Assembly: GCF_036250695.1 (NCBI RefSeq)
Contig: NZ_CP109427.1
Span: 2,170,001-2,234,000 of the forward strand
Length of the DNA stretch: 64,000 bases
DNA from: Streptomyces sp. NBC_01497
GTDB taxonomy: Bacteria; Actinomycetota; Actinomycetes; Streptomycetales; Streptomycetaceae
Reading direction: 5' to 3'
Made by a program: the position numbers and the translations under genes. A model generated the notes under the pieces. That model saw nothing but the letters and a program-made list of their open reading frames with translations, was not told the DNA's origin and ran no database searches. Shown here piece by piece: positions 1 to 64,000 of the stretch. Numbering within the stretch: the first letter of the stretch is position 1; each line of letters opens with the position of its first letter.

Positions 1-2118
1 GCCCTGCTGGCCCGCGGCTGGCCCAAGCGCGGCCTGTCGCCCGACAGTGTCCGCCAGCTCCGCGACTCTCTCTCCCAGGAGTCGTTCGAGTACGACGTGA
101 AGGTGCTGCCCTACCTGCCGGGCGGTGAGCGAGACGACTGGGACGCGCTGATGGAGAGCCCCGCCTGGCAGGACAAGTCGGCGGTCGAGCAGAACGTGCT
201 CGCCCCCGCCGCCATCGGCTCCGACGGTCTCGTGCCGCTCACGGCGGACGGGCAGTCCTGGCAGCGGTCGATGGACACGCTCACACCGGTGATCGAGCGG
301 TTGATGGAGCAGCGCACCGCCGGCGTGGTCGCGACCGGCAAGGACACGGTGCGCTCGCTGCTCTGGAAGATGGTGCTCACCTCGGCGATCGGTCTGGCCG
401 CCGTGGTCGCGGTCGCCGTCACCAGCTGGCGCCTGGCCCGGTCACTGCGCCGCCGCATCGGCTCGCTGCAGGAGCGGGCGGAGGAGCTGGAGCGCGTGCT
501 GCCGGACGTCGTGGAGCGCCTCGCACAGGGCGAGCTGATCGACGTGGACGCTGAGGCCGGCTCCATCGAAGCGGAAGCGGGAGTCCGGGGCGGCGACGAA
601 CTGGCCCGCCTCGGAAGGGCGTTGAACCTCGCCAGGGCCAGCGCGCTGGGAGCCGCCGTGCGCCAGGCCGAGCAGCACCGCGGCTTCGAGCGGCTGCTCC
701 AGCGCATCGCCCGCCGCACCCAGCGGCTGATCGGACAGCAGCTGAAGAAACTGGACGAGCTGGAGCGCCGGTACGACGACCCCGAGGTGCTGGAGGGGCT
801 GTTCGATCTGGACCACCTCACCGCGCGGCTACGGCGCTACGAGGAGAACCTCGTGATCATGTCGGGCGGTTCGCCGCACCGGCGCTGGCGCAAGCCCGTG
901 CCGCTGCTGGACGTGCTGCGCTCGGCCCAGGGCGAGGTGCGCGACTACCGCCGGGTGACCCTCGATCCGGAGAGCGGCGCCTGGCTGTCCGAGCGCGGCG
1001 TGGGGCCCGTCGGCCACGTCCTCGCCGAACTGATCGAGAACGCCCTCGCGTTCTCCCGGCCGCCTACCCCCGTCGACGTGCGGGCGGCGCGGGTGGGCCG
1101 GGGCATCGCGATCGAGGTGGAGGACCGCGGGCTCGGCATGGACGAGGCCCAACTGGCCGAGGCCAACGCGCTGATGACGGCTCCGCCGCGGATGGACGTG
1201 CTGGCGAACGGCGAGGACGTCCGCCTCGGCCTGCGGGTGGTCGCGCGCCTCGCGGACCAGTACGGGCTGCGGGTGGAGTTCCGCCCGTCCGCCTTCGGCG
1301 GTACGCGTGTCGTGCTGTTCGTGCCGGAGACCCTGACGGCCGCCGCTCCTCCGCGCGCCGTCGCGGCGGGCGCGCCGCTGCCCGACCACGATCCCTCCGA
1401 CCCGCTGCCGCCGGAGGTCGGCGACCTGCCGCAGCGGATCGCGGGCCGCGCGCTCGCGGGTGCCACGGCGGAGCCCGGGTACGTGCCGTCGACGCCCTAC
1501 GCCGTCGCGCCCCGTGGCCCCGAGGCCGGCGCCGGTCCTGCGGGCCACGGCCGGCACGCCGGGCCGTCCCGGGCCGCGACGACGACCGGCGGCCCCGCCG
1601 AGGGCCCCGGCGCCCGGTTCCGGGACCCGGCCGGCCCTGCGCCGGACCCTGGCTCACAGGAGACCGGCTCCCGCGAGAGTCACGAACGGCCACAGCCCGG
1701 TCACCTCTCCGCGGCCCACCGCGCCCCCGGCCGGCCCGCGCCCACGTCCGCGCCGCCCCGGCCCGCGGGCGCCGTGCCGGGTCCTTTCGGCATGACCCCG
1801 GACGACGCGCCCCTGCCGCGCCGGGTCCGACAGGCCAGCCTGGTGGACGAGTTGCGCGGCGACCCCGCGGCACCGGTCGCCGCACCCCGGCGGCCGAGCT
1901 GGGACGAGAACCCGCTGCTGCGGCCGGTCCCACGGCGTGCCGGCGCGGCCATCGGCGCCTTCCAGCGGCAGTCGCGCGCCGCCCGTGCGCACGACGGCAC
2001 CACCGGCCCCGGCCCCGTCACCGGCGCGGGCGACCCCCGTGGCACCACCCCGGCTCCCCCGGAGCCGGCGGCACCCCCCTTCCCTCCGAGAGACAACACG
2101 GGAGAAGAACGGCCATGA
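1..2118 (+). CDS. cvnA: Conservon sensor histidine kinase CvnA, 5' end outside window
   Basis: The reading frame is open from base 1, so the gene begins upstream of the window; about 705 residues are visible. The visible part starts in what is probably the extracellular sensing region (nitrate/nitrite-sensor type in this family). A single membrane helix follows near visible residues 120-144 (SAIGLAAVVAVAVTSW), then a linker rich in Arg/Glu heptads, and an HATPase domain with the N-box ELIENAL and the G-box DRGLGM around residues 330-440. The last 260 residues are a Pro/Ala/Arg-rich tail without a recognisable fold, typical of this family. It heads a four-gene conservon in which the kinase-like protein is thought to form a membrane complex with CvnB, CvnC and CvnD. 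The stop codon overlaps the cvnB start (ATGA), so the genes are translationally coupled. Which conservon paralogue this is cannot be decided here. Confidence 0.9.
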   Translation, partial: ALLARGWPKRGLSPDSVRQLRDSLSQESFEYDVKVLPYLPGGERDDWDALMESPAWQDKSAVEQNVLAPAAIGSDGLVPLTADGQSWQRSMDTLTPVIERLMEQRTAGVVATGKDTVRSLLWKMVLTSAIGLAAVVAVAVTSWRLARSLRRRIGSLQERAEELERVLPDVVERLAQGELIDVDAEAGSIEAEAGVRGGDELARLGRALNLARASALGAAVRQAEQHRGFERLLQRIARRTQRLIGQQLKKLDELERRYDDPEVLEGLFDLDHLTARLRRYEENLVIMSGGSPHRRWRKPVPLLDVLRSAQGEVRDYRRVTLDPESGAWLSERGVGPVGHVLAELIENALAFSRPPTPVDVRAARVGRGIAIEVEDRGLGMDEAQLAEANALMTAPPRMDVLANGEDVRLGLRVVARLADQYGLRVEFRPSAFGGTRVVLFVPETLTAAAPPRAVAAGAPLPDHDPSDPLPPEVGDLPQRIAGRALAGATAEPGYVPSTPYAVAPRGPEAGAGPAGHGRHAGPSRAATTTGGPAEGPGARFRDPAGPAPDPGSQETGSRESHERPQPGHLSAAHRAPGRPAPTSAPPRPAGAVPGPFGMTPDDAPLPRRVRQASLVDELRGDPAAPVAAPRRPSWDENPLLRPVPRRAGAAIGAFQRQSRAARAHDGTTGPGPVTGAGDPRGTTPAPPEPAAPPFPPRDNTGEERP

Positions 2119-2564
2119 CGCGAACCACCGCCACGTATCAGGATCTCGACTGGCTCCTCGACTCACTCGTGGACTCCGTGGCCGGGACCAGGAACGCGGT
2201 CCTCCTGTCCGACGACGGCCTGGTGATGAGCCACTCCCGTACCGTCGAGCGCGCCGACGCCGAACGGCTCGCCGCCATCTGCACCGGTCAGCAGAGTCTC
2301 GCCCGGGGGGTGGGACAGCTCTTCGACGGCGGCGGTGTGCACCAGGTGCTCGTGGAACTGGCGGACCTGTGGCTGTTCATCATCTCCGCCGGCGAGGGCA
2401 CCCACCTCGCGGTGGTCGCCTCGCAGGAGGTGGACGCCGAGGTGATGTCGCTGGCCATGCACGAGCTGGTGCAGCAGGTCGGCCAGAAGCTCAGTGCCCG
2501 GGCGCGCGGCGAGTTCGACGCGTTCGGCGCGGGGCCCGGCACGGGGGACGTGCACCGGGCGTGA
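2115..2564 (+). CDS. cvnB: Conservon roadblock/LC7 protein CvnB
   Basis: This 149-residue protein belongs to the roadblock/LC7 family, whose bacterial members act with small Ras-like GTPases, often as regulators of the nucleotide state. The sequence shows the family's typical opening (DLDWLLDSLVDSV), the strand LLSDDGLVMSHS and the later segment HLAVVASQEVDAEVMSLAMHE. Length is normal. The ATG overlaps the cvnA stop by four bases (ATGA), and its own TGA overlaps the GTG of cvnC in the same way, so cvnA, cvnB and cvnC form one tightly coupled unit. The expected partner GTPase is encoded two genes downstream. In Streptomyces, conservon genes influence development and antibiotic production; the input to this one is unknown. 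Confidence 0.92.
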   Translation: MTRTTATYQDLDWLLDSLVDSVAGTRNAVLLSDDGLVMSHSRTVERADAERLAAICTGQQSLARGVGQLFDGGGVHQVLVELADLWLFIISAGEGTHLAVVASQEVDAEVMSLAMHELVQQVGQKLSARARGEFDAFGAGPGTGDVHRA

Positions 2565-3019
2565 GCCAGTACGCATACGACGCGGGGGACAGCGAGGGGC
2601 ACACGGACGCCTACGGCGACGGGGACGGGTTCCCCGACGAGGACGATGACGGCGCGGGCACGATGGTCCGCCCGTACACCATCACCCGGGGCCGCACCGC
2701 CCCTGAGCGGGACGATCTCACCCTGATCACGGTGCTGACCACCGCGATCGACCCGCGCGAGCTGCCGGGCGCGCCTGCCAGGCCCGCCCGGCTCCAGCCC
2801 GAGCACCGGCTGATCCTGCAGCGGTGCCGGCACGCCACGGCGCTGGCCGAGGTGTCCGCCGCGCTCGATCTGCCGGTCTCGGTGACCAAGATCCTGGCCG
2901 GGGACCTGCTGGCCCAGGGACTGTTGTTCGCCCGCGCGCCGCTGACGGTGGCGCGGGCGTCGGGGGGCGCGGATCTCGGCCTGCTGGCCGCCGTGCGCGA
3001 CGGACTTCGGAGACTCTGA
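2561..3019 (+). CDS. cvnC: Conservon DUF742 protein CvnC
   Basis: This 152-residue DUF742 protein is the third conservon component. The start is taken as GTG (VSQYAYDAGD), which overlaps the cvnB stop (GTGA); the frame stays open far upstream but that part is antisense or out-of-frame sequence. The first 45 residues are acidic and Gly-rich (DGDGFPDEDDDG). The conserved part begins with MVRPYTITRGRT, a hallmark of DUF742, and continues through LTTAIDPRELPG and EHRLILQRCRHATALAEVSAALDLPVSV written in separate blocks along residues 90-130, which resembles a winged-helix fold. It probably links the kinase to the GTPase. The cvnD start follows five bases after the stop. Confidence 0.9.
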   Translation: MSQYAYDAGDSEGHTDAYGDGDGFPDEDDDGAGTMVRPYTITRGRTAPERDDLTLITVLTTAIDPRELPGAPARPARLQPEHRLILQRCRHATALAEVSAALDLPVSVTKILAGDLLAQGLLFARAPLTVARASGGADLGLLAAVRDGLRRL

Positions 3020-3024
3020 GGACG

Positions 3025-3594
3025 ATGACCACCAGTCAGGCGGCGCCCGCCGCCGTGAAGATACTGATCGCCGGCGGGTTCGGCGTCGGCAAGACCACCA
3101 TGGTCGGCTCGGTGAGCGAGATCGAGCCGCTGCGCACCGAGGAGTACCTGACCCGCGCCAGTGTCGGCGTGGACGACCTGTCGGGCGTCGACCGCAAGGA
3201 GACGACGACGGTCGCGCTGGACTTCGGACGGATCACGGTCAGCCCCGAGCTGGTGGTGTACCTGTTCGGCACGCCGGGCCAGGAACGCTTCTGGTTCATG
3301 TGGAACGACCTCGTCAACGGCGCGCTCGGGGGGGTGGTGATCGCCGACACCCGGCGGCTCGACATGAGTTTCGCGTCCATCGACTTCTTCGAGAGCCGGG
3401 ACATCCCGTTCGTGGTGGCGATCAACTGCTTCCACGGGCACAACACGCGGCCCCCCGAGGAGATCCGGGCGGCGCTCGACCTCGACCCGCGGATCCCGCT
3501 GCTCGTGGGCGACGTGCGGCAGCGGACGTTCAGCAGGGACGTGCTGCTGGCCCTGGTCGACGAACTGATCGAGGCGGCCGCGCCGGTCGGCTGA
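3025..3594 (+). CDS. cvnD: Conservon Ras-like GTPase CvnD
   Basis: This 189-residue ATP/GTP-binding protein is the fourth conservon component. The P-loop GGFGVGKTT lies near residues 17-25 and the switch II motif GTPGQERF near 81. The usual NKxD guanine-specificity motif is altered: the corresponding strand ends in VVAINCFHG, a common trait of conservon GTPases. The start is the ATG five bases after the cvnC stop, preceded by GAGGA; the reading frame continues upstream only as an out-of-frame reading of cvnC. No cytochrome P450 gene follows, unlike in some conservons; the next gene encodes an unrelated membrane protein after a gap of about 250 bases. Confidence 0.93.
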   Translation: MTTSQAAPAAVKILIAGGFGVGKTTMVGSVSEIEPLRTEEYLTRASVGVDDLSGVDRKETTTVALDFGRITVSPELVVYLFGTPGQERFWFMWNDLVNGALGGVVIADTRRLDMSFASIDFFESRDIPFVVAINCFHGHNTRPPEEIRAALDLDPRIPLLVGDVRQRTFSRDVLLALVDELIEAAAPVG

Positions 3595-3840
3595 CCGCGC
3601 CGGCGGCGGCCCGCGTCCCGCGTCCCGCGTGTGAACGGCCGGGGCTCCGGCCCGGCGGCACGCCCGCGCGTCCCGGAACCCGGCGAGGGAATCGGCCGCC
3701 TCCTCCGAGGCCCCCCAGCGTGCGCCACAGGGGGCCGGGCCCGGAGTCCCGCGCACCACCGGGGCGAGGGAGCCCAGCGCCCTCGGGTGGCGGTGTCGTC
3801 GCACCGCGAGAACTCCACCGGGCGGTGCGAGCATGCCCGC

Positions 3841-4542
3841 ATGAAGCGTGAACCCCGACAGAAGCGGCATACTTCGCATTCCTTGCGGTTGGGTGCGCTC
3901 CTCACTCTCACGGGCGGGTTCCTGGACGGCTTCACCTACGTGGGCCACGGAGGCGTCTTCGCCAACGCGCAGAGCGGCAACATCGTGCTCCTCGGAGTGT
4001 TCGGCGCCGAGCGGCACTGGCGCGCCGCCATCGCCCACGTGCCGCCGCTGGTCGCGTTCGTCCTCGGCATCCTCGTGGCCGAGTCGCTGATGCATCCGCG
4101 CCGGGGCCGAGCGGTCCGCCGGCCCGACCGCGTGGCCATCATCGCCGAGATCGCCGTACTGCTGGTGGTGGGCGCGCTGCCGCAGGCCACCGTCAGCCTG
4201 GTCGTCGTCCTGCTGGTGGCGTTCGCCGCCGCCGTCCAGAACTCCACCTTCGACACCCTGCGCGACTGGACGTTCAACAGCACGATGGCCACCGGGAACG
4301 TCCGCACCGCTACGCGCGCGGCGTACCGGTCCAGGATTCTGCGAGAGCACGGCGCCGGCCGGCAGGCCCGGTCCTTCACCACCATCTGTCTCGCGTTCCT
4401 GTGCGGAGCGGCGTCGGGAGGTCTGGTCACGAGCTGGTGGGGCAATCACGCGGCCTGGGTGGCCGCGGGTCTGCTCTCGCTGGGCCTGCTGCTCTTCGTG
4501 GTCGACGAGGCCGGAGAGCGCGGAACGCGGCACCGGCCCTGA
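3841..4542 (+). CDS. DUF1275 (YoaK family) membrane protein
   Basis: This 233-residue integral membrane protein has about six hydrophobic segments. It carries the marks of the DUF1275/YoaK family: GGFLDGFTYVGHGGVFANAQ near residues 27-46 followed by SGNIVLLG, and later NSTFDTLRDWTFNSTMATGN with a TGN motif. YoaK-like proteins are widespread but have no firmly established substrate; they look like small transporters. The ATG is chosen because the hydrophobic family domain starts about 20 residues later and the upstream in-frame stretch is low-complexity Arg/Pro/Gly. The 246-base gap after cvnD holds no gene I can support. Confidence 0.85.
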   Translation: MKREPRQKRHTSHSLRLGALLTLTGGFLDGFTYVGHGGVFANAQSGNIVLLGVFGAERHWRAAIAHVPPLVAFVLGILVAESLMHPRRGRAVRRPDRVAIIAEIAVLLVVGALPQATVSLVVVLLVAFAAAVQNSTFDTLRDWTFNSTMATGNVRTATRAAYRSRILREHGAGRQARSFTTICLAFLCGAASGGLVTSWWGNHAAWVAAGLLSLGLLLFVVDEAGERGTRHRP

Positions 4543-4685
4543 CTCCCGGTCCCCCCGGCCGGCCCGTCGAGGCCATGGGCCTGGTTTCGGCCGCCCGGCC
4601 CGCGCGGTGAGGAGACGGCCGGGTCGTGAGAAGGAGATAGTCACGGGGACGGGGAGGCCCGTCAGGCCGAGGCGGAGGAGCGAGC

Positions 4686-6290
4686 ATGCCCGATACCGAG
4701 CCCGAACTGCCCGAGCCGGGCCGCTCCCCTCTCGCGGCGGGCGCCTCCACGGGCCCCCGGCACGGCCGCACTCCGCCCGCGCCGAACAAGTGGTGGACGC
4801 TGACCACCGTGTGCCTCGGTACGTTCATGCTCCTGCTGGACATCACCATCGTGAACGTCGCGCTGCCCGACATCCAGCGGTCGCTGCACGCCAGCTTCTC
4901 CGACCTGCAGTGGGTCGTCGACGCCTACTCCCTCACGCTGGCCGCGCTGCTGCTCACCGCGGGCAGTCTCGCGGACATGTACGGCCGCAAGAGGCTCTAC
5001 GTGGTCGGCCTGTCGGTCTTCAGTCTCGCCTCGCTGCTCTGCGGCCTCGCCGGCAGCGCGCTGATGCTGCAACTGTCGCGGGGCCTGCAGGGAATCGGCG
5101 GCTCCATCATGTTCTCGGTCTCGCTGGCTCTGCTGGCGGACGCGTTCCGCGGCAAGGACCGGGGGATCGCCTTCGGCGTCTGGGGCACGATCACCGGACT
5201 GGCGGTGGCCGTCGGACCGCTGCTCGGCGGTGTGCTCACCACGGGCCTGTCCTGGGAGTGGATCTTCTACGTCAACCTGCCCATCGGCGTGGCCGCCGTC
5301 GCGATCACCCTGCTGAAGGTCGCCGACTCCCGTCATCCGGCGGCACGCCACCCCGACTGGCCGGGCTTCGTCCTCTTCACAGCCGCCCTGTCGAGCCTGG
5401 TGTACGCGCTGATCCAGTCGAGCCACGATTCGTTCTCCGACCCCGTCGTCATCGGCTGCCTGGCCGGGGCGGTCGCGCTGATTCCCGTCTTCGTGGTGGT
5501 CGAGCTGCGAACCCGGCAGGCCATGTTCGACCTGTCGCTCTTCCGGAAGCCGACCTTCACCGGGGGGCTGGTGGCGGCGTTCGCTCTCAGCGCCTCGATC
5601 CTTTCGCTGCTGCTCTACCTCGTGCTCTATCTCCAGGACGTGCTCGGGTTCAGCGCTCTGGGCGCGGGCGTGCGGCTGTTGCTGATCTCCGCCGGCCTCC
5701 TGGTGATGTCGACCGTGTCGGGACGGCTCTCCGCAAGGATGCCGGTGCGGTTCCTGATCGGACCCGGTCTGCTGCTGACCGGCGGCGGCCTGCTGTGGAT
5801 GCGCGGTCTGAACGCCTCCAGCGAATGGACCCATCTGATTCCGGGGCTCATCATGTCCGGCGCCGGCCTCGGCCTGGTCAACCCGCCGTTGGCGTCGACG
5901 GCCGTCGGCGTCGTACAGCCGCCGCAAGCCGGCATGGCCTCGGGCATCAACTCGACATTCCGCCAGATCGGCATCGCCACCGGCATCGCCCTGCTCGGCA
6001 CCCTGTTCTCCGGCAGGGTCAAGGCCTATGTCACCGACCACATCGGCGCCGTCCCGGGCCTGGCCGGCCGTGGCCCGCAGATCTCCACCGCCGTCGAGTC
6101 AGGTACGGTCACCCGGACTCTCGGATCTCTCCCGGCCGAGGCCCGCGCGCCCGTCAGGCATCTGACCGCGGCAGCCTTCACCTCGGGCCTGAATGAGATC
6201 TTCCTCGTCGGCGCGATCGTCGCCCTCGCCGCCGGCGTGGTCTCCTTCGCCACGATCCGCACCAAGGACTTCGCCCAGCCATCCCCGTGA
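4686..6290 (+). CDS. MFS transporter, DHA2 (EmrB/QacA) family drug exporter
   Basis: This 534-residue protein fits the 14-helix DHA2 branch of the major facilitator superfamily, proton-driven exporters of drugs and other hydrophobic compounds. The typical opening LDITIVNVALPDIQRSL is at residues 47-63 (motif D1). ADMYGRKRLYV (motif A) follows near 100 and GPLLGGVL (motif C) near 180. The C-terminal third contains MASGINSTFRQIGIATGIA, a DHA2 signature. A good ribosome binding site (GGAGGAG, five bases before the ATG) supports the start. No TetR or MarR regulator gene flanks it, so no substrate can be inferred. The gene converges on the aldehyde dehydrogenase gene, with a hairpin between them. 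Confidence 0.92.
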   Translation: MPDTEPELPEPGRSPLAAGASTGPRHGRTPPAPNKWWTLTTVCLGTFMLLLDITIVNVALPDIQRSLHASFSDLQWVVDAYSLTLAALLLTAGSLADMYGRKRLYVVGLSVFSLASLLCGLAGSALMLQLSRGLQGIGGSIMFSVSLALLADAFRGKDRGIAFGVWGTITGLAVAVGPLLGGVLTTGLSWEWIFYVNLPIGVAAVAITLLKVADSRHPAARHPDWPGFVLFTAALSSLVYALIQSSHDSFSDPVVIGCLAGAVALIPVFVVVELRTRQAMFDLSLFRKPTFTGGLVAAFALSASILSLLLYLVLYLQDVLGFSALGAGVRLLLISAGLLVMSTVSGRLSARMPVRFLIGPGLLLTGGGLLWMRGLNASSEWTHLIPGLIMSGAGLGLVNPPLASTAVGVVQPPQAGMASGINSTFRQIGIATGIALLGTLFSGRVKAYVTDHIGAVPGLAGRGPQISTAVESGTVTRTLGSLPAEARAPVRHLTAAAFTSGLNEIFLVGAIVALAAGVVSFATIRTKDFAQPSP

Positions 6291-6465
6291 GGCCACGCGG
6301 GACTTCGTCCCCCGAGGCGGCGGGGGCGGTACGGCCGCGGGGGCCCTCGCGCGGCCGGCGTCGTCGCGAACCCGGCGCCCGGCGCACGCGGACTCCGGGG
6401 ATCCGAAGGCTCCGTGACCCGCCTCGACCGCTCTGCCGCAGCTCCGGCCCGCCGCCTCCGGCGGC

Positions 6466-6501
6466 CCGGGGCCGGCGCGCTCTCCCGCGCCAGCCCCGGG
6501 G
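6466..6501. terminator. Bidirectional terminator hairpin between convergent genes
   Basis: Two arms of 15 bases (6466-6480 and 6487-6501) pair with one mismatch around a six-base loop. The hairpin sits between the MFS gene (plus) and the aldehyde dehydrogenase gene (minus). There is no T-run, which is usual for Streptomyces terminators. Confidence 0.7.
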
Positions 6502-6515
6502 TTCGCTCCCGGGAG

Positions 6516-7955
6516 TCAGTCCTCGATCGCCGTCATCACGTGCTTGATGCGGGTGTAGTCGTCGAAGCCGTACGACGACAGGTCCTTGCCGTAACCCGAC
6601 TTCTTGAACCCGCCGTGCGGCATCTCCGCGACCAGCGCGATGTGCGTGTTGATCCAGACGCAGCCGAAGTCGAGGGCCCTGGACAGACGCATGGCGCGCG
6701 CGTGATCCTTGGTCCACACGGACGAGGCGAGCGCGTACTCGACGTCGTTCGCGTACGCGAGAGCCTGGGCCTCGTCGGTGAAGGGCTGGACGGTGATGAC
6801 CGGGCCGAACACCTCGTTCTGGATGATCTCGTCGTCCTGCCGCAGCCCGGAGACGACGGTCGGCGCGTAGAAGTACCCCTTGTCGCCGACGCGTTCACCA
6901 CCGGTCTCGACCTTGGCGTGGGCGGGCAGCCGCTCGATGAACCCGCTGACGCGCTCCAGCTGGGCGGCGTTGTTGAGCGGACCGTAGAGCACGTCGTCGT
7001 CGTCCGCCGCACCGGTCTTCGTCCCGGCGGCGGCGCGGGCGAGTTCGGCCACGAATTCGTCGTGGATGGACTCGTGCACGAGGACGCGGGTGGCGGCCGT
7101 GCAGTCCTGCCCGGCGTTGAAGTAGCCGGCGACGGAGATGGTCTCGACGGCCTTGGCGATGTCGACGTCCTCGAAGACGATGACGGGCGCCTTGCCGCCG
7201 AGCTCCAGGTGGACGCGCTTGACGTCCTTCGCGGCGGATCCCGCCACCTCCATGCCGGCGCGGACGGACCCGGTGATGGAGGCCATCGCGGGCGTCGGGT
7301 GCTCGACCATGGCGCGGCCGGTGTCGCGGTCGCCGCAGACGACGTTGAAGACGCCCTTCGGCGCGATGGATCCGATGATCTCGGCCATCAGGACCGTGGA
7401 GGCCGGGGTCGTGTCGGACGGCTTGAGGACCACGGTGTTGCCCGCGGCGAGCGCCGGGGCGAACTTCCACACGCCCATCATCATCGGGTAGTTCCACGGG
7501 GCGACCTGCGCGCAGACGCCGACGGGCTCGCGCCGTACGAAGGAGGTGAGGCCGTCCATGTACTCGCCGGCGGAGCGGCCGTCCAGCATCCGCGCGGCGC
7601 CCGCGAAGAAGCGGATCTGGTCGACCATCGGCGGGATTTCCTCGGTGCGCGTCAGGCCGAGGGGCTTGCCGGTGTTCTCCGACTCGACGGCGATCAGCTC
7701 CTCCGCCCGCTCCTCGAAGGCGTCGGCGATCTTCAGCAGCACCTTCTGCCGTTCGGCCGGCGTGGTGTCACGCCACGCGGGGAACGCGGCGGCGGCGGCC
7801 TTCATGGCCGCGTCGACGTCGGCGGCGCGGGACAGCGGCGCCGTGGCGTAGACCTCTCCGGTGGCGGGGTTCACCACATCGGTGGTGCGGCCGTCGCCGG
7901 CGTCCCGGAACTCCCCGTTGATGTAGTTGCGCAGACGGCGCGGCTCGGTGGTCAC
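6516..7955 (-). CDS. Gamma-aminobutyraldehyde/betaine-aldehyde type dehydrogenase
   Basis: This 479-residue NAD(P)-dependent aldehyde dehydrogenase has the general acid/base Glu in HLELGGKAPVIV and the catalytic Cys in NAGQDCTAATR. The Rossmann region carries APWNYPMMM and KPSDTTPAST, and the C-terminal motif is EMPHGGFKKSGYGKDLS. The family suggests oxidation of an amino-aldehyde such as 4-aminobutanal formed from putrescine. GTG at 7955 is preferred over the longer frame because AGGAGG sits seven bases before it; the alternative GTG six bases upstream would be too close. The divergent Lrp-type regulator and the class III aminotransferase next to it make an amine or omega-amino-acid degradation module. 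The exact substrate is an inference. Confidence 0.88.
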   Translation of the reverse strand: MTTEPRRLRNYINGEFRDAGDGRTTDVVNPATGEVYATAPLSRAADVDAAMKAAAAAFPAWRDTTPAERQKVLLKIADAFEERAEELIAVESENTGKPLGLTRTEEIPPMVDQIRFFAGAARMLDGRSAGEYMDGLTSFVRREPVGVCAQVAPWNYPMMMGVWKFAPALAAGNTVVLKPSDTTPASTVLMAEIIGSIAPKGVFNVVCGDRDTGRAMVEHPTPAMASITGSVRAGMEVAGSAAKDVKRVHLELGGKAPVIVFEDVDIAKAVETISVAGYFNAGQDCTAATRVLVHESIHDEFVAELARAAAGTKTGAADDDDVLYGPLNNAAQLERVSGFIERLPAHAKVETGGERVGDKGYFYAPTVVSGLRQDDEIIQNEVFGPVITVQPFTDEAQALAYANDVEYALASSVWTKDHARAMRLSRALDFGCVWINTHIALVAEMPHGGFKKSGYGKDLSSYGFDDYTRIKHVMTAIED

Positions 7956-8128
7956 TGCCACCCCTCCTGTTGGTCGGATGTCCGATGTGTGAGACACCCA
8001 CCCTAGTCAGTCGCTCGACGCTTTCGACAGGCCCGACGCCCCGTAACTTCGGATTCGGTTTATTTCGGGTCCCAGAACAACGAATTTCATCGATAGAGGG
8101 TTGCGTGACCGACGAGGAGCAAGGCAGA
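7956..8128. promoter_or_regulatory. Divergent promoter region of the aldehyde dehydrogenase / Lrp regulator
   Basis: This 173-base gap separates two divergent starts. It is less GC-rich than its surroundings around 8045-8098 (for example TTTATTT and CGAATTTCATCGATAG), as expected for a promoter and Lrp-type operator. A TCGGA-TG-TCCGA inverted repeat lies at about 7975-7986 near the dehydrogenase start. I cannot assign exact -35/-10 boxes. Confidence 0.4.
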
Positions 8129-8629
8129 GTGAGGAATGTGGTCAGTCGCAGCGCAGAGTTCAGGAACGGGAACGCCTCCGCCCATGGGATCGACACCGTC
8201 TCCCTCGCCATCATCGAGCAGCTCCAGGAGGACGGGCGGCGCCCGTACTCGGCGATCGGGAAGGCCGTCGGGCTCTCCGAGGCCGCCGTGCGCCAGCGCG
8301 TGCAGAAACTGCTCGACCAGGGCGTGATGCAGATCGTCGCCGTCACCGACCCCCTCACCGTGGGGTTCCGGCGGCAGGCGATGGTCGGGGTGAACGTCGA
8401 CGGCGACCTCGACGCCGTCGCGGAAGCGCTGACCGCGATGTCCGAGTGCGAGTACGTGGTGGTGACCGCGGGCTCCTTCGACCTCATGGTCGAGATCGTC
8501 TGCGAGGACGACGACCACCTGCTCGAAGTGATCACCAAACGGATCCGCACGCTCCCCGGCGTGCGCTCCACCGAGAGCTTCGTCTACCTCAAGCTGAAGA
8601 AGCAGACCTACATGTGGGGAACCCGATAG
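8129..8629 (+). CDS. Lrp/AsnC family transcriptional regulator
   Basis: This 166-residue regulator has an N-terminal helix-turn-helix (AIIEQLQEDGRRPYSAIGKA, then VGLSEAAVRQRVQKLLDQGV) and a C-terminal RAM/AsnC ligand-binding domain (YVVVTAGSFDLMVEI). Family members form octamer-like assemblies and respond to amino acids. The divergent dehydrogenase and downstream aminotransferase point to control of amine or amino-acid catabolism, probably with autoregulation. The start is uncertain: the GTG used here has GAGGAG nine bases upstream, while another in-frame GTG at 8105 would add eight residues. Its stop lies two bases before the aminotransferase start. Confidence 0.88.
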   Translation: MRNVVSRSAEFRNGNASAHGIDTVSLAIIEQLQEDGRRPYSAIGKAVGLSEAAVRQRVQKLLDQGVMQIVAVTDPLTVGFRRQAMVGVNVDGDLDAVAEALTAMSECEYVVVTAGSFDLMVEIVCEDDDHLLEVITKRIRTLPGVRSTESFVYLKLKKQTYMWGTR

Positions 8630-8631
8630 CC

Positions 8632-9993
8632 GTGAGCAAGGACCTCTCCAAGACCGCGTACGACCACTTGTGGATGCACTTCACCCGCATGTCGTCCTAC
8701 GAGAACGCGCCCGTGCCCACCATCGTGCGGGGCGAGGGCACCTACATCTACGACGACGCCGGCAAGCGCTACCTGGACGGCCTGTCGGGCCTGTTCGTGG
8801 TCAACGCGGGTCACGGCCGCCACGAGCTGGCGGAGGCCGCGTACAAGCAGGGCCAGGAGCTGGGCTTCTTCCCCGTGTGGTCGTACGCGCACCCGAAGGC
8901 GGTCGAACTCGCGGAGCGGCTCGCGCACCACGCGCCGGGCGACCTGAACAAGGTGTTCTTCACGACGGGCGGCGGCGAGGCCGTCGAGACGGCGTGGAAG
9001 CTCGCGAAGCAGTACTTCAAACTGACCGGCAAGCCGACCAAGTACAAGGTCATCTCGCGCGCGGTCGCCTACCACGGCACACCCCAGGGCGCCCTGTCCA
9101 TCACCGGTCTGCCGGCCCTGAAGGCGCCCTTCGAGCCCCTGGTGCCGGGCGCGCGCAAGGTCCCCAACACCAACATCTACCGTGCGCCGATCCACGGCGA
9201 CGACCCGGAGGCCTTCGGGCGCTGGGCCGCCGACCAGATCGAGCAGGAGATCCTCTTCGAGGGCGCGGAGACCGTGGCCGCGGTGTTCCTGGAGCCGGTG
9301 CAGAACGCGGGCGGCTGCTTCCCGCCGCCCCCCGGCTACTTCCAGCGGGTGCGCGAGATCTGCGACCAGTACGACGTGCTGCTCGTGTCCGACGAGGTGA
9401 TCTGCGCGTTCGGCCGGCTCGGCACCATGTTCGCGTGCGACAAGTTCGACTACGTGCCGGACATGATCACCTGCGCCAAGGGCATGACGTCCGGCTACTC
9501 GCCGATCGGCGCGTGCGTCGTCTCCGACCGGCTCGCGGAGCCGTTCTACCAGGGCGACAACACCTTCCTGCACGGCTACACGTTCGGCGGACACCCGGTC
9601 TCCGCCGCGGTGGGCCTCGCCAACCTCGACATCTTCGAGCGCGAGGGCCTCAACCAGCACGTGCTGGACAACGAGTCCGCGTTCTTCGAGACGCTGAAGA
9701 AGCTCCACGACCTGCCGATCGTCGGCGACGTCCGCGGCAACGGCTTCTTCTACGGCATCGAACTGGTCAAGGACAAGGCCACCAAGGAGACGTTCACCGA
9801 CGAGGAGACCGAGCGGGTCCTGTACGGGTTCCTCTCGCCGGCGCTCTACGACAACGGCCTGTACTGCCGGGCCGACGACCGCGGCGACCCGGTGGTCCAG
9901 CTGGCGCCGCCGCTGATCTCCGACCAGTCGACGTTCGACGAGATCGAGCGGATCCTGCGCTCCGTCCTGACGGAGGCCTGGACGAAGCTCTGA
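8632..9993 (+). CDS. Class III PLP-dependent aminotransferase (omega-amino acid / diamine type)
   Basis: This 453-residue fold type I, class III aminotransferase shows the PLP region GGGEAVETAWKLAKQY, the Asp of SDEVICAFGRLG and the Schiff-base Lys in CAKGMTSGYSPIGA. C-terminal motifs (GNGFFYGIELVKDK) are also typical. Family members transfer the amino group of GABA, beta-alanine, putrescine or related compounds to a keto acid. GTG two bases after the regulator's stop is chosen; a GTG 18 bases upstream would overlap it. With the dehydrogenase it could convert a diamine to an amino acid: transamination to an amino-aldehyde, then oxidation. The substrate itself is not visible in the sequence. 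Confidence 0.88.
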   Translation: MSKDLSKTAYDHLWMHFTRMSSYENAPVPTIVRGEGTYIYDDAGKRYLDGLSGLFVVNAGHGRHELAEAAYKQGQELGFFPVWSYAHPKAVELAERLAHHAPGDLNKVFFTTGGGEAVETAWKLAKQYFKLTGKPTKYKVISRAVAYHGTPQGALSITGLPALKAPFEPLVPGARKVPNTNIYRAPIHGDDPEAFGRWAADQIEQEILFEGAETVAAVFLEPVQNAGGCFPPPPGYFQRVREICDQYDVLLVSDEVICAFGRLGTMFACDKFDYVPDMITCAKGMTSGYSPIGACVVSDRLAEPFYQGDNTFLHGYTFGGHPVSAAVGLANLDIFEREGLNQHVLDNESAFFETLKKLHDLPIVGDVRGNGFFYGIELVKDKATKETFTDEETERVLYGFLSPALYDNGLYCRADDRGDPVVQLAPPLISDQSTFDEIERILRSVLTEAWTKL

Positions 9994-10024
9994 TCCCGCG
10001 GGCCCGAAGGGGCGAGCCGCCGCC

Positions 10025-10079
10025 CGGGTGCCCCTTGTGGCCCCCCGCCACCCCCGTTCGGGTGACACAGGGGCACCCG
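10025..10079 (+). terminator. Terminator hairpin after the aminotransferase gene
   Basis: Arms at 10025-10039 and 10066-10079 (CGGGTGCCCC... and the complementary GGGGCACCCG) pair with a single bulge. The loop of 26 bases could fold further. It lies 31 bases after the aminotransferase stop. Confidence 0.65.
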
Positions 10080-10195
10080 TGCCGCGTACTGTCCCCCGCC
10101 CCCGGCCCCGCTGCCTACCGTGCCTGGTGACGATCTGCTCCGAAGTCCCTTCCCGTACCGGGACGGACCGTCCGATCAGAACCGAGGTGTACGCG

Positions 10196-10924
10196 ATGGT
10201 GGCCCCGCCCGACAACGACGTCCTTGCGGCGCGTTCCCTGCACTGCTCCCTGGGGGGCTTCCCCGCGCTGACCGGGGTGTCGCTCGGTGTCCGCGCGGGG
10301 CACATCCTCGCCGTGTGCGGACCGCGCGGCAGCGGCAAGACCACGCTGCTGCGCTGCCTGTCGGGGCAGCTGGTGCCGCAGGAGGGCGAGGTCTTCTTCG
10401 ACGGCCAGGAGATCCACACGCTCGGCGCCGCCCGGCGCGAGCGGCTGCGCAGCGACAGTTTCGGCTGGGTGGGCCCGACGCCCTCCCTCGTCCCCGAACT
10501 CAACGGGTGGGAGAACGCGGCCCTGCCCCTGCTGCTGCGCGGCAGCTCCCACCGGGCCGCGAAGGCCACCGCGCTGGAGTGGATGGAGCGGCTCGACGTC
10601 GCGGACTGCGCCCGCAGCAAGCCGGCCGCGCTGCCGCAGGACCGCCGCCAGCGCATCGCGGTGGCGCGCGCGCTGGCCACTGCCCCAGCGGTGCTGTTCG
10701 CGGACGAGCCGACCGCCGCACTGCACGCGAGTGACCGCGTGCATGTCCTGCGGACGCTGACGACGGCGGCACGTTCGCACCAGATCACCGTCGTCCTGAC
10801 CGGAGCCGACGACCAGGTGACGGCGCTCGCCGACGACACGGTCCGGCTGGTCGACGGCCGCCGGGCGGACGCGCCGACCGACCCCGAGGCGGAGGGGCAA
10901 GAGGCGTGCTCGCTCTCCGTCTAG
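10196..10924 (+). CDS. ABC-type ATPase with degenerate catalytic motifs
   Basis: This 242-residue protein is built like a LolD/MacB-type ABC ATPase. Walker A (GPRGSGKTT) and Walker B (VLFADEPTAAL) are intact. The Q-loop glutamine is missing (FGWVGPTPSLVPEL), the LSGGQ signature reads LPQDRRQR, and the switch histidine after the last core strand is replaced (VVLTGADD). Such a protein may bind ATP but hydrolyse it poorly, so a regulatory or scaffold role is possible. The ATG has GAGGTG six bases upstream; the longer in-frame stretch is not protein-like. It overlaps the next gene by 19 bases, so the two act together. No substrate can be named. Confidence 0.8.
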   Translation: MVAPPDNDVLAARSLHCSLGGFPALTGVSLGVRAGHILAVCGPRGSGKTTLLRCLSGQLVPQEGEVFFDGQEIHTLGAARRERLRSDSFGWVGPTPSLVPELNGWENAALPLLLRGSSHRAAKATALEWMERLDVADCARSKPAALPQDRRQRIAVARALATAPAVLFADEPTAALHASDRVHVLRTLTTAARSHQITVVLTGADDQVTALADDTVRLVDGRRADAPTDPEAEGQEACSLSV

Positions 10925-12045
10925 CGCGCGGTTCGCGCCCGCTGGTCCAGCTCCGCCGTCTGCTGGTGGCCGCCGCTTCGGCGGGCGTCGGCCTGCTGTT
11001 GCTGTGCACGCTGATGTGGGCGGTCGGACACCCCCAGGGCGCGGTGCTGCGCCTCGTGTGGTGCGTCATCCCGGCCGCCGCGGCCGTGCAGCTCGCGGTG
11101 GCGGTGGCCCGTACGGACCCGGGCACGACGCCCCGCCCCGGGCTCTCCGCCATCGGGCTCGGGCCCGTGCGGCTGACCGCGTACGGCGCCGCGACGACCG
11201 CGGTGGCCTCCTTCGCGGGTTCGCTGGTGGCGCTGCTGCTGTTCTGGCACCTGCGGGGCGACGGGCCGCGGCTGCCGTTCGCCGGCGCGGCGCGCGACCT
11301 GCTCGCCGCGGACCGGCCGCTGCCGGTCGGCGCGGTGGTGCTGCTACTGGCCGCCGTTCCGGTGCTGGCGTCGGCCGCCGCCGCGTTCGCGCTGCGGCCC
11401 GCCGCCCGGGCCCGCCACGCGGAGGGCGCGGGGACGCGGCCCGCTCCGGTCTCACTGCCGTGGGGCGTGGCCCTGACGGCCGCGGGCCTCGCCGTCGAGA
11501 CGTACGCCGGCCGGGGCGGTGGCGCCGCGCTTCCGCTGCCCGGCCACTTCGACGGCAGCCCCGCCGGAGTGCTCGTCGGCTGGTCATTGACCGCCGTCGG
11601 TCTCGCGCTCGTCGGCCCCGGCGTCAGCCACGTGTGCGGCTGGCTGCTCCAGGCGGCGCGGCCCGGGGCCGTACGGCTGCTGGCGGGCCGGGCACTGATG
11701 ACGCAGGCCGCGCGGCTCGGCCGGCCGCTCGGTGTGCTGTGCGCCGTGGTGTCCGGCACGTTCGCCGCCGCCGCCCTCCACGGTCCCGGCGACCAGCGCC
11801 CGTACGGCGCCCTGACGGGACTCGGCGCCGGCGTGGTCATCGGCTGCGCGGTGGCAACCCTGCTCACCGCCGCCCTTGAGGCGGTCCAGGCCCGCCAGGA
11901 GACCTCCGCGTCCCTGCTCGCCGCGGGCGCCCCCGCGGCGGTCCTGCGCACGGCCGCCGGGGTGCGTGTCCTCGTCCTCGCGGCGGCCTTCGCCCCGCTG
12001 ACCTGGCTCGTCGCCGAGCTGGCCGCGGCGCCCCTGGGCCGCTGA
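10906..12045 (+). CDS. Polytopic membrane protein, partner of the degenerate ABC ATPase
   Basis: This 379-residue protein is very hydrophobic, with roughly eight to ten membrane segments rich in Ala/Val/Leu. It starts at a GTG inside the end of the ATPase gene, which has GGAGGGG upstream. The arrangement of paired hydrophobic blocks, with the pattern LLAAGAPAAVLRTAAGVRVLV in the last loop-helix unit, is reminiscent of FtsX/MacB-type permeases, but I see no diagnostic motif. Overlap with the ATPase gene indicates a two-component membrane complex. Unknown function; it is followed by 199 bases without a gene. Confidence 0.75.
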   Translation: MLALRLARGSRPLVQLRRLLVAAASAGVGLLLLCTLMWAVGHPQGAVLRLVWCVIPAAAAVQLAVAVARTDPGTTPRPGLSAIGLGPVRLTAYGAATTAVASFAGSLVALLLFWHLRGDGPRLPFAGAARDLLAADRPLPVGAVVLLLAAVPVLASAAAAFALRPAARARHAEGAGTRPAPVSLPWGVALTAAGLAVETYAGRGGGAALPLPGHFDGSPAGVLVGWSLTAVGLALVGPGVSHVCGWLLQAARPGAVRLLAGRALMTQAARLGRPLGVLCAVVSGTFAAAALHGPGDQRPYGALTGLGAGVVIGCAVATLLTAALEAVQARQETSASLLAAGAPAAVLRTAAGVRVLVLAAAFAPLTWLVAELAAAPLGR

Positions 12046-12244
12046 CCCCGCCGGCGGGCGGACCTTCCCCGGCCGCCGGGAGAAACATCGCGGCGGCGGG
12101 AACCGGCTGCCACGGCATGCGTCCTTCCTAACAGAGGCCACGAACCCGCCCATGGCGCGGGGCCGTTGAGCCCGTCGCCCCGAGAGCCGTCGGCGCATCC
12201 GAAGGAGCGGCCCGGGGCACGAAGAGAATCTGGGGGGATTCTTC

Positions 12245-13525
12245 ATGTATCGCACCATCCATGCCCGCCGACCGCTCGCTCTCGCGGGGGCGGCCCTGCT
12301 GGTGGCCCTGGGCGCGGTGATCACCGCGCCGGCCGCCTCGGCCGCGCCGGCGGCCGACGACACCACCCTGACGGTGAACGGCCCCGCCGCGGTGGGGTTC
12401 GCCGGTGCGCCGGTCGAGTTCACGGAGACGATCGGCAACACCGGCGCCACAGCTCAGAAGTACGGTCTCGCCCTCGACGCGATCGCCGGCGACGGTGTCC
12501 CGTCGAACGGCCTGCTGGTGGACTACCGCGGCGATGACGGGTCCTGGAAGCGGGCCCCTCTGGACTACGCGGACGGCGAGTTCTCGGGCCTGCTGCCGCT
12601 CGACATCCCGGTGGCCCCGGCCGCCGCCCGGACGGTCCACCTGAGGATCGGCCTGCCGATGGGCGAGCCGCACCACGGGGACAGCAACGGCGGTACGGAC
12701 GCGATCCGGCTCACCTCGTCCGTGACGGCCCTCGACGGCTCCTGGGTCGCGAAGGTCCGCGACACCCGGACCATCGCGGTCGAGTCGCCCTCGGAGCACC
12801 TGGCCGGTGTGCCCGAAACGGTGGTGGCCGGCGGGAAGCCCGCCCGGTTCAGCGCCGTCCTCACCAACGGGACCCCGTCCCGCTACGAGAACCTCGGGCA
12901 TGTCCTGTTCACCGGCCGGCACACCACGGTGCGGGTCCTGCGCGACGGCGTCTGGACCACCCTGCCCGGGATCCCCCTGGGCACCGCCGACCCCGACGAG
13001 GTCGGTCACTACCTCGCCCCGGCGAACTCGTCCCTCGCCGCGGGGGCGACGACCACGACACCGGTGCGGGTCTCATGGGACTCCTCGGCGCCGCTCGGCA
13101 GCGCGACGCTGCGCACCTGCGTGTACGTCAACGAGGCCACGCCGTTCCACGGGACGACGATGTGCGGGTCGCCCACGACGGTGACGGTCCTTCGCGCCGG
13201 GACGGGAACGACGAAGCCGTCGCCGTCGTCCTCGGCCTCGGCACCGGGCTCCTCGGCGACCCCGTCCACCGGGCCGTCGGCGACGTCCGGGGGCAGCGGC
13301 TCCCCGAGCCCGTCCGCCGACGCCTCCGCTTCCGGGCCGGTCCCCGGCACCTCCCCCTCGCCCACGCCGTCCGCCACCGTGCCGCTCGGAGCCGACGCGC
13401 GGCTGGCGAGCACCGGCAGCAACGGGAAGGCCACGCTCGCGGCCTGTGCGGGCGCGGCACTGCTGCTGCTCGGCGGGGGCGCCCTGACCGTCCTCACCCG
13501 CCGCGGCAGGCGGCACCGCGCCTGA
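12245..13525 (+). CDS. Secreted cell-wall protein with C-terminal LAxTG sortase signal
   Basis: This 426-residue protein has a signal peptide at residues 1-37 (RR, then a hydrophobic core ending AAPAASA-A). Two beta-rich stretches follow at about 40-165 and 180-315, resembling immunoglobulin-like DUF folds. A Ser/Pro/Thr-rich wall-spanning segment lies at roughly 320-380. The C-terminal sorting signal is LASTG near residue 387, then a membrane helix and the Arg-rich tail RRGRRHRA. LAxTG is the substrate motif of class E sortases in Streptomyces, so the product should be covalently attached to peptidoglycan. No sortase gene is nearby. The start ATG follows a GGGGGA run by six bases. The function of the exposed domains is unknown. 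Confidence 0.85.
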   Translation: MYRTIHARRPLALAGAALLVALGAVITAPAASAAPAADDTTLTVNGPAAVGFAGAPVEFTETIGNTGATAQKYGLALDAIAGDGVPSNGLLVDYRGDDGSWKRAPLDYADGEFSGLLPLDIPVAPAAARTVHLRIGLPMGEPHHGDSNGGTDAIRLTSSVTALDGSWVAKVRDTRTIAVESPSEHLAGVPETVVAGGKPARFSAVLTNGTPSRYENLGHVLFTGRHTTVRVLRDGVWTTLPGIPLGTADPDEVGHYLAPANSSLAAGATTTTPVRVSWDSSAPLGSATLRTCVYVNEATPFHGTTMCGSPTTVTVLRAGTGTTKPSPSSSASAPGSSATPSTGPSATSGGSGSPSPSADASASGPVPGTSPSPTPSATVPLGADARLASTGSNGKATLAACAGAALLLLGGGALTVLTRRGRRHRA

Positions 13526-13531
13526 CCTCCC

Positions 13532-13577
13532 GGTCCGCCCCGGCCGCCGGAAGGCAAGGACGCGGCCGGGGCGGACC
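13532..13577 (+). terminator. Terminator hairpin after the LAxTG protein gene
   Basis: Two perfectly complementary 16-base arms (13532-13547 and 13562-13577) flank a 14-base loop, six bases after the stop codon. The next gene starts 24 bases later, probably from its own promoter. Confidence 0.8.
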
Positions 13578-13589
13578 CGCGCCCCGCAC

Positions 13590-13595
13590 TACGAT
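13590..13595 (+). promoter_or_regulatory. Likely -10 element of a leaderless LOG-family gene
   Basis: TACGAT lies six bases before the GTG start of the next gene. With normal -10 to start-site spacing, transcription would begin at or next to the start codon, giving a leaderless mRNA, which is common in Streptomyces. No clear -35 is visible, and no ribosome binding site is present. Confidence 0.45.
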
Positions 13596-13601
13596 GGCGC
13601 G

Positions 13602-14762
13602 GTGCCGATACCGCAGCAGAGACATGAACCGGGTGAGCGCAGCGAGCACGGGCTTCCGGCGGACCGGGAGATCGAGACGCTGGAGGAGTTCGACCTCAGG
13701 GCGGCGGGGGGTGCGCTGGGCGGATACCGGGTGCAGTCCGTCGATCTGACGGACCGTACGCGGCAGTTGCTCGACCTGGACACCGCGGGCTCCGTCTTCC
13801 TCGGCTGTCCGATGCAACCCGAGGCCCTGGCGAAGGTGCGCGCGGACGGCGCGATGGTCTTCCCGCCGGTGCCGAACCTGCCGTTCGACCCGTACCGCGG
13901 ACTGCTGTACACCCCCGACCAGCTCTTCGAGGGGCTGTCCGGCGAGGGGTACGAGGTGACGCCCGACGCCCGCGCGTACGCCTGGTTCCAGCGCACCAAG
14001 GACGACGGCGACATCCTCGCCTCGACGCTGCGTGCCGTGCACGACGACGCGGTCTCCGACGCCCTCGACGAATTCCTCTCCGGGGCGCGGGTGGTGGGGG
14101 TGATGGGCGGCCACGCGATGGAGCGCGGCACCGCCGCGTACGCGGGCGCGGCCCGCCTCGGCAGGACGCTGGCACGGGCCGGGCTGACCGTCGCGACGGG
14201 TGGCGGCCCCGGCGCGATGGAGGCGGCGAACCTCGGCGCGTACCTCTCGCCGTTCGACGACGAGGCGCTGGGAGAGGCGCTGGAGCTGCTCGGCGCGACG
14301 CCGTCGTTCCGGCCGTCCGTCACCGACTGGGCCCGCGCCGCCTTCGCGATCAGGACGCGCCGGCCGGACGGCGGACGTTCCGTGGGGATCCCGACCTGGT
14401 TCTACGGGCACGAGCCGCCGAACCCGTTCGCGAGCCACATCGCGAAGTACTTCGCCAACGCGCTGCGCGAGGACGGGCTGCTGGCCCGGTGCACCGCCGG
14501 AGTCGTGTTCCTGCCGGGCGCGGCCGGCACCGTGCAGGAGATCTTCGACGCGGCGACGCCCAACTACTACGGGTCGCGCGGCGAGCCCGCCCCGATGGTC
14601 CTGGTCGACCGGGAGCACTGGACGACGGACCTGCCGGCCTGGCCCCTGCTCCGCGCGCTCGCCGAGGGGCGGGCCATGCAGGACCGGATCGCGCTCGTCG
14701 ACACGGTGGACGAGGCGCCTGCGGCGCTGGCCGCGCTCACGCGGCGGGCGGCCGGCGTCTGA
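13602..14762 (+). CDS. LOG family protein (nucleoside-phosphate phosphoribohydrolase-like)
   Basis: This 386-residue protein has the Rossmann-like LOG/lysine decarboxylase-like fold in its second half: GVMGGHAMERGTAAYAGAAR at about residues 165-184, then VATGGGPGAMEAANLGAY and FLPGAAGTVQEIF. LOG proteins hydrolyse nucleoside 5'-monophosphates such as cytokinin precursors, using the GGGxGxM and PGGxGT motifs; here the second is PGAAGT. It is longer than the typical 190-residue LOG enzyme because of an N-terminal extension of about 150 residues found in related actinobacterial proteins. Activity is therefore an inference. It seems to be translated from a leaderless mRNA. Its stop overlaps the ATG of the GNAT gene (TGATG). 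Confidence 0.82.
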   Translation: MPIPQQRHEPGERSEHGLPADREIETLEEFDLRAAGGALGGYRVQSVDLTDRTRQLLDLDTAGSVFLGCPMQPEALAKVRADGAMVFPPVPNLPFDPYRGLLYTPDQLFEGLSGEGYEVTPDARAYAWFQRTKDDGDILASTLRAVHDDAVSDALDEFLSGARVVGVMGGHAMERGTAAYAGAARLGRTLARAGLTVATGGGPGAMEAANLGAYLSPFDDEALGEALELLGATPSFRPSVTDWARAAFAIRTRRPDGGRSVGIPTWFYGHEPPNPFASHIAKYFANALREDGLLARCTAGVVFLPGAAGTVQEIFDAATPNYYGSRGEPAPMVLVDREHWTTDLPAWPLLRALAEGRAMQDRIALVDTVDEAPAALAALTRRAAGV

Positions 14763-15373
14763 TGGCCGGGGCGGGGGGCAGCGGCGCGGAGGGTGCCGGA
14801 TCCGGGGACGTCCGGTCCCGGGACGCCGGGTCCGGGGATGCCGGTCAGCGAGCCGGCGGGCCCCGAAGGCCCGGGGGCCTCGGATCCCCGGATGTCGGGA
14901 CGGCACGGCTGGTCCTGCACCCGCTGACGGTGGACGAGGCCGAACGGGTCGTCGCGGGCGAGCCGGGACCCGGTGACCGCTGGGCGCCCGGCTACCCGGA
15001 CGCGTTCGACGTCAAGGGCGTCAGCTCGTACCTCGCGACGTGCTCGATCAGCGGGGATCCGACGCCGTTCGGCACGTACGAGATCCGGCGCGGGAGCGAC
15101 GGGTACGCGATAGGCGGCCTCGGCTTCAACGGCCCGCCGGACGCCGAGGACACCGTGACGGTCGGCTACAGCGTCATCGCGTCCGAGCACGGCAACGGCT
15201 ACGCCACCGAGGCGCTGCGCGGGCTTCTCGCCCACCTGCGGGCGCTGGGCGTGCGCGGTGTGAAGGGCGACACCGACCACGGCAACCTCGCGTCGCAGCG
15301 GGTGATGGCGGCGGCCGGGATGCGGCAGGTCGGCGAGGACGACCGGCTCCGGTACTACGCGCTGCGGTTCTGA
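14762..15373 (+). CDS. GNAT family N-acetyltransferase
   Basis: This 203-residue protein begins at the ATG that overlaps the stop of the LOG gene. The first 45 residues are Gly/Ser/Arg-rich and probably disordered. The GNAT domain covers residues 48-203: TARLVLHPLTVDEAERVV, GGLGFNGPPDAEDTVTVGYS, then the acetyl-CoA pyrophosphate-binding loop EHGNGYATEALRGLLA and the C-terminal NLASQRVMAAAGMRQVGE. This is the RimJ/RimL-like subgroup that modifies small molecules or protein N-termini. Its 3' end overlaps the convergent thiQ gene by 19 bases, an unusual convergent overlap. Confidence 0.88.
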   Translation: MAGAGGSGAEGAGSGDVRSRDAGSGDAGQRAGGPRRPGGLGSPDVGTARLVLHPLTVDEAERVVAGEPGPGDRWAPGYPDAFDVKGVSSYLATCSISGDPTPFGTYEIRRGSDGYAIGGLGFNGPPDAEDTVTVGYSVIASEHGNGYATEALRGLLAHLRALGVRGVKGDTDHGNLASQRVMAAAGMRQVGEDDRLRYYALRF

Positions 15374-16602
15374 CGCCCCGCCGAGCCGGAGCTCCCGTTC
15401 TCCGGGGAGGCCGGGAAGGGCGGGGTCTCCGCGGCGGGACCGGGGCCCCGGGTGGCTCCGGTCCCCGTGTGGCTGCCACCGGGCGTGCCCGGCCCGCCCG
15501 CGTCCGCCGGGCGCCGGGGGCCGCGTCCCGTCTGCGACGGGTCCGCGCTGTCGAAGGGATCCGGCAGCACCAGCACATCGCCGAAGACGAAGGTGACACC
15601 GACCGTGTCGCCCTCGCGCGGCGCGTCGGTCAGCGCGCATTCGGCGTCCAGCGGCTGCGCCCCGTCCGCGGGCCGCAGCCGCACGGTGACGCGGCTGCCC
15701 CGGAACGTCCGGGCCTCGACCACGCAGCGCAGGCCGTCCGCCCCGCCGGGGCCCTCGCCCGGCGCCGTCAGGCGCAGTCCCGCGGGCCGTACCAGCACGG
15801 TCCGCGCGCCCTGCGGCGAGCCGGGCACCACGGGCAGGGCGCCCCAGGGGGTGTCGGCGGTCGTGCCGCGGACGTTCGCCGCCGCGATGTTGTCGAAGCC
15901 GAGGAAGCGCGCCACGAACGCCGACGCCGGACGCTGCCACACCTCCAGCGGTGTGCCGCTCTGCGCGACGCGCCCCTCGCCCATCACCACGACCCGGTCG
16001 GCGAGCGCGAACGCCTCGCCCTGGTCGTGTGTGACGGCGAGCACCGTGGTCCCCAACCGGTTGAACAGGCCGCGCAGTTCGACGACCAGCCGCTCGCGCA
16101 GGCCACGGTCGAGCTGGCCCAGCGGCTCGTCCAGCATCAGCAGCCGGGGGCGGGGCGCGAGTGCCCTGGCGAGCGCGACCCGCTGCTGCTCCCCGCCGGA
16201 CAGCGTGGCGACGGCCCGTCCGCCCGCGCCCGGCAGCCCCACCAGTTCGAGCAACTCCTCGACGCGTTCGTGCTGTTCGGCGCGCGAGACGCCGCGCATC
16301 CGCAGGCCGAAGGCGACGTTGCCCGCCACGTCGCGCTGCGGGAACAGCTGGTGGTCCTGGAACATCAGGCCGACGCCCCTGCGGTGCACCGGCACCCGGG
16401 CCTGGTCCGCGCCCTCCAGCAGCACCCGCCCGCTGTCCGGCGCCTGGAGACCCGCGACCACCCGCAGCATCGTGGACTTGCCGCTGCCGCTGGGCCCGAG
16501 GACGCTGACGATCTCGTGCTCGGCGACGTCGAGCCGTACGGCGTCGAGTGCGGCACGCGCCCCGAACCGCACGCTCACGTCCTGAAGGGTCAGCAGCGCC
16601 AT
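15355..16602 (-). CDS. thiQ: Thiamine ABC transporter ATP-binding protein
   Basis: This 415-residue ATPase has all ABC motifs: Walker A GPSGSGKST near residue 36, Q-loop FQDHQLFP, signature LSGGEQQRVALARAL, Walker B LLMLDEPLGQLD and the switch His in AVTHDQGEA. A C-terminal TOBE-like region follows (VLVRPAGLRLTAPG), then about 55 Pro/Gly-rich residues. The ATG overlaps the permease stop by one base. It energises import of thiamine or thiamine phosphates with the two genes before it. It is the last gene of the riboswitch-led operon and runs 19 bases into the convergent GNAT gene. Choice of thiamine over iron, which uses similar transporters, rests on the riboswitch. Confidence 0.88.
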   Translation of the reverse strand: MALLTLQDVSVRFGARAALDAVRLDVAEHEIVSVLGPSGSGKSTMLRVVAGLQAPDSGRVLLEGADQARVPVHRRGVGLMFQDHQLFPQRDVAGNVAFGLRMRGVSRAEQHERVEELLELVGLPGAGGRAVATLSGGEQQRVALARALAPRPRLLMLDEPLGQLDRGLRERLVVELRGLFNRLGTTVLAVTHDQGEAFALADRVVVMGEGRVAQSGTPLEVWQRPASAFVARFLGFDNIAAANVRGTTADTPWGALPVVPGSPQGARTVLVRPAGLRLTAPGEGPGGADGLRCVVEARTFRGSRVTVRLRPADGAQPLDAECALTDAPREGDTVGVTFVFGDVLVLPDPFDSADPSQTGRGPRRPADAGGPGTPGGSHTGTGATRGPGPAAETPPFPASPENGSSGSAGRQNRSA

Positions 16603-18329
16603 CAGAACTCTCCCGAGCGGTCGGTGCGGATGCGTTCGAGCAGCAGCAGCGAGGCGGCGCACACGATCATCAGGACCGTGGACAGCGCCATCGCCTCGCC
16701 GTAGGTCAGGTCGCCGGGGCGGGCGAGGAGCCGCGCGACGGCGACCGGCAGGGTCGGGTTGTCGGGCCGCGCGATGAAGACGGTGGCCCCGAACTCGCCG
16801 AGCGAGACCGCGAACGCGAACCCGGCCGCGACCAGCAGCGCCCGCCCCACCAGCGGCAGGTCCACCTCGCGGAAGGCACGCAGCGGGGAGGCGCCCAGCA
16901 CCGCGGCGGCCTCCCGCAGCCTGATGTCGACCGCCCGCAGCACCGGCAGCATCGTCCGGACGACGAACGGCACGCCGACGAGCGCCTGGGCGAGCGGCAC
17001 CAGGATCCAGGAGCTGCGCAGGTCCAGCGGGGGCTTGTCGAGGCTGATCAGGAAACCGAAGCCGACGGTGACGGCGGAGACCCCGAGCGGCAGCATCAGC
17101 AGCGCGTCGAAGCCCCGCACGAGCCGTCCGGCCCTGCGGGTCAGGGCCGCGGCGGCGAGGCCGCCGATCACCAGCGCGATCGCCGTGGCGACCGCCGCGT
17201 ACCGCAGCGAGTTCCCGACGGATTCCAGCGGCGGCACCAGGAAGGTGCCGCTCGCGTCGAGCGCGGTCAGCGCCCGGTAGTACGAGAGACCGAATCCGCC
17301 CGGTGTGGCGAACGACCGCTCGACGAGTACCCCGAGCGGCAGCAGGAGCAGCAGGGCGATGCTGAGGAGAACGCCGGACAGCAGCGCCCACTGCCCCGCC
17401 CCGCGCGGCCCTCGGGCCGTGGTGGCCGCGTCGACGAGGCGCAGTGCGCTCTCCCTGCGGCGAACGGTCCAGGCGTGGACACCGAGCACCGCGCCGACCG
17501 CGACGAACTGGACCAGCGTGAGGATCGCGGCGGTCGGCAGCTGCAACAGCTGCGCGGTCTGCCGGTAGATCTCCACCTCCAGGGTGGAGAAACCGGGACC
17601 GCCGAGGACCTGGATGACGCCGAAGGAGGTGAAGGTGAAGAGGAACACCATGAGCGCGGCGGCGGCGACGGCGGGTCCGAGCGCCGGCAGGGTCACCTTG
17701 CGCCAGGCGGCGAACCGGCCGGCGCCGAGCACCCGGGCGGCCTCCTCCTGACGGGGGTCCAGCTGCGACCACAGGCCCCCGACGGTCCGTACCACGACGG
17801 CGTAGTTGAAGAAGACGTGTGCGAGCAGGATCGCCCAGACCGTCGTGTCGAGCCTGACGCCCCACAGCTGGTCGAGCAGTCCGCCACGGCCGAGCAGAGC
17901 CAGGAACGCGGTGCCCGCGACGACGGTCGGCAGCACGAACGGCACGGTCACGACCGCCCGCAGCACCTGCTTGCCGGGGAAGGAGAACCGGGCGAAGACG
18001 TACGCGCCGGGCAGCGCGACCAGCAGGGTGAGCCCCGTCGAGGCGAGGGCCTGCCACAGCGTGAACCACAGCACGTGCAGGATGTCCGCCCGGCCCAGCA
18101 CCCGGGTGACCGCGCCGAACTGCCAGCCGTCCGCCGTCTTCAGGCCGCGCCCCACGATGGAGATGACGGGGTAGGCGAAGAAGACCGCGAAGAAGGCGAA
18201 CGGCACGGCCATCAGCGCGAGTCTGGTCGCCCCGGGACGCAGCGCGCGACGCCTTCCGACGGGCGCGGGCCGCGACGTCCCCGGCCCGGCGCCCGCGGGC
18301 TCCCCCGGCCGGCCGGGCGCGAGCGTCAC
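16602..18329 (-). CDS. thiP: Thiamine ABC transporter permease (fused two-domain)
   Basis: This 575-residue permease carries two tandem binding-protein-dependent transport domains, each with the EAA loop that docks the ATPase: QEEAARVLGAGRFAAWRKVTLP near residue 195 (two quoted halves QEEAARVLGAG and WRKVTLP) and REAAAVLGASPLRAFREVDLP late in the protein (REAAAVLGAS and FREVDLP). About twelve membrane helices are visible. ThiP has exactly this duplicated layout, as does the iron transporter SfuB. The GTG start lies one base after the thiB stop. The preceding TPP riboswitch makes thiamine the likely substrate. Confidence 0.87.
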   Translation of the reverse strand: MTLAPGRPGEPAGAGPGTSRPAPVGRRRALRPGATRLALMAVPFAFFAVFFAYPVISIVGRGLKTADGWQFGAVTRVLGRADILHVLWFTLWQALASTGLTLLVALPGAYVFARFSFPGKQVLRAVVTVPFVLPTVVAGTAFLALLGRGGLLDQLWGVRLDTTVWAILLAHVFFNYAVVVRTVGGLWSQLDPRQEEAARVLGAGRFAAWRKVTLPALGPAVAAAALMVFLFTFTSFGVIQVLGGPGFSTLEVEIYRQTAQLLQLPTAAILTLVQFVAVGAVLGVHAWTVRRRESALRLVDAATTARGPRGAGQWALLSGVLLSIALLLLLPLGVLVERSFATPGGFGLSYYRALTALDASGTFLVPPLESVGNSLRYAAVATAIALVIGGLAAAALTRRAGRLVRGFDALLMLPLGVSAVTVGFGFLISLDKPPLDLRSSWILVPLAQALVGVPFVVRTMLPVLRAVDIRLREAAAVLGASPLRAFREVDLPLVGRALLVAAGFAFAVSLGEFGATVFIARPDNPTLPVAVARLLARPGDLTYGEAMALSTVLMIVCAASLLLLERIRTDRSGEF

Positions 18330-18330
18330 G

Positions 18331-19449
18331 TCACTTCACCACGAGCGAGGACCACGTCTGGATCCACTGATCGCGGTGCGCGGCGATCCGGGACGGGCTC
18401 ATGGTCTCGCCGTTCGTGATCTTCGCCCCGAACTTCGTGAAGACGGCGGGCTCCTTGGCGCCCTTGACCACCGGGTCGACGAACATCTGGAGCGGCATGT
18501 CCTCCTGGAACCGCTTGCTGATCATGAAGTTGATCAGTGCCTTGCCGCCCGCGGTGTTCTTCGCGCCGTCGAGGAGGCCCGCGAACTCGATCTGCCGGAA
18601 GCAGGTGCCGGTCGCGACACCGGTCGGCGCCTGCGCCGGGGTCCTGGGCTGCGGCTTGGCGTACAGCACTTCGGACGGCGGGCTGGAGGCGTACGAGACG
18701 ACGAGCGGCCGGGTCGCCTTGGCCTTCTTGCCGCCGGCCGAGCCGGAGAAGTCCTGGTCGTAGGCCTGCTCCCAGCTGTCGACCACCTGGACGCCGTTGG
18801 CCTGGAGCTTCTTCCAGTAGCCCTGCCAGCCGGAGTCGCCGTACTTCGCGACGGTGCCGAGGAGGAAGCCGAGGCCGGGCGAGGACGTCGCGACGTTCTC
18901 GGTGACCAGCAGGTTCTTGTACTGCGGCTTGACCAGGTCGGCGAAGGTGCTCGGGGGCGCCAGCTCGTGGTCGGTGAAGTACTTCCGGTCGTAGTTGACG
19001 CAGAGGTAGCCGCTGTCGATGGGCGTGACGCGGTGCTTGGTCCCGTCCAGCCGGGTGCTGGGGTCGACCTGGCCGAGGCCCTTCGCGGTGTACGGGGTGA
19101 ACAGCCCGTTGTCGAGAGCGCGGCTGAGGAGGGTGTTGTCGACGCCGAAGAAGACGTCGCCCTGCGGGTCGCCCTTGGTGAGGATGGCCTTGTTGACGGC
19201 CTCACCGGCGTCGCCGCTCTTGAGGACCTTGACCGTGTAGCCGGTCTCCTCGGTGAACTGCTTCAGCACGGCGGGCGAGGCGGCGAACGAGTCGTGGCTG
19301 ACGAGCGTGACCGTCTTGGACCCCGACGCGCCGGAGTCCCCGCCGCTGCCGGCACCCGCCTGCTTGCCGCCCGAGCCGCAGGCGGCGAGGGCGGTGACAC
19401 CGAGCGCGGCGGCAAGTGCCGCCGAGACGAGCTTCTTGGTGCTGGGCAC
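18331..19449 (-). CDS. thiB: Thiamine ABC transporter substrate-binding lipoprotein
   Basis: This 372-residue lipoprotein has a signal peptide with lipobox LAAC-G at residues 21-24 and a Gly/Ser linker. The ThiB-like periplasmic-binding fold follows: TVTLVSHDSFAASPAVLKQF, GDPQGDVFFGVDNTLLSRAL, DSGYLCVNYDRKYF and SSPGLGFLLGTVAKYG are typical of ThiB. It should bind thiamine or its phosphates outside the membrane. The GTG start is preceded by AGGAGG at eight bases; an ATG only two bases after AGGAGG is out of frame. It is the first gene of the operon and is separated from a TPP riboswitch by a strong hairpin, so expression should fall when thiamine pyrophosphate is plentiful. Confidence 0.92.
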   Translation of the reverse strand: MPSTKKLVSAALAAALGVTALAACGSGGKQAGAGSGGDSGASGSKTVTLVSHDSFAASPAVLKQFTEETGYTVKVLKSGDAGEAVNKAILTKGDPQGDVFFGVDNTLLSRALDNGLFTPYTAKGLGQVDPSTRLDGTKHRVTPIDSGYLCVNYDRKYFTDHELAPPSTFADLVKPQYKNLLVTENVATSSPGLGFLLGTVAKYGDSGWQGYWKKLQANGVQVVDSWEQAYDQDFSGSAGGKKAKATRPLVVSYASSPPSEVLYAKPQPRTPAQAPTGVATGTCFRQIEFAGLLDGAKNTAGGKALINFMISKRFQEDMPLQMFVDPVVKGAKEPAVFTKFGAKITNGETMSPSRIAAHRDQWIQTWSSLVVK

Positions 19450-19490
19450 TTCTCATTCCTCCTGGGACATCCAGTCCAGGAAGAGACGCG

Positions 19491-19532
19491 GCCCTGCCCC
19501 GGTCCACCGGGGAACGGGAACCGGGGCAGGGC
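19491..19532 (-). terminator. Expression-platform hairpin between TPP riboswitch and thiB
   Basis: Perfect 13-base arms at 19491-19503 and 19520-19532 (GCCCTGCCCCGGT and its complement) surround a 16-base loop. The hairpin lies between the riboswitch and the thiB ribosome binding site. It has no T-run after it. It could be a Streptomyces-type terminator or a fold controlling access to the thiB start region. Confidence 0.65.
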
Positions 19533-19556
19533 GCAACAGCTTGAGTAACGACCGGA

Positions 19557-19668
19557 CTTCCTACCCAGAATGACCTGGGCGAGGTTCAGAGGGTCTGCGG
19601 CCTGAGCCTGGGAACGAGGCGTTCCCGGGCCGTCGCCGCACTCTCAGCGCTGTGGCGCTCCCCTGTCG
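19557..19668 (-). ncRNA. TPP riboswitch (THI element)
   Basis: Read on the minus strand, this stretch contains the conserved THI-box parts in order. CTGAGA is at 19642-19647, within GCGCTGAGAGTGCGG. ACCCTCTGAACCT is at 19582-19594. The closing segment near CATTCTGGGTAGGAAG is at 19557-19572. A variable stem lies between the first two parts, as in known TPP riboswitches. It is followed by thiB-thiP-thiQ, so it should sense thiamine pyrophosphate and repress thiamine uptake. The gap 19669-19781 upstream contains the probable promoter but no gene. Confidence 0.92.
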
Positions 19669-19781
19669 GGTGGTGCGTATCGGTTGTATGCGAGGCGTTT
19701 CGCACCCAGGGTACACAGGAGCTGTCAGGCATCCGCGCGGGCGCCCGGTGGACCCGGCCGGGGCGGGGGCGGGCCGCGCCG

Positions 19782-20894
19782 TCAGCGCTCGGACGCCGCC
19801 AGCTGCCCGCACGCCCCGTCGATCTCCTGACCGCGCGTGTCGCGCACGGTCACCGGCACGCCGTGCGCCGCGATCGCGTCCACGAACGCCTTCTCGTCCT
19901 CGGGACGGGAGGCCGTCCACTTGGAGCCGGGTGTCGGGTTCAACGGGATGAGGTTGACGTGCACGCGCTTGTTCTTGAGCAGGCGGCCCAGCCGGTCGCC
20001 CCGCCACGCCTGATCGTTGATGTCACGGATCAGCGCGTACTCGATGGAGACCCGGCGGCCGGACTTCTCGGAGTACTCCCAGGCGGCGTCCAGCACCTCC
20101 CGCACCTTCCAGCGCGTGTTCACCGGTACGAGCGTGTCGCGCAGTTCGTCGTCCGGCGCGTGCAACGAGACGGCGAGGCGGCACTTGAACCCCTCGTCCG
20201 CGAAGCGCAGCATCGCCGGGACCAGACCGACCGTCGAGACGGTGATCCCGCGCTGGGAGAGGCCGAGGCCGTCCGGCTCGGGGTCGGTGAGCCTGCGGAT
20301 CGACCCGACGACCCGGTTGTAGTTGGCGAGCGGCTCCCCCATCCCCATGAAGACGATGTTGGACAGCCGCGCGGGACCGCCCGGCACCTCGCCGTCGCGC
20401 AGGGCGCGCATGCCGTCCACGATCTGGTGCACGATCTCGGCGGTCGAGAGGTTGCGGTCCAGACCGTTCTGACCGGTGGCGCAGAACGGGCAGTTCATGC
20501 CGCAGCCCGCCTGCGAGGAGATGCACATGGTGACCCGGTCCGGGTAGCGCATGAGCACGGACTCGACCAGCGTGCCGTCGTGCAGCCGCCAGAGCGTCTT
20601 GCGCGTCGTGTCGTCGTCGCACGAGATGTGCCGTACGACGGACATCAGGTCCGGCAGGAGCGCGTCGGCGAGCCGCTGCCGCGAGCCGGCCGGGATGTCC
20701 GTCCACTGCGCCGGTTCGTGCGCGTACCGCGCGAAGTAGTGCTGGGACAGCTGCTTGGCGCGGAAGGGCTTCTCCCCCGCGGCCGCGACCGCTTCACGGC
20801 GCTCGGCCGGCGTGAGGTCCGCGAGGTGCCGCGGCGGACGCTTCACGCCCTTGGGCGCGGCGAACGTCAGTTCTCCCGGCTTCGGCGCGGCCAT
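19782..20894 (-). CDS. rlmN: Dual-specificity 23S rRNA/tRNA adenosine C2 methyltransferase RlmN
   Basis: This 370-residue radical-SAM enzyme methylates C2 of A2503 in 23S rRNA and of A37 in some tRNAs. The iron-sulfur cluster motif CxxxCxxC is seen in [13 protein letters not shown]. Other family marks are [31 protein letters not shown] and the terminal [12 protein letters not shown], which contains the Cys that carries the mono-methyl adduct. The ATG (MAAPKPGEL) has GAGGAG nine bases upstream; the frame upstream is low-complexity Arg-rich. It follows cdsA on the same strand but beyond a terminator. Confidence 0.95.
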
Positions 20895-21046
20895 CAGCGA
20901 CAACTCCTCGGTACGACGGTGGTGGGGCGGGTCCCGTCCCCGCGGAGCACACCGCCCAGGGCGGGGGCCGCTACCGCCGCGGGCGGTCTCACGGCGCGCT
21001 CTCGCGCGGCGCGTGCTGCGCGACGCGGGCGCCGGAGCGGGACACA

Positions 21047-21079
21047 AAGGGGTCCACCGCGACACGCGGCGGACCCCTT
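21047..21079 (-). terminator. Terminator downstream of cdsA
   Basis: Arms AAGGGGTCC (21047-21055) and GGACCCCTT (21071-21079) pair, followed by four more pairs inside (CCGC/GCGG) after one mismatch. On the minus strand the hairpin is followed by TTTGTG, giving a short T-run. It closes the pyrH-frr-cdsA block. Confidence 0.8.
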
Positions 21080-21141
21080 CAGCGTACCTGCTTCGCCGGA
21101 GACCGATTCCGGCCGGCGACCGGACCCGCCACCGGCGGCCA

Positions 21142-21221
21142 GGATCCCGCTCGGACCAGGCGATCCTGCTCGGGCCGGGCCATCCCGCCCGGACCCCGGG
21201 CCATCCCGCCCGGAACGGGCC
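21142..21221. repeat. Four degenerate 19-21 base tandem repeats
   Basis: Four units of about 20 bases follow each other at 21142, 21162, 21182 and 21203. Each has the core ATCC(C/T)GC(T/C)CGG followed by a GC-rich half ending GGGCC or similar. They are noncoding, just 3' of cdsA. Confidence 0.6.
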
Positions 21222-21233
21222 GGACGCCGGCCG

Positions 21234-22526
21234 TCAGTGCGAACCGACGAAGATCACCATCAGCAGCCACACGACGGGCGCCGTGGGGAGCAGGGAGTCC
21301 AGGCGGTCCATGATGCCGCCGTGGCCAGGCAGCAGGGTCCCCATATCCTTGATCCCGAGGTCCCGCTTGATCATCGACTCGCCGAGGTCGCCGAGCGTCG
21401 CGCTGACCGCGGCGCCGAGCCCCAGCAGCAGGCCCTGCCACCACGCCCCGTCGTCGATCAGGAACTGCATGCACAGCGCGCCGGCCACCATCGCGAAGGC
21501 GATCGCACCGGCCAGGCCCTCGCGGGTCTTGCCGGGGCTGATGCGCGGCGCCAGCTTGTGCGTACCGAACCGCCAGCCGACCGCGTACGCACCCGTGTCG
21601 CTGATGACGGTCAGGATGATGAACGTGAGCACGCGCCAGGGACCGTCGTGCGCCGTCAGCAGCAGCGCGACGAACGTGGCGAGGAATGGAACGTAGAACA
21701 CCGCGAACACGCCCGCGGTGACATCCCGCAGGTAGCCGTCGGGCGGCTGCGCCATCCGCGAGACCAGCACGGCGAGCGCGGTCAGCGCCATCGCGATCCA
21801 GGCGCCCTCCGGGCCCCACACGTACCCCGCGACGACCATCATCGCGCCGCCCACGGCGAGCGGGACGATCGGCGCCTTGATGCCCTTCTTCTCGCCGAGC
21901 CTGCTCGTCAGTTCCCACAGACCGACCACGACGGCCGCCGCGATCACCCCGACGAACACGGCCTTGACGATGAACAGCGAGGCGACGACCACGGCGCCGA
22001 GGCCGACCCCTACCCCTATCGCGGCGCGCAGGTCACGGCCCGCACGCTTCTTCTGCGGAGGCTGGTCGGGCGACGGGTCGGACGCCTGGTGCGAGGGCAT
22101 GGGCTCCTGCTGCGTCTCGTCACGGAACAGGGGTCCGGCCAGGGGGCGTCCCGCCTCCCGGCCGACGGCTTCGTCCCGCGGGGGCGGGTAGCCCCCGGGC
22201 GACGGGGCGGGGCCAGTCCCGGGGTCCCCGGACACCGGGGCACCCGGCACGAAGGCACCGGGCGCGGCGCTTCCCCGCTCGGAGCCCCCCTGCGGGAGGC
22301 TGCCGGGCGGGGGCCCGCCCGGCAGAGGACCGCCGGACCACTGGCCGCCGGACCACGGACCGCCGGTCACGGGTCCTTCGGATACGGGGCCGTCGGGCAC
22401 GATGGGCATGGGCCGAGTCTGCTGGGCCTCGGGCTCATCGTGGGCGGGACCCGCCGGGCGGGCCCCCTGGTAGGACGGACCCCCGTAGCCGGCGGCCGGC
22501 GGGATACCGCGGGAAAAGTCGTTCAT
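21234..22526 (-). CDS. cdsA: Phosphatidate cytidylyltransferase CdsA
   Basis: This 430-residue enzyme makes CDP-diacylglycerol from phosphatidate and CTP, the branch point of phospholipid synthesis. The C-terminal 260 residues hold about eight membrane helices and the CDS signature: SDTGAYAVGWRFGTHKLAP, SPGKTREGLAGA and DLGESMIKRDLGIKD with PGHGGIMDRLDSL. The first 165 residues are a Pro/Gly/Ser-rich cytoplasmic extension with repeats such as GPVSEGPVTGGPWSGG; long N-terminal tails are common in actinobacterial CdsA. The ATG overlaps the frr stop by one base (TGATG). Confidence 0.94.
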   Translation of the reverse strand: MNDFSRGIPPAAGYGGPSYQGARPAGPAHDEPEAQQTRPMPIVPDGPVSEGPVTGGPWSGGQWSGGPLPGGPPPGSLPQGGSERGSAAPGAFVPGAPVSGDPGTGPAPSPGGYPPPRDEAVGREAGRPLAGPLFRDETQQEPMPSHQASDPSPDQPPQKKRAGRDLRAAIGVGVGLGAVVVASLFIVKAVFVGVIAAAVVVGLWELTSRLGEKKGIKAPIVPLAVGGAMMVVAGYVWGPEGAWIAMALTALAVLVSRMAQPPDGYLRDVTAGVFAVFYVPFLATFVALLLTAHDGPWRVLTFIILTVISDTGAYAVGWRFGTHKLAPRISPGKTREGLAGAIAFAMVAGALCMQFLIDDGAWWQGLLLGLGAAVSATLGDLGESMIKRDLGIKDMGTLLPGHGGIMDRLDSLLPTAPVVWLLMVIFVGSH

Positions 22527-23083
22527 CAGACCTCAAGCAGCTCGGATTCCTTGTGCTTGAGCAGCTCGTCGACCTGCGCGACGTACTTCGTCGTGGTGTC
22601 GTCGAGCTCCTTCTCCGCCCGCCTGCCCTCGTCCTCACCGACGTCGCCGTCCTTGACCAGCTTGTCGATGGTCTCCTTGGCCTTGCGGCGCACCGCGCGG
22701 ATCGAGATCTTGGAGTCCTCGGCCTTGGTCTTGGCGACCTTGATGAACTGGCGGCGCCGCTCCTCGGTCAGCTCGGGGAACACCACCCGGATGATGCTGC
22801 CGTCGTTGCTCGGGTTGACGCCCAGGTCCGAGTCGCGGATGGCCTGCTCGATGTTGCGCAGGGCGCTCTTGTCGAACGGGGTCACCACGGCCATCCGTGC
22901 CTCGGGCACGGAGAACGAGGCGAGCTGGTTGATCGGTGTCATGGCGCCGTAGTAGTCGGCGACGATCTTGTTGAACATCGCCGGGTGGGCGCGTCCGGTG
23001 CGGATCGCTGCGAAGTCGTCCTTCGCGACCAGGACGGCCTTCTCCATTTTTTCCTCGGCTTCGAGGAGGGTCTCTTCGATCAC
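22526..23083 (-). CDS. frr: Ribosome recycling factor
   Basis: This 185-residue protein, the normal length for the family, splits post-termination ribosomes together with EF-G. The signature segments are [57 protein letters not shown] and the C-terminal helix [23 protein letters not shown] at 23083 ([12 protein letters not shown]) has AGGAG six bases upstream and gives the conserved length; the longer frame is not family-like. It lies between pyrH and cdsA, as in many bacteria. The 193-base gap to pyrH has no gene. Confidence 0.95.
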
Positions 23084-23276
23084 CACTTGCTCCTGCGTGT
23101 TGTGAGTGCGGTGTGCCACCGGTGGTGCGGTCCCCACGGGTCCGGCGGTACCTGCGTCGCGTCTTTCCTGCACGGTGTCCGACCGGCAGGGCTTTGTCCA
23201 TACGGTGCTGGGCTGCGTCCGCGGGAGGCTGAGCTCCTACGGGCCGTGTCCCTGCGAAGACGGGGCCGCGCGGACG

Positions 23277-24056
23277 TCAGCCCCTGCTGCCCTGGTCGCT
23301 CACGAGAGTGCCGATCTTCTCACCCTTGACCGCGCGCGCGATATTGCCCTCGGCCAGCAGCTCGAAGACCAGGATCGGCAGTTTGTTGTCCTGGCACAGG
23401 GTGATGGCGGTCAGGTCGGCGACGCGCAGGTCGCGGGAGATGACCTCGCTGAACCCGAGCGCGTCGAACTTGACGGCTCCCGGGTTGGTCTTGGGGTCGG
23501 AGTCGTAGACGCCGTCGACGCCGTTCTTGCCCATGAGCAGGGCTTCCGCGTGGATCTCCAGGGCCCGCTGGGCCGCCGTGGTGTCGGTGGAGAAGTACGG
23601 CATGCCCATGCCCGCACCGAAGATGACGACGCGGCCCTTCTCCAGGTGGCGCACCGCGCGCAGCGGGATGTACGGCTCCGCGACCTGACCCATGGTGATC
23701 GCGGTCTGTACGCGGGTCTCGACGCCCTCCTTCTCCAGGAAGTCCTGGAGGGCCAGGCAGTTCATGACCGTGCCGAGCATGCCCATGTAATCGGAGCGCG
23801 CCCGGTCCATGCCGCGCTGCTGGAGCTCCGCGCCACGGAAGAAGTTGCCGCCGCCGATGACGAGCGCGATCTGGGCGCCGTCCCGGACGACGGCCGCGAT
23901 CTCGCGGGCGATGGCGTGCACGATGTCGGGGTCGACGCCGAGCGCTCCCCCTCCGGCGAAGGCCTCACCGGACAGCTTCAGCATGAAACGCCGGGGCCTC
24001 GGGCCGTCGGCGGTGCGGTCGTCGGGGGAATGGTCGGCGTCCACGCCGTTGCTCAT
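23277..24056 (-). CDS. pyrH: UMP kinase PyrH
   Basis: This 259-residue amino-acid-kinase-fold enzyme phosphorylates UMP to UDP. The ATP-binding region has [14 protein letters not shown], the glycine-rich [21 protein letters not shown] follows (quoted as IGGGNFFRG and RGMDR), and later [19 protein letters not shown] and [15 protein letters not shown] occur. The ATG ([10 protein letters not shown]) has GAGGAG six bases upstream and is preferred over a start six residues earlier. It is the first gene of the pyrH-frr-cdsA block, separated from tsf by a hairpin. Confidence 0.95.
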
Positions 24057-24084
24057 GGGGTTCTCCTCGTACACATACGACGAA

Positions 24085-24128
24085 GGCCATTGCCGGTGGG
24101 TCGGGTGTCGTCCCTGGCGGCAATGGCC
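24085..24128 (-). terminator. Hairpin between tsf and pyrH
   Basis: Perfect 11-base arms GGCCATTGCCG (24085-24095) and CGGCAATGGCC (24118-24128) enclose a 22-base loop. It lies between tsf and pyrH on the minus strand, close upstream of pyrH. It could terminate tsf transcripts or act as a pyrH leader element. Confidence 0.6.
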
Positions 24129-24245
24129 TCCTCGTCGGATCTGCGATCATCCGGCACGTACGCGGCCGACGACTGCATCAGACCCTAGCGGGGTCCGCCG
24201 TCCTCCGTGTACGACTGCGTCGGCGCACTCGCGCCGACGTCGCGG

Positions 24246-25088
24246 TCAGGCGCCGACGCGAATGCGCGCGAAGCGCTTCAGCGTGACACCGGCCTCGTCC
24301 AGGACCTTCTTGACTGACTTCTTGTTGTCCTTCGCGAACGGCTGGTCGAGGAGGGTGACCTCCTTGAAGAAACCGTTGACCCGGCCTTCGACGATCTTCG
24401 GCAGGGCGGCCTCGGGCTTGCCCTCCTCGCGCGAGGTGGCCTCGGCGACGCGGCGCTCGTTCTCCACGATGTCGGCCGGGACGTCCTCACGGGTGAGGTA
24501 CTTCGGCGAGAACGCGGCGATGTGCTGCGCGACGTCCTTCGCGATCTCGGCGTTCTCCTTGTCCAGCTCGACCAGGACGCCGACCTGCGGCGGAAGGTCG
24601 GGCATGGTGCGGTGCATGTAGGTGGCCACGAAGCCACCGTCCGCGGGGAACTGCGCGAAGCGGTCGAGGACGATCTTCTCGCCGAGGTTGGCGTTGGCCT
24701 CGTCGACGTACGCCTGGACGGTCTTGCCCGGCTCGATCTCGGAGGCGAGCAGCGCCTCGACGCCGGCGGGCGACGTCTTCGCGACGTGCTCGGCGAGCGC
24801 GGCGGCCACGGCCTGGAACTTCTCGCCCTTGGCGACGAAGTCCGTCTCGCACTTCAGCTCCAGCAGCACACCGGAGGTGTGGTCCTCGGCGATGAGGGAG
24901 ACCACGGCGCCGTTCTCAGCGTTGCGGCCCTCGCGCTTCGCGACGCCCTTCTGGCCCTTGACGCGGAGCAGCTCGACCGCGGCTTCCACGTTGCCGTCGG
25001 CCTCGTCGAGCGCCTTCTTGCAGTCCATCATGCCGGCACCGGTGAGCTCACGGAGCTTCTTGACCTCGGCGGCGGTGTAGTTCGCCAT
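24246..25088 (-). CDS. tsf: Elongation factor Ts
   Basis: This 280-residue nucleotide exchange factor reloads EF-Tu with GTP. The N-terminal UBA-like domain is clear: YTAAEVKKLRELTGAGMMDC then KKALDEADGNVEAAVELLR. The core follows with ELKCETDFVAKGEKFQAVA, and the C-terminal end is DQPFAKDNKKSVKKVL. Length matches other Streptomyces EF-Ts. It lies downstream of rpsB as in nearly all bacteria, here with a hairpin between them that probably lowers tsf expression relative to rpsB. Confidence 0.96.
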   Translation of the reverse strand: MANYTAAEVKKLRELTGAGMMDCKKALDEADGNVEAAVELLRVKGQKGVAKREGRNAENGAVVSLIAEDHTSGVLLELKCETDFVAKGEKFQAVAAALAEHVAKTSPAGVEALLASEIEPGKTVQAYVDEANANLGEKIVLDRFAQFPADGGFVATYMHRTMPDLPPQVGVLVELDKENAEIAKDVAQHIAAFSPKYLTREDVPADIVENERRVAEATSREEGKPEAALPKIVEGRVNGFFKEVTLLDQPFAKDNKKSVKKVLDEAGVTLKRFARIRVGA

Positions 25089-25129
25089 CTCTGTAGTTTC
25101 TCTCTTAAGAAGTCGAAGATCTACGGCTG

Positions 25130-25158
25130 GACGGCGGGGGCCAAGGGCCCCCGCCGTC
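25130..25158 (-). terminator. rpsB-tsf intergenic hairpin (attenuator)
   Basis: Perfect 13-base GC-rich arms (25130-25142 and 25146-25158, GACGGCGGGGGCC and its complement) with a three-base loop lie 16 bases after the rpsB stop. tsf has no obvious promoter of its own in the remaining 40 bases, so the hairpin probably acts as a partial terminator. Confidence 0.75.
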
Positions 25159-25174
25159 TTTCCGAACCGTGAGG

Positions 25175-26152
25175 TCAGGCCTGCTCGGCGGCGTCCGCGG
25201 CGGCGGCCGGAGCCTCTTCGGCGGGGGCCTCAGCGGCAGCCTCGGCCTCGGCGGCGGCCGGGGCCTCCTCCGTCTGCTCGGCGTCGGCGACCTTGGCCGT
25301 CTCGGCGGAGGTCTGGACCTCGGCCTCAGCGTCAGCGTCGGCGTCAGCCGGCTTCTCGGCGCCCTCGGCGTCGTCCTTCTTCTCCAGCAGGTCCCGCTCC
25401 CACTCGGCGAGCGGCTCGCCGGCGGCCTTCTCGCCCGGCTTCTGGTCGCCGGCCGCGACGCCGGAACGGGAGATGAGGCCCTCGGCGACGGCGTCGGCGA
25501 TCACGCGGGTGAGCAGGGTGACGGAGCGGATCGCGTCGTCGTTGCCCGGGATCTTGTAGTCGACCTCGTCGGGGTCGCAGTTGGTGTCGAGGATCGCGAC
25601 GACCGGGATGTGGAGCTTGCGCGCCTCACCGACGGCGATGTGCTCCTTCTTGGTGTCGACGATCCAGACGGCGCTCGGCACCTTCTGCATTTCGCGGATA
25701 CCGCCGAGGGTCTTCTCCAGCTTGGTCTTCTCACGCGAGAGGACCAGGAGCTCCTTCTTCGTGAGGCCGGAGGCGGCCACGTCGTCGAAGTCGATCTGCT
25801 CCAGCTCCTTGAGGCGCTGGAGGCGCTTGTAGACCGTGGAGAAGTTGGTCAGCATGCCGCCGAGCCAGCGCTGGTTGACGTAGGGCATGCCCACGCGCGT
25901 CGCCTGCTCGGCGATCGCTTCCTGCGCCTGCTTCTTGGTGCCGACGAACATCACGGAACCGCCGTGCGCGACGGTCTCCTTGACGAACTCGTAGGCGCGG
26001 TCGATGTACGACAGCGACTGGAGCAGGTCGATGATGTAGATGCCGTTGCGCTCCGTGAAGATGAAGCGCTTCATCTTCGGGTTCCAACGACGGGTCTGGT
26101 GACCGAAGTGGACGCCGCTTTCCAGCAGCTCCCGCATCGTGACGACGGCCAT
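25175..26152 (-). CDS. rpsB: 30S ribosomal protein S2
   Basis: This 325-residue S2 protein starts [20 protein letters not shown]. The family blocks are all present: [56 protein letters not shown] and [20 protein letters not shown]. The conserved domain ends near residue 235. The last 80 residues are an unusually long Ala/Glu-rich acidic tail, as in other Streptomyces S2 proteins. The ATG is supported by the conserved N-terminus; the open frame upstream is spurious. The leader (26153-26425) contains a small hairpin and may be autoregulated, as S2 is in other bacteria. Confidence 0.97.
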
Positions 26153-26245
26153 GGCCGTACTCCTAGATACTCGGTTTTCGCGGCCGTCGGACGGCGGTCG
26201 CGCCTGACGCCCTGCGCGCCGTGCCACAAAGGACCGAGAGGCGCT

Positions 26246-26271
26246 GACGCCGGTAGGTGAACGCCGGCGTC
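26246..26271. other. Small inverted repeat in the rpsB leader
   Basis: GACGCCGG (26246-26253) and CCGGCGTC (26264-26271) can pair around a ten-base loop, about 95 bases upstream of rpsB on the minus strand. Autoregulatory leaders are known for rpsB elsewhere; nothing in the sequence proves that here. Confidence 0.3.
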
Positions 26272-26347
26272 GGGGCGTGCGAAGTCGACCCGGTGACCCG
26301 GGCCGCACAAGAAGTGTACGGGACCTTCGGACCCCCAGGTGACGGCG

Positions 26348-26374
26348 TTGTCCACAACCGCCGTCTTGTCCACA
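26348..26374 (+). promoter_or_regulatory. Two DnaA boxes (TTGTCCACA)
   Basis: TTGTCCACA occurs twice, at 26348-26356 and 26366-26374, 18 bases apart and in the same orientation. This is the DnaA box consensus reported for Streptomyces. They lie in the gap between rpsB and the M23-like gene. There is no origin here, so they may titrate DnaA or regulate a neighbour. Confidence 0.5.
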
Positions 26375-26425
26375 GATGCCGTTCATGATCCCCACGGCGG
26401 AGTGCCGGAAGGGAAGAGTTGGCGC

Positions 26426-27274
26426 ATGATCACTGCGCCTCTTCCGCTGGTCGTCGCGGTACTCCTGGCCACCGGCGCCCCGACCGCCACCGCCGCGCCG
26501 CCGCCCCCGGTCGCCTCCGTTCCCGGGCCGCCTCCGGCCGCCTCCACGTTCCCACCGCGGGCCGCTTCCGTCCTCCTCCCGGCTCCGGCCGGCCCCGGGC
26601 CGGGCCGCCGGCCGCCGCCGGCCGCCGCCGCGCTCCCGGCCCCGGCCGATACCGCTGCCGTTCCCGGGCCGGCGGCCGGCGACGCGCGGGCCTGGCCGGT
26701 GGGCACCCGGCCCCGGGTCGTCCGGGGATGGCTGCCGCCCTCGTCGGCGTACGGGCCCGGGCACCGGGGCGTGGACCTCGCGGCGCGGGCCGGTGACCCG
26801 GTGCGTGCCGCGGCCGCGGGCCGGGTGTCCTTCGCGGGCCGGGTCGCGGGACGCGGGGTGCTGTCGATCGCCCTGTCCGGCACCGGTGCGCCGCCCCTGC
26901 GCATCACCTACGAACCGGTGGTGCCGCTGATGAGGAAGGGGGACCTGGTGCGGGCGGGGCAGCCGGTGGGGCGCCTCGCCGCGGGGCCCTTCCACTGTGC
27001 CGCCGACTGTCTGCACTGGGGGCTGCTGCGCGGGACCGTCTACCTCGATCCGCTCTCGCTGCTTCCGCCGGACCTGCTGCGTCCCGGGCCCTCGCGCCTC
27101 CTGCCGCTGTGGGGCGCGGCGGCGTCGTCACCGGATCCCGCGCACACCTGGGACGGGGTGGCGCCGGCGCACGTGCCGACGGGGCCCGCCGGCACCTGGG
27201 CCCGGGTGGCGCCGGCCCCGGCTCCGACGGCCCGCGAAGACCCGGGGCGCGGCCTGCGTACGAGCCGGTCCTGA
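26426..27274 (+). CDS. Secreted M23-family peptidase-like protein
   Basis: This 282-residue protein has a signal peptide (residues 1-23, ending PTATA-A), then about 70 Pro/Ala-rich residues, and an M23 (LytM-like) domain at about 95-215. The zinc-binding pattern is visible as [19 protein letters not shown] and, near the end, [11 protein letters not shown]. The His/Asp of HxxxD (H-R-G-V-D) and the HxH-like C-terminal site (LHWG) match only partly, since the second motif has one His. It may act on the cell wall or be a non-catalytic regulator. It diverges from rpsB. In S. coelicolor, from memory, a similar gene occupies the same place. Confidence 0.8.
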
Positions 27275-27314
27275 CGGAGCCCGCGAAGACCCGGAGCCCG
27301 GCGGATCCCCGGAG

Positions 27315-27902
27315 TCAGGGCCGCCCGGCGACGCCCCCGAGCGCCATGGCCACAGCGGCCTCCGCGATCTCGCCGGGCTGCTCGGCCGCCCCGAGTTCGA
27401 TACGGCGGACTGCCGCGTCCACCACACCCTGAAGGAGCATCGCGGCCAGCCGGGGGCTGCGGTGGCCCAGGTCGCCGAGCGCGGCGACGACCATGGCGAC
27501 GAGCCCGCCGTGGGAGGCGCGGATCTTCTCGCGGGCGCCGTCGTCCAGCTCGCTGGCGGAGATCGCCACGACGGCGCGGTGACGCCGGTCGCCGACCAGC
27601 GCGAGCTGCGTGCGGACGTACGCCTCGATCCTGGCCTCGGGGGTCGCCGCGGCGGCCATGGCGGCGGCCACCTCGGCCGCCCACACCGGGAAGTCGACGG
27701 TGCACAGCTCCTCGACGACGGCGGCGCGGGAGCGGAAGTACTCGTAGACGGACGAGCGGGCGAGACCCGTGCGCTCGGCGAGAGCGGGGAAGGTCAGGGC
27801 CTCGGTGCCGCCTTCCGACAGCAGGGTGCGCGCGGCGTCGAGCAGGGCGTCGCGCTGCATGGTCCGGTGCTCGGCCACGGAGGCCGCTCGAATCCTGGGC
27901 AC
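27315..27902 (-). CDS. TetR family transcriptional regulator
   Basis: This 195-residue repressor has the TetR helix-turn-helix at residues 16-62: RDALLDAARTLLSEGGTEAL, then FPALAERTGLARSSVYEYFR. The C-terminal ligand-binding helices are Ala-rich. The GTG start lies nine bases after the whiG stop, so the gene is probably cotranscribed with whiG. Its target is unknown; no obvious effector gene is divergent from it, since the neighbour on the other side is the M23-like gene, which converges. Confidence 0.88.
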   Translation of the reverse strand: MPRIRAASVAEHRTMQRDALLDAARTLLSEGGTEALTFPALAERTGLARSSVYEYFRSRAAVVEELCTVDFPVWAAEVAAAMAAAATPEARIEAYVRTQLALVGDRRHRAVVAISASELDDGAREKIRASHGGLVAMVVAALGDLGHRSPRLAAMLLQGVVDAAVRRIELGAAEQPGEIAEAAVAMALGGVAGRP

Positions 27903-27911
27903 GGGACCACT

Positions 27912-28748
27912 CTACAAATCCGCCAATTTGGCCCGCAGCTGCAGGACCGACTTCGTGTGGATCTGGCTGACTCTGCTCTCCGTGACGCCGAGGACATTAC
28001 CGATCTCCGCGAGTGTCAGGCCCTCGTAGTAGTAGAGCGTGACGACGGTCTTCTCCCGGTCGGGCAGCGTGTTGATGGCGCGGGCGAGCAGGCGGCGCTG
28101 CTCGCGGTCCTCGGCCACCTCGACGGGGTCGTCGGCCGCCGTGTCCTCCAGGGTGTCCATGAGGCTGAGCCGGTCACCCTCGCCGCCGACGTGCAGCAGC
28201 TCCTCCAGGGCGACGACATTGGCGAGGGACAACTGGCTGAAAACCGCGTGCAGTTCGTCGACCCCGATGCCCATCTCGGCGGCGACCTCGCTCTCCGAGG
28301 GGGTACGCCGGAGCTTCGCCTCCAGGGTCGCGTACGCGCGCTCGGCGGCACGGGCCTTCTGCCGGACGGAGCGGGGGATCCAGTCCAGCGCGCGCAGTTC
28401 GTCGATCATCGCCCCCCGGATGCGGGTGATGGCGTACGTCTCGAACTTGATGGACCGCGTGATGTCGAACTTCTCGATGGCGTCGATCAGGCCGAACACC
28501 CCGGAGGAGACGAAGTCGGCCTGCTCCACGTTGGGCGGCAGGCCCACGCTGACGCGGCCGGCGACGTACTTCACCAGGGGCGAGTAGTGCAGGATCAACT
28601 GCTCGCGCAGCCGCCCGTCGCCCGTCGCCTTGTAGGACCGCCACAACTCGTCGAGCGACGAGGGCGCCGGCGGTCGGTCGGCGCTCCGGGCCTCGGGGGG
28701 TGTCGACCTGGCCGCGGTGCGGTCGGACCCGGAGGTGTGCTGGGGCAT
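27912..28748 (-). CDS. whiG: Sporulation sigma factor WhiG
   Basis: This 278-residue sigma factor belongs to the FliA/SigD group and in Streptomyces directs early genes of aerial hypha sporulation. Region 2 is seen in [20 protein letters not shown], then [20 protein letters not shown] and [20 protein letters not shown]. Region 3 is in [19 protein letters not shown]. Region 4 is in [20 protein letters not shown] followed by [20 protein letters not shown]. WhiG-controlled promoters resemble TAAA-N15-GCCGATAA. The ATG gives the expected N-terminal extension. The TetR gene follows after nine bases. Confidence 0.96.
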
Positions 28749-28916
28749 GCGGTGCCTTGAGCCGTTCTGCCGTGACGTGGGGATATGGGGTGAGCGTAGC
28801 GTGACCAGCCGGTCGCGGTGCGCGCATGCGTGGGGGGACGGCGCGGCCGGGACCGGTACGGCGGTCAGCGGGATATGGAGGTCATCCGCCTCACCCTGTC
28901 ACCCGAATGCCCCAGG

Positions 28917-30086
28917 TCAAGCACCGCCTCGCGCGGGTCCGCCGCCGCCCCGGCGTGGCGCGGCGGGACGCCATGTGTCGCTGTGTCGTTCGACAAACCC
29001 GAGCGAGTGAAGCTCGACCAGCCGGGCGAGTGCCGCGTCCACCGTGGTCCCCGCATCGCGCGCCACCTCGGCCAGCCGGTCCGTGCCGCCCGCGGGCAGT
29101 GCCTCAAGGACCCGCGCGCACTCCGGCCCAAGCAGGTCCCGGGGCAGCACCGGTCCGCTTTTGACCGGGGCGAGTTCACCGATGCCTCCGACCAGTTCGA
29201 TCACCTCCTCCGCGTCCGTGACCAGCACGCCTTCGGTGCGCAGCAGTTCGTGCACCCCGGCCGAGAGGCCGCTCGTGACCGGCCCGGGCACCCCCATCGT
29301 GAGGCGTCCTAGCCGCAGCGCCCAGCGGGCCGTGGAAAGGGAGCCACTGCGGTACGCGGCCTCGACCACGACGGTGCCCCGGCTGAGCGCGGCGATCACG
29401 CGGTTGCGCAGCACGAACCTGCTGCGGGTCGGATGGCTTGCCGGCGGTAATTCCCCGACGACGAGACCCTGTTCGGCGATGCGTGCGATCAACTCGGCGT
29501 GACCGCGCGGATAGGCCGTGTCCACTCCGCAGGCGAGTACGGCGGCCGTGGCGCCGCCCGCGGCGAGCGCGCCCCGGTGCGCCGCCGCGTCCACGCCGAA
29601 GGCGCCGCCCGAGATCACCACCCAGCCGCTGCCGGCGAGCCCGCCCGCGAGCGAGGCGGCCATGTGGGCGCCGTAGGGCGTGCAGGCCCGTGCGCCGACC
29701 ACGGCGACCGAACGCAGCGCCCAGAGGCGCAGATCCGCCGCGCCCCGCACCCACAGCCCGATCGGCGCGGCGGCGCCCAGGTCGCCGAGCTGACTCGGCC
29801 ACTCCGCGTCGCCGGGGCAGAGGAACCGCGCGCCGACGGCGGCGGCCGCGGCCAGGTCGCGTTCGGGATCGGCCGCAGCCGCCCGCGCCCGGCAGGCGTC
29901 GAGCCCCGGGGGACCGACACCGGTCAGGCACGCCGCGGCCTCGGAGGCCTCGCCCGTCAGCAACTCCAGCAGCCGGGACGCACCGAACCTGGCCAGCCAT
30001 CCGCCGCCCCTCTCGTCACCTGGTTCGATCACACGGGTCAGGGCCGCCCGCGCGCGCCGCTCCGCGGGCGGCGTCCCGGCCGTCAC
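28917..30086 (-). CDS. dprA: DNA-processing protein DprA, with a TTA codon
   Basis: This 389-residue DprA/Smf protein loads RecA on incoming single-stranded DNA in naturally competent bacteria; its role in Streptomyces is unclear. The Rossmann-like core spans about residues 95-310: VVGARACTPYGAHMAASLAG, ISGGAFGVDAAAHRGALAAG, then NRVIAALSRGTVVVEAAYRS and the C-terminal winged-helix segment DAALARLVELHSLGFVER. A TTA leucine codon lies at 29448-29450 (residue 213, in VVGELPPASHP), so translation should depend on the bldA tRNA. The GTG start overlaps the comM stop (GTGA). Confidence 0.93.
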   Translation of the reverse strand: MTAGTPPAERRARAALTRVIEPGDERGGGWLARFGASRLLELLTGEASEAAACLTGVGPPGLDACRARAAAADPERDLAAAAAVGARFLCPGDAEWPSQLGDLGAAAPIGLWVRGAADLRLWALRSVAVVGARACTPYGAHMAASLAGGLAGSGWVVISGGAFGVDAAAHRGALAAGGATAAVLACGVDTAYPRGHAELIARIAEQGLVVGELPPASHPTRSRFVLRNRVIAALSRGTVVVEAAYRSGSLSTARWALRLGRLTMGVPGPVTSGLSAGVHELLRTEGVLVTDAEEVIELVGGIGELAPVKSGPVLPRDLLGPECARVLEALPAGGTDRLAEVARDAGTTVDAALARLVELHSLGFVERHSDTWRPAAPRRGGGGPARGGA

Positions 30087-31705
30087 GGTGCGACCACCGG
30101 AGCCGCAGCGCCGCGGGGCACCCCGGTGCGCAGTTCGAGGGCGAGCGCCACGTCGGGCTCACCGGGCCGGTCGCGGCCGGCGAGATCCGCGACGGTCCAC
30201 GCCACTCTGAGGACCCGGTCGAGGCCCCGCGCGGTGAGCATGCCCCGCTCCAGGTCGCGCTCCGCCACAGCGAGCGCGCCGGGTCCGACCGGCCAGCGGG
30301 TGCGCAGTTCGTGGCCCGGCACCTGGCTGTTGAGCTGCCAGGGCATGCCCTCGTACCGCTCGGCCGCCCGCTTTCTGGCCTCGCGGACCCGGGCGGCGAC
30401 CGTCGCCGTCGACTCGCCCCGCTCGCCGTGGCCCAGCAGGTCGGCCCGCTGGACGGGCCGCACCTCGACACGCAGGTCCACCCGGTCGAGCAGGGGCCCG
30501 GACAGGCGTGCCTGGTAGCGGCGTACGACCGAGGGCGGACACTCGCAGCCGGGGCCGGGACCGCTGCGCCTGCCGCACGGGCAGGGGTTGGCGGCCAGCA
30601 CCATGAGGAACCGGGCGGGCAGCCGGACGACCCCGGCGCTGCGCGCCACCACCACGTGCCCCGACTCCAGGGGCTGGCGCAGCGCGTCGAGGGCCCGCCC
30701 GGAGAACTCGGGCGCCTCGTCGAGGAACAGCACCCCGCGGTGGGCGAGGGAGACGGCGCCCGGTCTCGGCAGGCCGTTGCCACCGCCGACGAGCGCCTGC
30801 ATGGTCGCCGAGTGGTGCGGGGCGCAGTAGGGCGCAGTCCGCACCAGCGGTTCACCGGGCGGCAGGATGCCCGCGACCGAGTGCACCGCGGTGACCTCAA
30901 GGGACTCCCGTCCGGTCAGGGGTGGCAGGACTCCGGACAGCCGCTCGGCCAGCATCGTCTTGCCGGCGCCCGGCGGGCCGGACAGCAGCAGGTGGTGGCC
31001 CCCGGCCGCGGCGACCTCCAGTGCGGTGCGGGCGACGGTCTGGCCGGCGACGTCCGCGAGGTCCGCTCCGCGTTCACCGCCGGCCGGGCCGGGCGCGATG
31101 CCCGTACCGACTCCGGCCCCGGGCACGACGAGGCCCGAGAGCATGGCGTCGGGACGGCCCACCGCGTCCTCGCGCGGCACGTCCGGCACCGGTTCACCGG
31201 CCAGCACCGCGATCAGCTGGGCGAGACTGCGCACGCCCAGCACGGAGACCCCGGGCACCAGGGCGGCCTCCCCCGCGGTCTGCTCCGGGACGACCACCTG
31301 CCGGTAGCCCGCCTCCGCCGCGGCGAGCACCGCGGGCAGCACACCGCGCACCGGTCTGACGCGGCCGTCCAGCCCCAGTTCCCCGATCAGTACGAGGTCG
31401 GCGATCAAGCGCGGGTCGATGCGCTCGGCCGCCCCGAGCACCGAGGCGGCCACCGCGAGATCGAATCCACTGCCGCTCTTCGGGACGAAGGCCGGGCTGA
31501 GGCTCACCGTGAGTTTCTTCTGCGGCCACGGCACACCGGCGTTGACCACCGCGGCCCGGACCCGGTCCTTGCTCTCCATCAGGCTCTTGTCGGGCAGTCC
31601 GACCAGGGTGAAGGCCGCGACACCGGGTTCCAGGTCCGCCTGGACCTCGACCACCACGCCCTCGACACCGATCAGCGCCACGGAGCACGCCCGTGCGAAC
31701 GCCAT
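30083..31705 (-). CDS. comM: YifB/ComM family Mg-chelatase-like AAA ATPase
   Basis: This 540-residue protein has an N-terminal Lon-protease-like domain (SVALIGVEGVVVEVQADLEP, then GFDLAVAASVLGAA). The AAA module starts with Walker A LLSGPPGAGKTMLAERL near residue 245, has the Mg-chelatase-type GVLFLDEAPEF Walker B, and ends in the C-terminal domain (RGLDRVLRVAWTVADLAGRD). ComM is a helicase that extends branch migration during natural transformation. It starts at ATG one base downstream of the yraN-like stop and couples to dprA, so the three genes form a DNA-uptake-type operon. Whether Streptomyces uses them for transformation is unknown. Confidence 0.93.
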   Translation of the reverse strand: MAFARACSVALIGVEGVVVEVQADLEPGVAAFTLVGLPDKSLMESKDRVRAAVVNAGVPWPQKKLTVSLSPAFVPKSGSGFDLAVAASVLGAAERIDPRLIADLVLIGELGLDGRVRPVRGVLPAVLAAAEAGYRQVVVPEQTAGEAALVPGVSVLGVRSLAQLIAVLAGEPVPDVPREDAVGRPDAMLSGLVVPGAGVGTGIAPGPAGGERGADLADVAGQTVARTALEVAAAGGHHLLLSGPPGAGKTMLAERLSGVLPPLTGRESLEVTAVHSVAGILPPGEPLVRTAPYCAPHHSATMQALVGGGNGLPRPGAVSLAHRGVLFLDEAPEFSGRALDALRQPLESGHVVVARSAGVVRLPARFLMVLAANPCPCGRRSGPGPGCECPPSVVRRYQARLSGPLLDRVDLRVEVRPVQRADLLGHGERGESTATVAARVREARKRAAERYEGMPWQLNSQVPGHELRTRWPVGPGALAVAERDLERGMLTARGLDRVLRVAWTVADLAGRDRPGEPDVALALELRTGVPRGAAAPVVAP

Positions 31706-32068
31706 TCAGGCCACCCCCCGCACGTGCTCGACCTCGGGGGCGCCACGCCCCGGCAGCACCACTCCGACCAGGTCGATGCGGACGCCGCCGGGCGGTGGCC
31801 CGTCGAATCGCTCGATCCAGCAGGCCGCCAGCCGTCTCAGCCGGTCCGCCTTGACCGGCGTGATCGCCGCCATCGGATGCTGGAAGCCGCCGGCCCTGCG
31901 GGTCTTCACCTCGCAGACCACCAGCACATCGGCGTCCATCGCCACGATGTCGATCTCGCCGGTCCTGCCGCAGCGCCAGTTCCGCGCGAGCACGGTCATG
32001 CCCGCCCCGACCAGCAGCCGTGCGGCCAGTCCCTCTCCGTACCGTCCCAGTGCCCCCGTCGCGTTCAT
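31706..32068 (-). CDS. YraN/UPF0102 family endonuclease-like protein
   Basis: This protein of 120 residues, the usual family length, has the Holliday-junction-resolvase-like fold. The catalytic pattern is [20 protein letters not shown], then [20 protein letters not shown] and [11 protein letters not shown]: the E, D and E-x-K residues of PD-(D/E)XK nucleases are present (GEIDIV and CEVKTR). The function in cells is not established. [11 protein letters not shown] is taken as the start by family length; in-frame ATGs 15 and 21 bases further upstream are possible. It heads the yraN-comM-dprA unit. Confidence 0.88.
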
Positions 32069-32154
32069 GTGCGACATCACCTCCGCCACCGACGATGACG
32101 CATCCCGCCGAGGCGAGTGGATCTTGGTGTTGGAACGGTGGACAACTATGCGGT

Positions 32155-32163
32155 TGTGGATAA
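32155..32163 (-). promoter_or_regulatory. DnaA box (TTATCCACA)
   Basis: TGTGGATAA on the plus strand is a perfect TTATCCACA box on the minus strand. A one-mismatch neighbour (TTGTCCACC, minus strand) lies near 32138-32146. Both are in the gap between DUF2469 and the yraN-comM-dprA operon. Confidence 0.35.
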
Positions 32164-32186
32164 ACCGGTCACTCGTCCGGATGAGT

Positions 32187-32498
32187 TCACCCGGCGGGAA
32201 GCTCCAGGTCGTCGTTCTTGTTCAGCTCTTCGACGTTCACATCCTTGAACGTCAGGACGCGTACCTGCTTGACGAACCTGGCCGGCCTGTACATGTCCCA
32301 GACCCAGGCATCCGCCATCGTGACCTCGAAGAAGACCTCACCCTGAACCGAGTGCACCTGCATCTCGTAGTCATTGGTGAGGTAGAAACGACGTTCGGTC
32401 TCAATCACGTATTTGAACAGGCCGACGACATCTCGATACTCCCGGTAGAGCTTCAGCTCCATCTCGGTCTCGTACTTCTCGAGGTCCTCGGCGCTCAT
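32187..32498 (-). CDS. DUF2469 actinobacterial conserved protein
   Basis: This 103-residue protein belongs to DUF2469, a family confined to actinobacteria and of unknown function. Almost the whole sequence is conserved in the family: [20 protein letters not shown], then [20 protein letters not shown] and [20 protein letters not shown]. The protein is acidic and has no signal or membrane segment. The ATG has AAGGGG five bases upstream and is chosen over a start ten residues earlier. It follows the NUDIX gene after 52 bases on the same strand. Confidence 0.9.
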
Positions 32499-32550
32499 GG
32501 CATCCCCTTCAGCCGTTCGTCCCCCCATTGTGCTCCGGCACCGGGCGCCG

Positions 32551-33039
32551 CTAGGCGATTTCGGTATCGAGCATCACCGGCGTACCGGGGGGACCCTCGT
32601 CGAGCAGCGTACGCAGCAGCCCGGCGAGCCTGGTCGGGTACACCGTCTCACGCGTCGCCTCCAGTTCCGCGCAGGTCCACCAGCGCAGCCCCGAGACACT
32701 GCGCCGTTCCAGCTCGGTGAGGCCGGCCGGGTCGGTAGCGGTCTGCGCCGTACGCCCGAGGAAGTACCACTCGTCCTGGTCCCAGCGCCGGCCGTCGAAG
32801 GGGAAGGAGCATGTCCGGCGCCACAGCACCGGACCCAGGTCCAGCTGTGTGATCCCCGTCTCCTCCGCGAGTTCGCGGAGCACTGCCTGTTCGCGGGTCT
32901 CGTCGCCCTCCAGGCCCCCACCCGGCGTGAACCACCAGGTCTTCGCCGGATCGTCGGGCTCGTGCCCGTGCATCAGGAGGATCCGCTCGTCGGAGTCGAG
33001 CAGGATCACCCGCGCCACCCGGCGCGGCTCAGCGGACAC
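32551..33039 (-). CDS. NUDIX hydrolase
   Basis: This 162-residue protein carries a complete NUDIX box, GX5EX7REUXEEXGU, at about residues 42-64 (GLEGDETREQAVLRELAEET then GI). NUDIX enzymes hydrolyse nucleoside diphosphates linked to another group, often damaged nucleotides or sugar-nucleotides. The substrate cannot be deduced. The GTG start overlaps the sipZ stop by 11 bases, so it may be translated with the signal peptidases. Confidence 0.92.
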   Translation of the reverse strand: MSAEPRRVARVILLDSDERILLMHGHEPDDPAKTWWFTPGGGLEGDETREQAVLRELAEETGITQLDLGPVLWRRTCSFPFDGRRWDQDEWYFLGRTAQTATDPAGLTELERRSVSGLRWWTCAELEATRETVYPTRLAGLLRTLLDEGPPGTPVMLDTEIA

Positions 33040-33790
33040 CGGCCCGCTCCCCCGCGGGAGTGGGCGCCGGCCGGGCCCGGCCCCGCCGGTTGAGCAGCGG
33101 GCCGAGGGCGGCCCCCAGGAAGATCAGGACGGCTCCCGCGACCACGGCGACCGCCATCAGCCGCAGCGGCCCGCCGGAGGAGATCCCGCCGGGGAGCGCG
33201 GCGAACGTCTTCGGGCGGCCGATGAGGTGCGCGGGCGGCCAGGCGATCGCGTCGACCCTGCCCTTCACGTCGGAGCGCGGCACCGAGCCCTGCTCCTTGT
33301 CCTGAAGGTGGACACGGGAGTCGAGCGAGTTGGCCCGCTCGTCACCGAGCATGAACAGTTCGCCGACGGGGACGTCGGCGGAGAAGTTCGCCCCTGCGGC
33401 GCGGCCCCCGCCGAGGGCCTTGTCGGTGTACGGCTCATCGAGCGGCACGCCGTTCACGCTCAGCCTGCCCTGCTTGTCGCAGCACCTGACGGCGTCGCCG
33501 CCCACGGCGACGACCCGCTTGACGAGCGGCAGGTCCCCCCACTCGCTGTCCTTGAAGACGACCACGTCGCCCCGGCGGACGTCGTCGCCGGATATGCGCT
33601 GGGCGAGGACCTTGTCACCGGCCACGATCGTGGGGGTCATCGACCCGGTGGGCACGGTGTACGGCTGGTACTCGACGGCCGCCCAGGCGAACCCCCCGAG
33701 GAAGAGCACACAGCCGACGGCCACGACCAGCCCCGACAGTGTGCTGCCGAGGCGGCCGTGGCCGCCCTTCGTCCGTCCTGCGCTGCTCAT
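33029..33790 (-). CDS. sipZ: Type I signal peptidase SipZ
   Basis: This 253-residue membrane protease cleaves signal peptides of exported proteins. It has an N-terminal membrane helix (LVVAVGCVLFLGGFAWAAVE), the nucleophile Ser in PTGSMTPT near residue 50, the general-base Lys in VKRVVAVGGD near 91, the box E-like segment LFMLGDERANSLDSR and a C-terminal membrane helix (LMAVAVVAGAVLIFLGAALG), which distinguishes it from SipW/SipX. The ATG (MSSAGRTKGG) is chosen because the upstream frame is low complexity. It is the last of four tandem signal peptidase genes. Confidence 0.93.
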   Translation of the reverse strand: MSSAGRTKGGHGRLGSTLSGLVVAVGCVLFLGGFAWAAVEYQPYTVPTGSMTPTIVAGDKVLAQRISGDDVRRGDVVVFKDSEWGDLPLVKRVVAVGGDAVRCCDKQGRLSVNGVPLDEPYTDKALGGGRAAGANFSADVPVGELFMLGDERANSLDSRVHLQDKEQGSVPRSDVKGRVDAIAWPPAHLIGRPKTFAALPGGISSGGPLRLMAVAVVAGAVLIFLGAALGPLLNRRGRARPAPTPAGERAGVR

Positions 33791-33846
33791 CCCGGCACGC
33801 CCCCGCTCGGAGTGTGGTCCCGGCCCTCGGGTATCCGGGACGCACC

Positions 33847-34782
33847 CTACCCGGCGGTACGGGAGCCGGTAAGCCGCTTCCTGCGCCACAGGACCAGCGG
33901 TACGGCTCCCGCGAGACCGGCTGCGGCGGGGGCCGTCGAGGCCGCCGCCGCACTGAGTCCTGACTGGTCAAAGGTGCTGGGAACGCCGAGGAAGTGCCAG
34001 CGGTCGACCGGCCAGGCGACGACGAACGCACGCCCGACGACGTCCTTTGTGGAGACGGTGCCGTTTCCGGGGAGGTTCTGGTGGTAGCGGGAGTCACTGG
34101 AGTCCTGGCGGTGGTCGCCCATCACCCAGATACGGCCCTTGGGGACCTTGATCGGGCCGAACGGCAGGTCGTCGCAAGGGGTGTTGCCGGGGTAGATGTA
34201 GTTCTTCTCCTCCAGCGCGTGGCCGTTGACCATGACCTTCCCCCCCTTCTTGCAGGACACGGTGTCCCCGCCGACGGCGATGACCCGCTTGATCAGGTCC
34301 TTCTCCTCGGCGGAGGGCATCAGGCCGATGAAGCTGAGGCCCTTTTGCACCACGTTCTGCTGGGGGGTCGGCTCGCCGTCCAGCCAGCCGCCGGGGTCGT
34401 GGAAGACGACGACCTCGCCCCGCTGCGGCTCCGAGCCGAACCACGGAGTCAGCTTGTCCACGAGCACCCGGTCGCCCCGCTGCAGGGTGTCCTGCATGGA
34501 GTCCGAAGGGATCGAGAACGCCTGGACGAGGAATGTCTTGATCACCAGGGCGAGCGCGAGAGCGATGATGATCAGCAGGGGCAGCTCCTTCCAGAAGGAA
34601 CGCTGCTGACCCGGCTGCCGCTGCCTGCGCGACCTGCCGCCCCTGTGGGTGGGTGTCTCCTCGTCGTCCATCACTTCACCAGGCACTCCATCGGTCACGG
34701 CTTCGGGCGACTCGGCGAGCTGCTCGCGGCCCTCCTCGGGTCCTTCGTGTCCGGACCGTGCGCCGACCGCCACATCCCCCAC
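33847..34782 (-). CDS. sipY: Type I signal peptidase SipY
   Basis: This protein of about 311 residues has a hydrophilic N-terminal region of about 65 residues, a membrane helix (ELPLLIIIALALALVIKTFL), the nucleophile region IPSDSMQDTL, and the Lys of LIKRVIAVGGD. Box E reads WVMGDHRQDSSDSRYH. A C-terminal hydrophobic stretch is near residues 280-300. The serine segment SDSM differs from the SGSM of its neighbours. The start is uncertain: GTG at 34782 (MGDVAVGARS) has AAGGAG five bases upstream, while another GTG six bases earlier overlaps that site. Confidence 0.92.
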   Translation of the reverse strand: MGDVAVGARSGHEGPEEGREQLAESPEAVTDGVPGEVMDDEETPTHRGGRSRRQRQPGQQRSFWKELPLLIIIALALALVIKTFLVQAFSIPSDSMQDTLQRGDRVLVDKLTPWFGSEPQRGEVVVFHDPGGWLDGEPTPQQNVVQKGLSFIGLMPSAEEKDLIKRVIAVGGDTVSCKKGGKVMVNGHALEEKNYIYPGNTPCDDLPFGPIKVPKGRIWVMGDHRQDSSDSRYHQNLPGNGTVSTKDVVGRAFVVAWPVDRWHFLGVPSTFDQSGLSAAAASTAPAAAGLAGAVPLVLWRRKRLTGSRTAG

Positions 34783-34822
34783 ATCCACTCCTTCACCTTG
34801 TGCGAATTCGTCGGGTGCGAAT

Positions 34823-35794
34823 TCACTGCGTGTGATCTCGCTGCGGCGAGTTCACTCCGTGCGGGCGCCTGCCCCACGGCCGGGACAGAACCACCACTCC
34901 CATAACGAGCGGAAGTTCCGCAGGGGTCGGGGGCGCCGGCAATCCGTTCCGGTCCCGACGGGCCACAGTAGGCGACCCGGGCGTAGCGGACGCGTGAACA
35001 TCCCCTGGGTCCGGGACCGACCGGAAGGTCGCTGGTTCCCTCAGCCTGCTCCAGTCGCCGACGGGCCAGGCGATCACCACGGCGCGGCCCACGACGTCGG
35101 AAAGGGGCACTGTGCCCTGGAATTCCTCGTCCATGTGGAAGCGGGAGTCGGCGGAAAGACCCCGATGGTCGCCGAGGAAAAACAGCCGTCCCTCGGGCAC
35201 TTTCACATCGAACGAGATCGTCGACGGCGCGTTGCCGGGGTACAGGTAGGGTTCGTCAAGGGCTTTTCCGTTGACGGTGACTTTGCCATTCTTGTCACAA
35301 CATTTGACGGTGTCACCGCCGACCCCGATCACCCTCTTGATGAGGTCGCGGTCGTTCGCGGACGGCAGCAGCCCGATGAAGGTCAGCCCGCGCTTGAGCT
35401 GCTTGACTCCGGCGGGTGAGGTGTCGGGGGCCTGTTTCTCCCCCGCCAGCCAGTCGCTCGGGTCCTTGAAGACGACGACGTCACCACGGCTCGGCTCCGA
35501 CCCGAACCACGGGGTCAGCTTGTCGACGAGGACGCGGTCACCGATCCGGATCGTGTTCTCCATCGACCCCGAGGGGATCACGAACGCCTGGACGAGGAAC
35601 GTCTTCAGGACGAGCGCGATCACCACGGCGACCACGATCAGGAGTGGTATCTCCGTGACCGCGGAGCGGCGTCTGCGGCGCTTGACGCGGCGGGCGAGTC
35701 TGCGACGGTCCGCCCGACCCGGCAGGTTCGGCGCGAGGGCGCCGGCGGGCCCCGCCTGGGCGGTGTGGCCGCCCGGCCGCCCCCGCCTACCCAT
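34823..35794 (-). CDS. sipX: Type I signal peptidase SipX
   Basis: This 323-residue signal peptidase has an Arg-rich cytoplasmic N-terminus (RRRLARRVKRRRRRS), one membrane helix (IPLLIVVAVVIALVLKTFLV), the catalytic Ser in IPSGSMENTI and the Lys in LIKRVIGVGGD. Box E is FFLGDHRGLSADSRFH. A C-terminal hydrophobic segment (PAELPLVMGVVVLSRPW) is weak. The ATG overlaps the sipW stop by eight bases. It is the second gene of the sipW-X-Y-Z series. Confidence 0.92.
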   Translation of the reverse strand: MGRRGRPGGHTAQAGPAGALAPNLPGRADRRRLARRVKRRRRRSAVTEIPLLIVVAVVIALVLKTFLVQAFVIPSGSMENTIRIGDRVLVDKLTPWFGSEPSRGDVVVFKDPSDWLAGEKQAPDTSPAGVKQLKRGLTFIGLLPSANDRDLIKRVIGVGGDTVKCCDKNGKVTVNGKALDEPYLYPGNAPSTISFDVKVPEGRLFFLGDHRGLSADSRFHMDEEFQGTVPLSDVVGRAVVIAWPVGDWSRLREPATFRSVPDPGDVHASATPGSPTVARRDRNGLPAPPTPAELPLVMGVVVLSRPWGRRPHGVNSPQRDHTQ

Positions 35795-36644
35795 GGGAGC
35801 CACCCGCGGCCGGTACACGCCCGAAGGCCGTCGCACCGCCGCGTACGGACGCCCAGTGGCCGATCGGCCAGCCGATCCACCGCGCCCGGCCGAGCACCTT
35901 GGAGACGGGCACCATGCCGCCCCCGGGGTCGCCGAGGTGGTCGCGGGAGTCGCGCGAATCGGCGCGGTGGTCCCCGAGGACGAAGAGCGTCCCGTCGGGC
36001 ACGACGATGTCGAAGGGAACGCTGGAGGGCGCGTCACCGTGGCGTACGTACGGCTCCGTCACCGCCACCCCGTTCACCTTGATCCTTCCGCCCTTCGTGC
36101 AGCACACCACGCGGTCTCCCCCCACGCCCACGACGCGCTTGACGTAGTCCGTGTCCGAGGGGCCGGCGAGCCCGAGGGCGGCGGCCGTGTCCCGCACCAG
36201 CGAGACCACGGGACCGGGGCCCGCGGGCTCCTGGACGAAGGAGCCCGTGCCGTCGAACACGACGACGTCGCCCCGCCGGGGTGCCGAACCGAAGCGGTAC
36301 GCCAGCTTGTCGACGAGGACCCGGTCACCGACGCGCAGTGTGGGCTCCATCGAACCGCTCGGGATCAGGAACGGCTGCATCACGAAATGGCTGACCAGCA
36401 AGGCGAAGACCACGCAGAGGACGAGGAGGGCGAGCACCCCGCGCCAGGAGAGGAGCCACCACGCCCCTTCGGTGTCCTCCGGGAGGGCGGACACGGCCTC
36501 CGGCCCCGCGGACGCGCCGTTCCGCGAGCCGCCGGCGCCGGGGCCCGGAGGGTCCTCGGAACGTACGGAGCGCGGCCCCTCATCCCCGTCCCGCTGAGGG
36601 GAGGGTGAGGGGCCGCGCTCGGTGTCGTACGCGTCGCTGTCCAT
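35787..36644 (-). CDS. sipW: Type I signal peptidase SipW
   Basis: This 285-residue signal peptidase has an acidic N-terminal region of about 60 residues, one membrane helix (GVLALLVLCVVFALLVSHFV), the nucleophile Ser in IPSGSMEPTL and the Lys in YVKRVVGVGGD. Box E is FVLGDHRADSRDSRDHLGD. There is no C-terminal membrane helix. It is the first of the four tandem signal peptidase genes and lies 40 bases after the rplS stop region, so the cluster could be read with rplS as well as from its own promoter. Confidence 0.92.
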   Translation of the reverse strand: MDSDAYDTERGPSPSPQRDGDEGPRSVRSEDPPGPGAGGSRNGASAGPEAVSALPEDTEGAWWLLSWRGVLALLVLCVVFALLVSHFVMQPFLIPSGSMEPTLRVGDRVLVDKLAYRFGSAPRRGDVVVFDGTGSFVQEPAGPGPVVSLVRDTAAALGLAGPSDTDYVKRVVGVGGDRVVCCTKGGRIKVNGVAVTEPYVRHGDAPSSVPFDIVVPDGTLFVLGDHRADSRDSRDHLGDPGGGMVPVSKVLGRARWIGWPIGHWASVRGGATAFGRVPAAGGSHG

Positions 36645-36684
36645 CGGGCCCTGAGCTTATCGGGCCCTACTGTGGACCCCGCCG

Positions 36685-37035
36685 TCAGTTGTCGCGCTTC
36701 TCCTTGATCTTCGCGGCCTTGCCGCGCAGTTCACGGAGGTAGTACAGCTTCGCGCGGCGGACGTCGCCGCGGCTGACGAGCTCGATCTTCTCGAAGATCG
36801 GGCTGTGCACCGGGAAGGTCCGCTCGACGCCGACCGAGAAGGACACCTTGCGGACCGTGAAGGTCTCGCGGACGCCCGAACCCTGGCGACGGATGACGAC
36901 GCCCTTGAACTGCTGGATACGGGAGCGGTTGCCCTCGATGACACGGACGTGGACGTTGACCGTGTCACCCGGGCGGAAGGCGGGGAGGTCGGTCCGCAGC
37001 GATGCGGAGTCGACGGTGTCGAGCAGGCTGGACAT
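36685..37035 (-). CDS. rplS: 50S ribosomal protein L19
   Basis: This 116-residue protein at the subunit interface is a full-length L19. Diagnostic segments are [60 protein letters not shown] and [20 protein letters not shown]. The ATG ([10 protein letters not shown]) has GAGGAAG about nine bases upstream and gives the normal N-terminus; an earlier in-frame start would add nine residues. It follows trmD in the standard rpsP-rimM-trmD-rplS order, but with a 135-base gap. Confidence 0.96.
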
Positions 37036-37170
37036 GAAGTTCTGCTTCCTCGCCGATGCCACAGGTCATCAGCGGAATGTCGTAAGGCGGTTGCTTGAGG
37101 TGTGCCGTTCGCGTCGGACGGGCGTCGTTCCCCCTGTGGCAGGGGCGCGCGCCGGACGTACGGCAGCGGC

Positions 37171-37992
37171 CTATTGTTCCACGTCGGGCGGCCTGCGCCA
37201 AAATCGCCCACCCGGTTCCGGCGCCCAGCCGAGGATGGACAGCGTTTCGCGGTCCTTCTTGTCGAAGGACGCGGGGTCACAGCGCTCGATCATGTCGGGG
37301 CGGTGCGCGGCGGTCCTGGCCAGGGCGTCGTCCCTGCGCCGGCGTGCGACCTTCCCATGGTGGCCGCTCAGCAGCACGTCCGGCACGCCCCGGCCGCGCC
37401 ACTCGGGCGGCTTGGTGAAGACGGGGCCCTCCAGCAGGTCGGCCATGGCCCCCGGGGCGAACGAGTCGTCGCGGTGCGACTCGGCGTTGCCGAGGACGCC
37501 GGGCAACAGCCGCGCGACGGCCTCGGTGATCACGAGGACCGCCGCTTCCCCGCCGGCCAGTACGTAGTCGCCGATGGACACCTCGTGGACCGGCATCCGC
37601 GTCGCGTACTCGTCGACGATCCGGCCGTCGATGCCCTCGTACCGGGCCGGGGTGAAGATCAGCCAGGGGCGCTCGGACAGTTCGACGGCGAGCTTCTGGG
37701 TGAAGGGCCGTCCGCTCGGCGTCGGCACCACCAGCACGGGATCATGGGCGCCGGCCTCGTAGCCGCGCGCCAGGACGTCGTCGAGGGCGTCGCCCCACGG
37801 CTGGGTCTTCATGACCATGCCGGGACCGCCGCCGTACGGGGTGTCGTCGACGGTGTTGTGGCGGTCGTACGCCCACCGCCGCAGATCGTGCACGTCGACG
37901 GAGAGCAGGCCGCTCGCACGCGCCTTGCCGACGAGCGAGACGTGCAGCGGATCGAGGTACTCGGGGAAGATCGTGACGACGTCGAGCCTCAT
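37171..37992 (-). CDS. trmD: tRNA (guanine-N1)-methyltransferase TrmD
   Basis: This 273-residue knotted methyltransferase makes m1G37 in tRNAs, which prevents frameshifting. The N-terminus [20 protein letters not shown], the loop [17 protein letters not shown], and the trefoil-knot segment [14 protein letters not shown] (here [16 protein letters not shown]) and [15 protein letters not shown] are typical. The C-terminal domain has YTRPPEWRG-like [23 protein letters not shown] overlaps the rimM stop (ATGA), so translation is coupled. Confidence 0.96.
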
Positions 37993-38618
37993 CGGGTGCC
38001 GTCCTCGCGGCCCACGTCGCGACCTGCGGAGTCCGTACCGGTCCGCGCCGTGCCGGGATCACCCTCGGTGGCCGCCGCGGCGTCACCCGCAGCGTCCGTC
38101 GCGTCCTCTACGGGGGCGATCAGGCCCGGCGGCGGGTCGATGACGGCCCGCTGCTCCTCCAGATCGATCTCGGTGACGATCTCCTCGACGAACGGGATCA
38201 TGACCTCGCTGCCGTCGGGGCGCTCCACGATGAACAGGTCCTGCGAGGGCAGGTGGGAGATCTCCGTGATGCGACCCACCTCGGTGCCGTCGGTGAGGAC
38301 GACGTCCAGGTCCATCAGCTGGTGGTCGTAGAACTCGTCCGGATCCTCCGGCAGTTCCTCGGGGTCGACCTCGGCGATCAGCAGGATGTTGCGCAGCGCC
38401 TCGGCGCCGCCACGGTCGGCGACTCCTTCGAAGCGCAGCAGGAGCCGTCCGCTGTGCACCCGGCCCGTCGCGATGGTCAGCGGGCCCGCCGCCGCAGGAT
38501 CGGTGGTGAGGACCGCGCCGGGGCCGAGCCTGACCTCGGGTTCGTCCGTCCTGACGTCGACGGTGACCTCGCCCCGCACTCCGTGCGCGCGGCCGATCCG
38601 GGCAACTACCAACTGCAC
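37989..38618 (-). CDS. rimM: Ribosome maturation factor RimM
   Basis: This 209-residue protein assists 30S maturation and binds S19. The first domain starts [20 protein letters not shown], and the PRC-barrel domain has [20 protein letters not shown] followed by [20 protein letters not shown] and [20 protein letters not shown]. The last 50 residues are Ala/Asp/Glu-rich and poorly conserved. The start is GTG. A strong hairpin separates it from the KH-domain gene, and its 3' end is coupled to trmD. Confidence 0.94.
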
Positions 38619-38645
38619 TGCGTGTACCTCTCCTGATGAAACGAA

Positions 38646-38679
38646 ACGGGCCGGGGAGGACTCTGCCTCCCCGGCCCGT
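38646..38679 (-). terminator. Hairpin between the KH-domain gene and rimM
   Basis: Perfect 14-base arms ACGGGCCGGGGAGG (38646-38659) and CCTCCCCGGCCCGT (38666-38679) enclose a six-base loop. It sits 17 bases after the KH-domain gene stop on the minus strand. It probably reduces or processes read-through from rpsP into rimM-trmD. Confidence 0.78.
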
Positions 38680-38696
38680 GCCGGTGTTCCACTGCG

Positions 38697-38936
38697 TCAG
38701 CGAACCTGGTCCACGTCGACGAGGTCGACGCGGATACCACGGCCGCCGATCGCACCCACGACGGTGCGCAGGGCGCGGGCGGTACGGCCGTTACGGCCGA
38801 TCACCTTGCCGAGGTCGTCCGGGTGCACCCGGACTTCGAGTACACGACCGCGTCGCAGATCGCGCGACGCGACACGTACCTCGTCCGGATTGTCGACGAT
38901 GCCCTTCACGAGGTGCTCGAGAGCCTCCTCGAGCAT
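38697..38936 (-). CDS. KH-domain RNA-binding protein (KhpA family)
   Basis: This 79-residue KH protein shows the GxxG loop in VIGRNGRTARALRTVV, with the preceding DDLGKVIG and the region VASRDLRRGRVLEVRVHPDD. KhpA-type proteins bind RNA and, in some bacteria, regulate cell-size and small-RNA functions. The gene follows rpsP after two bases, the common actinobacterial arrangement. Confidence 0.93.
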   Translation of the reverse strand: MLEEALEHLVKGIVDNPDEVRVASRDLRRGRVLEVRVHPDDLGKVIGRNGRTARALRTVVGAIGGRGIRVDLVDVDQVR

Positions 38937-38938
38937 GA

Positions 38939-39379
38939 TCAGGCCTCGGTCGACTCGACGGCGGCCGAGGGCTCGGCCTCGTCGGCCTTCTTCTCGGCCT
39001 TCTTCGCCTTCTGGGTGATCGCCTCACCCTTGGGCTCGTCACCGGCTTCCTTGGCGGCGGCCTCGAAGAGTCCACTGCGGTCGGCCTTCGGCTCCGGCTG
39101 CTTCAGCGGCTCGGGGGCGGGCAGGCCCTTGTGCGCCTGCCAGTCACCGGTCAGCTTCAGGATGGCGAGAACCGGCTCGGTCGGCTGAGCGCCGACGGAG
39201 AGCCAGTACTGCGCGCGCTCCGCGTTGACCTGGATGCGCGAGGGGTTCTCGATCGGGTGGTACAGGCCGATCTCCTCGATGGCCCGGCCGTCACGGCGGG
39301 TACGGGAGTCGGCGACGACGATGCGGTAGTGAGGCGCACGGATCTTGCCCAGACGCTTCAGCTTGATCTTGACTGCCAC
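38939..39379 (-). CDS. rpsP: 30S ribosomal protein S16
   Basis: This 146-residue protein has the S16 core at its N-terminus: [40 protein letters not shown] and the segment [17 protein letters not shown], with the Lys/Arg-rich surface for 16S rRNA. About 65 C-terminal residues rich in Glu/Ala/Lys are an actinobacterial extension. The GTG codes the conserved start (MAVKIK); AGGAG lies eleven bases upstream, a little far. It heads the rpsP-KH-rimM-trmD series. Confidence 0.95.
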
Positions 39380-39679
39380 GGGAGTGGTGTCTCCTGGTCT
39401 TGACGTGGTTGGGCACAACGGGATGCCACGTGGGGTTGTGGTACCCGATCTGTCCGATGGACGCGTCAGCCGTAGGAGAGAGGGGTCCTGTTCGACTGTC
39501 GAGTACAGCCATTCATTGTGCCACACGTACGGAGCACATCCGCACGCGCGGCCCGCCCCCCGGACCCACGCACCACCGGTCCCCTTTTCCGGCGGGTACG
39601 GCGGGCACGGCAGGCCATCGCGGCGGGTGCGGCAGGCGTCACAGCAGGATACGGCGGGCGTCATTCGGCCGCCGCGCTC
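39380..39679. other. 300-base gap upstream of rpsP
   Basis: No gene is visible. The part next to rpsP (to about 39540) should contain the rpsP promoter and leader, but I cannot place -10/-35 boxes with confidence. The part from 39585 to 39670 is a degenerate run of GGCGGG/TACGG/GGCACGG units, close to the 3' end of the SprT-like gene. Confidence 0.5.
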
Positions 39680-40288
39680 TCAGCTCGCGGCCGCCACCGC
39701 TTCCTGCGCTTCCTGCTCCGGGATGCGGAACGGCTTGCCGCAGCCGCCGCAGACGATGGGAGCCTGCGCGAGGACCGACGGCACGACGCGGACGTTGCGC
39801 CCGCAGTCGCAGACCGCCTTCACGCGCACGCCGCCGCCTGAGGAGCCGTGCCGGGCGGCGGGCCCCCGGAAACTTCGCTTGGTGTCGGCGGCCGTGGCGA
39901 CCGTGTGCGCCTTCAGGGCGCGCTGCAGTCTCTCCATGGTCGGGCGGTAGCGCCGCTTCGCCTCGGGACTGAGGGCGACCAGCGAGAAGCCGCTGCTCGC
40001 ATGCGGCTCGTCGGGATGGTCCAGGCCCATCTCCTCAGCGATGGCGAGGAAGCGCCGGTTGTGGTAGCGGCCGGCGCGGGAGGTGTCACGCACTCCTCGG
40101 GCGGCGGCGATACCGTGGACCGCTTCGTGAAGCAGCCGTTCGAAGGAGAGCTCGGCGCCGCAGGCGGACGAGGACTCTCCGATCAGGGACTCTGGCGCGG
40201 CGAGATCCGGCAGCTCAGGGTGGTACCGCTGAATATCGGCCCACGCCTGTGCCAGCTCTGCGGCGAGAACAGGTGGTGTCGTGCTCAC
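39680..40288 (-). CDS. SprT-like zinc metalloprotease-type protein
   Basis: This 202-residue protein has a SprT-like layout. The HExxH motif is LLHEAVHGIAAARG near residue 54, followed by RYHNRRFLAIAEEMGL, whose His resembles the third zinc ligand of SprT. A C-terminal zinc ribbon has VCDCGRNVRV and VCGGCGKPFRI. SprT-like proteins include Spartan, which removes DNA-protein crosslinks, and poorly known bacterial members. No ribosome binding site precedes the GTG; a short leader or leaderless mRNA is possible. It lies between rpsP and proS on the minus strand, next to a long imperfect palindrome. The cellular target is unknown. Confidence 0.75.
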   Translation of the reverse strand: MSTTPPVLAAELAQAWADIQRYHPELPDLAAPESLIGESSSACGAELSFERLLHEAVHGIAAARGVRDTSRAGRYHNRRFLAIAEEMGLDHPDEPHASSGFSLVALSPEAKRRYRPTMERLQRALKAHTVATAADTKRSFRGPAARHGSSGGGVRVKAVCDCGRNVRVVPSVLAQAPIVCGGCGKPFRIPEQEAQEAVAAAS

Positions 40289-40402
40289 GTCGTGTACAAC
40301 GAGCAGAATCGCCGCCGGGTTCCATTACGGGGCATCCCAATTAATTTGCCCGTACCCGTCAGTTGCGGTTGATGCACGCTGACGAGGGCAGGTGCGCCGA
40401 AC

Positions 40403-40411
40403 TGTGGATAA
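40403..40411 (-). promoter_or_regulatory. DnaA box (TTATCCACA)
   Basis: TGTGGATAA on the plus strand equals a perfect TTATCCACA DnaA box on the minus strand. It lies in the gap between proS and the SprT-like gene, about 115 bases upstream of the latter's start. Confidence 0.35.
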
Positions 40412-40430
40412 CTCTCACAGCTCACACCAA

Positions 40431-40483
40431 GGTGGTACGTAGCGAATCGTACGCAGCCGCGCGTAGTCGATCTACGCACCACC
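40431..40483. repeat. Long imperfect palindrome 3' of proS
   Basis: GGTGGTACGTAG (40431-40442) and CTACGCACCACC (40472-40483) are inverted repeats with one mismatch. Further pairs (ATCGTACGC with GCGTAGTCGAT) extend inward. It could be the proS terminator, an operator, or a recombination site. Its repeated CGTA-type units and low GC are unlike a typical Streptomyces terminator. Confidence 0.5.
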
Positions 40484-40503
40484 TCGGCCGCAGGCCTCTG
40501 ACC

Positions 40504-41916
40504 TCAGTAAGCGCGGGCGATGAGGGCGATCGTGCCCGGCGTGTCGTCGGACTGCGGGACCGATCCGTCCTCCCCGACCAGGCACCGCACCGTCACACCC
40601 TGCTCGGCCAGCTTGGCCTCGCCCTCCACACCCAGATCGGCCCACGGGATGCGGGCCCAGCCGGTCGCGGAGGCCTCGACGGCCTCCTCGATCGTCGCCA
40701 CGTCCACCGTGCGCGCCTCACGGCGCTCCCGGGATTCGCGCAGCAGTTGCGCCTGGTCCTCCTCAAGGAGGCCGGGCAGCAGCCCCGGCAGCGCGTCCAG
40801 GGCGACGGGCTCCTTGCCGCCGGGGATCCTGCGGGCCAGCATCGCCGTGCCGGCCGCGACGTCGCGCGGGCCGATCTCGACCCGCACGGGGACGCCCTTG
40901 AGCTCCCAGTCGACGGCACGGCGGCCGAACGGGGTGTCGGTGCGGTCGTCGACCTGCACCCGGACACCGGCCTCCTTGAGGCGCGCGGCGAGCTGCCTCG
41001 CGGCACTCAGGACGGCCCCGTCCTCCTTGATCGCGAGGACGACGACCTGGACGGGCGCGAGCCGGGGCGGTACCCGCAGGCCGTTGTCGTCGCCGTGCGA
41101 CATGATCAGCCCGCCGACCATGCGGGTGGAGGCGCCCCAGGACGTCTGCCAGACCAGCTCCTGGGTGCCTTCCTTGGAGAGGTACTGCGTGTTGAAGGCG
41201 CGCGCGAAGTTCTGCCCGAGCTCGTGGCTCGTACCCAACTGGAGGGCCTTGCCGTCGCCCATCATGCCTTCCAGCGTCAGGGTGTTGACGGCACCGGCGA
41301 AGCGCTCGCGCCGGGTCTTGCGGCCGAGTACGACGTCGATGGCGAGCAGGTCGGACATGAACTCGCCGTAGACCTCACGGTGGATGCGCTCCGCGAAGGC
41401 GCGGGCGTCCTCGTAGGTCGCGTGCGCGGTGTGCCCCTCCTGCCAGAGGAACTCGGTGGTGCGCAGGAAGACCCGGGGCCGCATCTCCCAGCGGACCACG
41501 TTGGCCCACTGGTTGATCAGCAGGGGCAGGTCCCGGTAGCTCTGCACCCATTTGGAGAAGTACTCGTTGATGATCGTCTCGGAGGTCGGCCGGACGACCA
41601 CCGGCTCCTCCAGCTCCTTGCCACCGGCGTGGGTGACGACGGCGAGCTCCGGGGCGAAGCCCTCGACGTGCTCCGCCTCCCGGGTCAGATAGGACTGCGG
41701 GATGAAGAGCGGGAAGTACGCGTTGGAAACGCCCGCTTCCTTGATGCGGGCGTCCATCTCGGACTGCATCCGCTCCCACAGACCGTACCCGTACGGCCTA
41801 ATCACCATCGTGCCGCGCACGGGGCCGTTGTCGGCCAGCTCGGCCTTGTTGATCAGATCCTGGTACCAGCGGGGAAAGTCGTCCGCCCGCGGCGTGAGTA
41901 CGGGTGCTTTTGCCAT
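40504..41916 (-). CDS. proS: Prolyl-tRNA synthetase (archaeal/eukaryotic-like type)
   Basis: This 470-residue class II synthetase charges tRNA-Pro. Motif 2-like segments are RPTSETIINEYFSKWVQSYR and ANVVRWEMRPRVFLRTTEFL, then WQEGHTAHATYEDA. The motif 3 region reads GLIMSHGDDNGLRVPPRLAP. The sequence lacks the large editing insertion of the classical bacterial enzyme and ends in a Tyr, both features of the archaeal/eukaryotic-like type. From memory, Streptomyces genomes often carry this type plus a classical ProRS. The start is uncertain: ATG at 41916 (MAKAPVLTPR) is conserved in relatives, with another ATG nine bases upstream. TACGAT seven bases before suggests a leaderless mRNA. Confidence 0.92.
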   Translation of the reverse strand: MAKAPVLTPRADDFPRWYQDLINKAELADNGPVRGTMVIRPYGYGLWERMQSEMDARIKEAGVSNAYFPLFIPQSYLTREAEHVEGFAPELAVVTHAGGKELEEPVVVRPTSETIINEYFSKWVQSYRDLPLLINQWANVVRWEMRPRVFLRTTEFLWQEGHTAHATYEDARAFAERIHREVYGEFMSDLLAIDVVLGRKTRRERFAGAVNTLTLEGMMGDGKALQLGTSHELGQNFARAFNTQYLSKEGTQELVWQTSWGASTRMVGGLIMSHGDDNGLRVPPRLAPVQVVVLAIKEDGAVLSAARQLAARLKEAGVRVQVDDRTDTPFGRRAVDWELKGVPVRVEIGPRDVAAGTAMLARRIPGGKEPVALDALPGLLPGLLEEDQAQLLRESRERREARTVDVATIEEAVEASATGWARIPWADLGVEGEAKLAEQGVTVRCLVGEDGSVPQSDDTPGTIALIARAY

Positions 41917-42136
41917 GGCGGGCATCGTACGGCGGGGGCACGGCGAACCAGGAATCGGCCCGGCACGGGCCCGACGTCCGCGGCGAACGCCCGCGACACG
42001 AACAGTTTACGTGTCCCCCACTGGACGCCGCGGCGGATGCGCAGTTCCCTGGCATACGGGGGATGTGGGTGCGCACGCACACGGAGGGTGACCCGGCAGG
42101 GCACTACCGACCTTTCGGCGGATTGGGGCGCAATTC

Positions 42137-43024
42137 ATGACAAGGACGCTCGTCGATGACCACAGGCTGCACCGGAACACGGCCGGGGCGACGGCCCCCG
42201 CGACGCCGAGCACGGCGGACGTGAGCCCGCGCGCCCGGGACTGGGCCGAGATCCAGGAACGGATGCTGGTGCCACTGTACGAAGCGGTCTACGAGCGGCT
42301 CGAAGTACGTGACGGGACCAGGCTGCTCGCCCTGGGCTGCGGCTCGGGGCTCTCGCTGCTGATGGCGGCCACGCTCGGCGCGGAGGTCACCGGCGTGGAC
42401 TTCGACCGGGACCTGCTGGCACTCGCGGACGAACGGCTGCACGCGGGCGCCGTGCCCGCGCGGCGCCCTGCCGCGGCGGCGCCCGGACGACTGCTGCGGC
42501 CGGAGCGCATCGCGGACGCCTCGGAGCCCGGTCGCGCGCCGTTCGACGTCATCACCTCCTTTCCCCCGGTGGGGTCGGTGGCCGGGGACACCAGGAGTCC
42601 GGCGCCCGCGCTGCGCCGGGCGGTGCCGCTGGCCCGGCAGGGCGCGCCCGTCGTGCTGGCCGGCTGGGGGCCGCCGGAGCGGTGCGCCGCGGCCGGGGTG
42701 CTGGGGGTGGCAGGGCGGCTGACGGACCGGCTGCGCAAGGGCACGTGGCGGCCCGCCCACCGGGACGACCTGGAGGACGTGGCAGCGCGTGCCGGCCTGC
42801 GGCCCGACGGCTCCGGGAGGGTGTCCTGCCCGTTCGGCTACGCGGACCTGGCGAGCGCGGTGCGCGGCATGCTCTCGACCGGCGTGTTCGACGGAGCGGT
42901 CCGGGCCACCGACAGGCGCCAGGTGGAGAAGGAGATGGCGGAGGCGCTCCATCCGCACGTGCGCAAGGACGGCACGGTGTGGATGCCGAACGTCTTCCGG
43001 TACCTGATCGCCCGCGTGCCGTGA
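42137..43024 (+). CDS. SAM-dependent methyltransferase
   Basis: This 295-residue protein has a class I methyltransferase fold. Motif I is LLALGCGSGLSLLMAATLGA near residues 63-82, followed by VTGVDFDRDLLALADERL. A motif IV-like segment (FDVITSFPPVGSVAGD) and the strand APVVLAGWGPPERCAA come next. An acceptor cannot be named. It diverges from proS across 211 bases and precedes the yhf operon by 500 bases. Read on its own strand it has good codon use. No ribosome binding site is clear before the ATG. Confidence 0.82.
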   Translation: MTRTLVDDHRLHRNTAGATAPATPSTADVSPRARDWAEIQERMLVPLYEAVYERLEVRDGTRLLALGCGSGLSLLMAATLGAEVTGVDFDRDLLALADERLHAGAVPARRPAAAAPGRLLRPERIADASEPGRAPFDVITSFPPVGSVAGDTRSPAPALRRAVPLARQGAPVVLAGWGPPERCAAAGVLGVAGRLTDRLRKGTWRPAHRDDLEDVAARAGLRPDGSGRVSCPFGYADLASAVRGMLSTGVFDGAVRATDRRQVEKEMAEALHPHVRKDGTVWMPNVFRYLIARVP

Positions 43025-43525
43025 ACCGCGGGCGCCCGATGACCGGACGCGCTTGCGGATGCTCCCCCGGCCCGGTGCCACCCGGATCACGCCGGCGGGT
43101 ACCGCGTGCGGCGCGATGGCGAGTGGTCGGGCTCGCGTGCCCGTCCGAGATGTCGCGGCCGGACCAGGCTCGTGGCGGCCGGCTCCGGCGAGCATGGGGT
43201 GACCGGCCCCGGCTCGCGCCGGTCGTGGCCGGCTCCGCCCCGGCCGGTGGCGACCGGGCCCATCTCGCGGATGCCCGAAGCGGAGGCCACGGGTGGTGGC
43301 GCTGAGCCCGCAACCGCTCAGGCGGCCGCTGGAGCGGGCACCCCCCAACCACTTTCTCGGCTGCCCTGTCGCAGGTCGATCCGGTGGCCCGTGGCGGCCG
43401 GTCAGCGGTGAGCCGCCAGCCGAGCGGAGCGGCGGGCGGGACTCCACCGATGAGCACGCGAGGTCGTCGAACATTCCCTCGAAAGAGTCCTTGTCAGTAT
43501 CCGGGATTCTGGTTACTGTCTCCGT
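43025..43525. other. 501-base gap upstream of the yhf operon
   Basis: No gene is supported. The stretch 43130-43290 contains repeated units such as GGCCGGCTCCG and GACCGG/GGCCGG (for example at 43171, 43217, 43231), which look like decayed or low-complexity sequence. The final 60 bases hold the yhfZ promoter and operator. Confidence 0.5.
43491..43519 (+). promoter_or_regulatory. yhfZ promoter overlapping a yhf operator (leaderless)
   Basis: TTGTCA (43491-43496) and TACTGT (43514-43519) are separated by exactly 17 bases, a good sigma-70-type promoter. The GTG start of yhfZ lies only six bases after the -10 box, so the mRNA is probably leaderless. The -35/-10 interval contains half-sites TCAGTATCC (43494-43502) and GGTTACTGT (43511-43519), which match the inverted repeat found before yhfY. 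A repressor bound here would block the promoter. Confidence 0.7.
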
Positions 43526-44464
43526 GTGACCGGACTTGACGAGCGTTTCCTGACGCGCAACGGCCTCGCGGCGCGACAGCTCGCGGTTCTCCTGCTGAAC
43601 CACGAGCCGGACACGCGGCTGCCCCGCGTGCGGGACTTCGCCGAGGAACTCGGCGTGGGAAACGGCACCGTCCAGGCCGCGTTGCAGCTGCTGGAACACG
43701 CCGGGGCGATAGAGACGACGGCGCGCGGCCACCTGGGCACGTTCCTCGTCCGCTCCGACCGGTCCATACTCTGGCGCCTGTCCGGGCTCGGCACTCTGCT
43801 CGCCGCCATGCCACTGCCGTACTCCCGGCGCTACGAGGGACTCGCGACGGGGCTGCGCCGCGCCTTCGAGGCGGCGGGCGCACCCTTCGCGATCACGTTC
43901 ATGCGGGGCGCGGGGGCGCGGACGACGGCGCTGCTCGACGGGAAGGTCGACCTGGTGGTGCTCTCCCGCTTCGCCGCCGACCGGCTGATCGAGGAGCACG
44001 CCGTGGAACTGGTGGCGGATCTGGGGCCCGCCACCTACGTCGGGGCGCACGGACTGCTGGTGCGCCATGGACTGGACGTCGACATGTCGGGGCTCAGAGT
44101 CGCGGTCGACTACGCGTCGGAGGATCAGCGCATGCTGGCGGAGCGCGTCTTCGCCGACCGTGCCGACATCACCTGGGTCGAGGCGTCGTACATGCAGCTG
44201 GGTGAGGTCTTCCAGCACGACATGGCCGACGCCACGGTCTGGAGTCTGGACGAGGCGCCCGGTCGGCTCGGGCCCGGCGTCGATGTCCTCCCGCTCGGTG
44301 ACGAGGTCACACGCGATCTCGCGCTGCGCAATTCGAGTGCGGCGATCATCGGAAGGACGGACGGAGCCAAGGCCCTCGCGGCCGTGCGTGACGCGCTGGA
44401 CTTCCCGACGATCGCCCACTGTCAGAACGAGGTGCTCCAGGGCAAGCGCACGCCCTGGTACTGA
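43526..44464 (+). CDS. yhfZ: YhfZ family regulator (winged helix plus ligand-binding domain)
   Basis: This 312-residue protein matches the YhfZ family. It has an N-terminal HTH of GntR-like or HTH_41 type (LLNHEPDTRLPRVRDFAEEL then GVGNGTVQAALQLLEHAGAI) and a C-terminal domain with a periplasmic-binding-protein-like layout (PYSRRYEGLATGLRRAFEAA, then LRVAVDYASEDQRMLAERVF). In Escherichia coli yhfZ lies at the end of the uncharacterised yhfS-yhfZ operon; here it is first. It is the likely regulator of the operon and of itself. No ribosome binding site precedes the GTG, in agreement with a leaderless mRNA. The ligand is unknown. Confidence 0.85.
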   Translation: MTGLDERFLTRNGLAARQLAVLLLNHEPDTRLPRVRDFAEELGVGNGTVQAALQLLEHAGAIETTARGHLGTFLVRSDRSILWRLSGLGTLLAAMPLPYSRRYEGLATGLRRAFEAAGAPFAITFMRGAGARTTALLDGKVDLVVLSRFAADRLIEEHAVELVADLGPATYVGAHGLLVRHGLDVDMSGLRVAVDYASEDQRMLAERVFADRADITWVEASYMQLGEVFQHDMADATVWSLDEAPGRLGPGVDVLPLGDEVTRDLALRNSSAAIIGRTDGAKALAAVRDALDFPTIAHCQNEVLQGKRTPWY

Positions 44465-44535
44465 CGTGGAGCGGGGCCCCCCGCGCATACTCGTTGCGGA
44501 GAAGGCCCCACTGCGAGCTCAAAATACAAAATACG

Positions 44536-44567
44536 GGTTACTGAACATTCAGAAACGCTCAGTAACC
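44536..44567 (+). promoter_or_regulatory. yhf operator: perfect 9-base inverted repeat before yhfY
   Basis: GGTTACTGA (44536-44544) and TCAGTAACC (44559-44567) are perfect inverted repeats with centres 23 bases apart. A half-site GGTTACTG and the octamer GAACATTC recur in the yhfZ promoter region (43511 and 43469). The upstream stretch AAAATACAAAATAC is unusually AT-rich for this genome. The element sits 58 bases before the yhfY start, between the regulator and the structural genes. It is the probable YhfZ binding site and a second promoter. Confidence 0.7.
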
Positions 44568-44624
44568 GGTGCGGCGACCGCGACCCGTGGAAGCGCCGAA
44601 GCGACCCGAAGGAGGAGGAACGCC

Positions 44625-44999
44625 ATGGACGACCAACTCGCCCTCCGCATCCAGCTGTTCCGCGAGAGCGGCCAGGTGCGTCCGGAGGTCGCCGCCTTCG
44701 TCACGGAGGAACTGACGGCCCTGGCCGACGGGGGCGACACCGTCACGGAGGACACGGCGGGCATGCTCACCAGCCATCTGATGATGGCCCTGACCCGCCT
44801 GCTGGACGGCGAGCCCATCGCCGCCTTCCCCACGGACGAACAGGTGACGGCCGAGCTCGACGGCCATCCGGACGCTGTGGCACGGGCCCGCGAGGTCTCC
44901 GGCCGCGCCGAACGCGCGCTGGGCGCGGCCCTGCCCGACTCGGAGATCAACTTCCTGGCCCTGCACCTGGCCGTCCTCGCCCAGCACTCCCCCGCCTGA
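44625..44999 (+). CDS. yhfY: YhfY family PRD-domain protein
   Basis: This 124-residue protein is a single PTS regulation domain (PRD). Both histidines typical of PRDs are visible: LTSHLMMALTRLLDGEPI near residue 50 and INFLALHLAVLAQH near 112. In PRD regulators such histidines are phosphorylated by PTS components. The protein has no DNA-binding domain of its own, so it may transmit PTS state to a partner, perhaps YhfZ. The ATG has GGAGGAGG six bases upstream, a very strong ribosome binding site. It is the first gene after the operator. Confidence 0.85.
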   Translation: MDDQLALRIQLFRESGQVRPEVAAFVTEELTALADGGDTVTEDTAGMLTSHLMMALTRLLDGEPIAAFPTDEQVTAELDGHPDAVARAREVSGRAERALGAALPDSEINFLALHLAVLAQHSPA

Positions 45000-45072
45000 C
45001 CCGCTCCCGCGGTCCCCCGCCCCACCCGAGCAGCCGACCCAGCAGCTCGCGCGAGAAGAGAAGGAACCAGTC

Positions 45073-45429
45073 ATGACGAAGATCCTCACCGGCGGCGTCG
45101 GCAAGACCGAGGTCGCGAAGACCGTCTCCGACCTCGGCATCGAAGGCGTCACCGTCACGGTCTCCAACGACATGGACGCGGCGATGAAGCTGCGCGCCCG
45201 TCAGGCCGACTACTACCTGGGCACCTGCCACACCGGCGCGGGCGCCTCCCTCGGCGTGCTGCTCGGCCTCGTCGGAGCGGCCAAGTGCCACACGTTCGGC
45301 CGCTCCGTGCCGACCGAGGAGAAGATCACCGCGCTGCTCGCCGAAGGCAAGACCGTCTTCGGCTTCGCGATCGACCAGATCGACGTCATCGCCCCCCTCA
45401 TGGCACGCGCCATCGCGGCGCGGGGCTGA
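45073..45429 (+). CDS. yhfU: YhfU family protein (DUF2620)
   Basis: This protein of 118 residues belongs to DUF2620, the YhfU family. It opens with MTKILTGGVGKTEVAKTVSD, followed by EGVTVTVSNDMDAAMKLRAR, DYYLGTCHTGAGASLGVLLG and GFAIDQIDVIAPLMARAI. The fold resembles small PTS IIB-like or glycine-rich regulatory domains, but it has no established function. It is soluble and lies just before the membrane protein gene yhfT, which suggests a partner of the transporter. RBS AAGGAA is six bases before the ATG. Confidence 0.88.
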   Translation: MTKILTGGVGKTEVAKTVSDLGIEGVTVTVSNDMDAAMKLRARQADYYLGTCHTGAGASLGVLLGLVGAAKCHTFGRSVPTEEKITALLAEGKTVFGFAIDQIDVIAPLMARAIAARG

Positions 45430-45466
45430 CCGCCGGAAACCCGACAGGGCACGAAGGAGTGACCCC

Positions 45467-46936
45467 GTGAGCACAGTGCTCGCAGCGAGCGCCCAGCTGG
45501 ACTTCTCGCTGACCCAGAAACTGACCGTCATCGTGCTGGCCGCGCTCACCGCGCTCATCTCGCACATGGCACTGGCCGTCTTCAACGACGGCACCCGCCC
45601 CTTCATGCTGGAGTTCATCCAGGGGCGCGCCACGCGCGCGGCGACCGCGGCGGTCGCGTTCGGGCTCTCGGCCGGCTTCATCTTCGGCCTGGGCGCACCG
45701 ATGGCGCTGTCGTCCGGGGTGCTCAATCCGTGGTTGCTGTTCCTGCCCACCGACATCCTCGGCATCCTCGCCATCCGCAAGTGGATGGCGGTGCTGCTCG
45801 GCGGTGGCTGGGGCGCGATCGTGGTCTTCGGCCTCAACGGCGCCAACAACGTGGCGCACAAACTGCCCGTGGACTTCCTGACGGCCATGCAGCAGATGTC
45901 CACGCCCATCCTGTTCCTGTTCACGCTGTTCCCGGTGATCGCGGTGGCCAAGCAGTTCGGCCGGGCGCGGGGCGGCATCACGGCCGTCGTGGAACTGGCC
46001 TTCGTGATCATGACGATGAAGCTCTGGCCGAGCGTCTTCGCGGGTTCCCTCGCGATGGCCGCCGGTGTGCTGATGCTCATCGGGTTCGCCGTGCGCAAGG
46101 ACCTCCTCCAGCGCAAGGCCGACCGCGCGGAGGCGGCCGAGGCGGCCGAGGCGGCAGCGGCAGCCGCGCCGGAGCCCCCCGTGGGCGGCATCGGCGGGAG
46201 CGGGGGCGGGAGCGGCGGCGCCGTCCTGACCCGCACCGACGGCGGGGGCGCCGTGGCCACCAGCACGGCCACGGAGGAGGAAGCGGATCTCGAAGACCCG
46301 ATGGCCTCCCTGTTCAGCGCGAGCGCGACCAGGCTCCGCAGGCACCTGCCGCTGTTCATGCTGCTGGGCGCCGGCGTCTGCATGATCGCGCAGATGCACA
46401 TATTCGGCGGTGGCGAGGCGACGAGCTTCCTGATCGCCAAGGGGCACGTCGGCGAGGCGGCGCAGGTCGACTTCTACCGCGTCTTCGGCTTCATCCCGCT
46501 GATCGCGACCACCGCGCTGGCCTCCGGCACGTACGGCATCGCGGGCCTGACGCTCGTGTACCCGATCGGGTACCTGATGCCGAACCCGATCCTGGCGGCC
46601 GTCGCCGGCGCCTTGGTCCTCGCCCTGGAGATCCTCGGCCTGTCGTCCATCGGCAAGGTCCTCGGCAGGCTCCCGAGCGTCCGGGACTCCTCGGAGCACC
46701 TGCGCAGCGCCATCACGGACACCCTGCAACTGGCCATCCTGTTCGGCTCGCTGCTCGCGGCGAACGTGATGGGCGGCGGGCTCGGCATCCTCGTCGTCGG
46801 CGGGCTCTACCTCATCAACGAGGCGATGGGCCGGCCCGTGGTGCGGATGGCGGCGGCCCCCGCGGCGGTGATCGTCGGCGGGATCCTCCTCAACGTCCTG
46901 TACTGGCTCGACCTGTTCACCCCTGTGAAGGGCTGA
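45467..46936 (+). CDS. yhfT: YhfT family membrane transporter
   Basis: This 489-residue protein has about twelve membrane helices in two blocks, split by a cytoplasmic loop of about 80 residues at 215-290. That loop is Ala/Glu-rich and then Gly/Ser-rich (EAAEAAEAAAAAAPEPP and GGIGGSGGGSGGA). Recognisable YhfT segments are NDGTRPFMLEFIQGRATRAA, PMALSSGVLNPWLLFLPTDI, LNGANNVAHKLPVDFL, and the C-terminal GLGILVVGGLYLINEAMGRP. It should import (or export) the substrate of the operon. GTG has GAAGGAG seven bases upstream. The loop insertion makes it longer than E. coli YhfT as I recall it. Confidence 0.88.
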   Translation: MSTVLAASAQLDFSLTQKLTVIVLAALTALISHMALAVFNDGTRPFMLEFIQGRATRAATAAVAFGLSAGFIFGLGAPMALSSGVLNPWLLFLPTDILGILAIRKWMAVLLGGGWGAIVVFGLNGANNVAHKLPVDFLTAMQQMSTPILFLFTLFPVIAVAKQFGRARGGITAVVELAFVIMTMKLWPSVFAGSLAMAAGVLMLIGFAVRKDLLQRKADRAEAAEAAEAAAAAAPEPPVGGIGGSGGGSGGAVLTRTDGGGAVATSTATEEEADLEDPMASLFSASATRLRRHLPLFMLLGAGVCMIAQMHIFGGGEATSFLIAKGHVGEAAQVDFYRVFGFIPLIATTALASGTYGIAGLTLVYPIGYLMPNPILAAVAGALVLALEILGLSSIGKVLGRLPSVRDSSEHLRSAITDTLQLAILFGSLLAANVMGGGLGILVVGGLYLINEAMGRPVVRMAAAPAAVIVGGILLNVLYWLDLFTPVKG

Positions 46937-46970
46937 GGGCCGCTCCCCGGCCCGGAAAGGCACCCGCACC

Positions 46971-47915
46971 ATGCAACACCACCTGCGTACCGTCACCGGG
47001 CCGCTGTCCGTGTCGGAGGTACGGGGCCCGGTGCTCGCCCACGAGCACCTGGTCCTGGACCTCGACCGCGCGGGCGACGGGGCGGCCGTCCTCGACCCGG
47101 AGGCGCACGCGCCCGCCGTGGCCGGGGAACTCTCCGCCCTGCGCGACGAGTTCGGCCTCTCCGCCGTCGTCGAGCTGACGTGCCGCGGCATGGGACGCGA
47201 TGCACGCGCCCTGGCCCGGCTGTCGGCCGGGACCGATGTCGCGGTCGTCGCGGCCACCGGCTGGTACTACGAGCCGTTCCACCCCGCCGAAGTCGGCGAC
47301 AGCGACACCGGCCGCCTCACGGAGACCCTCCTTGAGGAGATCGAGGCGGGCATCGGCACGACGGGCGTCCGGCCCGGCGTCATCGGTGAGATCGGCAGCC
47401 ATGGGGACCTGCCGAGCCCGGCGGAGACACGGGTGCTGATCGCGTCCGCCCGCGCCGCGTGCGCGGGCGGGCTGTCACTGGCGACCCACGCCCAGCTGGG
47501 CCGGGGCGGCCTCGCCCAGCTGGACATCCTCACCGGGGCGGGCCTGGCGCCGCACCGGATCTCCGTCGGTCACCAGGACCTGCTGGACGATCCGGCGGTC
47601 CATCGCGCGCTGGCCGCCGAGGGCGCGTACGTCGCCTTCGACACCGTCGGGAAGGCGAGCTACCAGAGCGACGGGACGCGGCTGCGGCTGCTGCTCGACC
47701 TGCTCGACGCGGGCCACGCGGACCGGGCGCTGCTGAGCTGCGACATCTCCCGCCACGGCTACCTGGCGGCCGAGGGCGGACAGGGCTACGGACACCTGTT
47801 CCGGTCCTTCCTGCCCAAGGCGCGCGCGGCGGGTGTCGACGACGACCTCGTGGACCTCATCACGCGCCGCAATCCCCTGCGCTTCCTCACCGGCGCAGAT
47901 GTCGAGGAGATCTGA
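46971..47915 (+). CDS. php: Phosphotriesterase homology protein Php
   Basis: This 314-residue TIM-barrel hydrolase belongs to the amidohydrolase superfamily. The metal ligands are visible: HEH in LAHEHLVLDLD near residues 24-26, Glu in GVIGEIGSHGD, His in SLATHAQLG, His in ISVGHQDLL, and Asp in LLSCDISRHGY. The bridging ligand is Glu, as in E. coli Php, rather than the carboxylated Lys of phosphotriesterase and most lactonases. Family members hydrolyse lactones or phosphoesters; E. coli Php has no proven physiological substrate. It is one of the structural enzymes of the operon. Confidence 0.9.
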   Translation: MQHHLRTVTGPLSVSEVRGPVLAHEHLVLDLDRAGDGAAVLDPEAHAPAVAGELSALRDEFGLSAVVELTCRGMGRDARALARLSAGTDVAVVAATGWYYEPFHPAEVGDSDTGRLTETLLEEIEAGIGTTGVRPGVIGEIGSHGDLPSPAETRVLIASARAACAGGLSLATHAQLGRGGLAQLDILTGAGLAPHRISVGHQDLLDDPAVHRALAAEGAYVAFDTVGKASYQSDGTRLRLLLDLLDAGHADRALLSCDISRHGYLAAEGGQGYGHLFRSFLPKARAAGVDDDLVDLITRRNPLRFLTGADVEEI

Positions 47916-47916
47916 C

Positions 47917-49092
47917 ATGCCGCACGGCACACCCCCCACACCCCCCACCTCCACCGCATCCACCGCCGGCACGGCCGGCGCGCGGCCGTCCGGGGCCACG
48001 CTCCCCGAGACCCATCCCCTGCCCACCGTGCCGCTGGAGGACGCCGTCCGCGCGCAGTACCGGCTGCTGGAGTGCACGGCGGCACACTTCGAGGGCCCGC
48101 AGCTGTTCGCCGCGGACACCGGCGTCGTACCGGGCCTCGGCAGGCCCCGTACGACCGCCGGGGTGGAAGCGGTCCTCGCCGACTTCCTGGGCGCCGAGGA
48201 CGCCGCGCTCGTCCAGGGCGCCGGCACCGGTGCCATCCGGGCCGCGCTCCAGGCCGGCGTCTCCGCGGGCGAACCGCTGCTCATCCACCGGGCGCCCGTG
48301 TACCGCACGACCGCCGTCACACTGCGCGGCCTCGGCGTGGAAAGCGTCGAGGTCGACTTCAACGACACCGCCGCCCTCGAATCGGCTCTCGGCACCGGCC
48401 GGTTCCGGTGGGCCTACGTACAGCACAGCAGGCAGCGCCTCACCGACGCCTACGATCCCGCGGTCGTGCTGGCCGCCTGCGCCGCCGCCGGGGTGCGCAC
48501 GGTCGTGGACGACAACTACGCGGTGCTGCGCGTCCCGGCCTCGGGAGTCGAACTGGGCGCCGACGCCTCCTGCTTCTCCCTGTTCAAGCTGCACGGTCCG
48601 GAGGGTGTGGGTGCCGTCGTGGGCTCCCGCGACCTGGTCGAGCGGGTCCGCGCGGACAACTACTCGGGTGGCGGCCAGGTCCAGGGTCACCAGGCGCTCG
48701 ACGCGCTGCGCGCGCTGACCCACGTGCCCGTCATGTGGGCGCTGCAGTCGCGGGTGGGCGCCGAGATCGCCGAACGGCTGGCCGCCGGGGAGGTCCCGGG
48801 CGTCGCCGACGTACGCCTGGCGAACGTCCAGGACCGCTGCCTGATCGTCCTGCTCGACGAGCCCGTGGCGCGGGAACTCCCCGCCGTCGCCGCCCGGTAC
48901 GGCGCGGCTCCCTACCCGGTGGGATCCAACTCCCGTTACGAGATCGCGCCGCTCTTCTACCGCATGTCCGGCTCGTCCCTCGACGACGCACCCGAACTCG
49001 CCGACCGGGCCGTACGGATCAACCCGATGAGGGCCGGCGCGGACCTCGTGATCGAGATCCTGCGCCGCTCCCTGCACGACCTGAAGGGCTGA
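47917..49092 (+). CDS. yhfS: YhfS family PLP-dependent enzyme (aminotransferase fold)
   Basis: This 391-residue enzyme is a fold type I PLP enzyme of the YhfS family. Motifs include ALVQGAGTGAIRAALQAGVS around residues 103-122, VVDDNYAVLRVPASG with the conserved Asp that contacts the pyridine nitrogen, and the Schiff-base Lys in SLFKLHGPEGVGAVVG. The reaction is unknown; the fold allows transamination, beta- or gamma-elimination, or aldol cleavage. The ATG has GAGGAG seven bases upstream, partly inside the php 3' end, and one base separates the two reading frames. It ends two bases before yhfX. Confidence 0.88.
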   Translation: MPHGTPPTPPTSTASTAGTAGARPSGATLPETHPLPTVPLEDAVRAQYRLLECTAAHFEGPQLFAADTGVVPGLGRPRTTAGVEAVLADFLGAEDAALVQGAGTGAIRAALQAGVSAGEPLLIHRAPVYRTTAVTLRGLGVESVEVDFNDTAALESALGTGRFRWAYVQHSRQRLTDAYDPAVVLAACAAAGVRTVVDDNYAVLRVPASGVELGADASCFSLFKLHGPEGVGAVVGSRDLVERVRADNYSGGGQVQGHQALDALRALTHVPVMWALQSRVGAEIAERLAAGEVPGVADVRLANVQDRCLIVLLDEPVARELPAVAARYGAAPYPVGSNSRYEIAPLFYRMSGSSLDDAPELADRAVRINPMRAGADLVIEILRRSLHDLKG

Positions 49093-49094
49093 CC

Positions 49095-50258
49095 GTGTTC
49101 CTCGACACCGTCCTCACCCGTAATCCCTCCCTCGTCGACACCGCCGCGGCGCTCCACCGCTCGGGCGTCATTCCGCCCGACACGTATGTACTGGACGCCG
49201 ACGCCGTCGAGGCGAACGCCGCGCTGCTCGCCACCGAGGCCGAGCGCCTCGGGCTCACGCTCTGGTTCGTCGTCAAGCAACTGGGCCGCAACCCCGAGTT
49301 GATCCGTGCGATCTCCCGGCACATCCCGGACTTCGCCGCGATCGATCCCATCGAGGCCCGGCTGCTGCACGCCACGGGCGCCCGCGCCGGCAACCTCGGC
49401 CACCTGGTGCAGATCCCGCCGCGCGACCTGCCGGAGATGCTCGCCTGGCGCCCCGAGGCCGTCACGGTCTTCGACCTCGCCAACGCCCGCGCCGTCTCGG
49501 CCGCCGCGACGGAGCTCGGCCTGGTGCAGGACGTCCTCGTACGGCTCGAAGGCGCGCCCGGTTCCGTCTATCCCGGTCAGGAGGGCGGGGTGCCCCTGGA
49601 GCAGCTCGACGAGTTCGCCGCGCGGGCCGAGCGGCTTCCCGGCATCCGGATCGCGGGGATCACCGCGTTCCCGTGTGTGCTGTGCGACCCGGTCAGCGGC
49701 CTGCCCGCCCCGACCCCCACGTTCGAACTGGCCCTCAAGGCCAAGGACCTGCTCGCCTCACGGGGCCATGGGGACATGAAGCTGAGCGCACCGAGCGCCA
49801 CCTCCATGGCGTCGCTGCCGCTCCTCGCCGAACTGGGTGCCACGCACGGCGAACCCGGCCACTCCCTGACCGGCACCACCCCGCTGCACGCCGTCGATCC
49901 GCACCAGCCGGAACAGCCGGCGTACGTGTACGTCACCGAGGTGGCGCACACCCTCGCGGACGGGCGCCCCGCCCTGCACGGTGGCGGGTTCTACGCGCGC
50001 GCCGGGATCCGCGAGGCGCTGCTGCCCACGAGCGGCGTCCGGCTGGCGGTGCATCCCTCACCTGCCGAGAACATCGACTACTACCGGCTGCTCGACGCGC
50101 CCGGGCGGGCCGACGACGCACGCGTCGGCGACACCGCCGTACTCGCCTTCCGCACCCAGATCTTCGTCACCCGCTCGACGGTCGCCGTCGTCTCCGGCCT
50201 GTCCACCGGCTCGCCCCGGCTCAGCGGCCTGTACGACGCACTCGGCCGGGCGCTGTAG
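49095..50258 (+). CDS. yhfX: YhfX family PLP-dependent enzyme (alanine racemase-like fold)
   Basis: This 387-residue enzyme has the fold type III (alanine racemase-like) PLP barrel. The Lys of TLWFVVKQLGRNPELIRAI probably forms the Schiff base. DVLVRLEGAPGSVYPGQEGG and GGVPLEQLDEF follow, and HGGGFYARAG and TEVAHTLADGRPAL are conserved in the family. YhfX-like proteins may racemise or otherwise act on amino-acid substrates. Its start is GTG two bases after the yhfS stop, with AAGGG six bases upstream; the two PLP enzymes are clearly coexpressed. Confidence 0.88.
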   Translation: MFLDTVLTRNPSLVDTAAALHRSGVIPPDTYVLDADAVEANAALLATEAERLGLTLWFVVKQLGRNPELIRAISRHIPDFAAIDPIEARLLHATGARAGNLGHLVQIPPRDLPEMLAWRPEAVTVFDLANARAVSAAATELGLVQDVLVRLEGAPGSVYPGQEGGVPLEQLDEFAARAERLPGIRIAGITAFPCVLCDPVSGLPAPTPTFELALKAKDLLASRGHGDMKLSAPSATSMASLPLLAELGATHGEPGHSLTGTTPLHAVDPHQPEQPAYVYVTEVAHTLADGRPALHGGGFYARAGIREALLPTSGVRLAVHPSPAENIDYYRLLDAPGRADDARVGDTAVLAFRTQIFVTRSTVAVVSGLSTGSPRLSGLYDALGRAL

Positions 50259-50277
50259 CCGGGAAGGAGCACACACC

Positions 50278-51495
50278 ATGAGCAGGACCGTCATCGTCGT
50301 CCTCGACGGATTCGGCGTCGGCGCCATGCCCGACGCCGGCGCCCTGCGGCCCGGCGACATCACCGCCGACACCTGCGGGCACGTCCTGGACGGGTGCCAC
50401 GAGCTGATGGGGCGCCCGCTGCGGCTGCCCGGCCTCGGGGCACTCGGTCTGGGCGTCGTCCATCCGCACCGGGACATGGCGCCCGCGACGCCGCTGCCGG
50501 TATCGGTGGGCAGGGCGGCCCTCGGGTATCCGGGCGCGGACACGTTCGCGGGCCATCAGACCATGATGGGCGCGGACTTCAGCCGCGTCACGGTGGCCCG
50601 GCTCGGTGACCACCTGCCCGAGGTGACAGGCGCCCTGAAGGCGGCAGGGCACACGGTGTCGCTGCTCGGCGGCAGGCCGCTGCTGATCGTCGACGACGCC
50701 GTACTGGTCCACGACAACCTGGAGGCCGACCCCGGCATCAACTGGAACGCGTCGGCCCGCCTGGAGGACCTGCCCTTCGAGGGTGTCCTCGCGATCGCCC
50801 GTACGGTACGCACGGTCGCGCCGGTCGCCCGCGTGATCGCGGTCGGTGGGCACGCGGACGGCCCGCTGGCCGGGTTCGTACGTGACGGCGACGGCGGCAC
50901 GATCGGTCTGGACACACCTGCCACCGGCTTCTACCGCAACGGCGGCCTGGAAGTGCGGCATCTGGGCGCGGACATCGACCACACCCGGCAGTTGCCGGAC
51001 CTCGCGGCGCGCTCCGGCGTCCCCGTGACCCTGATCGGCAAGGCCGCCGACGTCCTCGCCTGCGAGGCGGCGGAGCGGCGCCCCGCCGTCGCGACGGCCG
51101 AGGTCGTCGCCCACACCCTGGACGCCGTGCGGGGCGCGGGCGCGGATGCCCTCGTGGTGGCCAATGTCCAGGAGACGGACCTCGCGGGGCACCAGCAGGA
51201 CACCGAGCGGTACGGGCGGGTGCTGGAGGAGGCGGACGCCGGCCTGTTCGAGCTGATCGGTCTGCTGGACACCCCGGGCGACCTGCTGATCGTCACCGGC
51301 GACCATGGCAACGACCCCACCATCGGGCACGCGTACCACACCCGGGAGTTCGTTCCCGTGCTGATCCATCGGCCCGGGGCGGGCGGCACGGAGATACGGC
51401 CGGACGCCCCGACCCTCGCCGACGTCGGCGCCATCGCCGCGGCTTCCCTCGGCCTGGACACCCGGACACTGGCGAACGGCTCGGCCACCCGCTGA
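50278..51495 (+). CDS. yhfW: YhfW family phosphopentomutase-like enzyme
   Basis: This 405-residue protein is of the alkaline phosphatase/phosphopentomutase superfamily. The N-terminal metal motif is VVLDGFGVGAMPDAGALRPG, the catalytic Thr region is FAGHQTMMGADFSR, and the C-terminal metal residues are in IVTGDHGNDPTIGHAYHTRE. Phosphopentomutase interconverts ribose 1- and 5-phosphate; YhfW differs enough that its substrate may not be a pentose phosphate. The ATG has GGAAGGAG upstream (nine bases). It is the last gene of the operon and ends 132 bases before a very strong terminator. Confidence 0.88.
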   Translation: MSRTVIVVLDGFGVGAMPDAGALRPGDITADTCGHVLDGCHELMGRPLRLPGLGALGLGVVHPHRDMAPATPLPVSVGRAALGYPGADTFAGHQTMMGADFSRVTVARLGDHLPEVTGALKAAGHTVSLLGGRPLLIVDDAVLVHDNLEADPGINWNASARLEDLPFEGVLAIARTVRTVAPVARVIAVGGHADGPLAGFVRDGDGGTIGLDTPATGFYRNGGLEVRHLGADIDHTRQLPDLAARSGVPVTLIGKAADVLACEAAERRPAVATAEVVAHTLDAVRGAGADALVVANVQETDLAGHQQDTERYGRVLEEADAGLFELIGLLDTPGDLLIVTGDHGNDPTIGHAYHTREFVPVLIHRPGAGGTEIRPDAPTLADVGAIAAASLGLDTRTLANGSATR

Positions 51496-51627
51496 CGCGG
51501 TGCGGTGCGGGGCGTGCCCGGGGCCCGGCCCCGCGCCGCCCAGCTCTGCGGCCTGCCCTACGGCGCCTCGGCGCCTCTCCCGGGAGTCCCGTCGGCGAAG
51601 GAGGCCGGAACCCCTGGACGCACGAAC

Positions 51628-51670
51628 GGGGGGCACCTGCCGGACGGTGTGCGTCCGGCAGGTGCCCCCC
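51628..51670. terminator. Very strong bidirectional terminator between yhfW and ffh
   Basis: Perfect 18-base arms, 51628-51645 and 51653-51670, enclose a seven-base loop. The hairpin lies between the convergent yhfW and ffh genes, 132 bases after the yhfW stop and 20 bases before the ffh stop. It would stop transcription from both sides. Confidence 0.9.
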
Positions 51671-51689
51671 GCTGTGGATCCCGAACCGG

Positions 51690-53234
51690 TCAGCCCATGA
51701 ACTTCTTGAACTCATCGGGCAGTTCGAACGGCTTGCTCGGCTCCGGCTCCTGCGTCGCCGTCCCGTCGAGGGCCGCCTGCTCCCTGCGGGCGAGCGCGGC
51801 TTGCTCGTCGGCCTTGCGCTTCATCGGGTTGCCCGAACGCTGCTTGCCCTTGGCCGACTTCTGCTTCTTCTTCTGCCTGCCGGGGCCGCCGCCCATGCCC
51901 GGCATGCCGGGCATCCCCGGCATGCCGCCGCCCTGCGCCATCCGCGACATCATCTTCCGGGCTTCGAAGAACCGCTCCACCAGGTTCTTCACCGCGCCGA
52001 CCTCGACACCGGAACCACGGGCGATACGGGCGCGGCGCGAACCGTTGATGATCGTGGGCTCGGCGCGCTCGCCCGGCGTCATCGACTTGATGATCGCGGC
52101 CGTGCGGTCGACGTCCCGCTCGTCGAGGTTGTTGATCTGCTCCTTCATCTGCCCCATGCCCGGCAGCATCCCGAGCAGCTTGGACAGCGAGCCCATCTTC
52201 CTGACCTGCTCCATCTGGGACAGGAAGTCGTCGAGCGTGAACTCCTTCGGGCCCTTCGCCAGTTTCGCGGCCATCTTCTCGGCCTCGTCCTGGCTGAAGG
52301 TCTGTTCGGCCTTCTCGATGAGGCTGAGCAGGTCACCCATGTCGAGGATGCGGGAGGCCATGCGGTCCGGGTGGAACGCGTCGAACTCGTCCAGCTTCTC
52401 GCCGTTGGAGGCGAACATGATCTGCTTGCCGGTCACATGCGCGATGGACAGCGCGGCACCACCGCGCGCGTCACCGTCGAGCTTGGAGAGCACGACACCG
52501 TCGAAACCGACGCCGTCGCGGAACGCCTCCGCGGTGTTGACCGCGTCCTGGCCGATCATCGCGTCGACGACGTAGAGGACCTCGTCGGGCGAGACGGCGT
52601 CGCGGATGTCCGCGGCCTGCCGCATCAGCTCCTGGTCGATGCCCAGGCGGCCGGCCGTGTCCACGATCACCACGTCGTGGACCTTGTCCCGCGCGTACGT
52701 GATCGAGTCCTTGGCGACCTTGACCGGGTCGCCCACACCGTTGCCCGGCTCCGGGGCGTAGACGGCGACGCCGGCGCGGCCGGCCACGACGGACAGCTGG
52801 GTGACCGCGTTGGGCCGTTGGAGGTCGGCCGCCACGAGCAGCGGCGAGTGACCCTGCTTCTGCAGCCACAGACCGAGCTTGCCCGCCAGGGTGGTCTTGC
52901 CCGCGCCCTGGAGGCCCGCCAGCATGATCACGGTCGGTGCCTGCTTCGCGAAGCGCAGGCGCCGGGTCTCGCCGCCGAGGATGCCGACGAGTTCCTCGTT
53001 GACGATCTTGACGACCTGCTGCGCCGGGTTCAGCGCGCGGGAGACCTCCTCACCCGCGGCCCGCTCTTTGATCTGGCTGATGAAGGCCCGGACGACGGGC
53101 AGCGCCACGTCGGCTTCGAGCAGGGCGATACGGATCTCGCGTGCCGTGGCGTCGATGTCCTCCGGGCTGAGGCGCCCTTTGCCCCGGAGGCTCTTGAAGG
53201 TGGCTGCGAGGCGGTCGGAGAGAGTGTCGAACAC
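51690..53234 (-). CDS. ffh: Signal recognition particle GTPase Ffh
   Basis: This 514-residue protein binds 4.5S RNA and signal sequences of nascent proteins. The N-domain has FDTLSDRLAATFKSLRGKGR. The G-domain has G1 LAGLQGAGKTTLAGKLG, VAADLQRPNAVTQL, DTAGRLGIDQELM and SKLDGDARGGAAL. The Met-rich M-domain shows GMLPGMGQMKEQIN and ARGSGVEVGAVKNLVERFFE. The C-terminus has a Met/Gly tract (GGGMPGMPGMPGMGGG) and a Lys-rich stretch. The GTG start agrees with the conserved N-terminus; the longer frame is Arg-rich and antisense to nothing real. Confidence 0.96.
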   Translation of the reverse strand: MFDTLSDRLAATFKSLRGKGRLSPEDIDATAREIRIALLEADVALPVVRAFISQIKERAAGEEVSRALNPAQQVVKIVNEELVGILGGETRRLRFAKQAPTVIMLAGLQGAGKTTLAGKLGLWLQKQGHSPLLVAADLQRPNAVTQLSVVAGRAGVAVYAPEPGNGVGDPVKVAKDSITYARDKVHDVVIVDTAGRLGIDQELMRQAADIRDAVSPDEVLYVVDAMIGQDAVNTAEAFRDGVGFDGVVLSKLDGDARGGAALSIAHVTGKQIMFASNGEKLDEFDAFHPDRMASRILDMGDLLSLIEKAEQTFSQDEAEKMAAKLAKGPKEFTLDDFLSQMEQVRKMGSLSKLLGMLPGMGQMKEQINNLDERDVDRTAAIIKSMTPGERAEPTIINGSRRARIARGSGVEVGAVKNLVERFFEARKMMSRMAQGGGMPGMPGMPGMGGGPGRQKKKQKSAKGKQRSGNPMKRKADEQAALARREQAALDGTATQEPEPSKPFELPDEFKKFMG

Positions 53235-53409
53235 GGTGGTCGCGAATCCTCGGCTAGGGGGCGGACGTACGGGCTGCCCTCCAGGGTATCCGGACCGGCG
53301 GACATCCCGGCCCCTGCCCGCCGCAATCCCCGCCCGGGCCCGCGACCGGCGCCCCGGACCGGCCCCGCGACCCGCCCCGCGACCGGCGCCGTGACCGGTC
53401 GCCGGCCGT

Positions 53410-53859
53410 TCAGGCGGATGACGCGGGACGCCCCAGGTCCTGGCAGAGTTCGCGCACCCTCCCGCTCCACTCGGTGGGCCGCAGCGTGGTGCGCTCAAGC
53501 CGTACGACGGTGCGGTGGCCGTGGGCATAGGTGAGGGACGCGTCCTCGGAGCAGACGCGGAAACCGTAGGTGAGGGAGGTGCGGCCGAGGCGTTCCACCC
53601 ACGCGTGCACGCCGTAGGTGCCGGGCCTGCCGATCGGCAGGTCGAAGCCGACCAGGAGTTCCTTGGCGACGTTGTAACCGTCGTCCAGCAGTTCCCAGTC
53701 GCGGGAGAAGGCGACCTCGCGGCGCTGCCAGTACGCGACCCAGGCGCGCTCCGCGAGCACGGCGTAGTGGCTGTTGTGCAGCATGCCGAAGCCGTCGAGA
53801 TCGTCGAAGTGGACGGTCTGGGGTTCGAGGAAGCCGTAGTCGGCTGTGGTCACGGACAC
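53410..53859 (-). CDS. Acyl-CoA thioesterase (hotdog fold, 4HBT family)
   Basis: This 149-residue hotdog-fold protein matches the 4-hydroxybenzoyl-CoA thioesterase family. The diagnostic segment is VHFDDLDGFGMLHNSHYAVL, with the Asp and the following AERAWVAYWQRREVAF. Later, GTYGVHAWVERLGRTSLTYG fits the central beta-sheet. The GTG (MSVTTADYGFL) has GGAGGG four bases upstream; a second in-frame GTG six bases further in would have a ten-base spacing. It follows glnD across 296 noncoding bases and converges on nothing. Confidence 0.88.
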   Translation of the reverse strand: MSVTTADYGFLEPQTVHFDDLDGFGMLHNSHYAVLAERAWVAYWQRREVAFSRDWELLDDGYNVAKELLVGFDLPIGRPGTYGVHAWVERLGRTSLTYGFRVCSEDASLTYAHGHRTVVRLERTTLRPTEWSGRVRELCQDLGRPASSA

Positions 53860-54155
53860 GGGGCCCTCCGCTCGGACGACTGCGCTGCCGCCATCCAAAC
53901 AGCGATGTCCTGGGCCCGCACGGCGAGCGCGGCCGCAGGCGCCCCCGGGCCGGACGTCCGGCGAGCGCACGGCCCCTCAGCGACGGGCGGGCACGCATCA
54001 CACCGGCCCTCGGCAGGGGGCGACACGCATCACACCGGCACCTCGGCGGTGGGCGGGCACAGATCGCGCCCGCCCATGCGGTACGACCCGTCCACTGCCC
54101 CGGCGGGACGGGAACACCCCAGCCTTCCGCCCGTCAGTTCCCGCTCAGATCGTCC
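53860..54155. repeat. Noncoding gap with short direct repeats
   Basis: This 296-base gap between glnD and the thioesterase gene contains CACGCATCACACCGGC at about 53993-54008 and again at 54029-54044 (36 bases apart), followed by a weaker third copy (GGGCACAGATCGCG) near 54056-54068. No gene is visible. The repeats may be operators or a small tandem duplication. Confidence 0.45.
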
Positions 54156-58247
<4,092 letters not shown>

Positions 58248-58353
58248 GGCCGGCGTCCCCTCCGTCGGTCGGATCGGCCCTATCCGACATTTGGTATGGG
58301 CCGACTGTGTTGAGGAGATTCGCTCAGGGCCGTTTCCGTCGTACGTGTGCGGT

Positions 58354-58389
58354 GTTTCCAGGCGGTGACGAAGATGAGCCACGTGTTAC
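58354..58389 (-). promoter_or_regulatory. Candidate GlnR box upstream of amtB
   Basis: On the minus strand the stretch begins with GTAAC (58385-58389) and ends with GTCAC-N6-GAAAC (58354-58369). The last part matches the GlnR a/b half-site gTnAC-N6-GaAAc exactly. The distance between the two GTnAC elements is 20 bases instead of the ideal 22, so the upstream half is imperfect. It lies 107-142 bases before amtB. Confidence 0.65.
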
Positions 58390-58534
58390 AGCGAAGTGAA
58401 TCACCGCCGCGTACGGGTGAACGTGTCACTCGGGAGGGTGATCGGGGAGGAGAACCGGCCGCGGTGTCACCCTGCTGTCCTGTCGGCGGGGGAGCCATGT
58501 CGGGCGGTAGGGGTCAAGCACCGCGGCCGGCGTT

Positions 58535-60031
58535 TCAGACCGCTTCCGCGCGTTCCGGGAAGCGGGGGCCGAGCAGCTCGCCGAGCGCCACGACCTCGGG
58601 GACGTCCTCGAAGTCCCGTACGGCGATGTCGACGGTCTTGCGCAGCCGGGTGTTGACGCGCTCGGAGCGGATGGAGCGGGCGACCTCCAGCGCCGCTCTG
58701 GCGGGCGCCGCCATCTGTTCGGGCTCGCGCTTGAGGAGGTGGACGCTGGCGAGGCCGATGAGGTTCAGCGCGTACGAGCGCTGGTGGTCCTCGTCCTTCT
58801 CGAACAGCTCCACGGCGCGTTCCATGACGGGCTCGGCGAGGGAGGCGTAGGTGGGGCTGCGTCCCGCGACGTAGGCGAGGTCGCGGAACGAGTGCGCGTT
58901 CTCCGCGTGCAGCTCCGCCTCGGTGAAGAAGCGGATCCAGTCGGGATCGGGCTCGCCGTGCTCGCCGACGTCGGCGAACGAGTCCTCCGCCATCCGTACG
59001 GCCCGCTTGCACTTGCTCGGCTGGCCCATGCCGGCGTAGGCGCGCGCCTCCATCGCGTGCAGCATGGCCTGGGTGCGGGCGGTGGCGCAGTCGCGGCTGC
59101 CGTACTGGGCGAGGTGGACGAGTTCGAGGGCGTCGTCCGGGCGGCCGAGGTGGATCATCTGCCGGCTCATCGAGGACAGGATGTACGAGCCGAGCGCGCG
59201 GTCACCGGCTTCCTTGGCGGCGTGCAGCGCGAGTACGAAGTACTTCTGCGCGTTGGGCTGGAGGCCGACGTCGTAGCTCATCCAGCCGGCCAGCTCGGCC
59301 AGTTCGGCGGCGCAGGTGAACAGGCGTCGCGAGGCCGCCTGGGGCAGCGACTCCTGGAGCAGGTCGGTGACCTCGTGCAACTGCCCGACGACGGCCTTGC
59401 GGCGCAGCCCGCCGCCGCACTGCGCGTCCCACAGGCGGAACATGGCGGTGGTCGACTCCAGCAGTTCGAGCTCGGGGTCCGACAGGCGCGGGGTGCGCCG
59501 CGCAGCGGGCTGCTCCTCGACGGGCGCGGGTGCCTCGCCGCCTCCCGGCGTCGGTACGAGCCATCGCTGCATGGGCTCGACGAGCGCGGGCCCCGCGGAC
59601 AGCGCGAGGGACGAGCCGAGGAACCCCCGGCGCCCGAGCATCAGGTCGCTGCGCGAGAACTCGCTGAGCAGGGCGACGGTCTGCGGGCCGGCCCAGGGCA
59701 GGTCGACCCCGGCCGCCGAGGGCGACTGGTGCGCGCTGCGCAGCCCGAGGTCTTCCACGGCGACGACGGACCCGAACCGCTCGGAGAACAGCTCGGACAT
59801 GATCCGCGGGATGGGCTCGCGTGGCTGCTCGCCGTCGAGCCACCGCCGCACGCGGGAGGTGTCGGTGCTGACGTGGTGGGCGCCCATCTGGCGCGCCCTG
59901 CGGTTGACCTGCCGGGCGAGTTCGCCCTTCGACCAGCCGCTGCGCGCGAACCAGGAACCGAGCAGTTCGTTCGGGCGCTTGCCCGTGCTCGCCTCGTCCG
60001 CTCCACTGCCGCTCACCCGGAACGCCCCCAT
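58535..60031 (-). CDS. nsdA: NsdA-like negative regulator of differentiation
   Basis: This 498-residue protein matches NsdA of S. coelicolor, a repressor of sporulation and antibiotic production that neighbours amtB. It starts MGAFRVSGSGADEASTGKRP, has LLGSWFARSGWSKGELARQV, an HTH-like region (VNRRARQMGAHHVSTDTSRV, RRWLDGEQPREPIPRIMSEL), then a hydrophobic twin-arginine-like stretch RRGFLGSSLALSAGPALVEP near 155-175 that is probably not a signal peptide. The C-terminal 280 residues are TPR-like helical repeats. The chosen ATG removes a long upstream extension that overlaps the promoter region. Disruption of nsdA raises antibiotic production in several streptomycetes. Confidence 0.9.
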   Translation of the reverse strand: MGAFRVSGSGADEASTGKRPNELLGSWFARSGWSKGELARQVNRRARQMGAHHVSTDTSRVRRWLDGEQPREPIPRIMSELFSERFGSVVAVEDLGLRSAHQSPSAAGVDLPWAGPQTVALLSEFSRSDLMLGRRGFLGSSLALSAGPALVEPMQRWLVPTPGGGEAPAPVEEQPAARRTPRLSDPELELLESTTAMFRLWDAQCGGGLRRKAVVGQLHEVTDLLQESLPQAASRRLFTCAAELAELAGWMSYDVGLQPNAQKYFVLALHAAKEAGDRALGSYILSSMSRQMIHLGRPDDALELVHLAQYGSRDCATARTQAMLHAMEARAYAGMGQPSKCKRAVRMAEDSFADVGEHGEPDPDWIRFFTEAELHAENAHSFRDLAYVAGRSPTYASLAEPVMERAVELFEKDEDHQRSYALNLIGLASVHLLKREPEQMAAPARAALEVARSIRSERVNTRLRKTVDIAVRDFEDVPEVVALGELLGPRFPERAEAV

Positions 60032-60440
60032 CCGCTCGATCCTTCGCACGAGCCGCTGCAAGGATGCCGTGCCCCGAGGCGTACCGTCCGAAGATTCACT
60101 CTTCGAACAGTCGCCCGATGTGCCTCCGGCATACCCACGAGAACAGCCCTTCTCCCCGGCTCGTGCACCGAAAGTAATCCTACGATCACCCCTCCAGCTA
60201 GGGGATTCCACAAACGCCACCATTCGCCACCCCTTCGAATGAACTCGCCGCGGGACAGACACGATTCACTTGACAGGCGGCGGTCAAGGGCGCGCCGAGT
60301 GAGGTACGCCGGGGCGCGCGGCTCGACCCGCACCACCCTCATTGCCTCCACAAGCCCTCGCCGACGCCCCGCTGACGACGGAGTGTCACGGGCAGACTGC
60401 GAGTCGTAACCACCGGCGCGCTCGACCCGTTGGAGGGGGC
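60032..60440. other. 409-base divergent gap of nsdA and the Prim-Pol-like gene
   Basis: No gene is visible. It contains the nsdA upstream region with a 17-base palindrome (60089-60105) and a lower-GC stretch around 60160-60225 (GAAAGTAATCCTACGATCAC...), likely promoter sequence. The GGAGGGGG ribosome binding site of the plus-strand gene is at its right end. Confidence 0.5.
60089..60105. promoter_or_regulatory. 17-base palindrome upstream of nsdA
   Basis: CGAAGA-TTCAC-TCTTCG is a perfect inverted repeat with a five-base spacer, 58 bases before the nsdA start. It is a candidate operator; the binding protein is unknown. Confidence 0.45.
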
Positions 60441-61124
60441 ATGGGCTTCACCATCGGCGGTATCCGGGACATCCGGGAACTGCGGTCGGCTTCGCGCCGC
60501 CGCGGTCGTGCCACGGACTGCACCGCGGTCGCCGAGTACACAGGACTGTGGGGCTGGGACGTGCTGGCCGGCGCCCGCTCCTCCGCCACCGGCGTCTGCT
60601 CGTGCGGGGATCCGTGCTGCGCGCGGCCGGGCGCGCATCCTCTCGACTTCTTCCCGGGCGTACGGGCGGGCGCCACCCTCGACGAGGCGACCCGCGCCTG
60701 GTCCGAGGTGCCGGGCGCCGCGGTCCTGCTGCCTGTGGGCCGGCGCTTCGACGTGATCGACGTGCCGCTCGGCGCGGGCGTGCACGCGCTGGCCCGGCTG
60801 GAGCGGATGGGGCTGCCGCGCGGTCCGGTGCTCGCGACGCCCACGGGGCGCGCGTACTTCTTCGTGGCGCCGGGCGCCGCCGCGGAGCTGCCGGCGCTGC
60901 TCTACCGCATGGGCTGGGACGACGCGGACCTCGACCTGGCGGGCATGGGAGAGGGGTCCCACGTGGTGGCGCCGCCGTCCCCGATGGGGACGTTCGGGCC
61001 CGCGCGGTGGCTGCGGCCGCCGTCGCCGGACGCCGCGACGGCCCCGCCGGCCCGGCTACTGCTGGGGACGCTCGCCTACATCTGCCACCGGGTGGGCCGC
61101 GTACGCCCGCGCCGGGGGGCGTAG
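60441..61124 (+). CDS. Stand-alone Prim-Pol-like protein
   Basis: This 227-residue protein resembles the N-terminal domain of bifunctional DNA primase/polymerases (AEP superfamily). Family-like parts are AEYTGLWGWDVLAGAR, the Cys-rich CSCGDPCCARPGAHPLDFF and the strand FDVIDVPLGAGVHALARLER. The metal-binding pair DxD of active enzymes is not intact, since the second Asp is replaced (VIDVPLG). It ends with a basic tail. It probably has a non-catalytic or altered nucleic-acid role. ATG has GGAGGGGG just upstream. It diverges from nsdA, an order I recall in S. coelicolor too. Confidence 0.78.
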   Translation: MGFTIGGIRDIRELRSASRRRGRATDCTAVAEYTGLWGWDVLAGARSSATGVCSCGDPCCARPGAHPLDFFPGVRAGATLDEATRAWSEVPGAAVLLPVGRRFDVIDVPLGAGVHALARLERMGLPRGPVLATPTGRAYFFVAPGAAAELPALLYRMGWDDADLDLAGMGEGSHVVAPPSPMGTFGPARWLRPPSPDAATAPPARLLLGTLAYICHRVGRVRPRRGA

Positions 61125-61298
61125 CGCCCGGCCCTCGGACCCCCGGCCTGCCGCGGGCCCCCGGACACGGCGAGCGCACGGCGACGCGATGGCGGCCGGC
61201 GCACCCCCGGGCGGACGGACGCGCGAAGGGCAGGTGACCTCGCGGGTCACCCGCCCTTTCTCGTCGCGTCGGCGGCCACCACCCGGGCGCCGGGGACG

Positions 61299-62522
61299 TC
61301 AGTCGCCGATCAGCGCGTCCACGAACGCGGCGGGTTCGAACGGCGCCAGGTCGTCGGCACCCTCGCCGAGACCCACCAGTTTGACCGGGACGCCCAGCTC
61401 GCGCTGGACGGCCACCACGATGCCGCCCTTCGCCGTGCCATCCAGCTTGGTCAGCACGATGCCCGTGATGTCCACCACCTCGGCGAAGACACGCGCCTGC
61501 ACCAGGCCGTTCTGTCCGGTCGTGGCGTCGAGCACGAGCAGCACCTCGTCCAGCGGACCGTGCTTCTCGACGACCCGCTTCACCTTGCCCAGCTCGTCCA
61601 TCAGGCCGGTCTTGGTGTGCAGGCGGCCCGCCGTGTCGATGAGGACGACGTCCGCACCCTCGGCGATGCCCTCCTTGACGGCGTCGAACGCGACCGACGC
61701 GGGGTCGCCGCCCTCGGGGCCGCGTACGGTGCGGGCGCCGACGCGCTCGCCCCAGGTCTGGAGCTGGTCGGCGGCGGCGGCACGGAAGGTGTCGGCCGCG
61801 CCGAGCACGACCGAGCGGCCGTCGGCGACGAGGACCCGGGCCAGCTTGCCGGTCGTGGTGGTCTTGCCGGTGCCGTTGACGCCCACGACCATCACCACGC
61901 CGGGCGTGTCGAGGCCGCTCTCGGTCTTCACCTCACGGTCGAGGTCGGGGCCGAGGAGCGTGATCAGCTCCTCCCGCAGCAGGGTGCGCAGCTCCTCGGG
62001 GCTGCGGGTACCGAGAACACGGACACGCTCACGCAACCGCTCCACCAACTCCTGCGTCGGCTTCACGCCGACGTCGGCGGTGAGCAGTGTGTCCTCGATC
62101 TCCTCCCAGGTGTCCTCGTCGAGGTACTCGCGCGACAGGAGCGTGAGCAGCCCCTTGCCGAGGGAGTTCTGCGAGCGGGCGAGGCGCGCGCGCAGGCGCA
62201 CGAGGCGGCCTGCGGTCGGCTCGGGCACCTCCAGCGGGGGCGCGGGCGCGAGCCCGACGACCGGGTCCTCGACGGCGACGGGTGTCTCGGCGGCCGTCGC
62301 CCCGTCGGGGAGACCGACCTCCTCGATGGTGCGGCGGCCTTCGTCCCGCGAGGTCTCGGCCTCGTCGCCGACGTGGGGCTCGGACGGTGGGGCGGTGATG
62401 GTGGGCGACGAGGGCGGGGGCGGCGGCAGCTTCTTCTGCCTGCGGGTCTTTCCGACCACGAGCCCGCCGAGGCCGCCGATGACGACCACCGCGATGACTA
62501 CAACAAGGATGACGAGTTCCAT
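61299..62522 (-). CDS. ftsY: Signal recognition particle receptor FtsY
   Basis: This 407-residue SRP receptor docks ribosome-SRP complexes at the membrane. It starts with one membrane helix (MELVILVVVIAVVVIGGLGG), then a Pro/Glu-rich linker to about residue 110. The NG domain follows: N-domain SQNSLGKGLLTLLSREYLDE, G1 GVNGTGKTTTTGKLARVL, GAADTFRAAAADQLQTWGER, DTAGRLHTKTGLMDELGKV, TKLDGTAKGGIVVAV and the closing GLGEGADDLAPFEP. It starts at the ATG next to the membrane helix. It is the partner of Ffh, encoded 8 kb to the left. Confidence 0.95.
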   Translation of the reverse strand: MELVILVVVIAVVVIGGLGGLVVGKTRRQKKLPPPPPSSPTITAPPSEPHVGDEAETSRDEGRRTIEEVGLPDGATAAETPVAVEDPVVGLAPAPPLEVPEPTAGRLVRLRARLARSQNSLGKGLLTLLSREYLDEDTWEEIEDTLLTADVGVKPTQELVERLRERVRVLGTRSPEELRTLLREELITLLGPDLDREVKTESGLDTPGVVMVVGVNGTGKTTTTGKLARVLVADGRSVVLGAADTFRAAAADQLQTWGERVGARTVRGPEGGDPASVAFDAVKEGIAEGADVVLIDTAGRLHTKTGLMDELGKVKRVVEKHGPLDEVLLVLDATTGQNGLVQARVFAEVVDITGIVLTKLDGTAKGGIVVAVQRELGVPVKLVGLGEGADDLAPFEPAAFVDALIGD

Positions 62523-62674
62523 AACGCTCCCCAGTATCGGCCACGACCGTGTACGGCCCGGCACAGCCGCTCCCGGCCGGTGAGAGGGTCGCGGGAGGAT
62601 CATTCAGCATGTAAAGCGATAATTTGTACCTTTTATTGACCTCTTCGGATGTCTGCTGCCCTTCGGAAGGCGCG

Positions 62675-63170
62675 GTGGAGACACGTGGCCTCGAACCGGT
62701 GCCGGACGGCGAACGTACCGGACATGTCCGTGCTCTCCTTCCCATCTGGGCCGGCGCCACCATCACGGTGCTGCTCGTCACTGCCAGCGCGCGGCTCGTC
62801 GTCCCCGACAGGCCCGGCATCCGGCAGATCCTCACCGTCGCGGTCCGCGCGTCAGAGGTCTCGTCCGGCATCGTCGGCCTGATCCCCCTCGCGGGCAAGC
62901 GAGGCGGCGCCCCCGGTACGGCGCTGTCCCAAAACGTGTCCGGGCAGCGCGGCGACCCGCTGCCCGGATCGCTGATCCGGGTGGCGCGCCACGGCGGGGA
63001 GACGGCCAACGCCGTGACCGTCGCTCACCCGGTGCTCACGGTGCTGCGCCTGGTGGCAGGTGCGCACCGCGGAGTCGTACGCCACACCGTGGCCCTGACC
63101 GCGTTCGTCCGCGCGAGCGGTCTCGCGCTTCACCCGGCGGCCCCGGGCCCCCGGGCCCCCGGGGGCCGCG
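62675..63170 (+). pseudogene. Decayed 5' fragment of an NCS1-type permease gene
   Basis: The plus-strand frame has high third-position GC and a ribosome binding site (GGAAGG) before the GTG. Its product, ETRGLEPVPDGERTGHVRAL, then LVGLIPLAGKRGGAPGTALS-like (here IVGLIPLAGKRGGAPGTALS), SGQRGDPLPGSLIRVARHGG and ETANAVTVAHPVLTVLRLV, lines up with the first 150 residues of NCS1 cytosine/purine permeases. Many conserved positions are changed: membrane helices are broken, and the family Trp/Gly residues are replaced. The frame loses similarity near 63130 and would run 200 bases into smc antisense. The other two thirds of the gene are missing. It is a relic between ftsY and smc. Confidence 0.6.
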
Positions 63171-63201
63171 GCGGCGGACGGGTCGCGGCGGTCGCAGGGG
63201 G

Positions 63202-64000
63202 TCAGCGGAGCCGCTGGCTGATCACCTTCGACACGCCGTCGCCCTGCATGGACACGCCGTACAGTGCGTCCGCGACCTCCATCGTGCGCTTCTGGTGCGT
63301 GATCACGATCAGCTGTGAGCTCTCCTGGAGCTCCTGCATGATCCGGATCAGCCGCTGCAGGTTGGTGTCGTCGAGGGCCGCCTCCACCTCGTCCATCACG
63401 TAGAACGGGCTCGGGCGCGCCTTGAAGATCGACACCAGTAGCGCCACCGCCGTCAGCGACCGCTCCCCGCCGGACAGCAGCGACAGCCGCTTGACCTTCT
63501 TGCCCGGGGGCCGTGCCTCCACGTCGACGCCGGTGGTCAGCATGTTCTCCGGGTCCGTCAGCAGCAGCCTGCCCTCGCCGCCGGGGAAGAGCCGGGAGAA
63601 GACGCCCTCGAACTCGCGGGCCGTGTCCCGGTACGCCTCGGTGAACACCTGCTCGACGCGCTCGTCGACCTCCTTGACCACCTGGAGCAGGTCGAGCCTG
63701 GTCTTCTTCAGATCCTCCAGCTGCTCGGACAGGAAGTTGTGCCGCTCCTCCAGCGCCGCGAACTCCTCCAGCGCCAGCGGGTTGACCTTGCCGAGCTGCT
63801 GGTAGGCCCGCTCGGCCGCCCTCAGCCGCTTCTCCTGCTCACCGCGCACGAACGCCTTCGGGCTGTTGCGGGGGTGCCCTGGGTCCTGCGGCAGCGTCTC
63901 CCCCTCCGCGGGCGGCGACGGCGGTACGAGCTGGTCCGGGCCGTAGTCGGCGACCAGTCCGGCCGGCTCGACGCCCAGCTCCTCCAGCGCCTTGGTCTCC
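63202..64000 (-). CDS. smc: Chromosome segregation protein SMC, 3' part
   Basis: About 265 C-terminal residues of SMC are visible; the frame is open to the window edge, so the gene begins outside. The end of the coiled coil ([40 protein letters not shown]) leads into the C-terminal ATPase half. This has [20 protein letters not shown], the signature [20 protein letters not shown], Walker [21 protein letters not shown] and the switch His in [20 protein letters not shown]. With ScpA/ScpB it compacts and segregates chromosomes. The last 30 coding bases are directly next to the permease relic. Confidence 0.96.

Follow-up and report, generated by a model that had tools for sequence, protein, structure and literature searches.

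Eight contiguous genes on the forward strand (43526-51495) lie within the window, the whole stretch of 64,000 nucleotides from Streptomyces sp. NBC_01497 that was analysed. They are arranged in the order yhfZ, yhfY, yhfU, yhfT, php, yhfS, yhfX and yhfW, with short gaps or overlaps between them. The genes and the associated sequence features are the following:

43491..43519, +: promoter-like site of yhfZ, TTGTCA - 17 nt - TACTGT, as read from the sequence
43526..44464, +: yhfZ, regulator with a GntR/HTH_41-type DNA-binding domain and a YhfZ_C ligand-binding domain (NF041241, 2ozz)
44522..44544, +: second promoter-like/operator box, before yhfY, a pattern match
44536..44567, no strand assigned: inverted repeat GGTTACTGA..TCAGTAACC, which overlaps the box of the preceding entry
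44625..44999, +: yhfY, stand-alone PRD (PTS regulation domain) protein in which His51 and Arg58 are invariant
45073..45429, +: yhfU, DUF2620 protein with a predicted RpiB-like fold and an invariant Cys52 in the motif C-x-T/S-G-x-G
45467..46936, +: yhfT, probable permease, a membrane protein of several helices (PF10797)
46971..47915, +: php, phosphotriesterase-family metallohydrolase with conserved His/Glu/Asp residues
47917..49092, +: yhfS, fold type I PLP enzyme (Cys/Met metabolism, class-V-like), Lys224 invariant
49095..50258, +: yhfX, fold type III PLP enzyme with an alanine racemase N-domain and a YhfX-like C domain, Lys61 conserved
50278..51495, +: yhfW, phosphopentomutase-like member of the metalloenzyme (alkaline phosphatase) superfamily (NF009049)

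In profile searches, each of the eight proteins matches its namesake family: YhfZ NF041241 (337.7 bits, cut-off 260), YhfY the PRD family PF00874 (28.3 bits, cut-off 23), YhfU DUF2620 (E 6.7e-41), YhfT PF10797 (E 4e-148), Php the PTE family (E 1.6e-56), YhfS the YhfS-like_C, Cys_Met_Meta_PP and Aminotran_5 families, YhfX the YhfX-like_C and Ala_racemase_N families, and YhfW NF009049 (430.6 bits, cut-off 254). The best PDB sequence matches, by deposited name, are 4kbx for YhfX (E 2e-80), 4j8l for YhfS (E 5e-96) and 2ozz for yhfZ; for php they are 4lef and 1bf6, deposited as phosphotriesterase homology protein. All eight families are thus contiguous and co-directional, and the first-pass annotation was right in reading them as a complete yhf set. 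Its one-for-one equation with the E. coli K-12 operon (b3383-b3376) holds for gene content and fails for gene order, which is Z-Y-X-W-php-U-T-S in E. coli, between frlR and trpS, and Z-Y-U-T-php-S-X-W in the window, beside ffh. The window order recurs in two Bacillota loci (L078 and L145) and, with one amidase gene added, in Cetobacterium; other lineages differ from the E. coli order as well.

Candidate regulatory sequences and distribution

The promoter-like site of yhfZ, with its putative -35 and -10 elements, ends 6 nt ahead of the GTG start, and the transcript is perhaps leaderless. A sigma-70 consensus scan of 42500-52500 returned no promoter. The spacer of the site contains the box TATCC(A/G)G(A/G)AT(C/T)CTG, which is probably the YhfZ operator. 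Similar boxes occur upstream of yhfZ in other Streptomyces, and the strict pattern lies in the gap between yhfZ and yhfY in 12 of the 19 Streptomyces loci, the window included. Because the pattern was derived from the sites that it then matched, its sole test is its absence elsewhere (0 matches in about 385 kb). Several boxes fall inside machine-called, over-extended yhfZ or yhfY frames, ahead of the starts that are taken as real.

The inverted repeat GGTTACTGA..TCAGTAACC scored as terminator-like on the minus strand, and 2 such sites are present in 10 kb against 1.6 expected. As a general operator it was rejected, being present only in the window and, in altered form, at one further locus (L119). 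An 18-bp terminator had been claimed to end the operon, a claim that is not supported: its pairing is GC-rich, 61 of 200 shuffled sequences fold at least equally well (z -0.52), and a terminator scan found no T-tailed terminator at that site. Nothing in the window matched Rfam at gathering thresholds.

Clustering of yhf genes is conserved across phyla, as the check proposed for it has borne out: it is seen in Enterobacterales, Vibrionales, Bacillota, Fusobacteriota and Streptomyces. The 113 comparison loci were chosen by the presence of yhfT and are not independent, as E. coli is represented by three of them (L002, L005, L009) and Vibrio halioticoli by two (L004, L068), and there are two same-contig pairs (L060/L070 and L062/L076) and further same-species pairs. 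Within the genus of the window the operon is not unusual, contrary to what had been supposed, since 19 of 150 Streptomyces genomes carry it. Only 2 of the 396 genomes in the phylum sample have it, both of that genus, and none was seen in the other actinobacterial genera of this sample (genus and phylum names of the sampled genomes being deduced from named relatives). One further apparent carrier, G113, was discarded, as its match is weak (20.5 bits) and its locus (L123) holds no yhf genes.

Acquisition by transfer had also been proposed, and a tree of YhfT, YhfX and YhfW was suggested as a check on the origin of the Streptomyces copies. In this tree (FastTree, 65 of the 102 loci having all three genes, after reduction at 88% identity) the Streptomyces clade is placed among Bacillota, on a long stem. 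In the window's genome the operon is a discrete block adjoining ffh, and all 10 yhf-negative Streptomyces that were examined have the flanking genes with no yhf genes between them. Patchy presence, Bacillota-like tree position and empty sites speak for transfer. The long stem and the GC content (0.722 for the block, 0.721 for the rest of the window) indicate that the event is old, and the ffh-side site is common to 9 of the 19 carriers. The operon is old in Streptomyces and compositionally native.

No study on yhf function was recognised in the literature searched, among the matches listed. In the excerpts of three papers that were retrieved, YhfZ figures among the knockouts of a peptide-resistance screen (PMC12147183), YhfW in a list of proteins and also as a deletion strain (PMC7730263), and yhfW as a weak gap-filling candidate with E 0.47 (PMC3423039).

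Conserved residues and a proposed link to the PTS

The enzymes retain residues of catalytic type, and the view of the block as a single conserved operon that combines a ligand-sensing regulator and a membrane protein with enzymes of catabolic type has been sustained. Php has conserved His24, His26, Glu140, His173, His201 and Asp258, to which we assign metal-ligand roles; its match to the lactonase model NF045706 is weak (38.1 bits, below the model cut-off). In 104 YhfW sequences, Asp10 is conserved in 100, Asp301 in 104, and His305, Asp342, His343 and His354 in 103 each, residues that we presume to bind metal, as in DeoB. Position 89 is Thr in 92, Ser in 9 and a gap in 3, and presumably corresponds to Thr85 of DeoB. 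The notion of a mutase without a nucleophile, with Ala91 opposite the catalytic Thr, was dropped, as the alignment pairs Thr89 instead. Of the eight genes, yhfS is most often absent. Some yhf clusters have NagB-like isomerases as neighbours, and a phosphatase and a KdgM porin also occur as neighbours.

With a score above 35 bits required for counting, YhfY is present in 103 of 113 loci, and both His51 and Arg58 are conserved in all 103. The second PRD histidine position is occupied by Asn in most sequences (68 of 103) and by His in 31. The PRD score (PF00874) is 41.5 bits for the Cetobacterium protein and 20.2 bits, below the cut-off of 23, for that of E. coli. Unmatched frames of 121-128 codons between yhfZ and yhfU in three loci (L077, L081, L082) may represent divergent yhfY genes. 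PTS genes lie directly 3' of yhfW in three Bacillota loci, EI once and HPr twice. A neighbour test gave P about 1e-3, a post hoc value from a test that was conceived once the matches were known, that assumes one gene per kb and that leaves out L082 and L003; as L073 and L079 belong to sister lineages, the neighbours may amount to two events. Genes for EI and HPr are common.

YhfU shares with the RpiB/LacAB sugar-phosphate isomerases (PF02502) the fold of ribose-5-phosphate isomerase B and a cysteine loop, which aligns with the CGTG loop of E. coli RpiB. Cys52, Gly55 and Gly57 are each present in 113 of 113 sequences, the catalytic base of these isomerases being the Cys (or Glu) of such a GxG loop. 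The profile match to RpiB is weak with smaller alignments (probability 2.3). In contrast to RpiB, YhfU has GG(L/V)x(K/R) at the place of SDHxG and mostly (E/D)GK at that of the HND segment, and lacks the C-terminal Arg residues, judging by alignment and column counts; we take all of these to be functional in RpiB, with the ring-opening His in the HND segment. It is also shorter (118 residues against 149 for E. coli RpiB) and is missed by PF02502 in the Pfam search. Identification as a plain EIIB is not supported, as fold and profile comparison favour RpiB and no match was found to the two EIIB proteins compared by profile. A seeming YhfU fusion (L147) is probably an upstream over-extension, since DUF2620 covers just residues 278-392 of the 398 in the frame.

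The gene for YhfU is on the strand of yhfT in all 113 yhfT loci, and the 12 genomes of the Bacillota sample that have one of the two genes also have the other. In two loci (L070, L076) the cluster is reduced to Z-php-U-T. The retention of yhfU there, in the absence of yhfX, yhfW and yhfS, is more in keeping with a transport partner than with an enzyme of the pathway. For YhfT, the predicted model (pLDDT 80.5) gave no confident known fold, and weak resemblances scattered over several types of transporter. The idea of a UlaA-like EIIC found no support in profile comparison, where YhfT did not significantly match UlaA, the sole EIIC so compared; the lack of a confident fold match excludes nothing.

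A parallel cluster, EF_0829-0839 (AHA_3910-3917), has representatives in Citrobacter (L130) and Hafnia (L131). Judged by its sequences, it repeats the yhf module of PRD protein, RpiB-like protein and membrane protein. A stand-alone PRD protein is followed by a small RpiB-like cysteine protein, by the EF_0831, DUF4311 and DUF4310 proteins, which appear from their sequences to be membrane proteins, and by an amidohydrolase and a PLP enzyme. DUF4310 and DUF4311 have no likeness to YhfT in profile comparison. A DgaE-like lyase and a DagF aldolase stand in place of YhfS, YhfX and YhfW, and the regulator carries PRD and EIIA domains. Among the nine scanned genes of the Hafnia locus there is neither a kinase nor a stand-alone EII.

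Proposed function

With chances that we consider about even, the block is a substrate-induced uptake and catabolism operon tied to the PTS phosphorelay. YhfZ would sense the compound and control two promoters via the common box, and YhfT would carry the compound across the membrane with YhfU, with its RpiB fold and invariant cysteine, as its obligate soluble partner. YhfY may be phosphorylated on His51 by HPr, and may report or pass on PTS phosphate. We infer that Php, in the cytoplasm, cleaves an amide, lactone or ester bond by hydrolysis, that YhfS and YhfX perform PLP chemistry on an amino group, and that YhfW shifts a phosphate within a sugar-like product, directing it to central metabolism. 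As a guess, the substrate is a sugar or sugar acid that bears an amino or amide group. Several findings tell against this reading: canonical EIIA, EIIB and EIIC are missing from the window operon, YhfT and YhfU match none of the EIIC and EIIB proteins with which they were compared, the profile likeness of YhfU to RpiB is weak with smaller alignments, EI and HPr are commonplace neighbours, and the sigma-70 scan gave no promoter.

It could further be imagined that YhfY, YhfU and YhfT form a new class of phosphorylating permease, with phosphate passing from HPr to His51 of YhfY (as EIIA), to Cys52 of YhfU (as EIIB) and to the substrate in YhfT (as EIIC). This tentative and, taken by itself, somewhat unlikely proposal would explain why no kinase turned up in the yhf and EF_0829 clusters, though YhfW, the DgaE-like lyase and DagF look built for phosphorylated substrates. 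In a doubtful reading that we nevertheless take seriously, YhfU works as a sugar-phosphate isomerase and YhfT is a secondary transporter of the ordinary kind: a sugar phosphate set free by Php and the PLP enzymes would be handled by YhfW and then YhfU, and the PTS link would be regulatory only, via YhfY. The fold and catalytic-type cysteine loop of YhfU, the Thr/Ser and metal-ligand residues kept by YhfW, and the NagB-like isomerases agree with it, but YhfU is short and without the SDHxG and HND motifs, persists in the Z-php-U-T clusters, and has a relative in the EF_0829 cluster, where the enzymes are different.

The first-pass annotation had seen a horizontally acquired catabolic operon for a compound with an amino group and a phosphate or lactone part. 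Patchy presence, tree position and enzyme set suit such an operon, but the PRD and PTS neighbours would then be incidental, which seems improbable in view of the invariant histidine in 103 of 113 loci, at the threshold used, and of the extra EI and HPr copies behind yhfW in three loci. Very improbable, in our estimate, is an operon for the synthesis, salvage or sensing of a signal molecule, such as a lactone or a phosphorylated amino compound, in which YhfT would serve as an exporter or flippase. The weak resemblance of YhfT to several transporter types and the sub-threshold lactonase match of Php (NF045706) would accord with this, but the ligand-sensing regulator, the phosphatase and KdgM porin and the PTS neighbours point to nutrient uptake.

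The yhf genes are an unexplained block of the E. coli K-12 chromosome that recurs in several phyla. The proposed tie to the PTS, the finding that DUF2620 has the RpiB fold, the common promoter-like box and the parallel EF_0829 cluster are new beyond the first-pass annotation, and the named candidate phosphorylation residues (His51 of YhfY, Cys52 of YhfU) together with the second cluster make yhf amenable to testing at the bench. If the phosphorylating-permease proposal were true, a new class of phosphorylating transporter would be at hand, the EF_0829-0833 proteins would be a second member of it with another membrane part, and a regulator domain and the fold of a sugar-phosphate isomerase would have supplied the phosphocarriers of a PTS.

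Compared with known systems, YhfW shares with the phosphopentomutase DeoB the metal-ligand residues and a Thr/Ser at the phospho-acceptor place, but scores 115.7 bits against the cut-off of 341.2 of the DeoB equivalog TIGR01696 and has its own model instead (NF009049, PRK12383). With regard to PTS permeases, the yhf proteins showed no EIIA, EIIB or EIIC homology in the comparisons made, and the Pfam search of the window operon found none of these canonical domains and assigned YhfY to PRD. The likeness lies in the assembly: a PRD protein, an obligate soluble cysteine protein and a membrane protein, with EI or HPr behind yhfW in three Bacillota loci.

The yhf operon and its distribution

The first-pass annotation placed a complete yhf operon at 43526 to 51495, and both the content and the coordinates proved correct. 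The interval holds eight plus-strand genes, yhfZ through yhfW, each matching its expected family, and the operon in the window is real.

Genes of the yhf operon in the window (expected family matched in every case)
43526-44464, +, yhfZ, ligand-sensing regulator
44625-44999, +, yhfY, stand-alone PRD protein
45073-45429, +, yhfU, DUF2620 protein
45467-46936, +, yhfT, probable permease (PF10797)
46971-47915, +, php, phosphotriesterase-family hydrolase
47917-49092, +, yhfS, PLP enzyme
49095-50258, +, yhfX, PLP enzyme
50278-51495, +, yhfW, phosphopentomutase-like enzyme

YhfZ, YhfS, YhfX and Php also match solved structures bearing the same names, and both YhfU and YhfT have their closest named relatives in Streptomyces. 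E. coli K-12 has the same eight genes, but in a different order.

In the genus, YhfT exceeds the cut-off in 19 of 150 genomes, including the one (9.08 Mb) that carries the window. Genome G113, with one further weak YhfT match, was rejected as a carrier, as the stretch read has no yhf genes. All eight genes are present in the 18 other Streptomyces loci, and the order Z-Y-U-T-php-S-X-W is found in 18 of 19 rows, the single deviation (L121) being due to over-extended frames. Among 396 genomes sampled across the phylum, from 236 genera, two had YhfT, both of this genus. In Bacillota, the phylum of Thalassobacillus, it exceeds the cut-off in 12 of 398 genomes, centre genome counted, with one weak match below. 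A scan of genome contigs gave 205 relatives, and the 80 kept belong to Enterobacterales, Vibrionales and Bacillota, with one Sebaldella (Fusobacteriota). The Streptomyces operon is no oddity, but one member of a widespread, nameless system whose genes cluster across phyla. Clusters also occur on plasmid-collection records of Cetobacterium and Vibrio halioticoli. Photobacterium frigidiphilum and P. lipolyticum each have two (L060/L070, L062/L076), the second reduced to Z-php-U-T.

Core, enzymes and substrate

Among 113 loci chosen for yhfT, a set with redundant entries, yhfU lies on the strand of yhfT in all and is its immediate neighbour in 110; the exceptions are a split yhfT frame (L050, L080) or an intervening yhfS (L147). 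Of 396 Bacillota genomes, 12 have DUF2620, and they are the identical 12 with YhfT above the cut-off. Other members are looser: where the flanks are complete, 28/38 enteric loci, 14/16 Bacillota loci and 0/23 Vibrionaceae loci have a recognised yhfS, and 32 of the 38 enteric ones a yhfW. Therefore, yhfU-yhfT is the core of the cluster, a pairing compatible with one functional unit. The predicted RpiB-like fold of YhfU is new here. Some copies are split into frames (yhfT and yhfS in L050; yhfW in L059 and L153; yhfU, yhfT and yhfW in L080), so that these genes are decaying or misassembled.

Residues of catalytic type are well kept: the metal ligands of Php in 108 to 110 of 110 copies and of YhfW in 100 to 104 of 104, Lys224 of YhfS in 71/71 and Lys61 of YhfX in 108/109. 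Position 89 of YhfW is Thr or Ser in all 101 rows with a letter. In Bacillota and Fusobacteriota the cluster often has a ninth member, a protein of about 340-390 residues with weak likeness to amidases (L003, L058, L146-L153). It accompanies 10 of 20 such loci, the PF01425 matches being weak in the two scanned. A NagB-like gene is found in 4 of 113 loci, and a ComB-type phosphatase and a KdgM porin in one case each. In 4 of 13 enteric loci where yhfS was not found, some on contigs that stop nearby, a PAP2 or acid phosphatase lies 29-60 bp 3' of yhfT. Without naming a substrate, these accessory genes fit a sugar-like one, amide- or amino-bearing and at times phosphorylated.

Regulation, chromosomal site and origin

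Two sites of a common box were found in the window.

43491-43519, promoter-like site of yhfZ, TTGTCA-17 nt-TACTGT, ending six bases 5' of the GTG
44522-44544, second copy, 5' of yhfY

A strict pattern of this box matches at least once in 17 of the 19 Streptomyces loci, or in 16 of 18 without the window's own, invariably 5' of yhfZ or within the Z-Y gap; L116 and L117 have none. Elsewhere, about 385 kb gave no match. The window's own yhfZ site deviates from the pattern and is therefore missed, and a consensus sigma-70 scan counted no promoter in this stretch. The box is probably the YhfZ operator, overlapping two putative promoters. An inverted repeat with 9-bp arms, GGTTACTGA..TCAGTAACC, lies at 44536-44567, 5' of yhfY, and recurs only in L119, in altered form.

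The operon adjoins a methyltransferase-like gene (42137-43024, named by eye) and ffh. As in the window, yhfW adjoins ffh in 9 of 19 Streptomyces loci and lies elsewhere in 8, two contigs ending too early for placement. Ten yhf-negative Streptomyces, drawn from 131 genomes without a YhfT match over the cut-off, all keep both flanking genes, and the 14.5 to 15-kb stretch read in each has no yhf genes. Since the flanks exist without yhf and the site varies, the operon forms a discrete block that was acquired and frequently lost, or else relocated. In a FastTree analysis of concatenated YhfT, YhfX and YhfW (65 of 102 loci), every Streptomyces falls in a single clade (support 1.0) whose stem is long (1.18). 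It groups with a Bacillota/Cetobacterium clade (support 0.89), Proteobacteria being placed elsewhere. The acquisition by transfer suggested earlier is thus plausible, but would be old, given the stem and a GC content of 0.722 against 0.721 for the remainder of the window.

The PTS and a parallel cluster

YhfY consists of a PTS regulation domain in which His51 and Arg58 are kept in 103 of 103 aligned copies, the second PRD-His position being mostly Asn. Directly 3' of yhfW lies an enzyme I gene in L073 and an HPr gene in L148 and L079. The EI of L073 has SHSAI and the HPr of L148 GLHARP, which we take to be active-site marks. Because these genomes hold further copies (four EI in G945; five HPr in G902 and eleven in G947), the yhfW neighbours look like dedicated extras. 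By a rough estimate, the chance of three such neighbours in 18 genomes is about 2e-6 when one flank is considered and 1.4e-5 when both are; treating the cases as two events gives about 1e-3. Among 26 Vibrionaceae loci, 11 have an EIIC gene no more than 5 kb from the cluster, a number that falls to about 8 once duplicates are dropped. Co-presence of EI and HPr, in 21 of 21 yhf genomes tested, is a weak test, since 7 of 14 named controls have both as well. This tie of the operon to the PTS is new here, and we hypothesize that a phosphorelay could run through the yhf proteins. In the Vibrionaceae locus L074, a lactose/cellobiose-type EIIB-EIIC-EIIA set with DUF7916 (4258-7153) adjoins the cluster; similar blocks are found in L004, L056, L060, L062, L067, L068, L070 and L076.

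A parallel cluster, of the EF_0829 type (EF_0829-0839), was read in two genomes.

L131:6521-14504, Hafnia, nine genes scanned
L130:1565-7101, Citrobacter, frames of like kind

The Hafnia order is PRD protein, EF_0830, EF_0831, DUF4311, DUF4310, EF_0837 amidohydrolase, DgaE-family lyase, DagF aldolase and PRD-EIIA regulator. The DgaE and DagF models carry names for 6-phosphate substrates, the lyase scoring 370 bits, below the DgaE equivalog cut-off of 600. Yet neither a kinase nor a stand-alone EII turned up in the nine genes, and this parallel makes a phosphorylating role of the PRD/RpiB-like/membrane-protein module a hypothesis worth testing. EF_0830 (PF14272) is itself RpiB-like and adjoins the stand-alone PRD protein, near the DUF4310/DUF4311 proteins. 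The EF_0829 cluster thus resembles the yhf operon in this module, and its common occurrence in both is new here.
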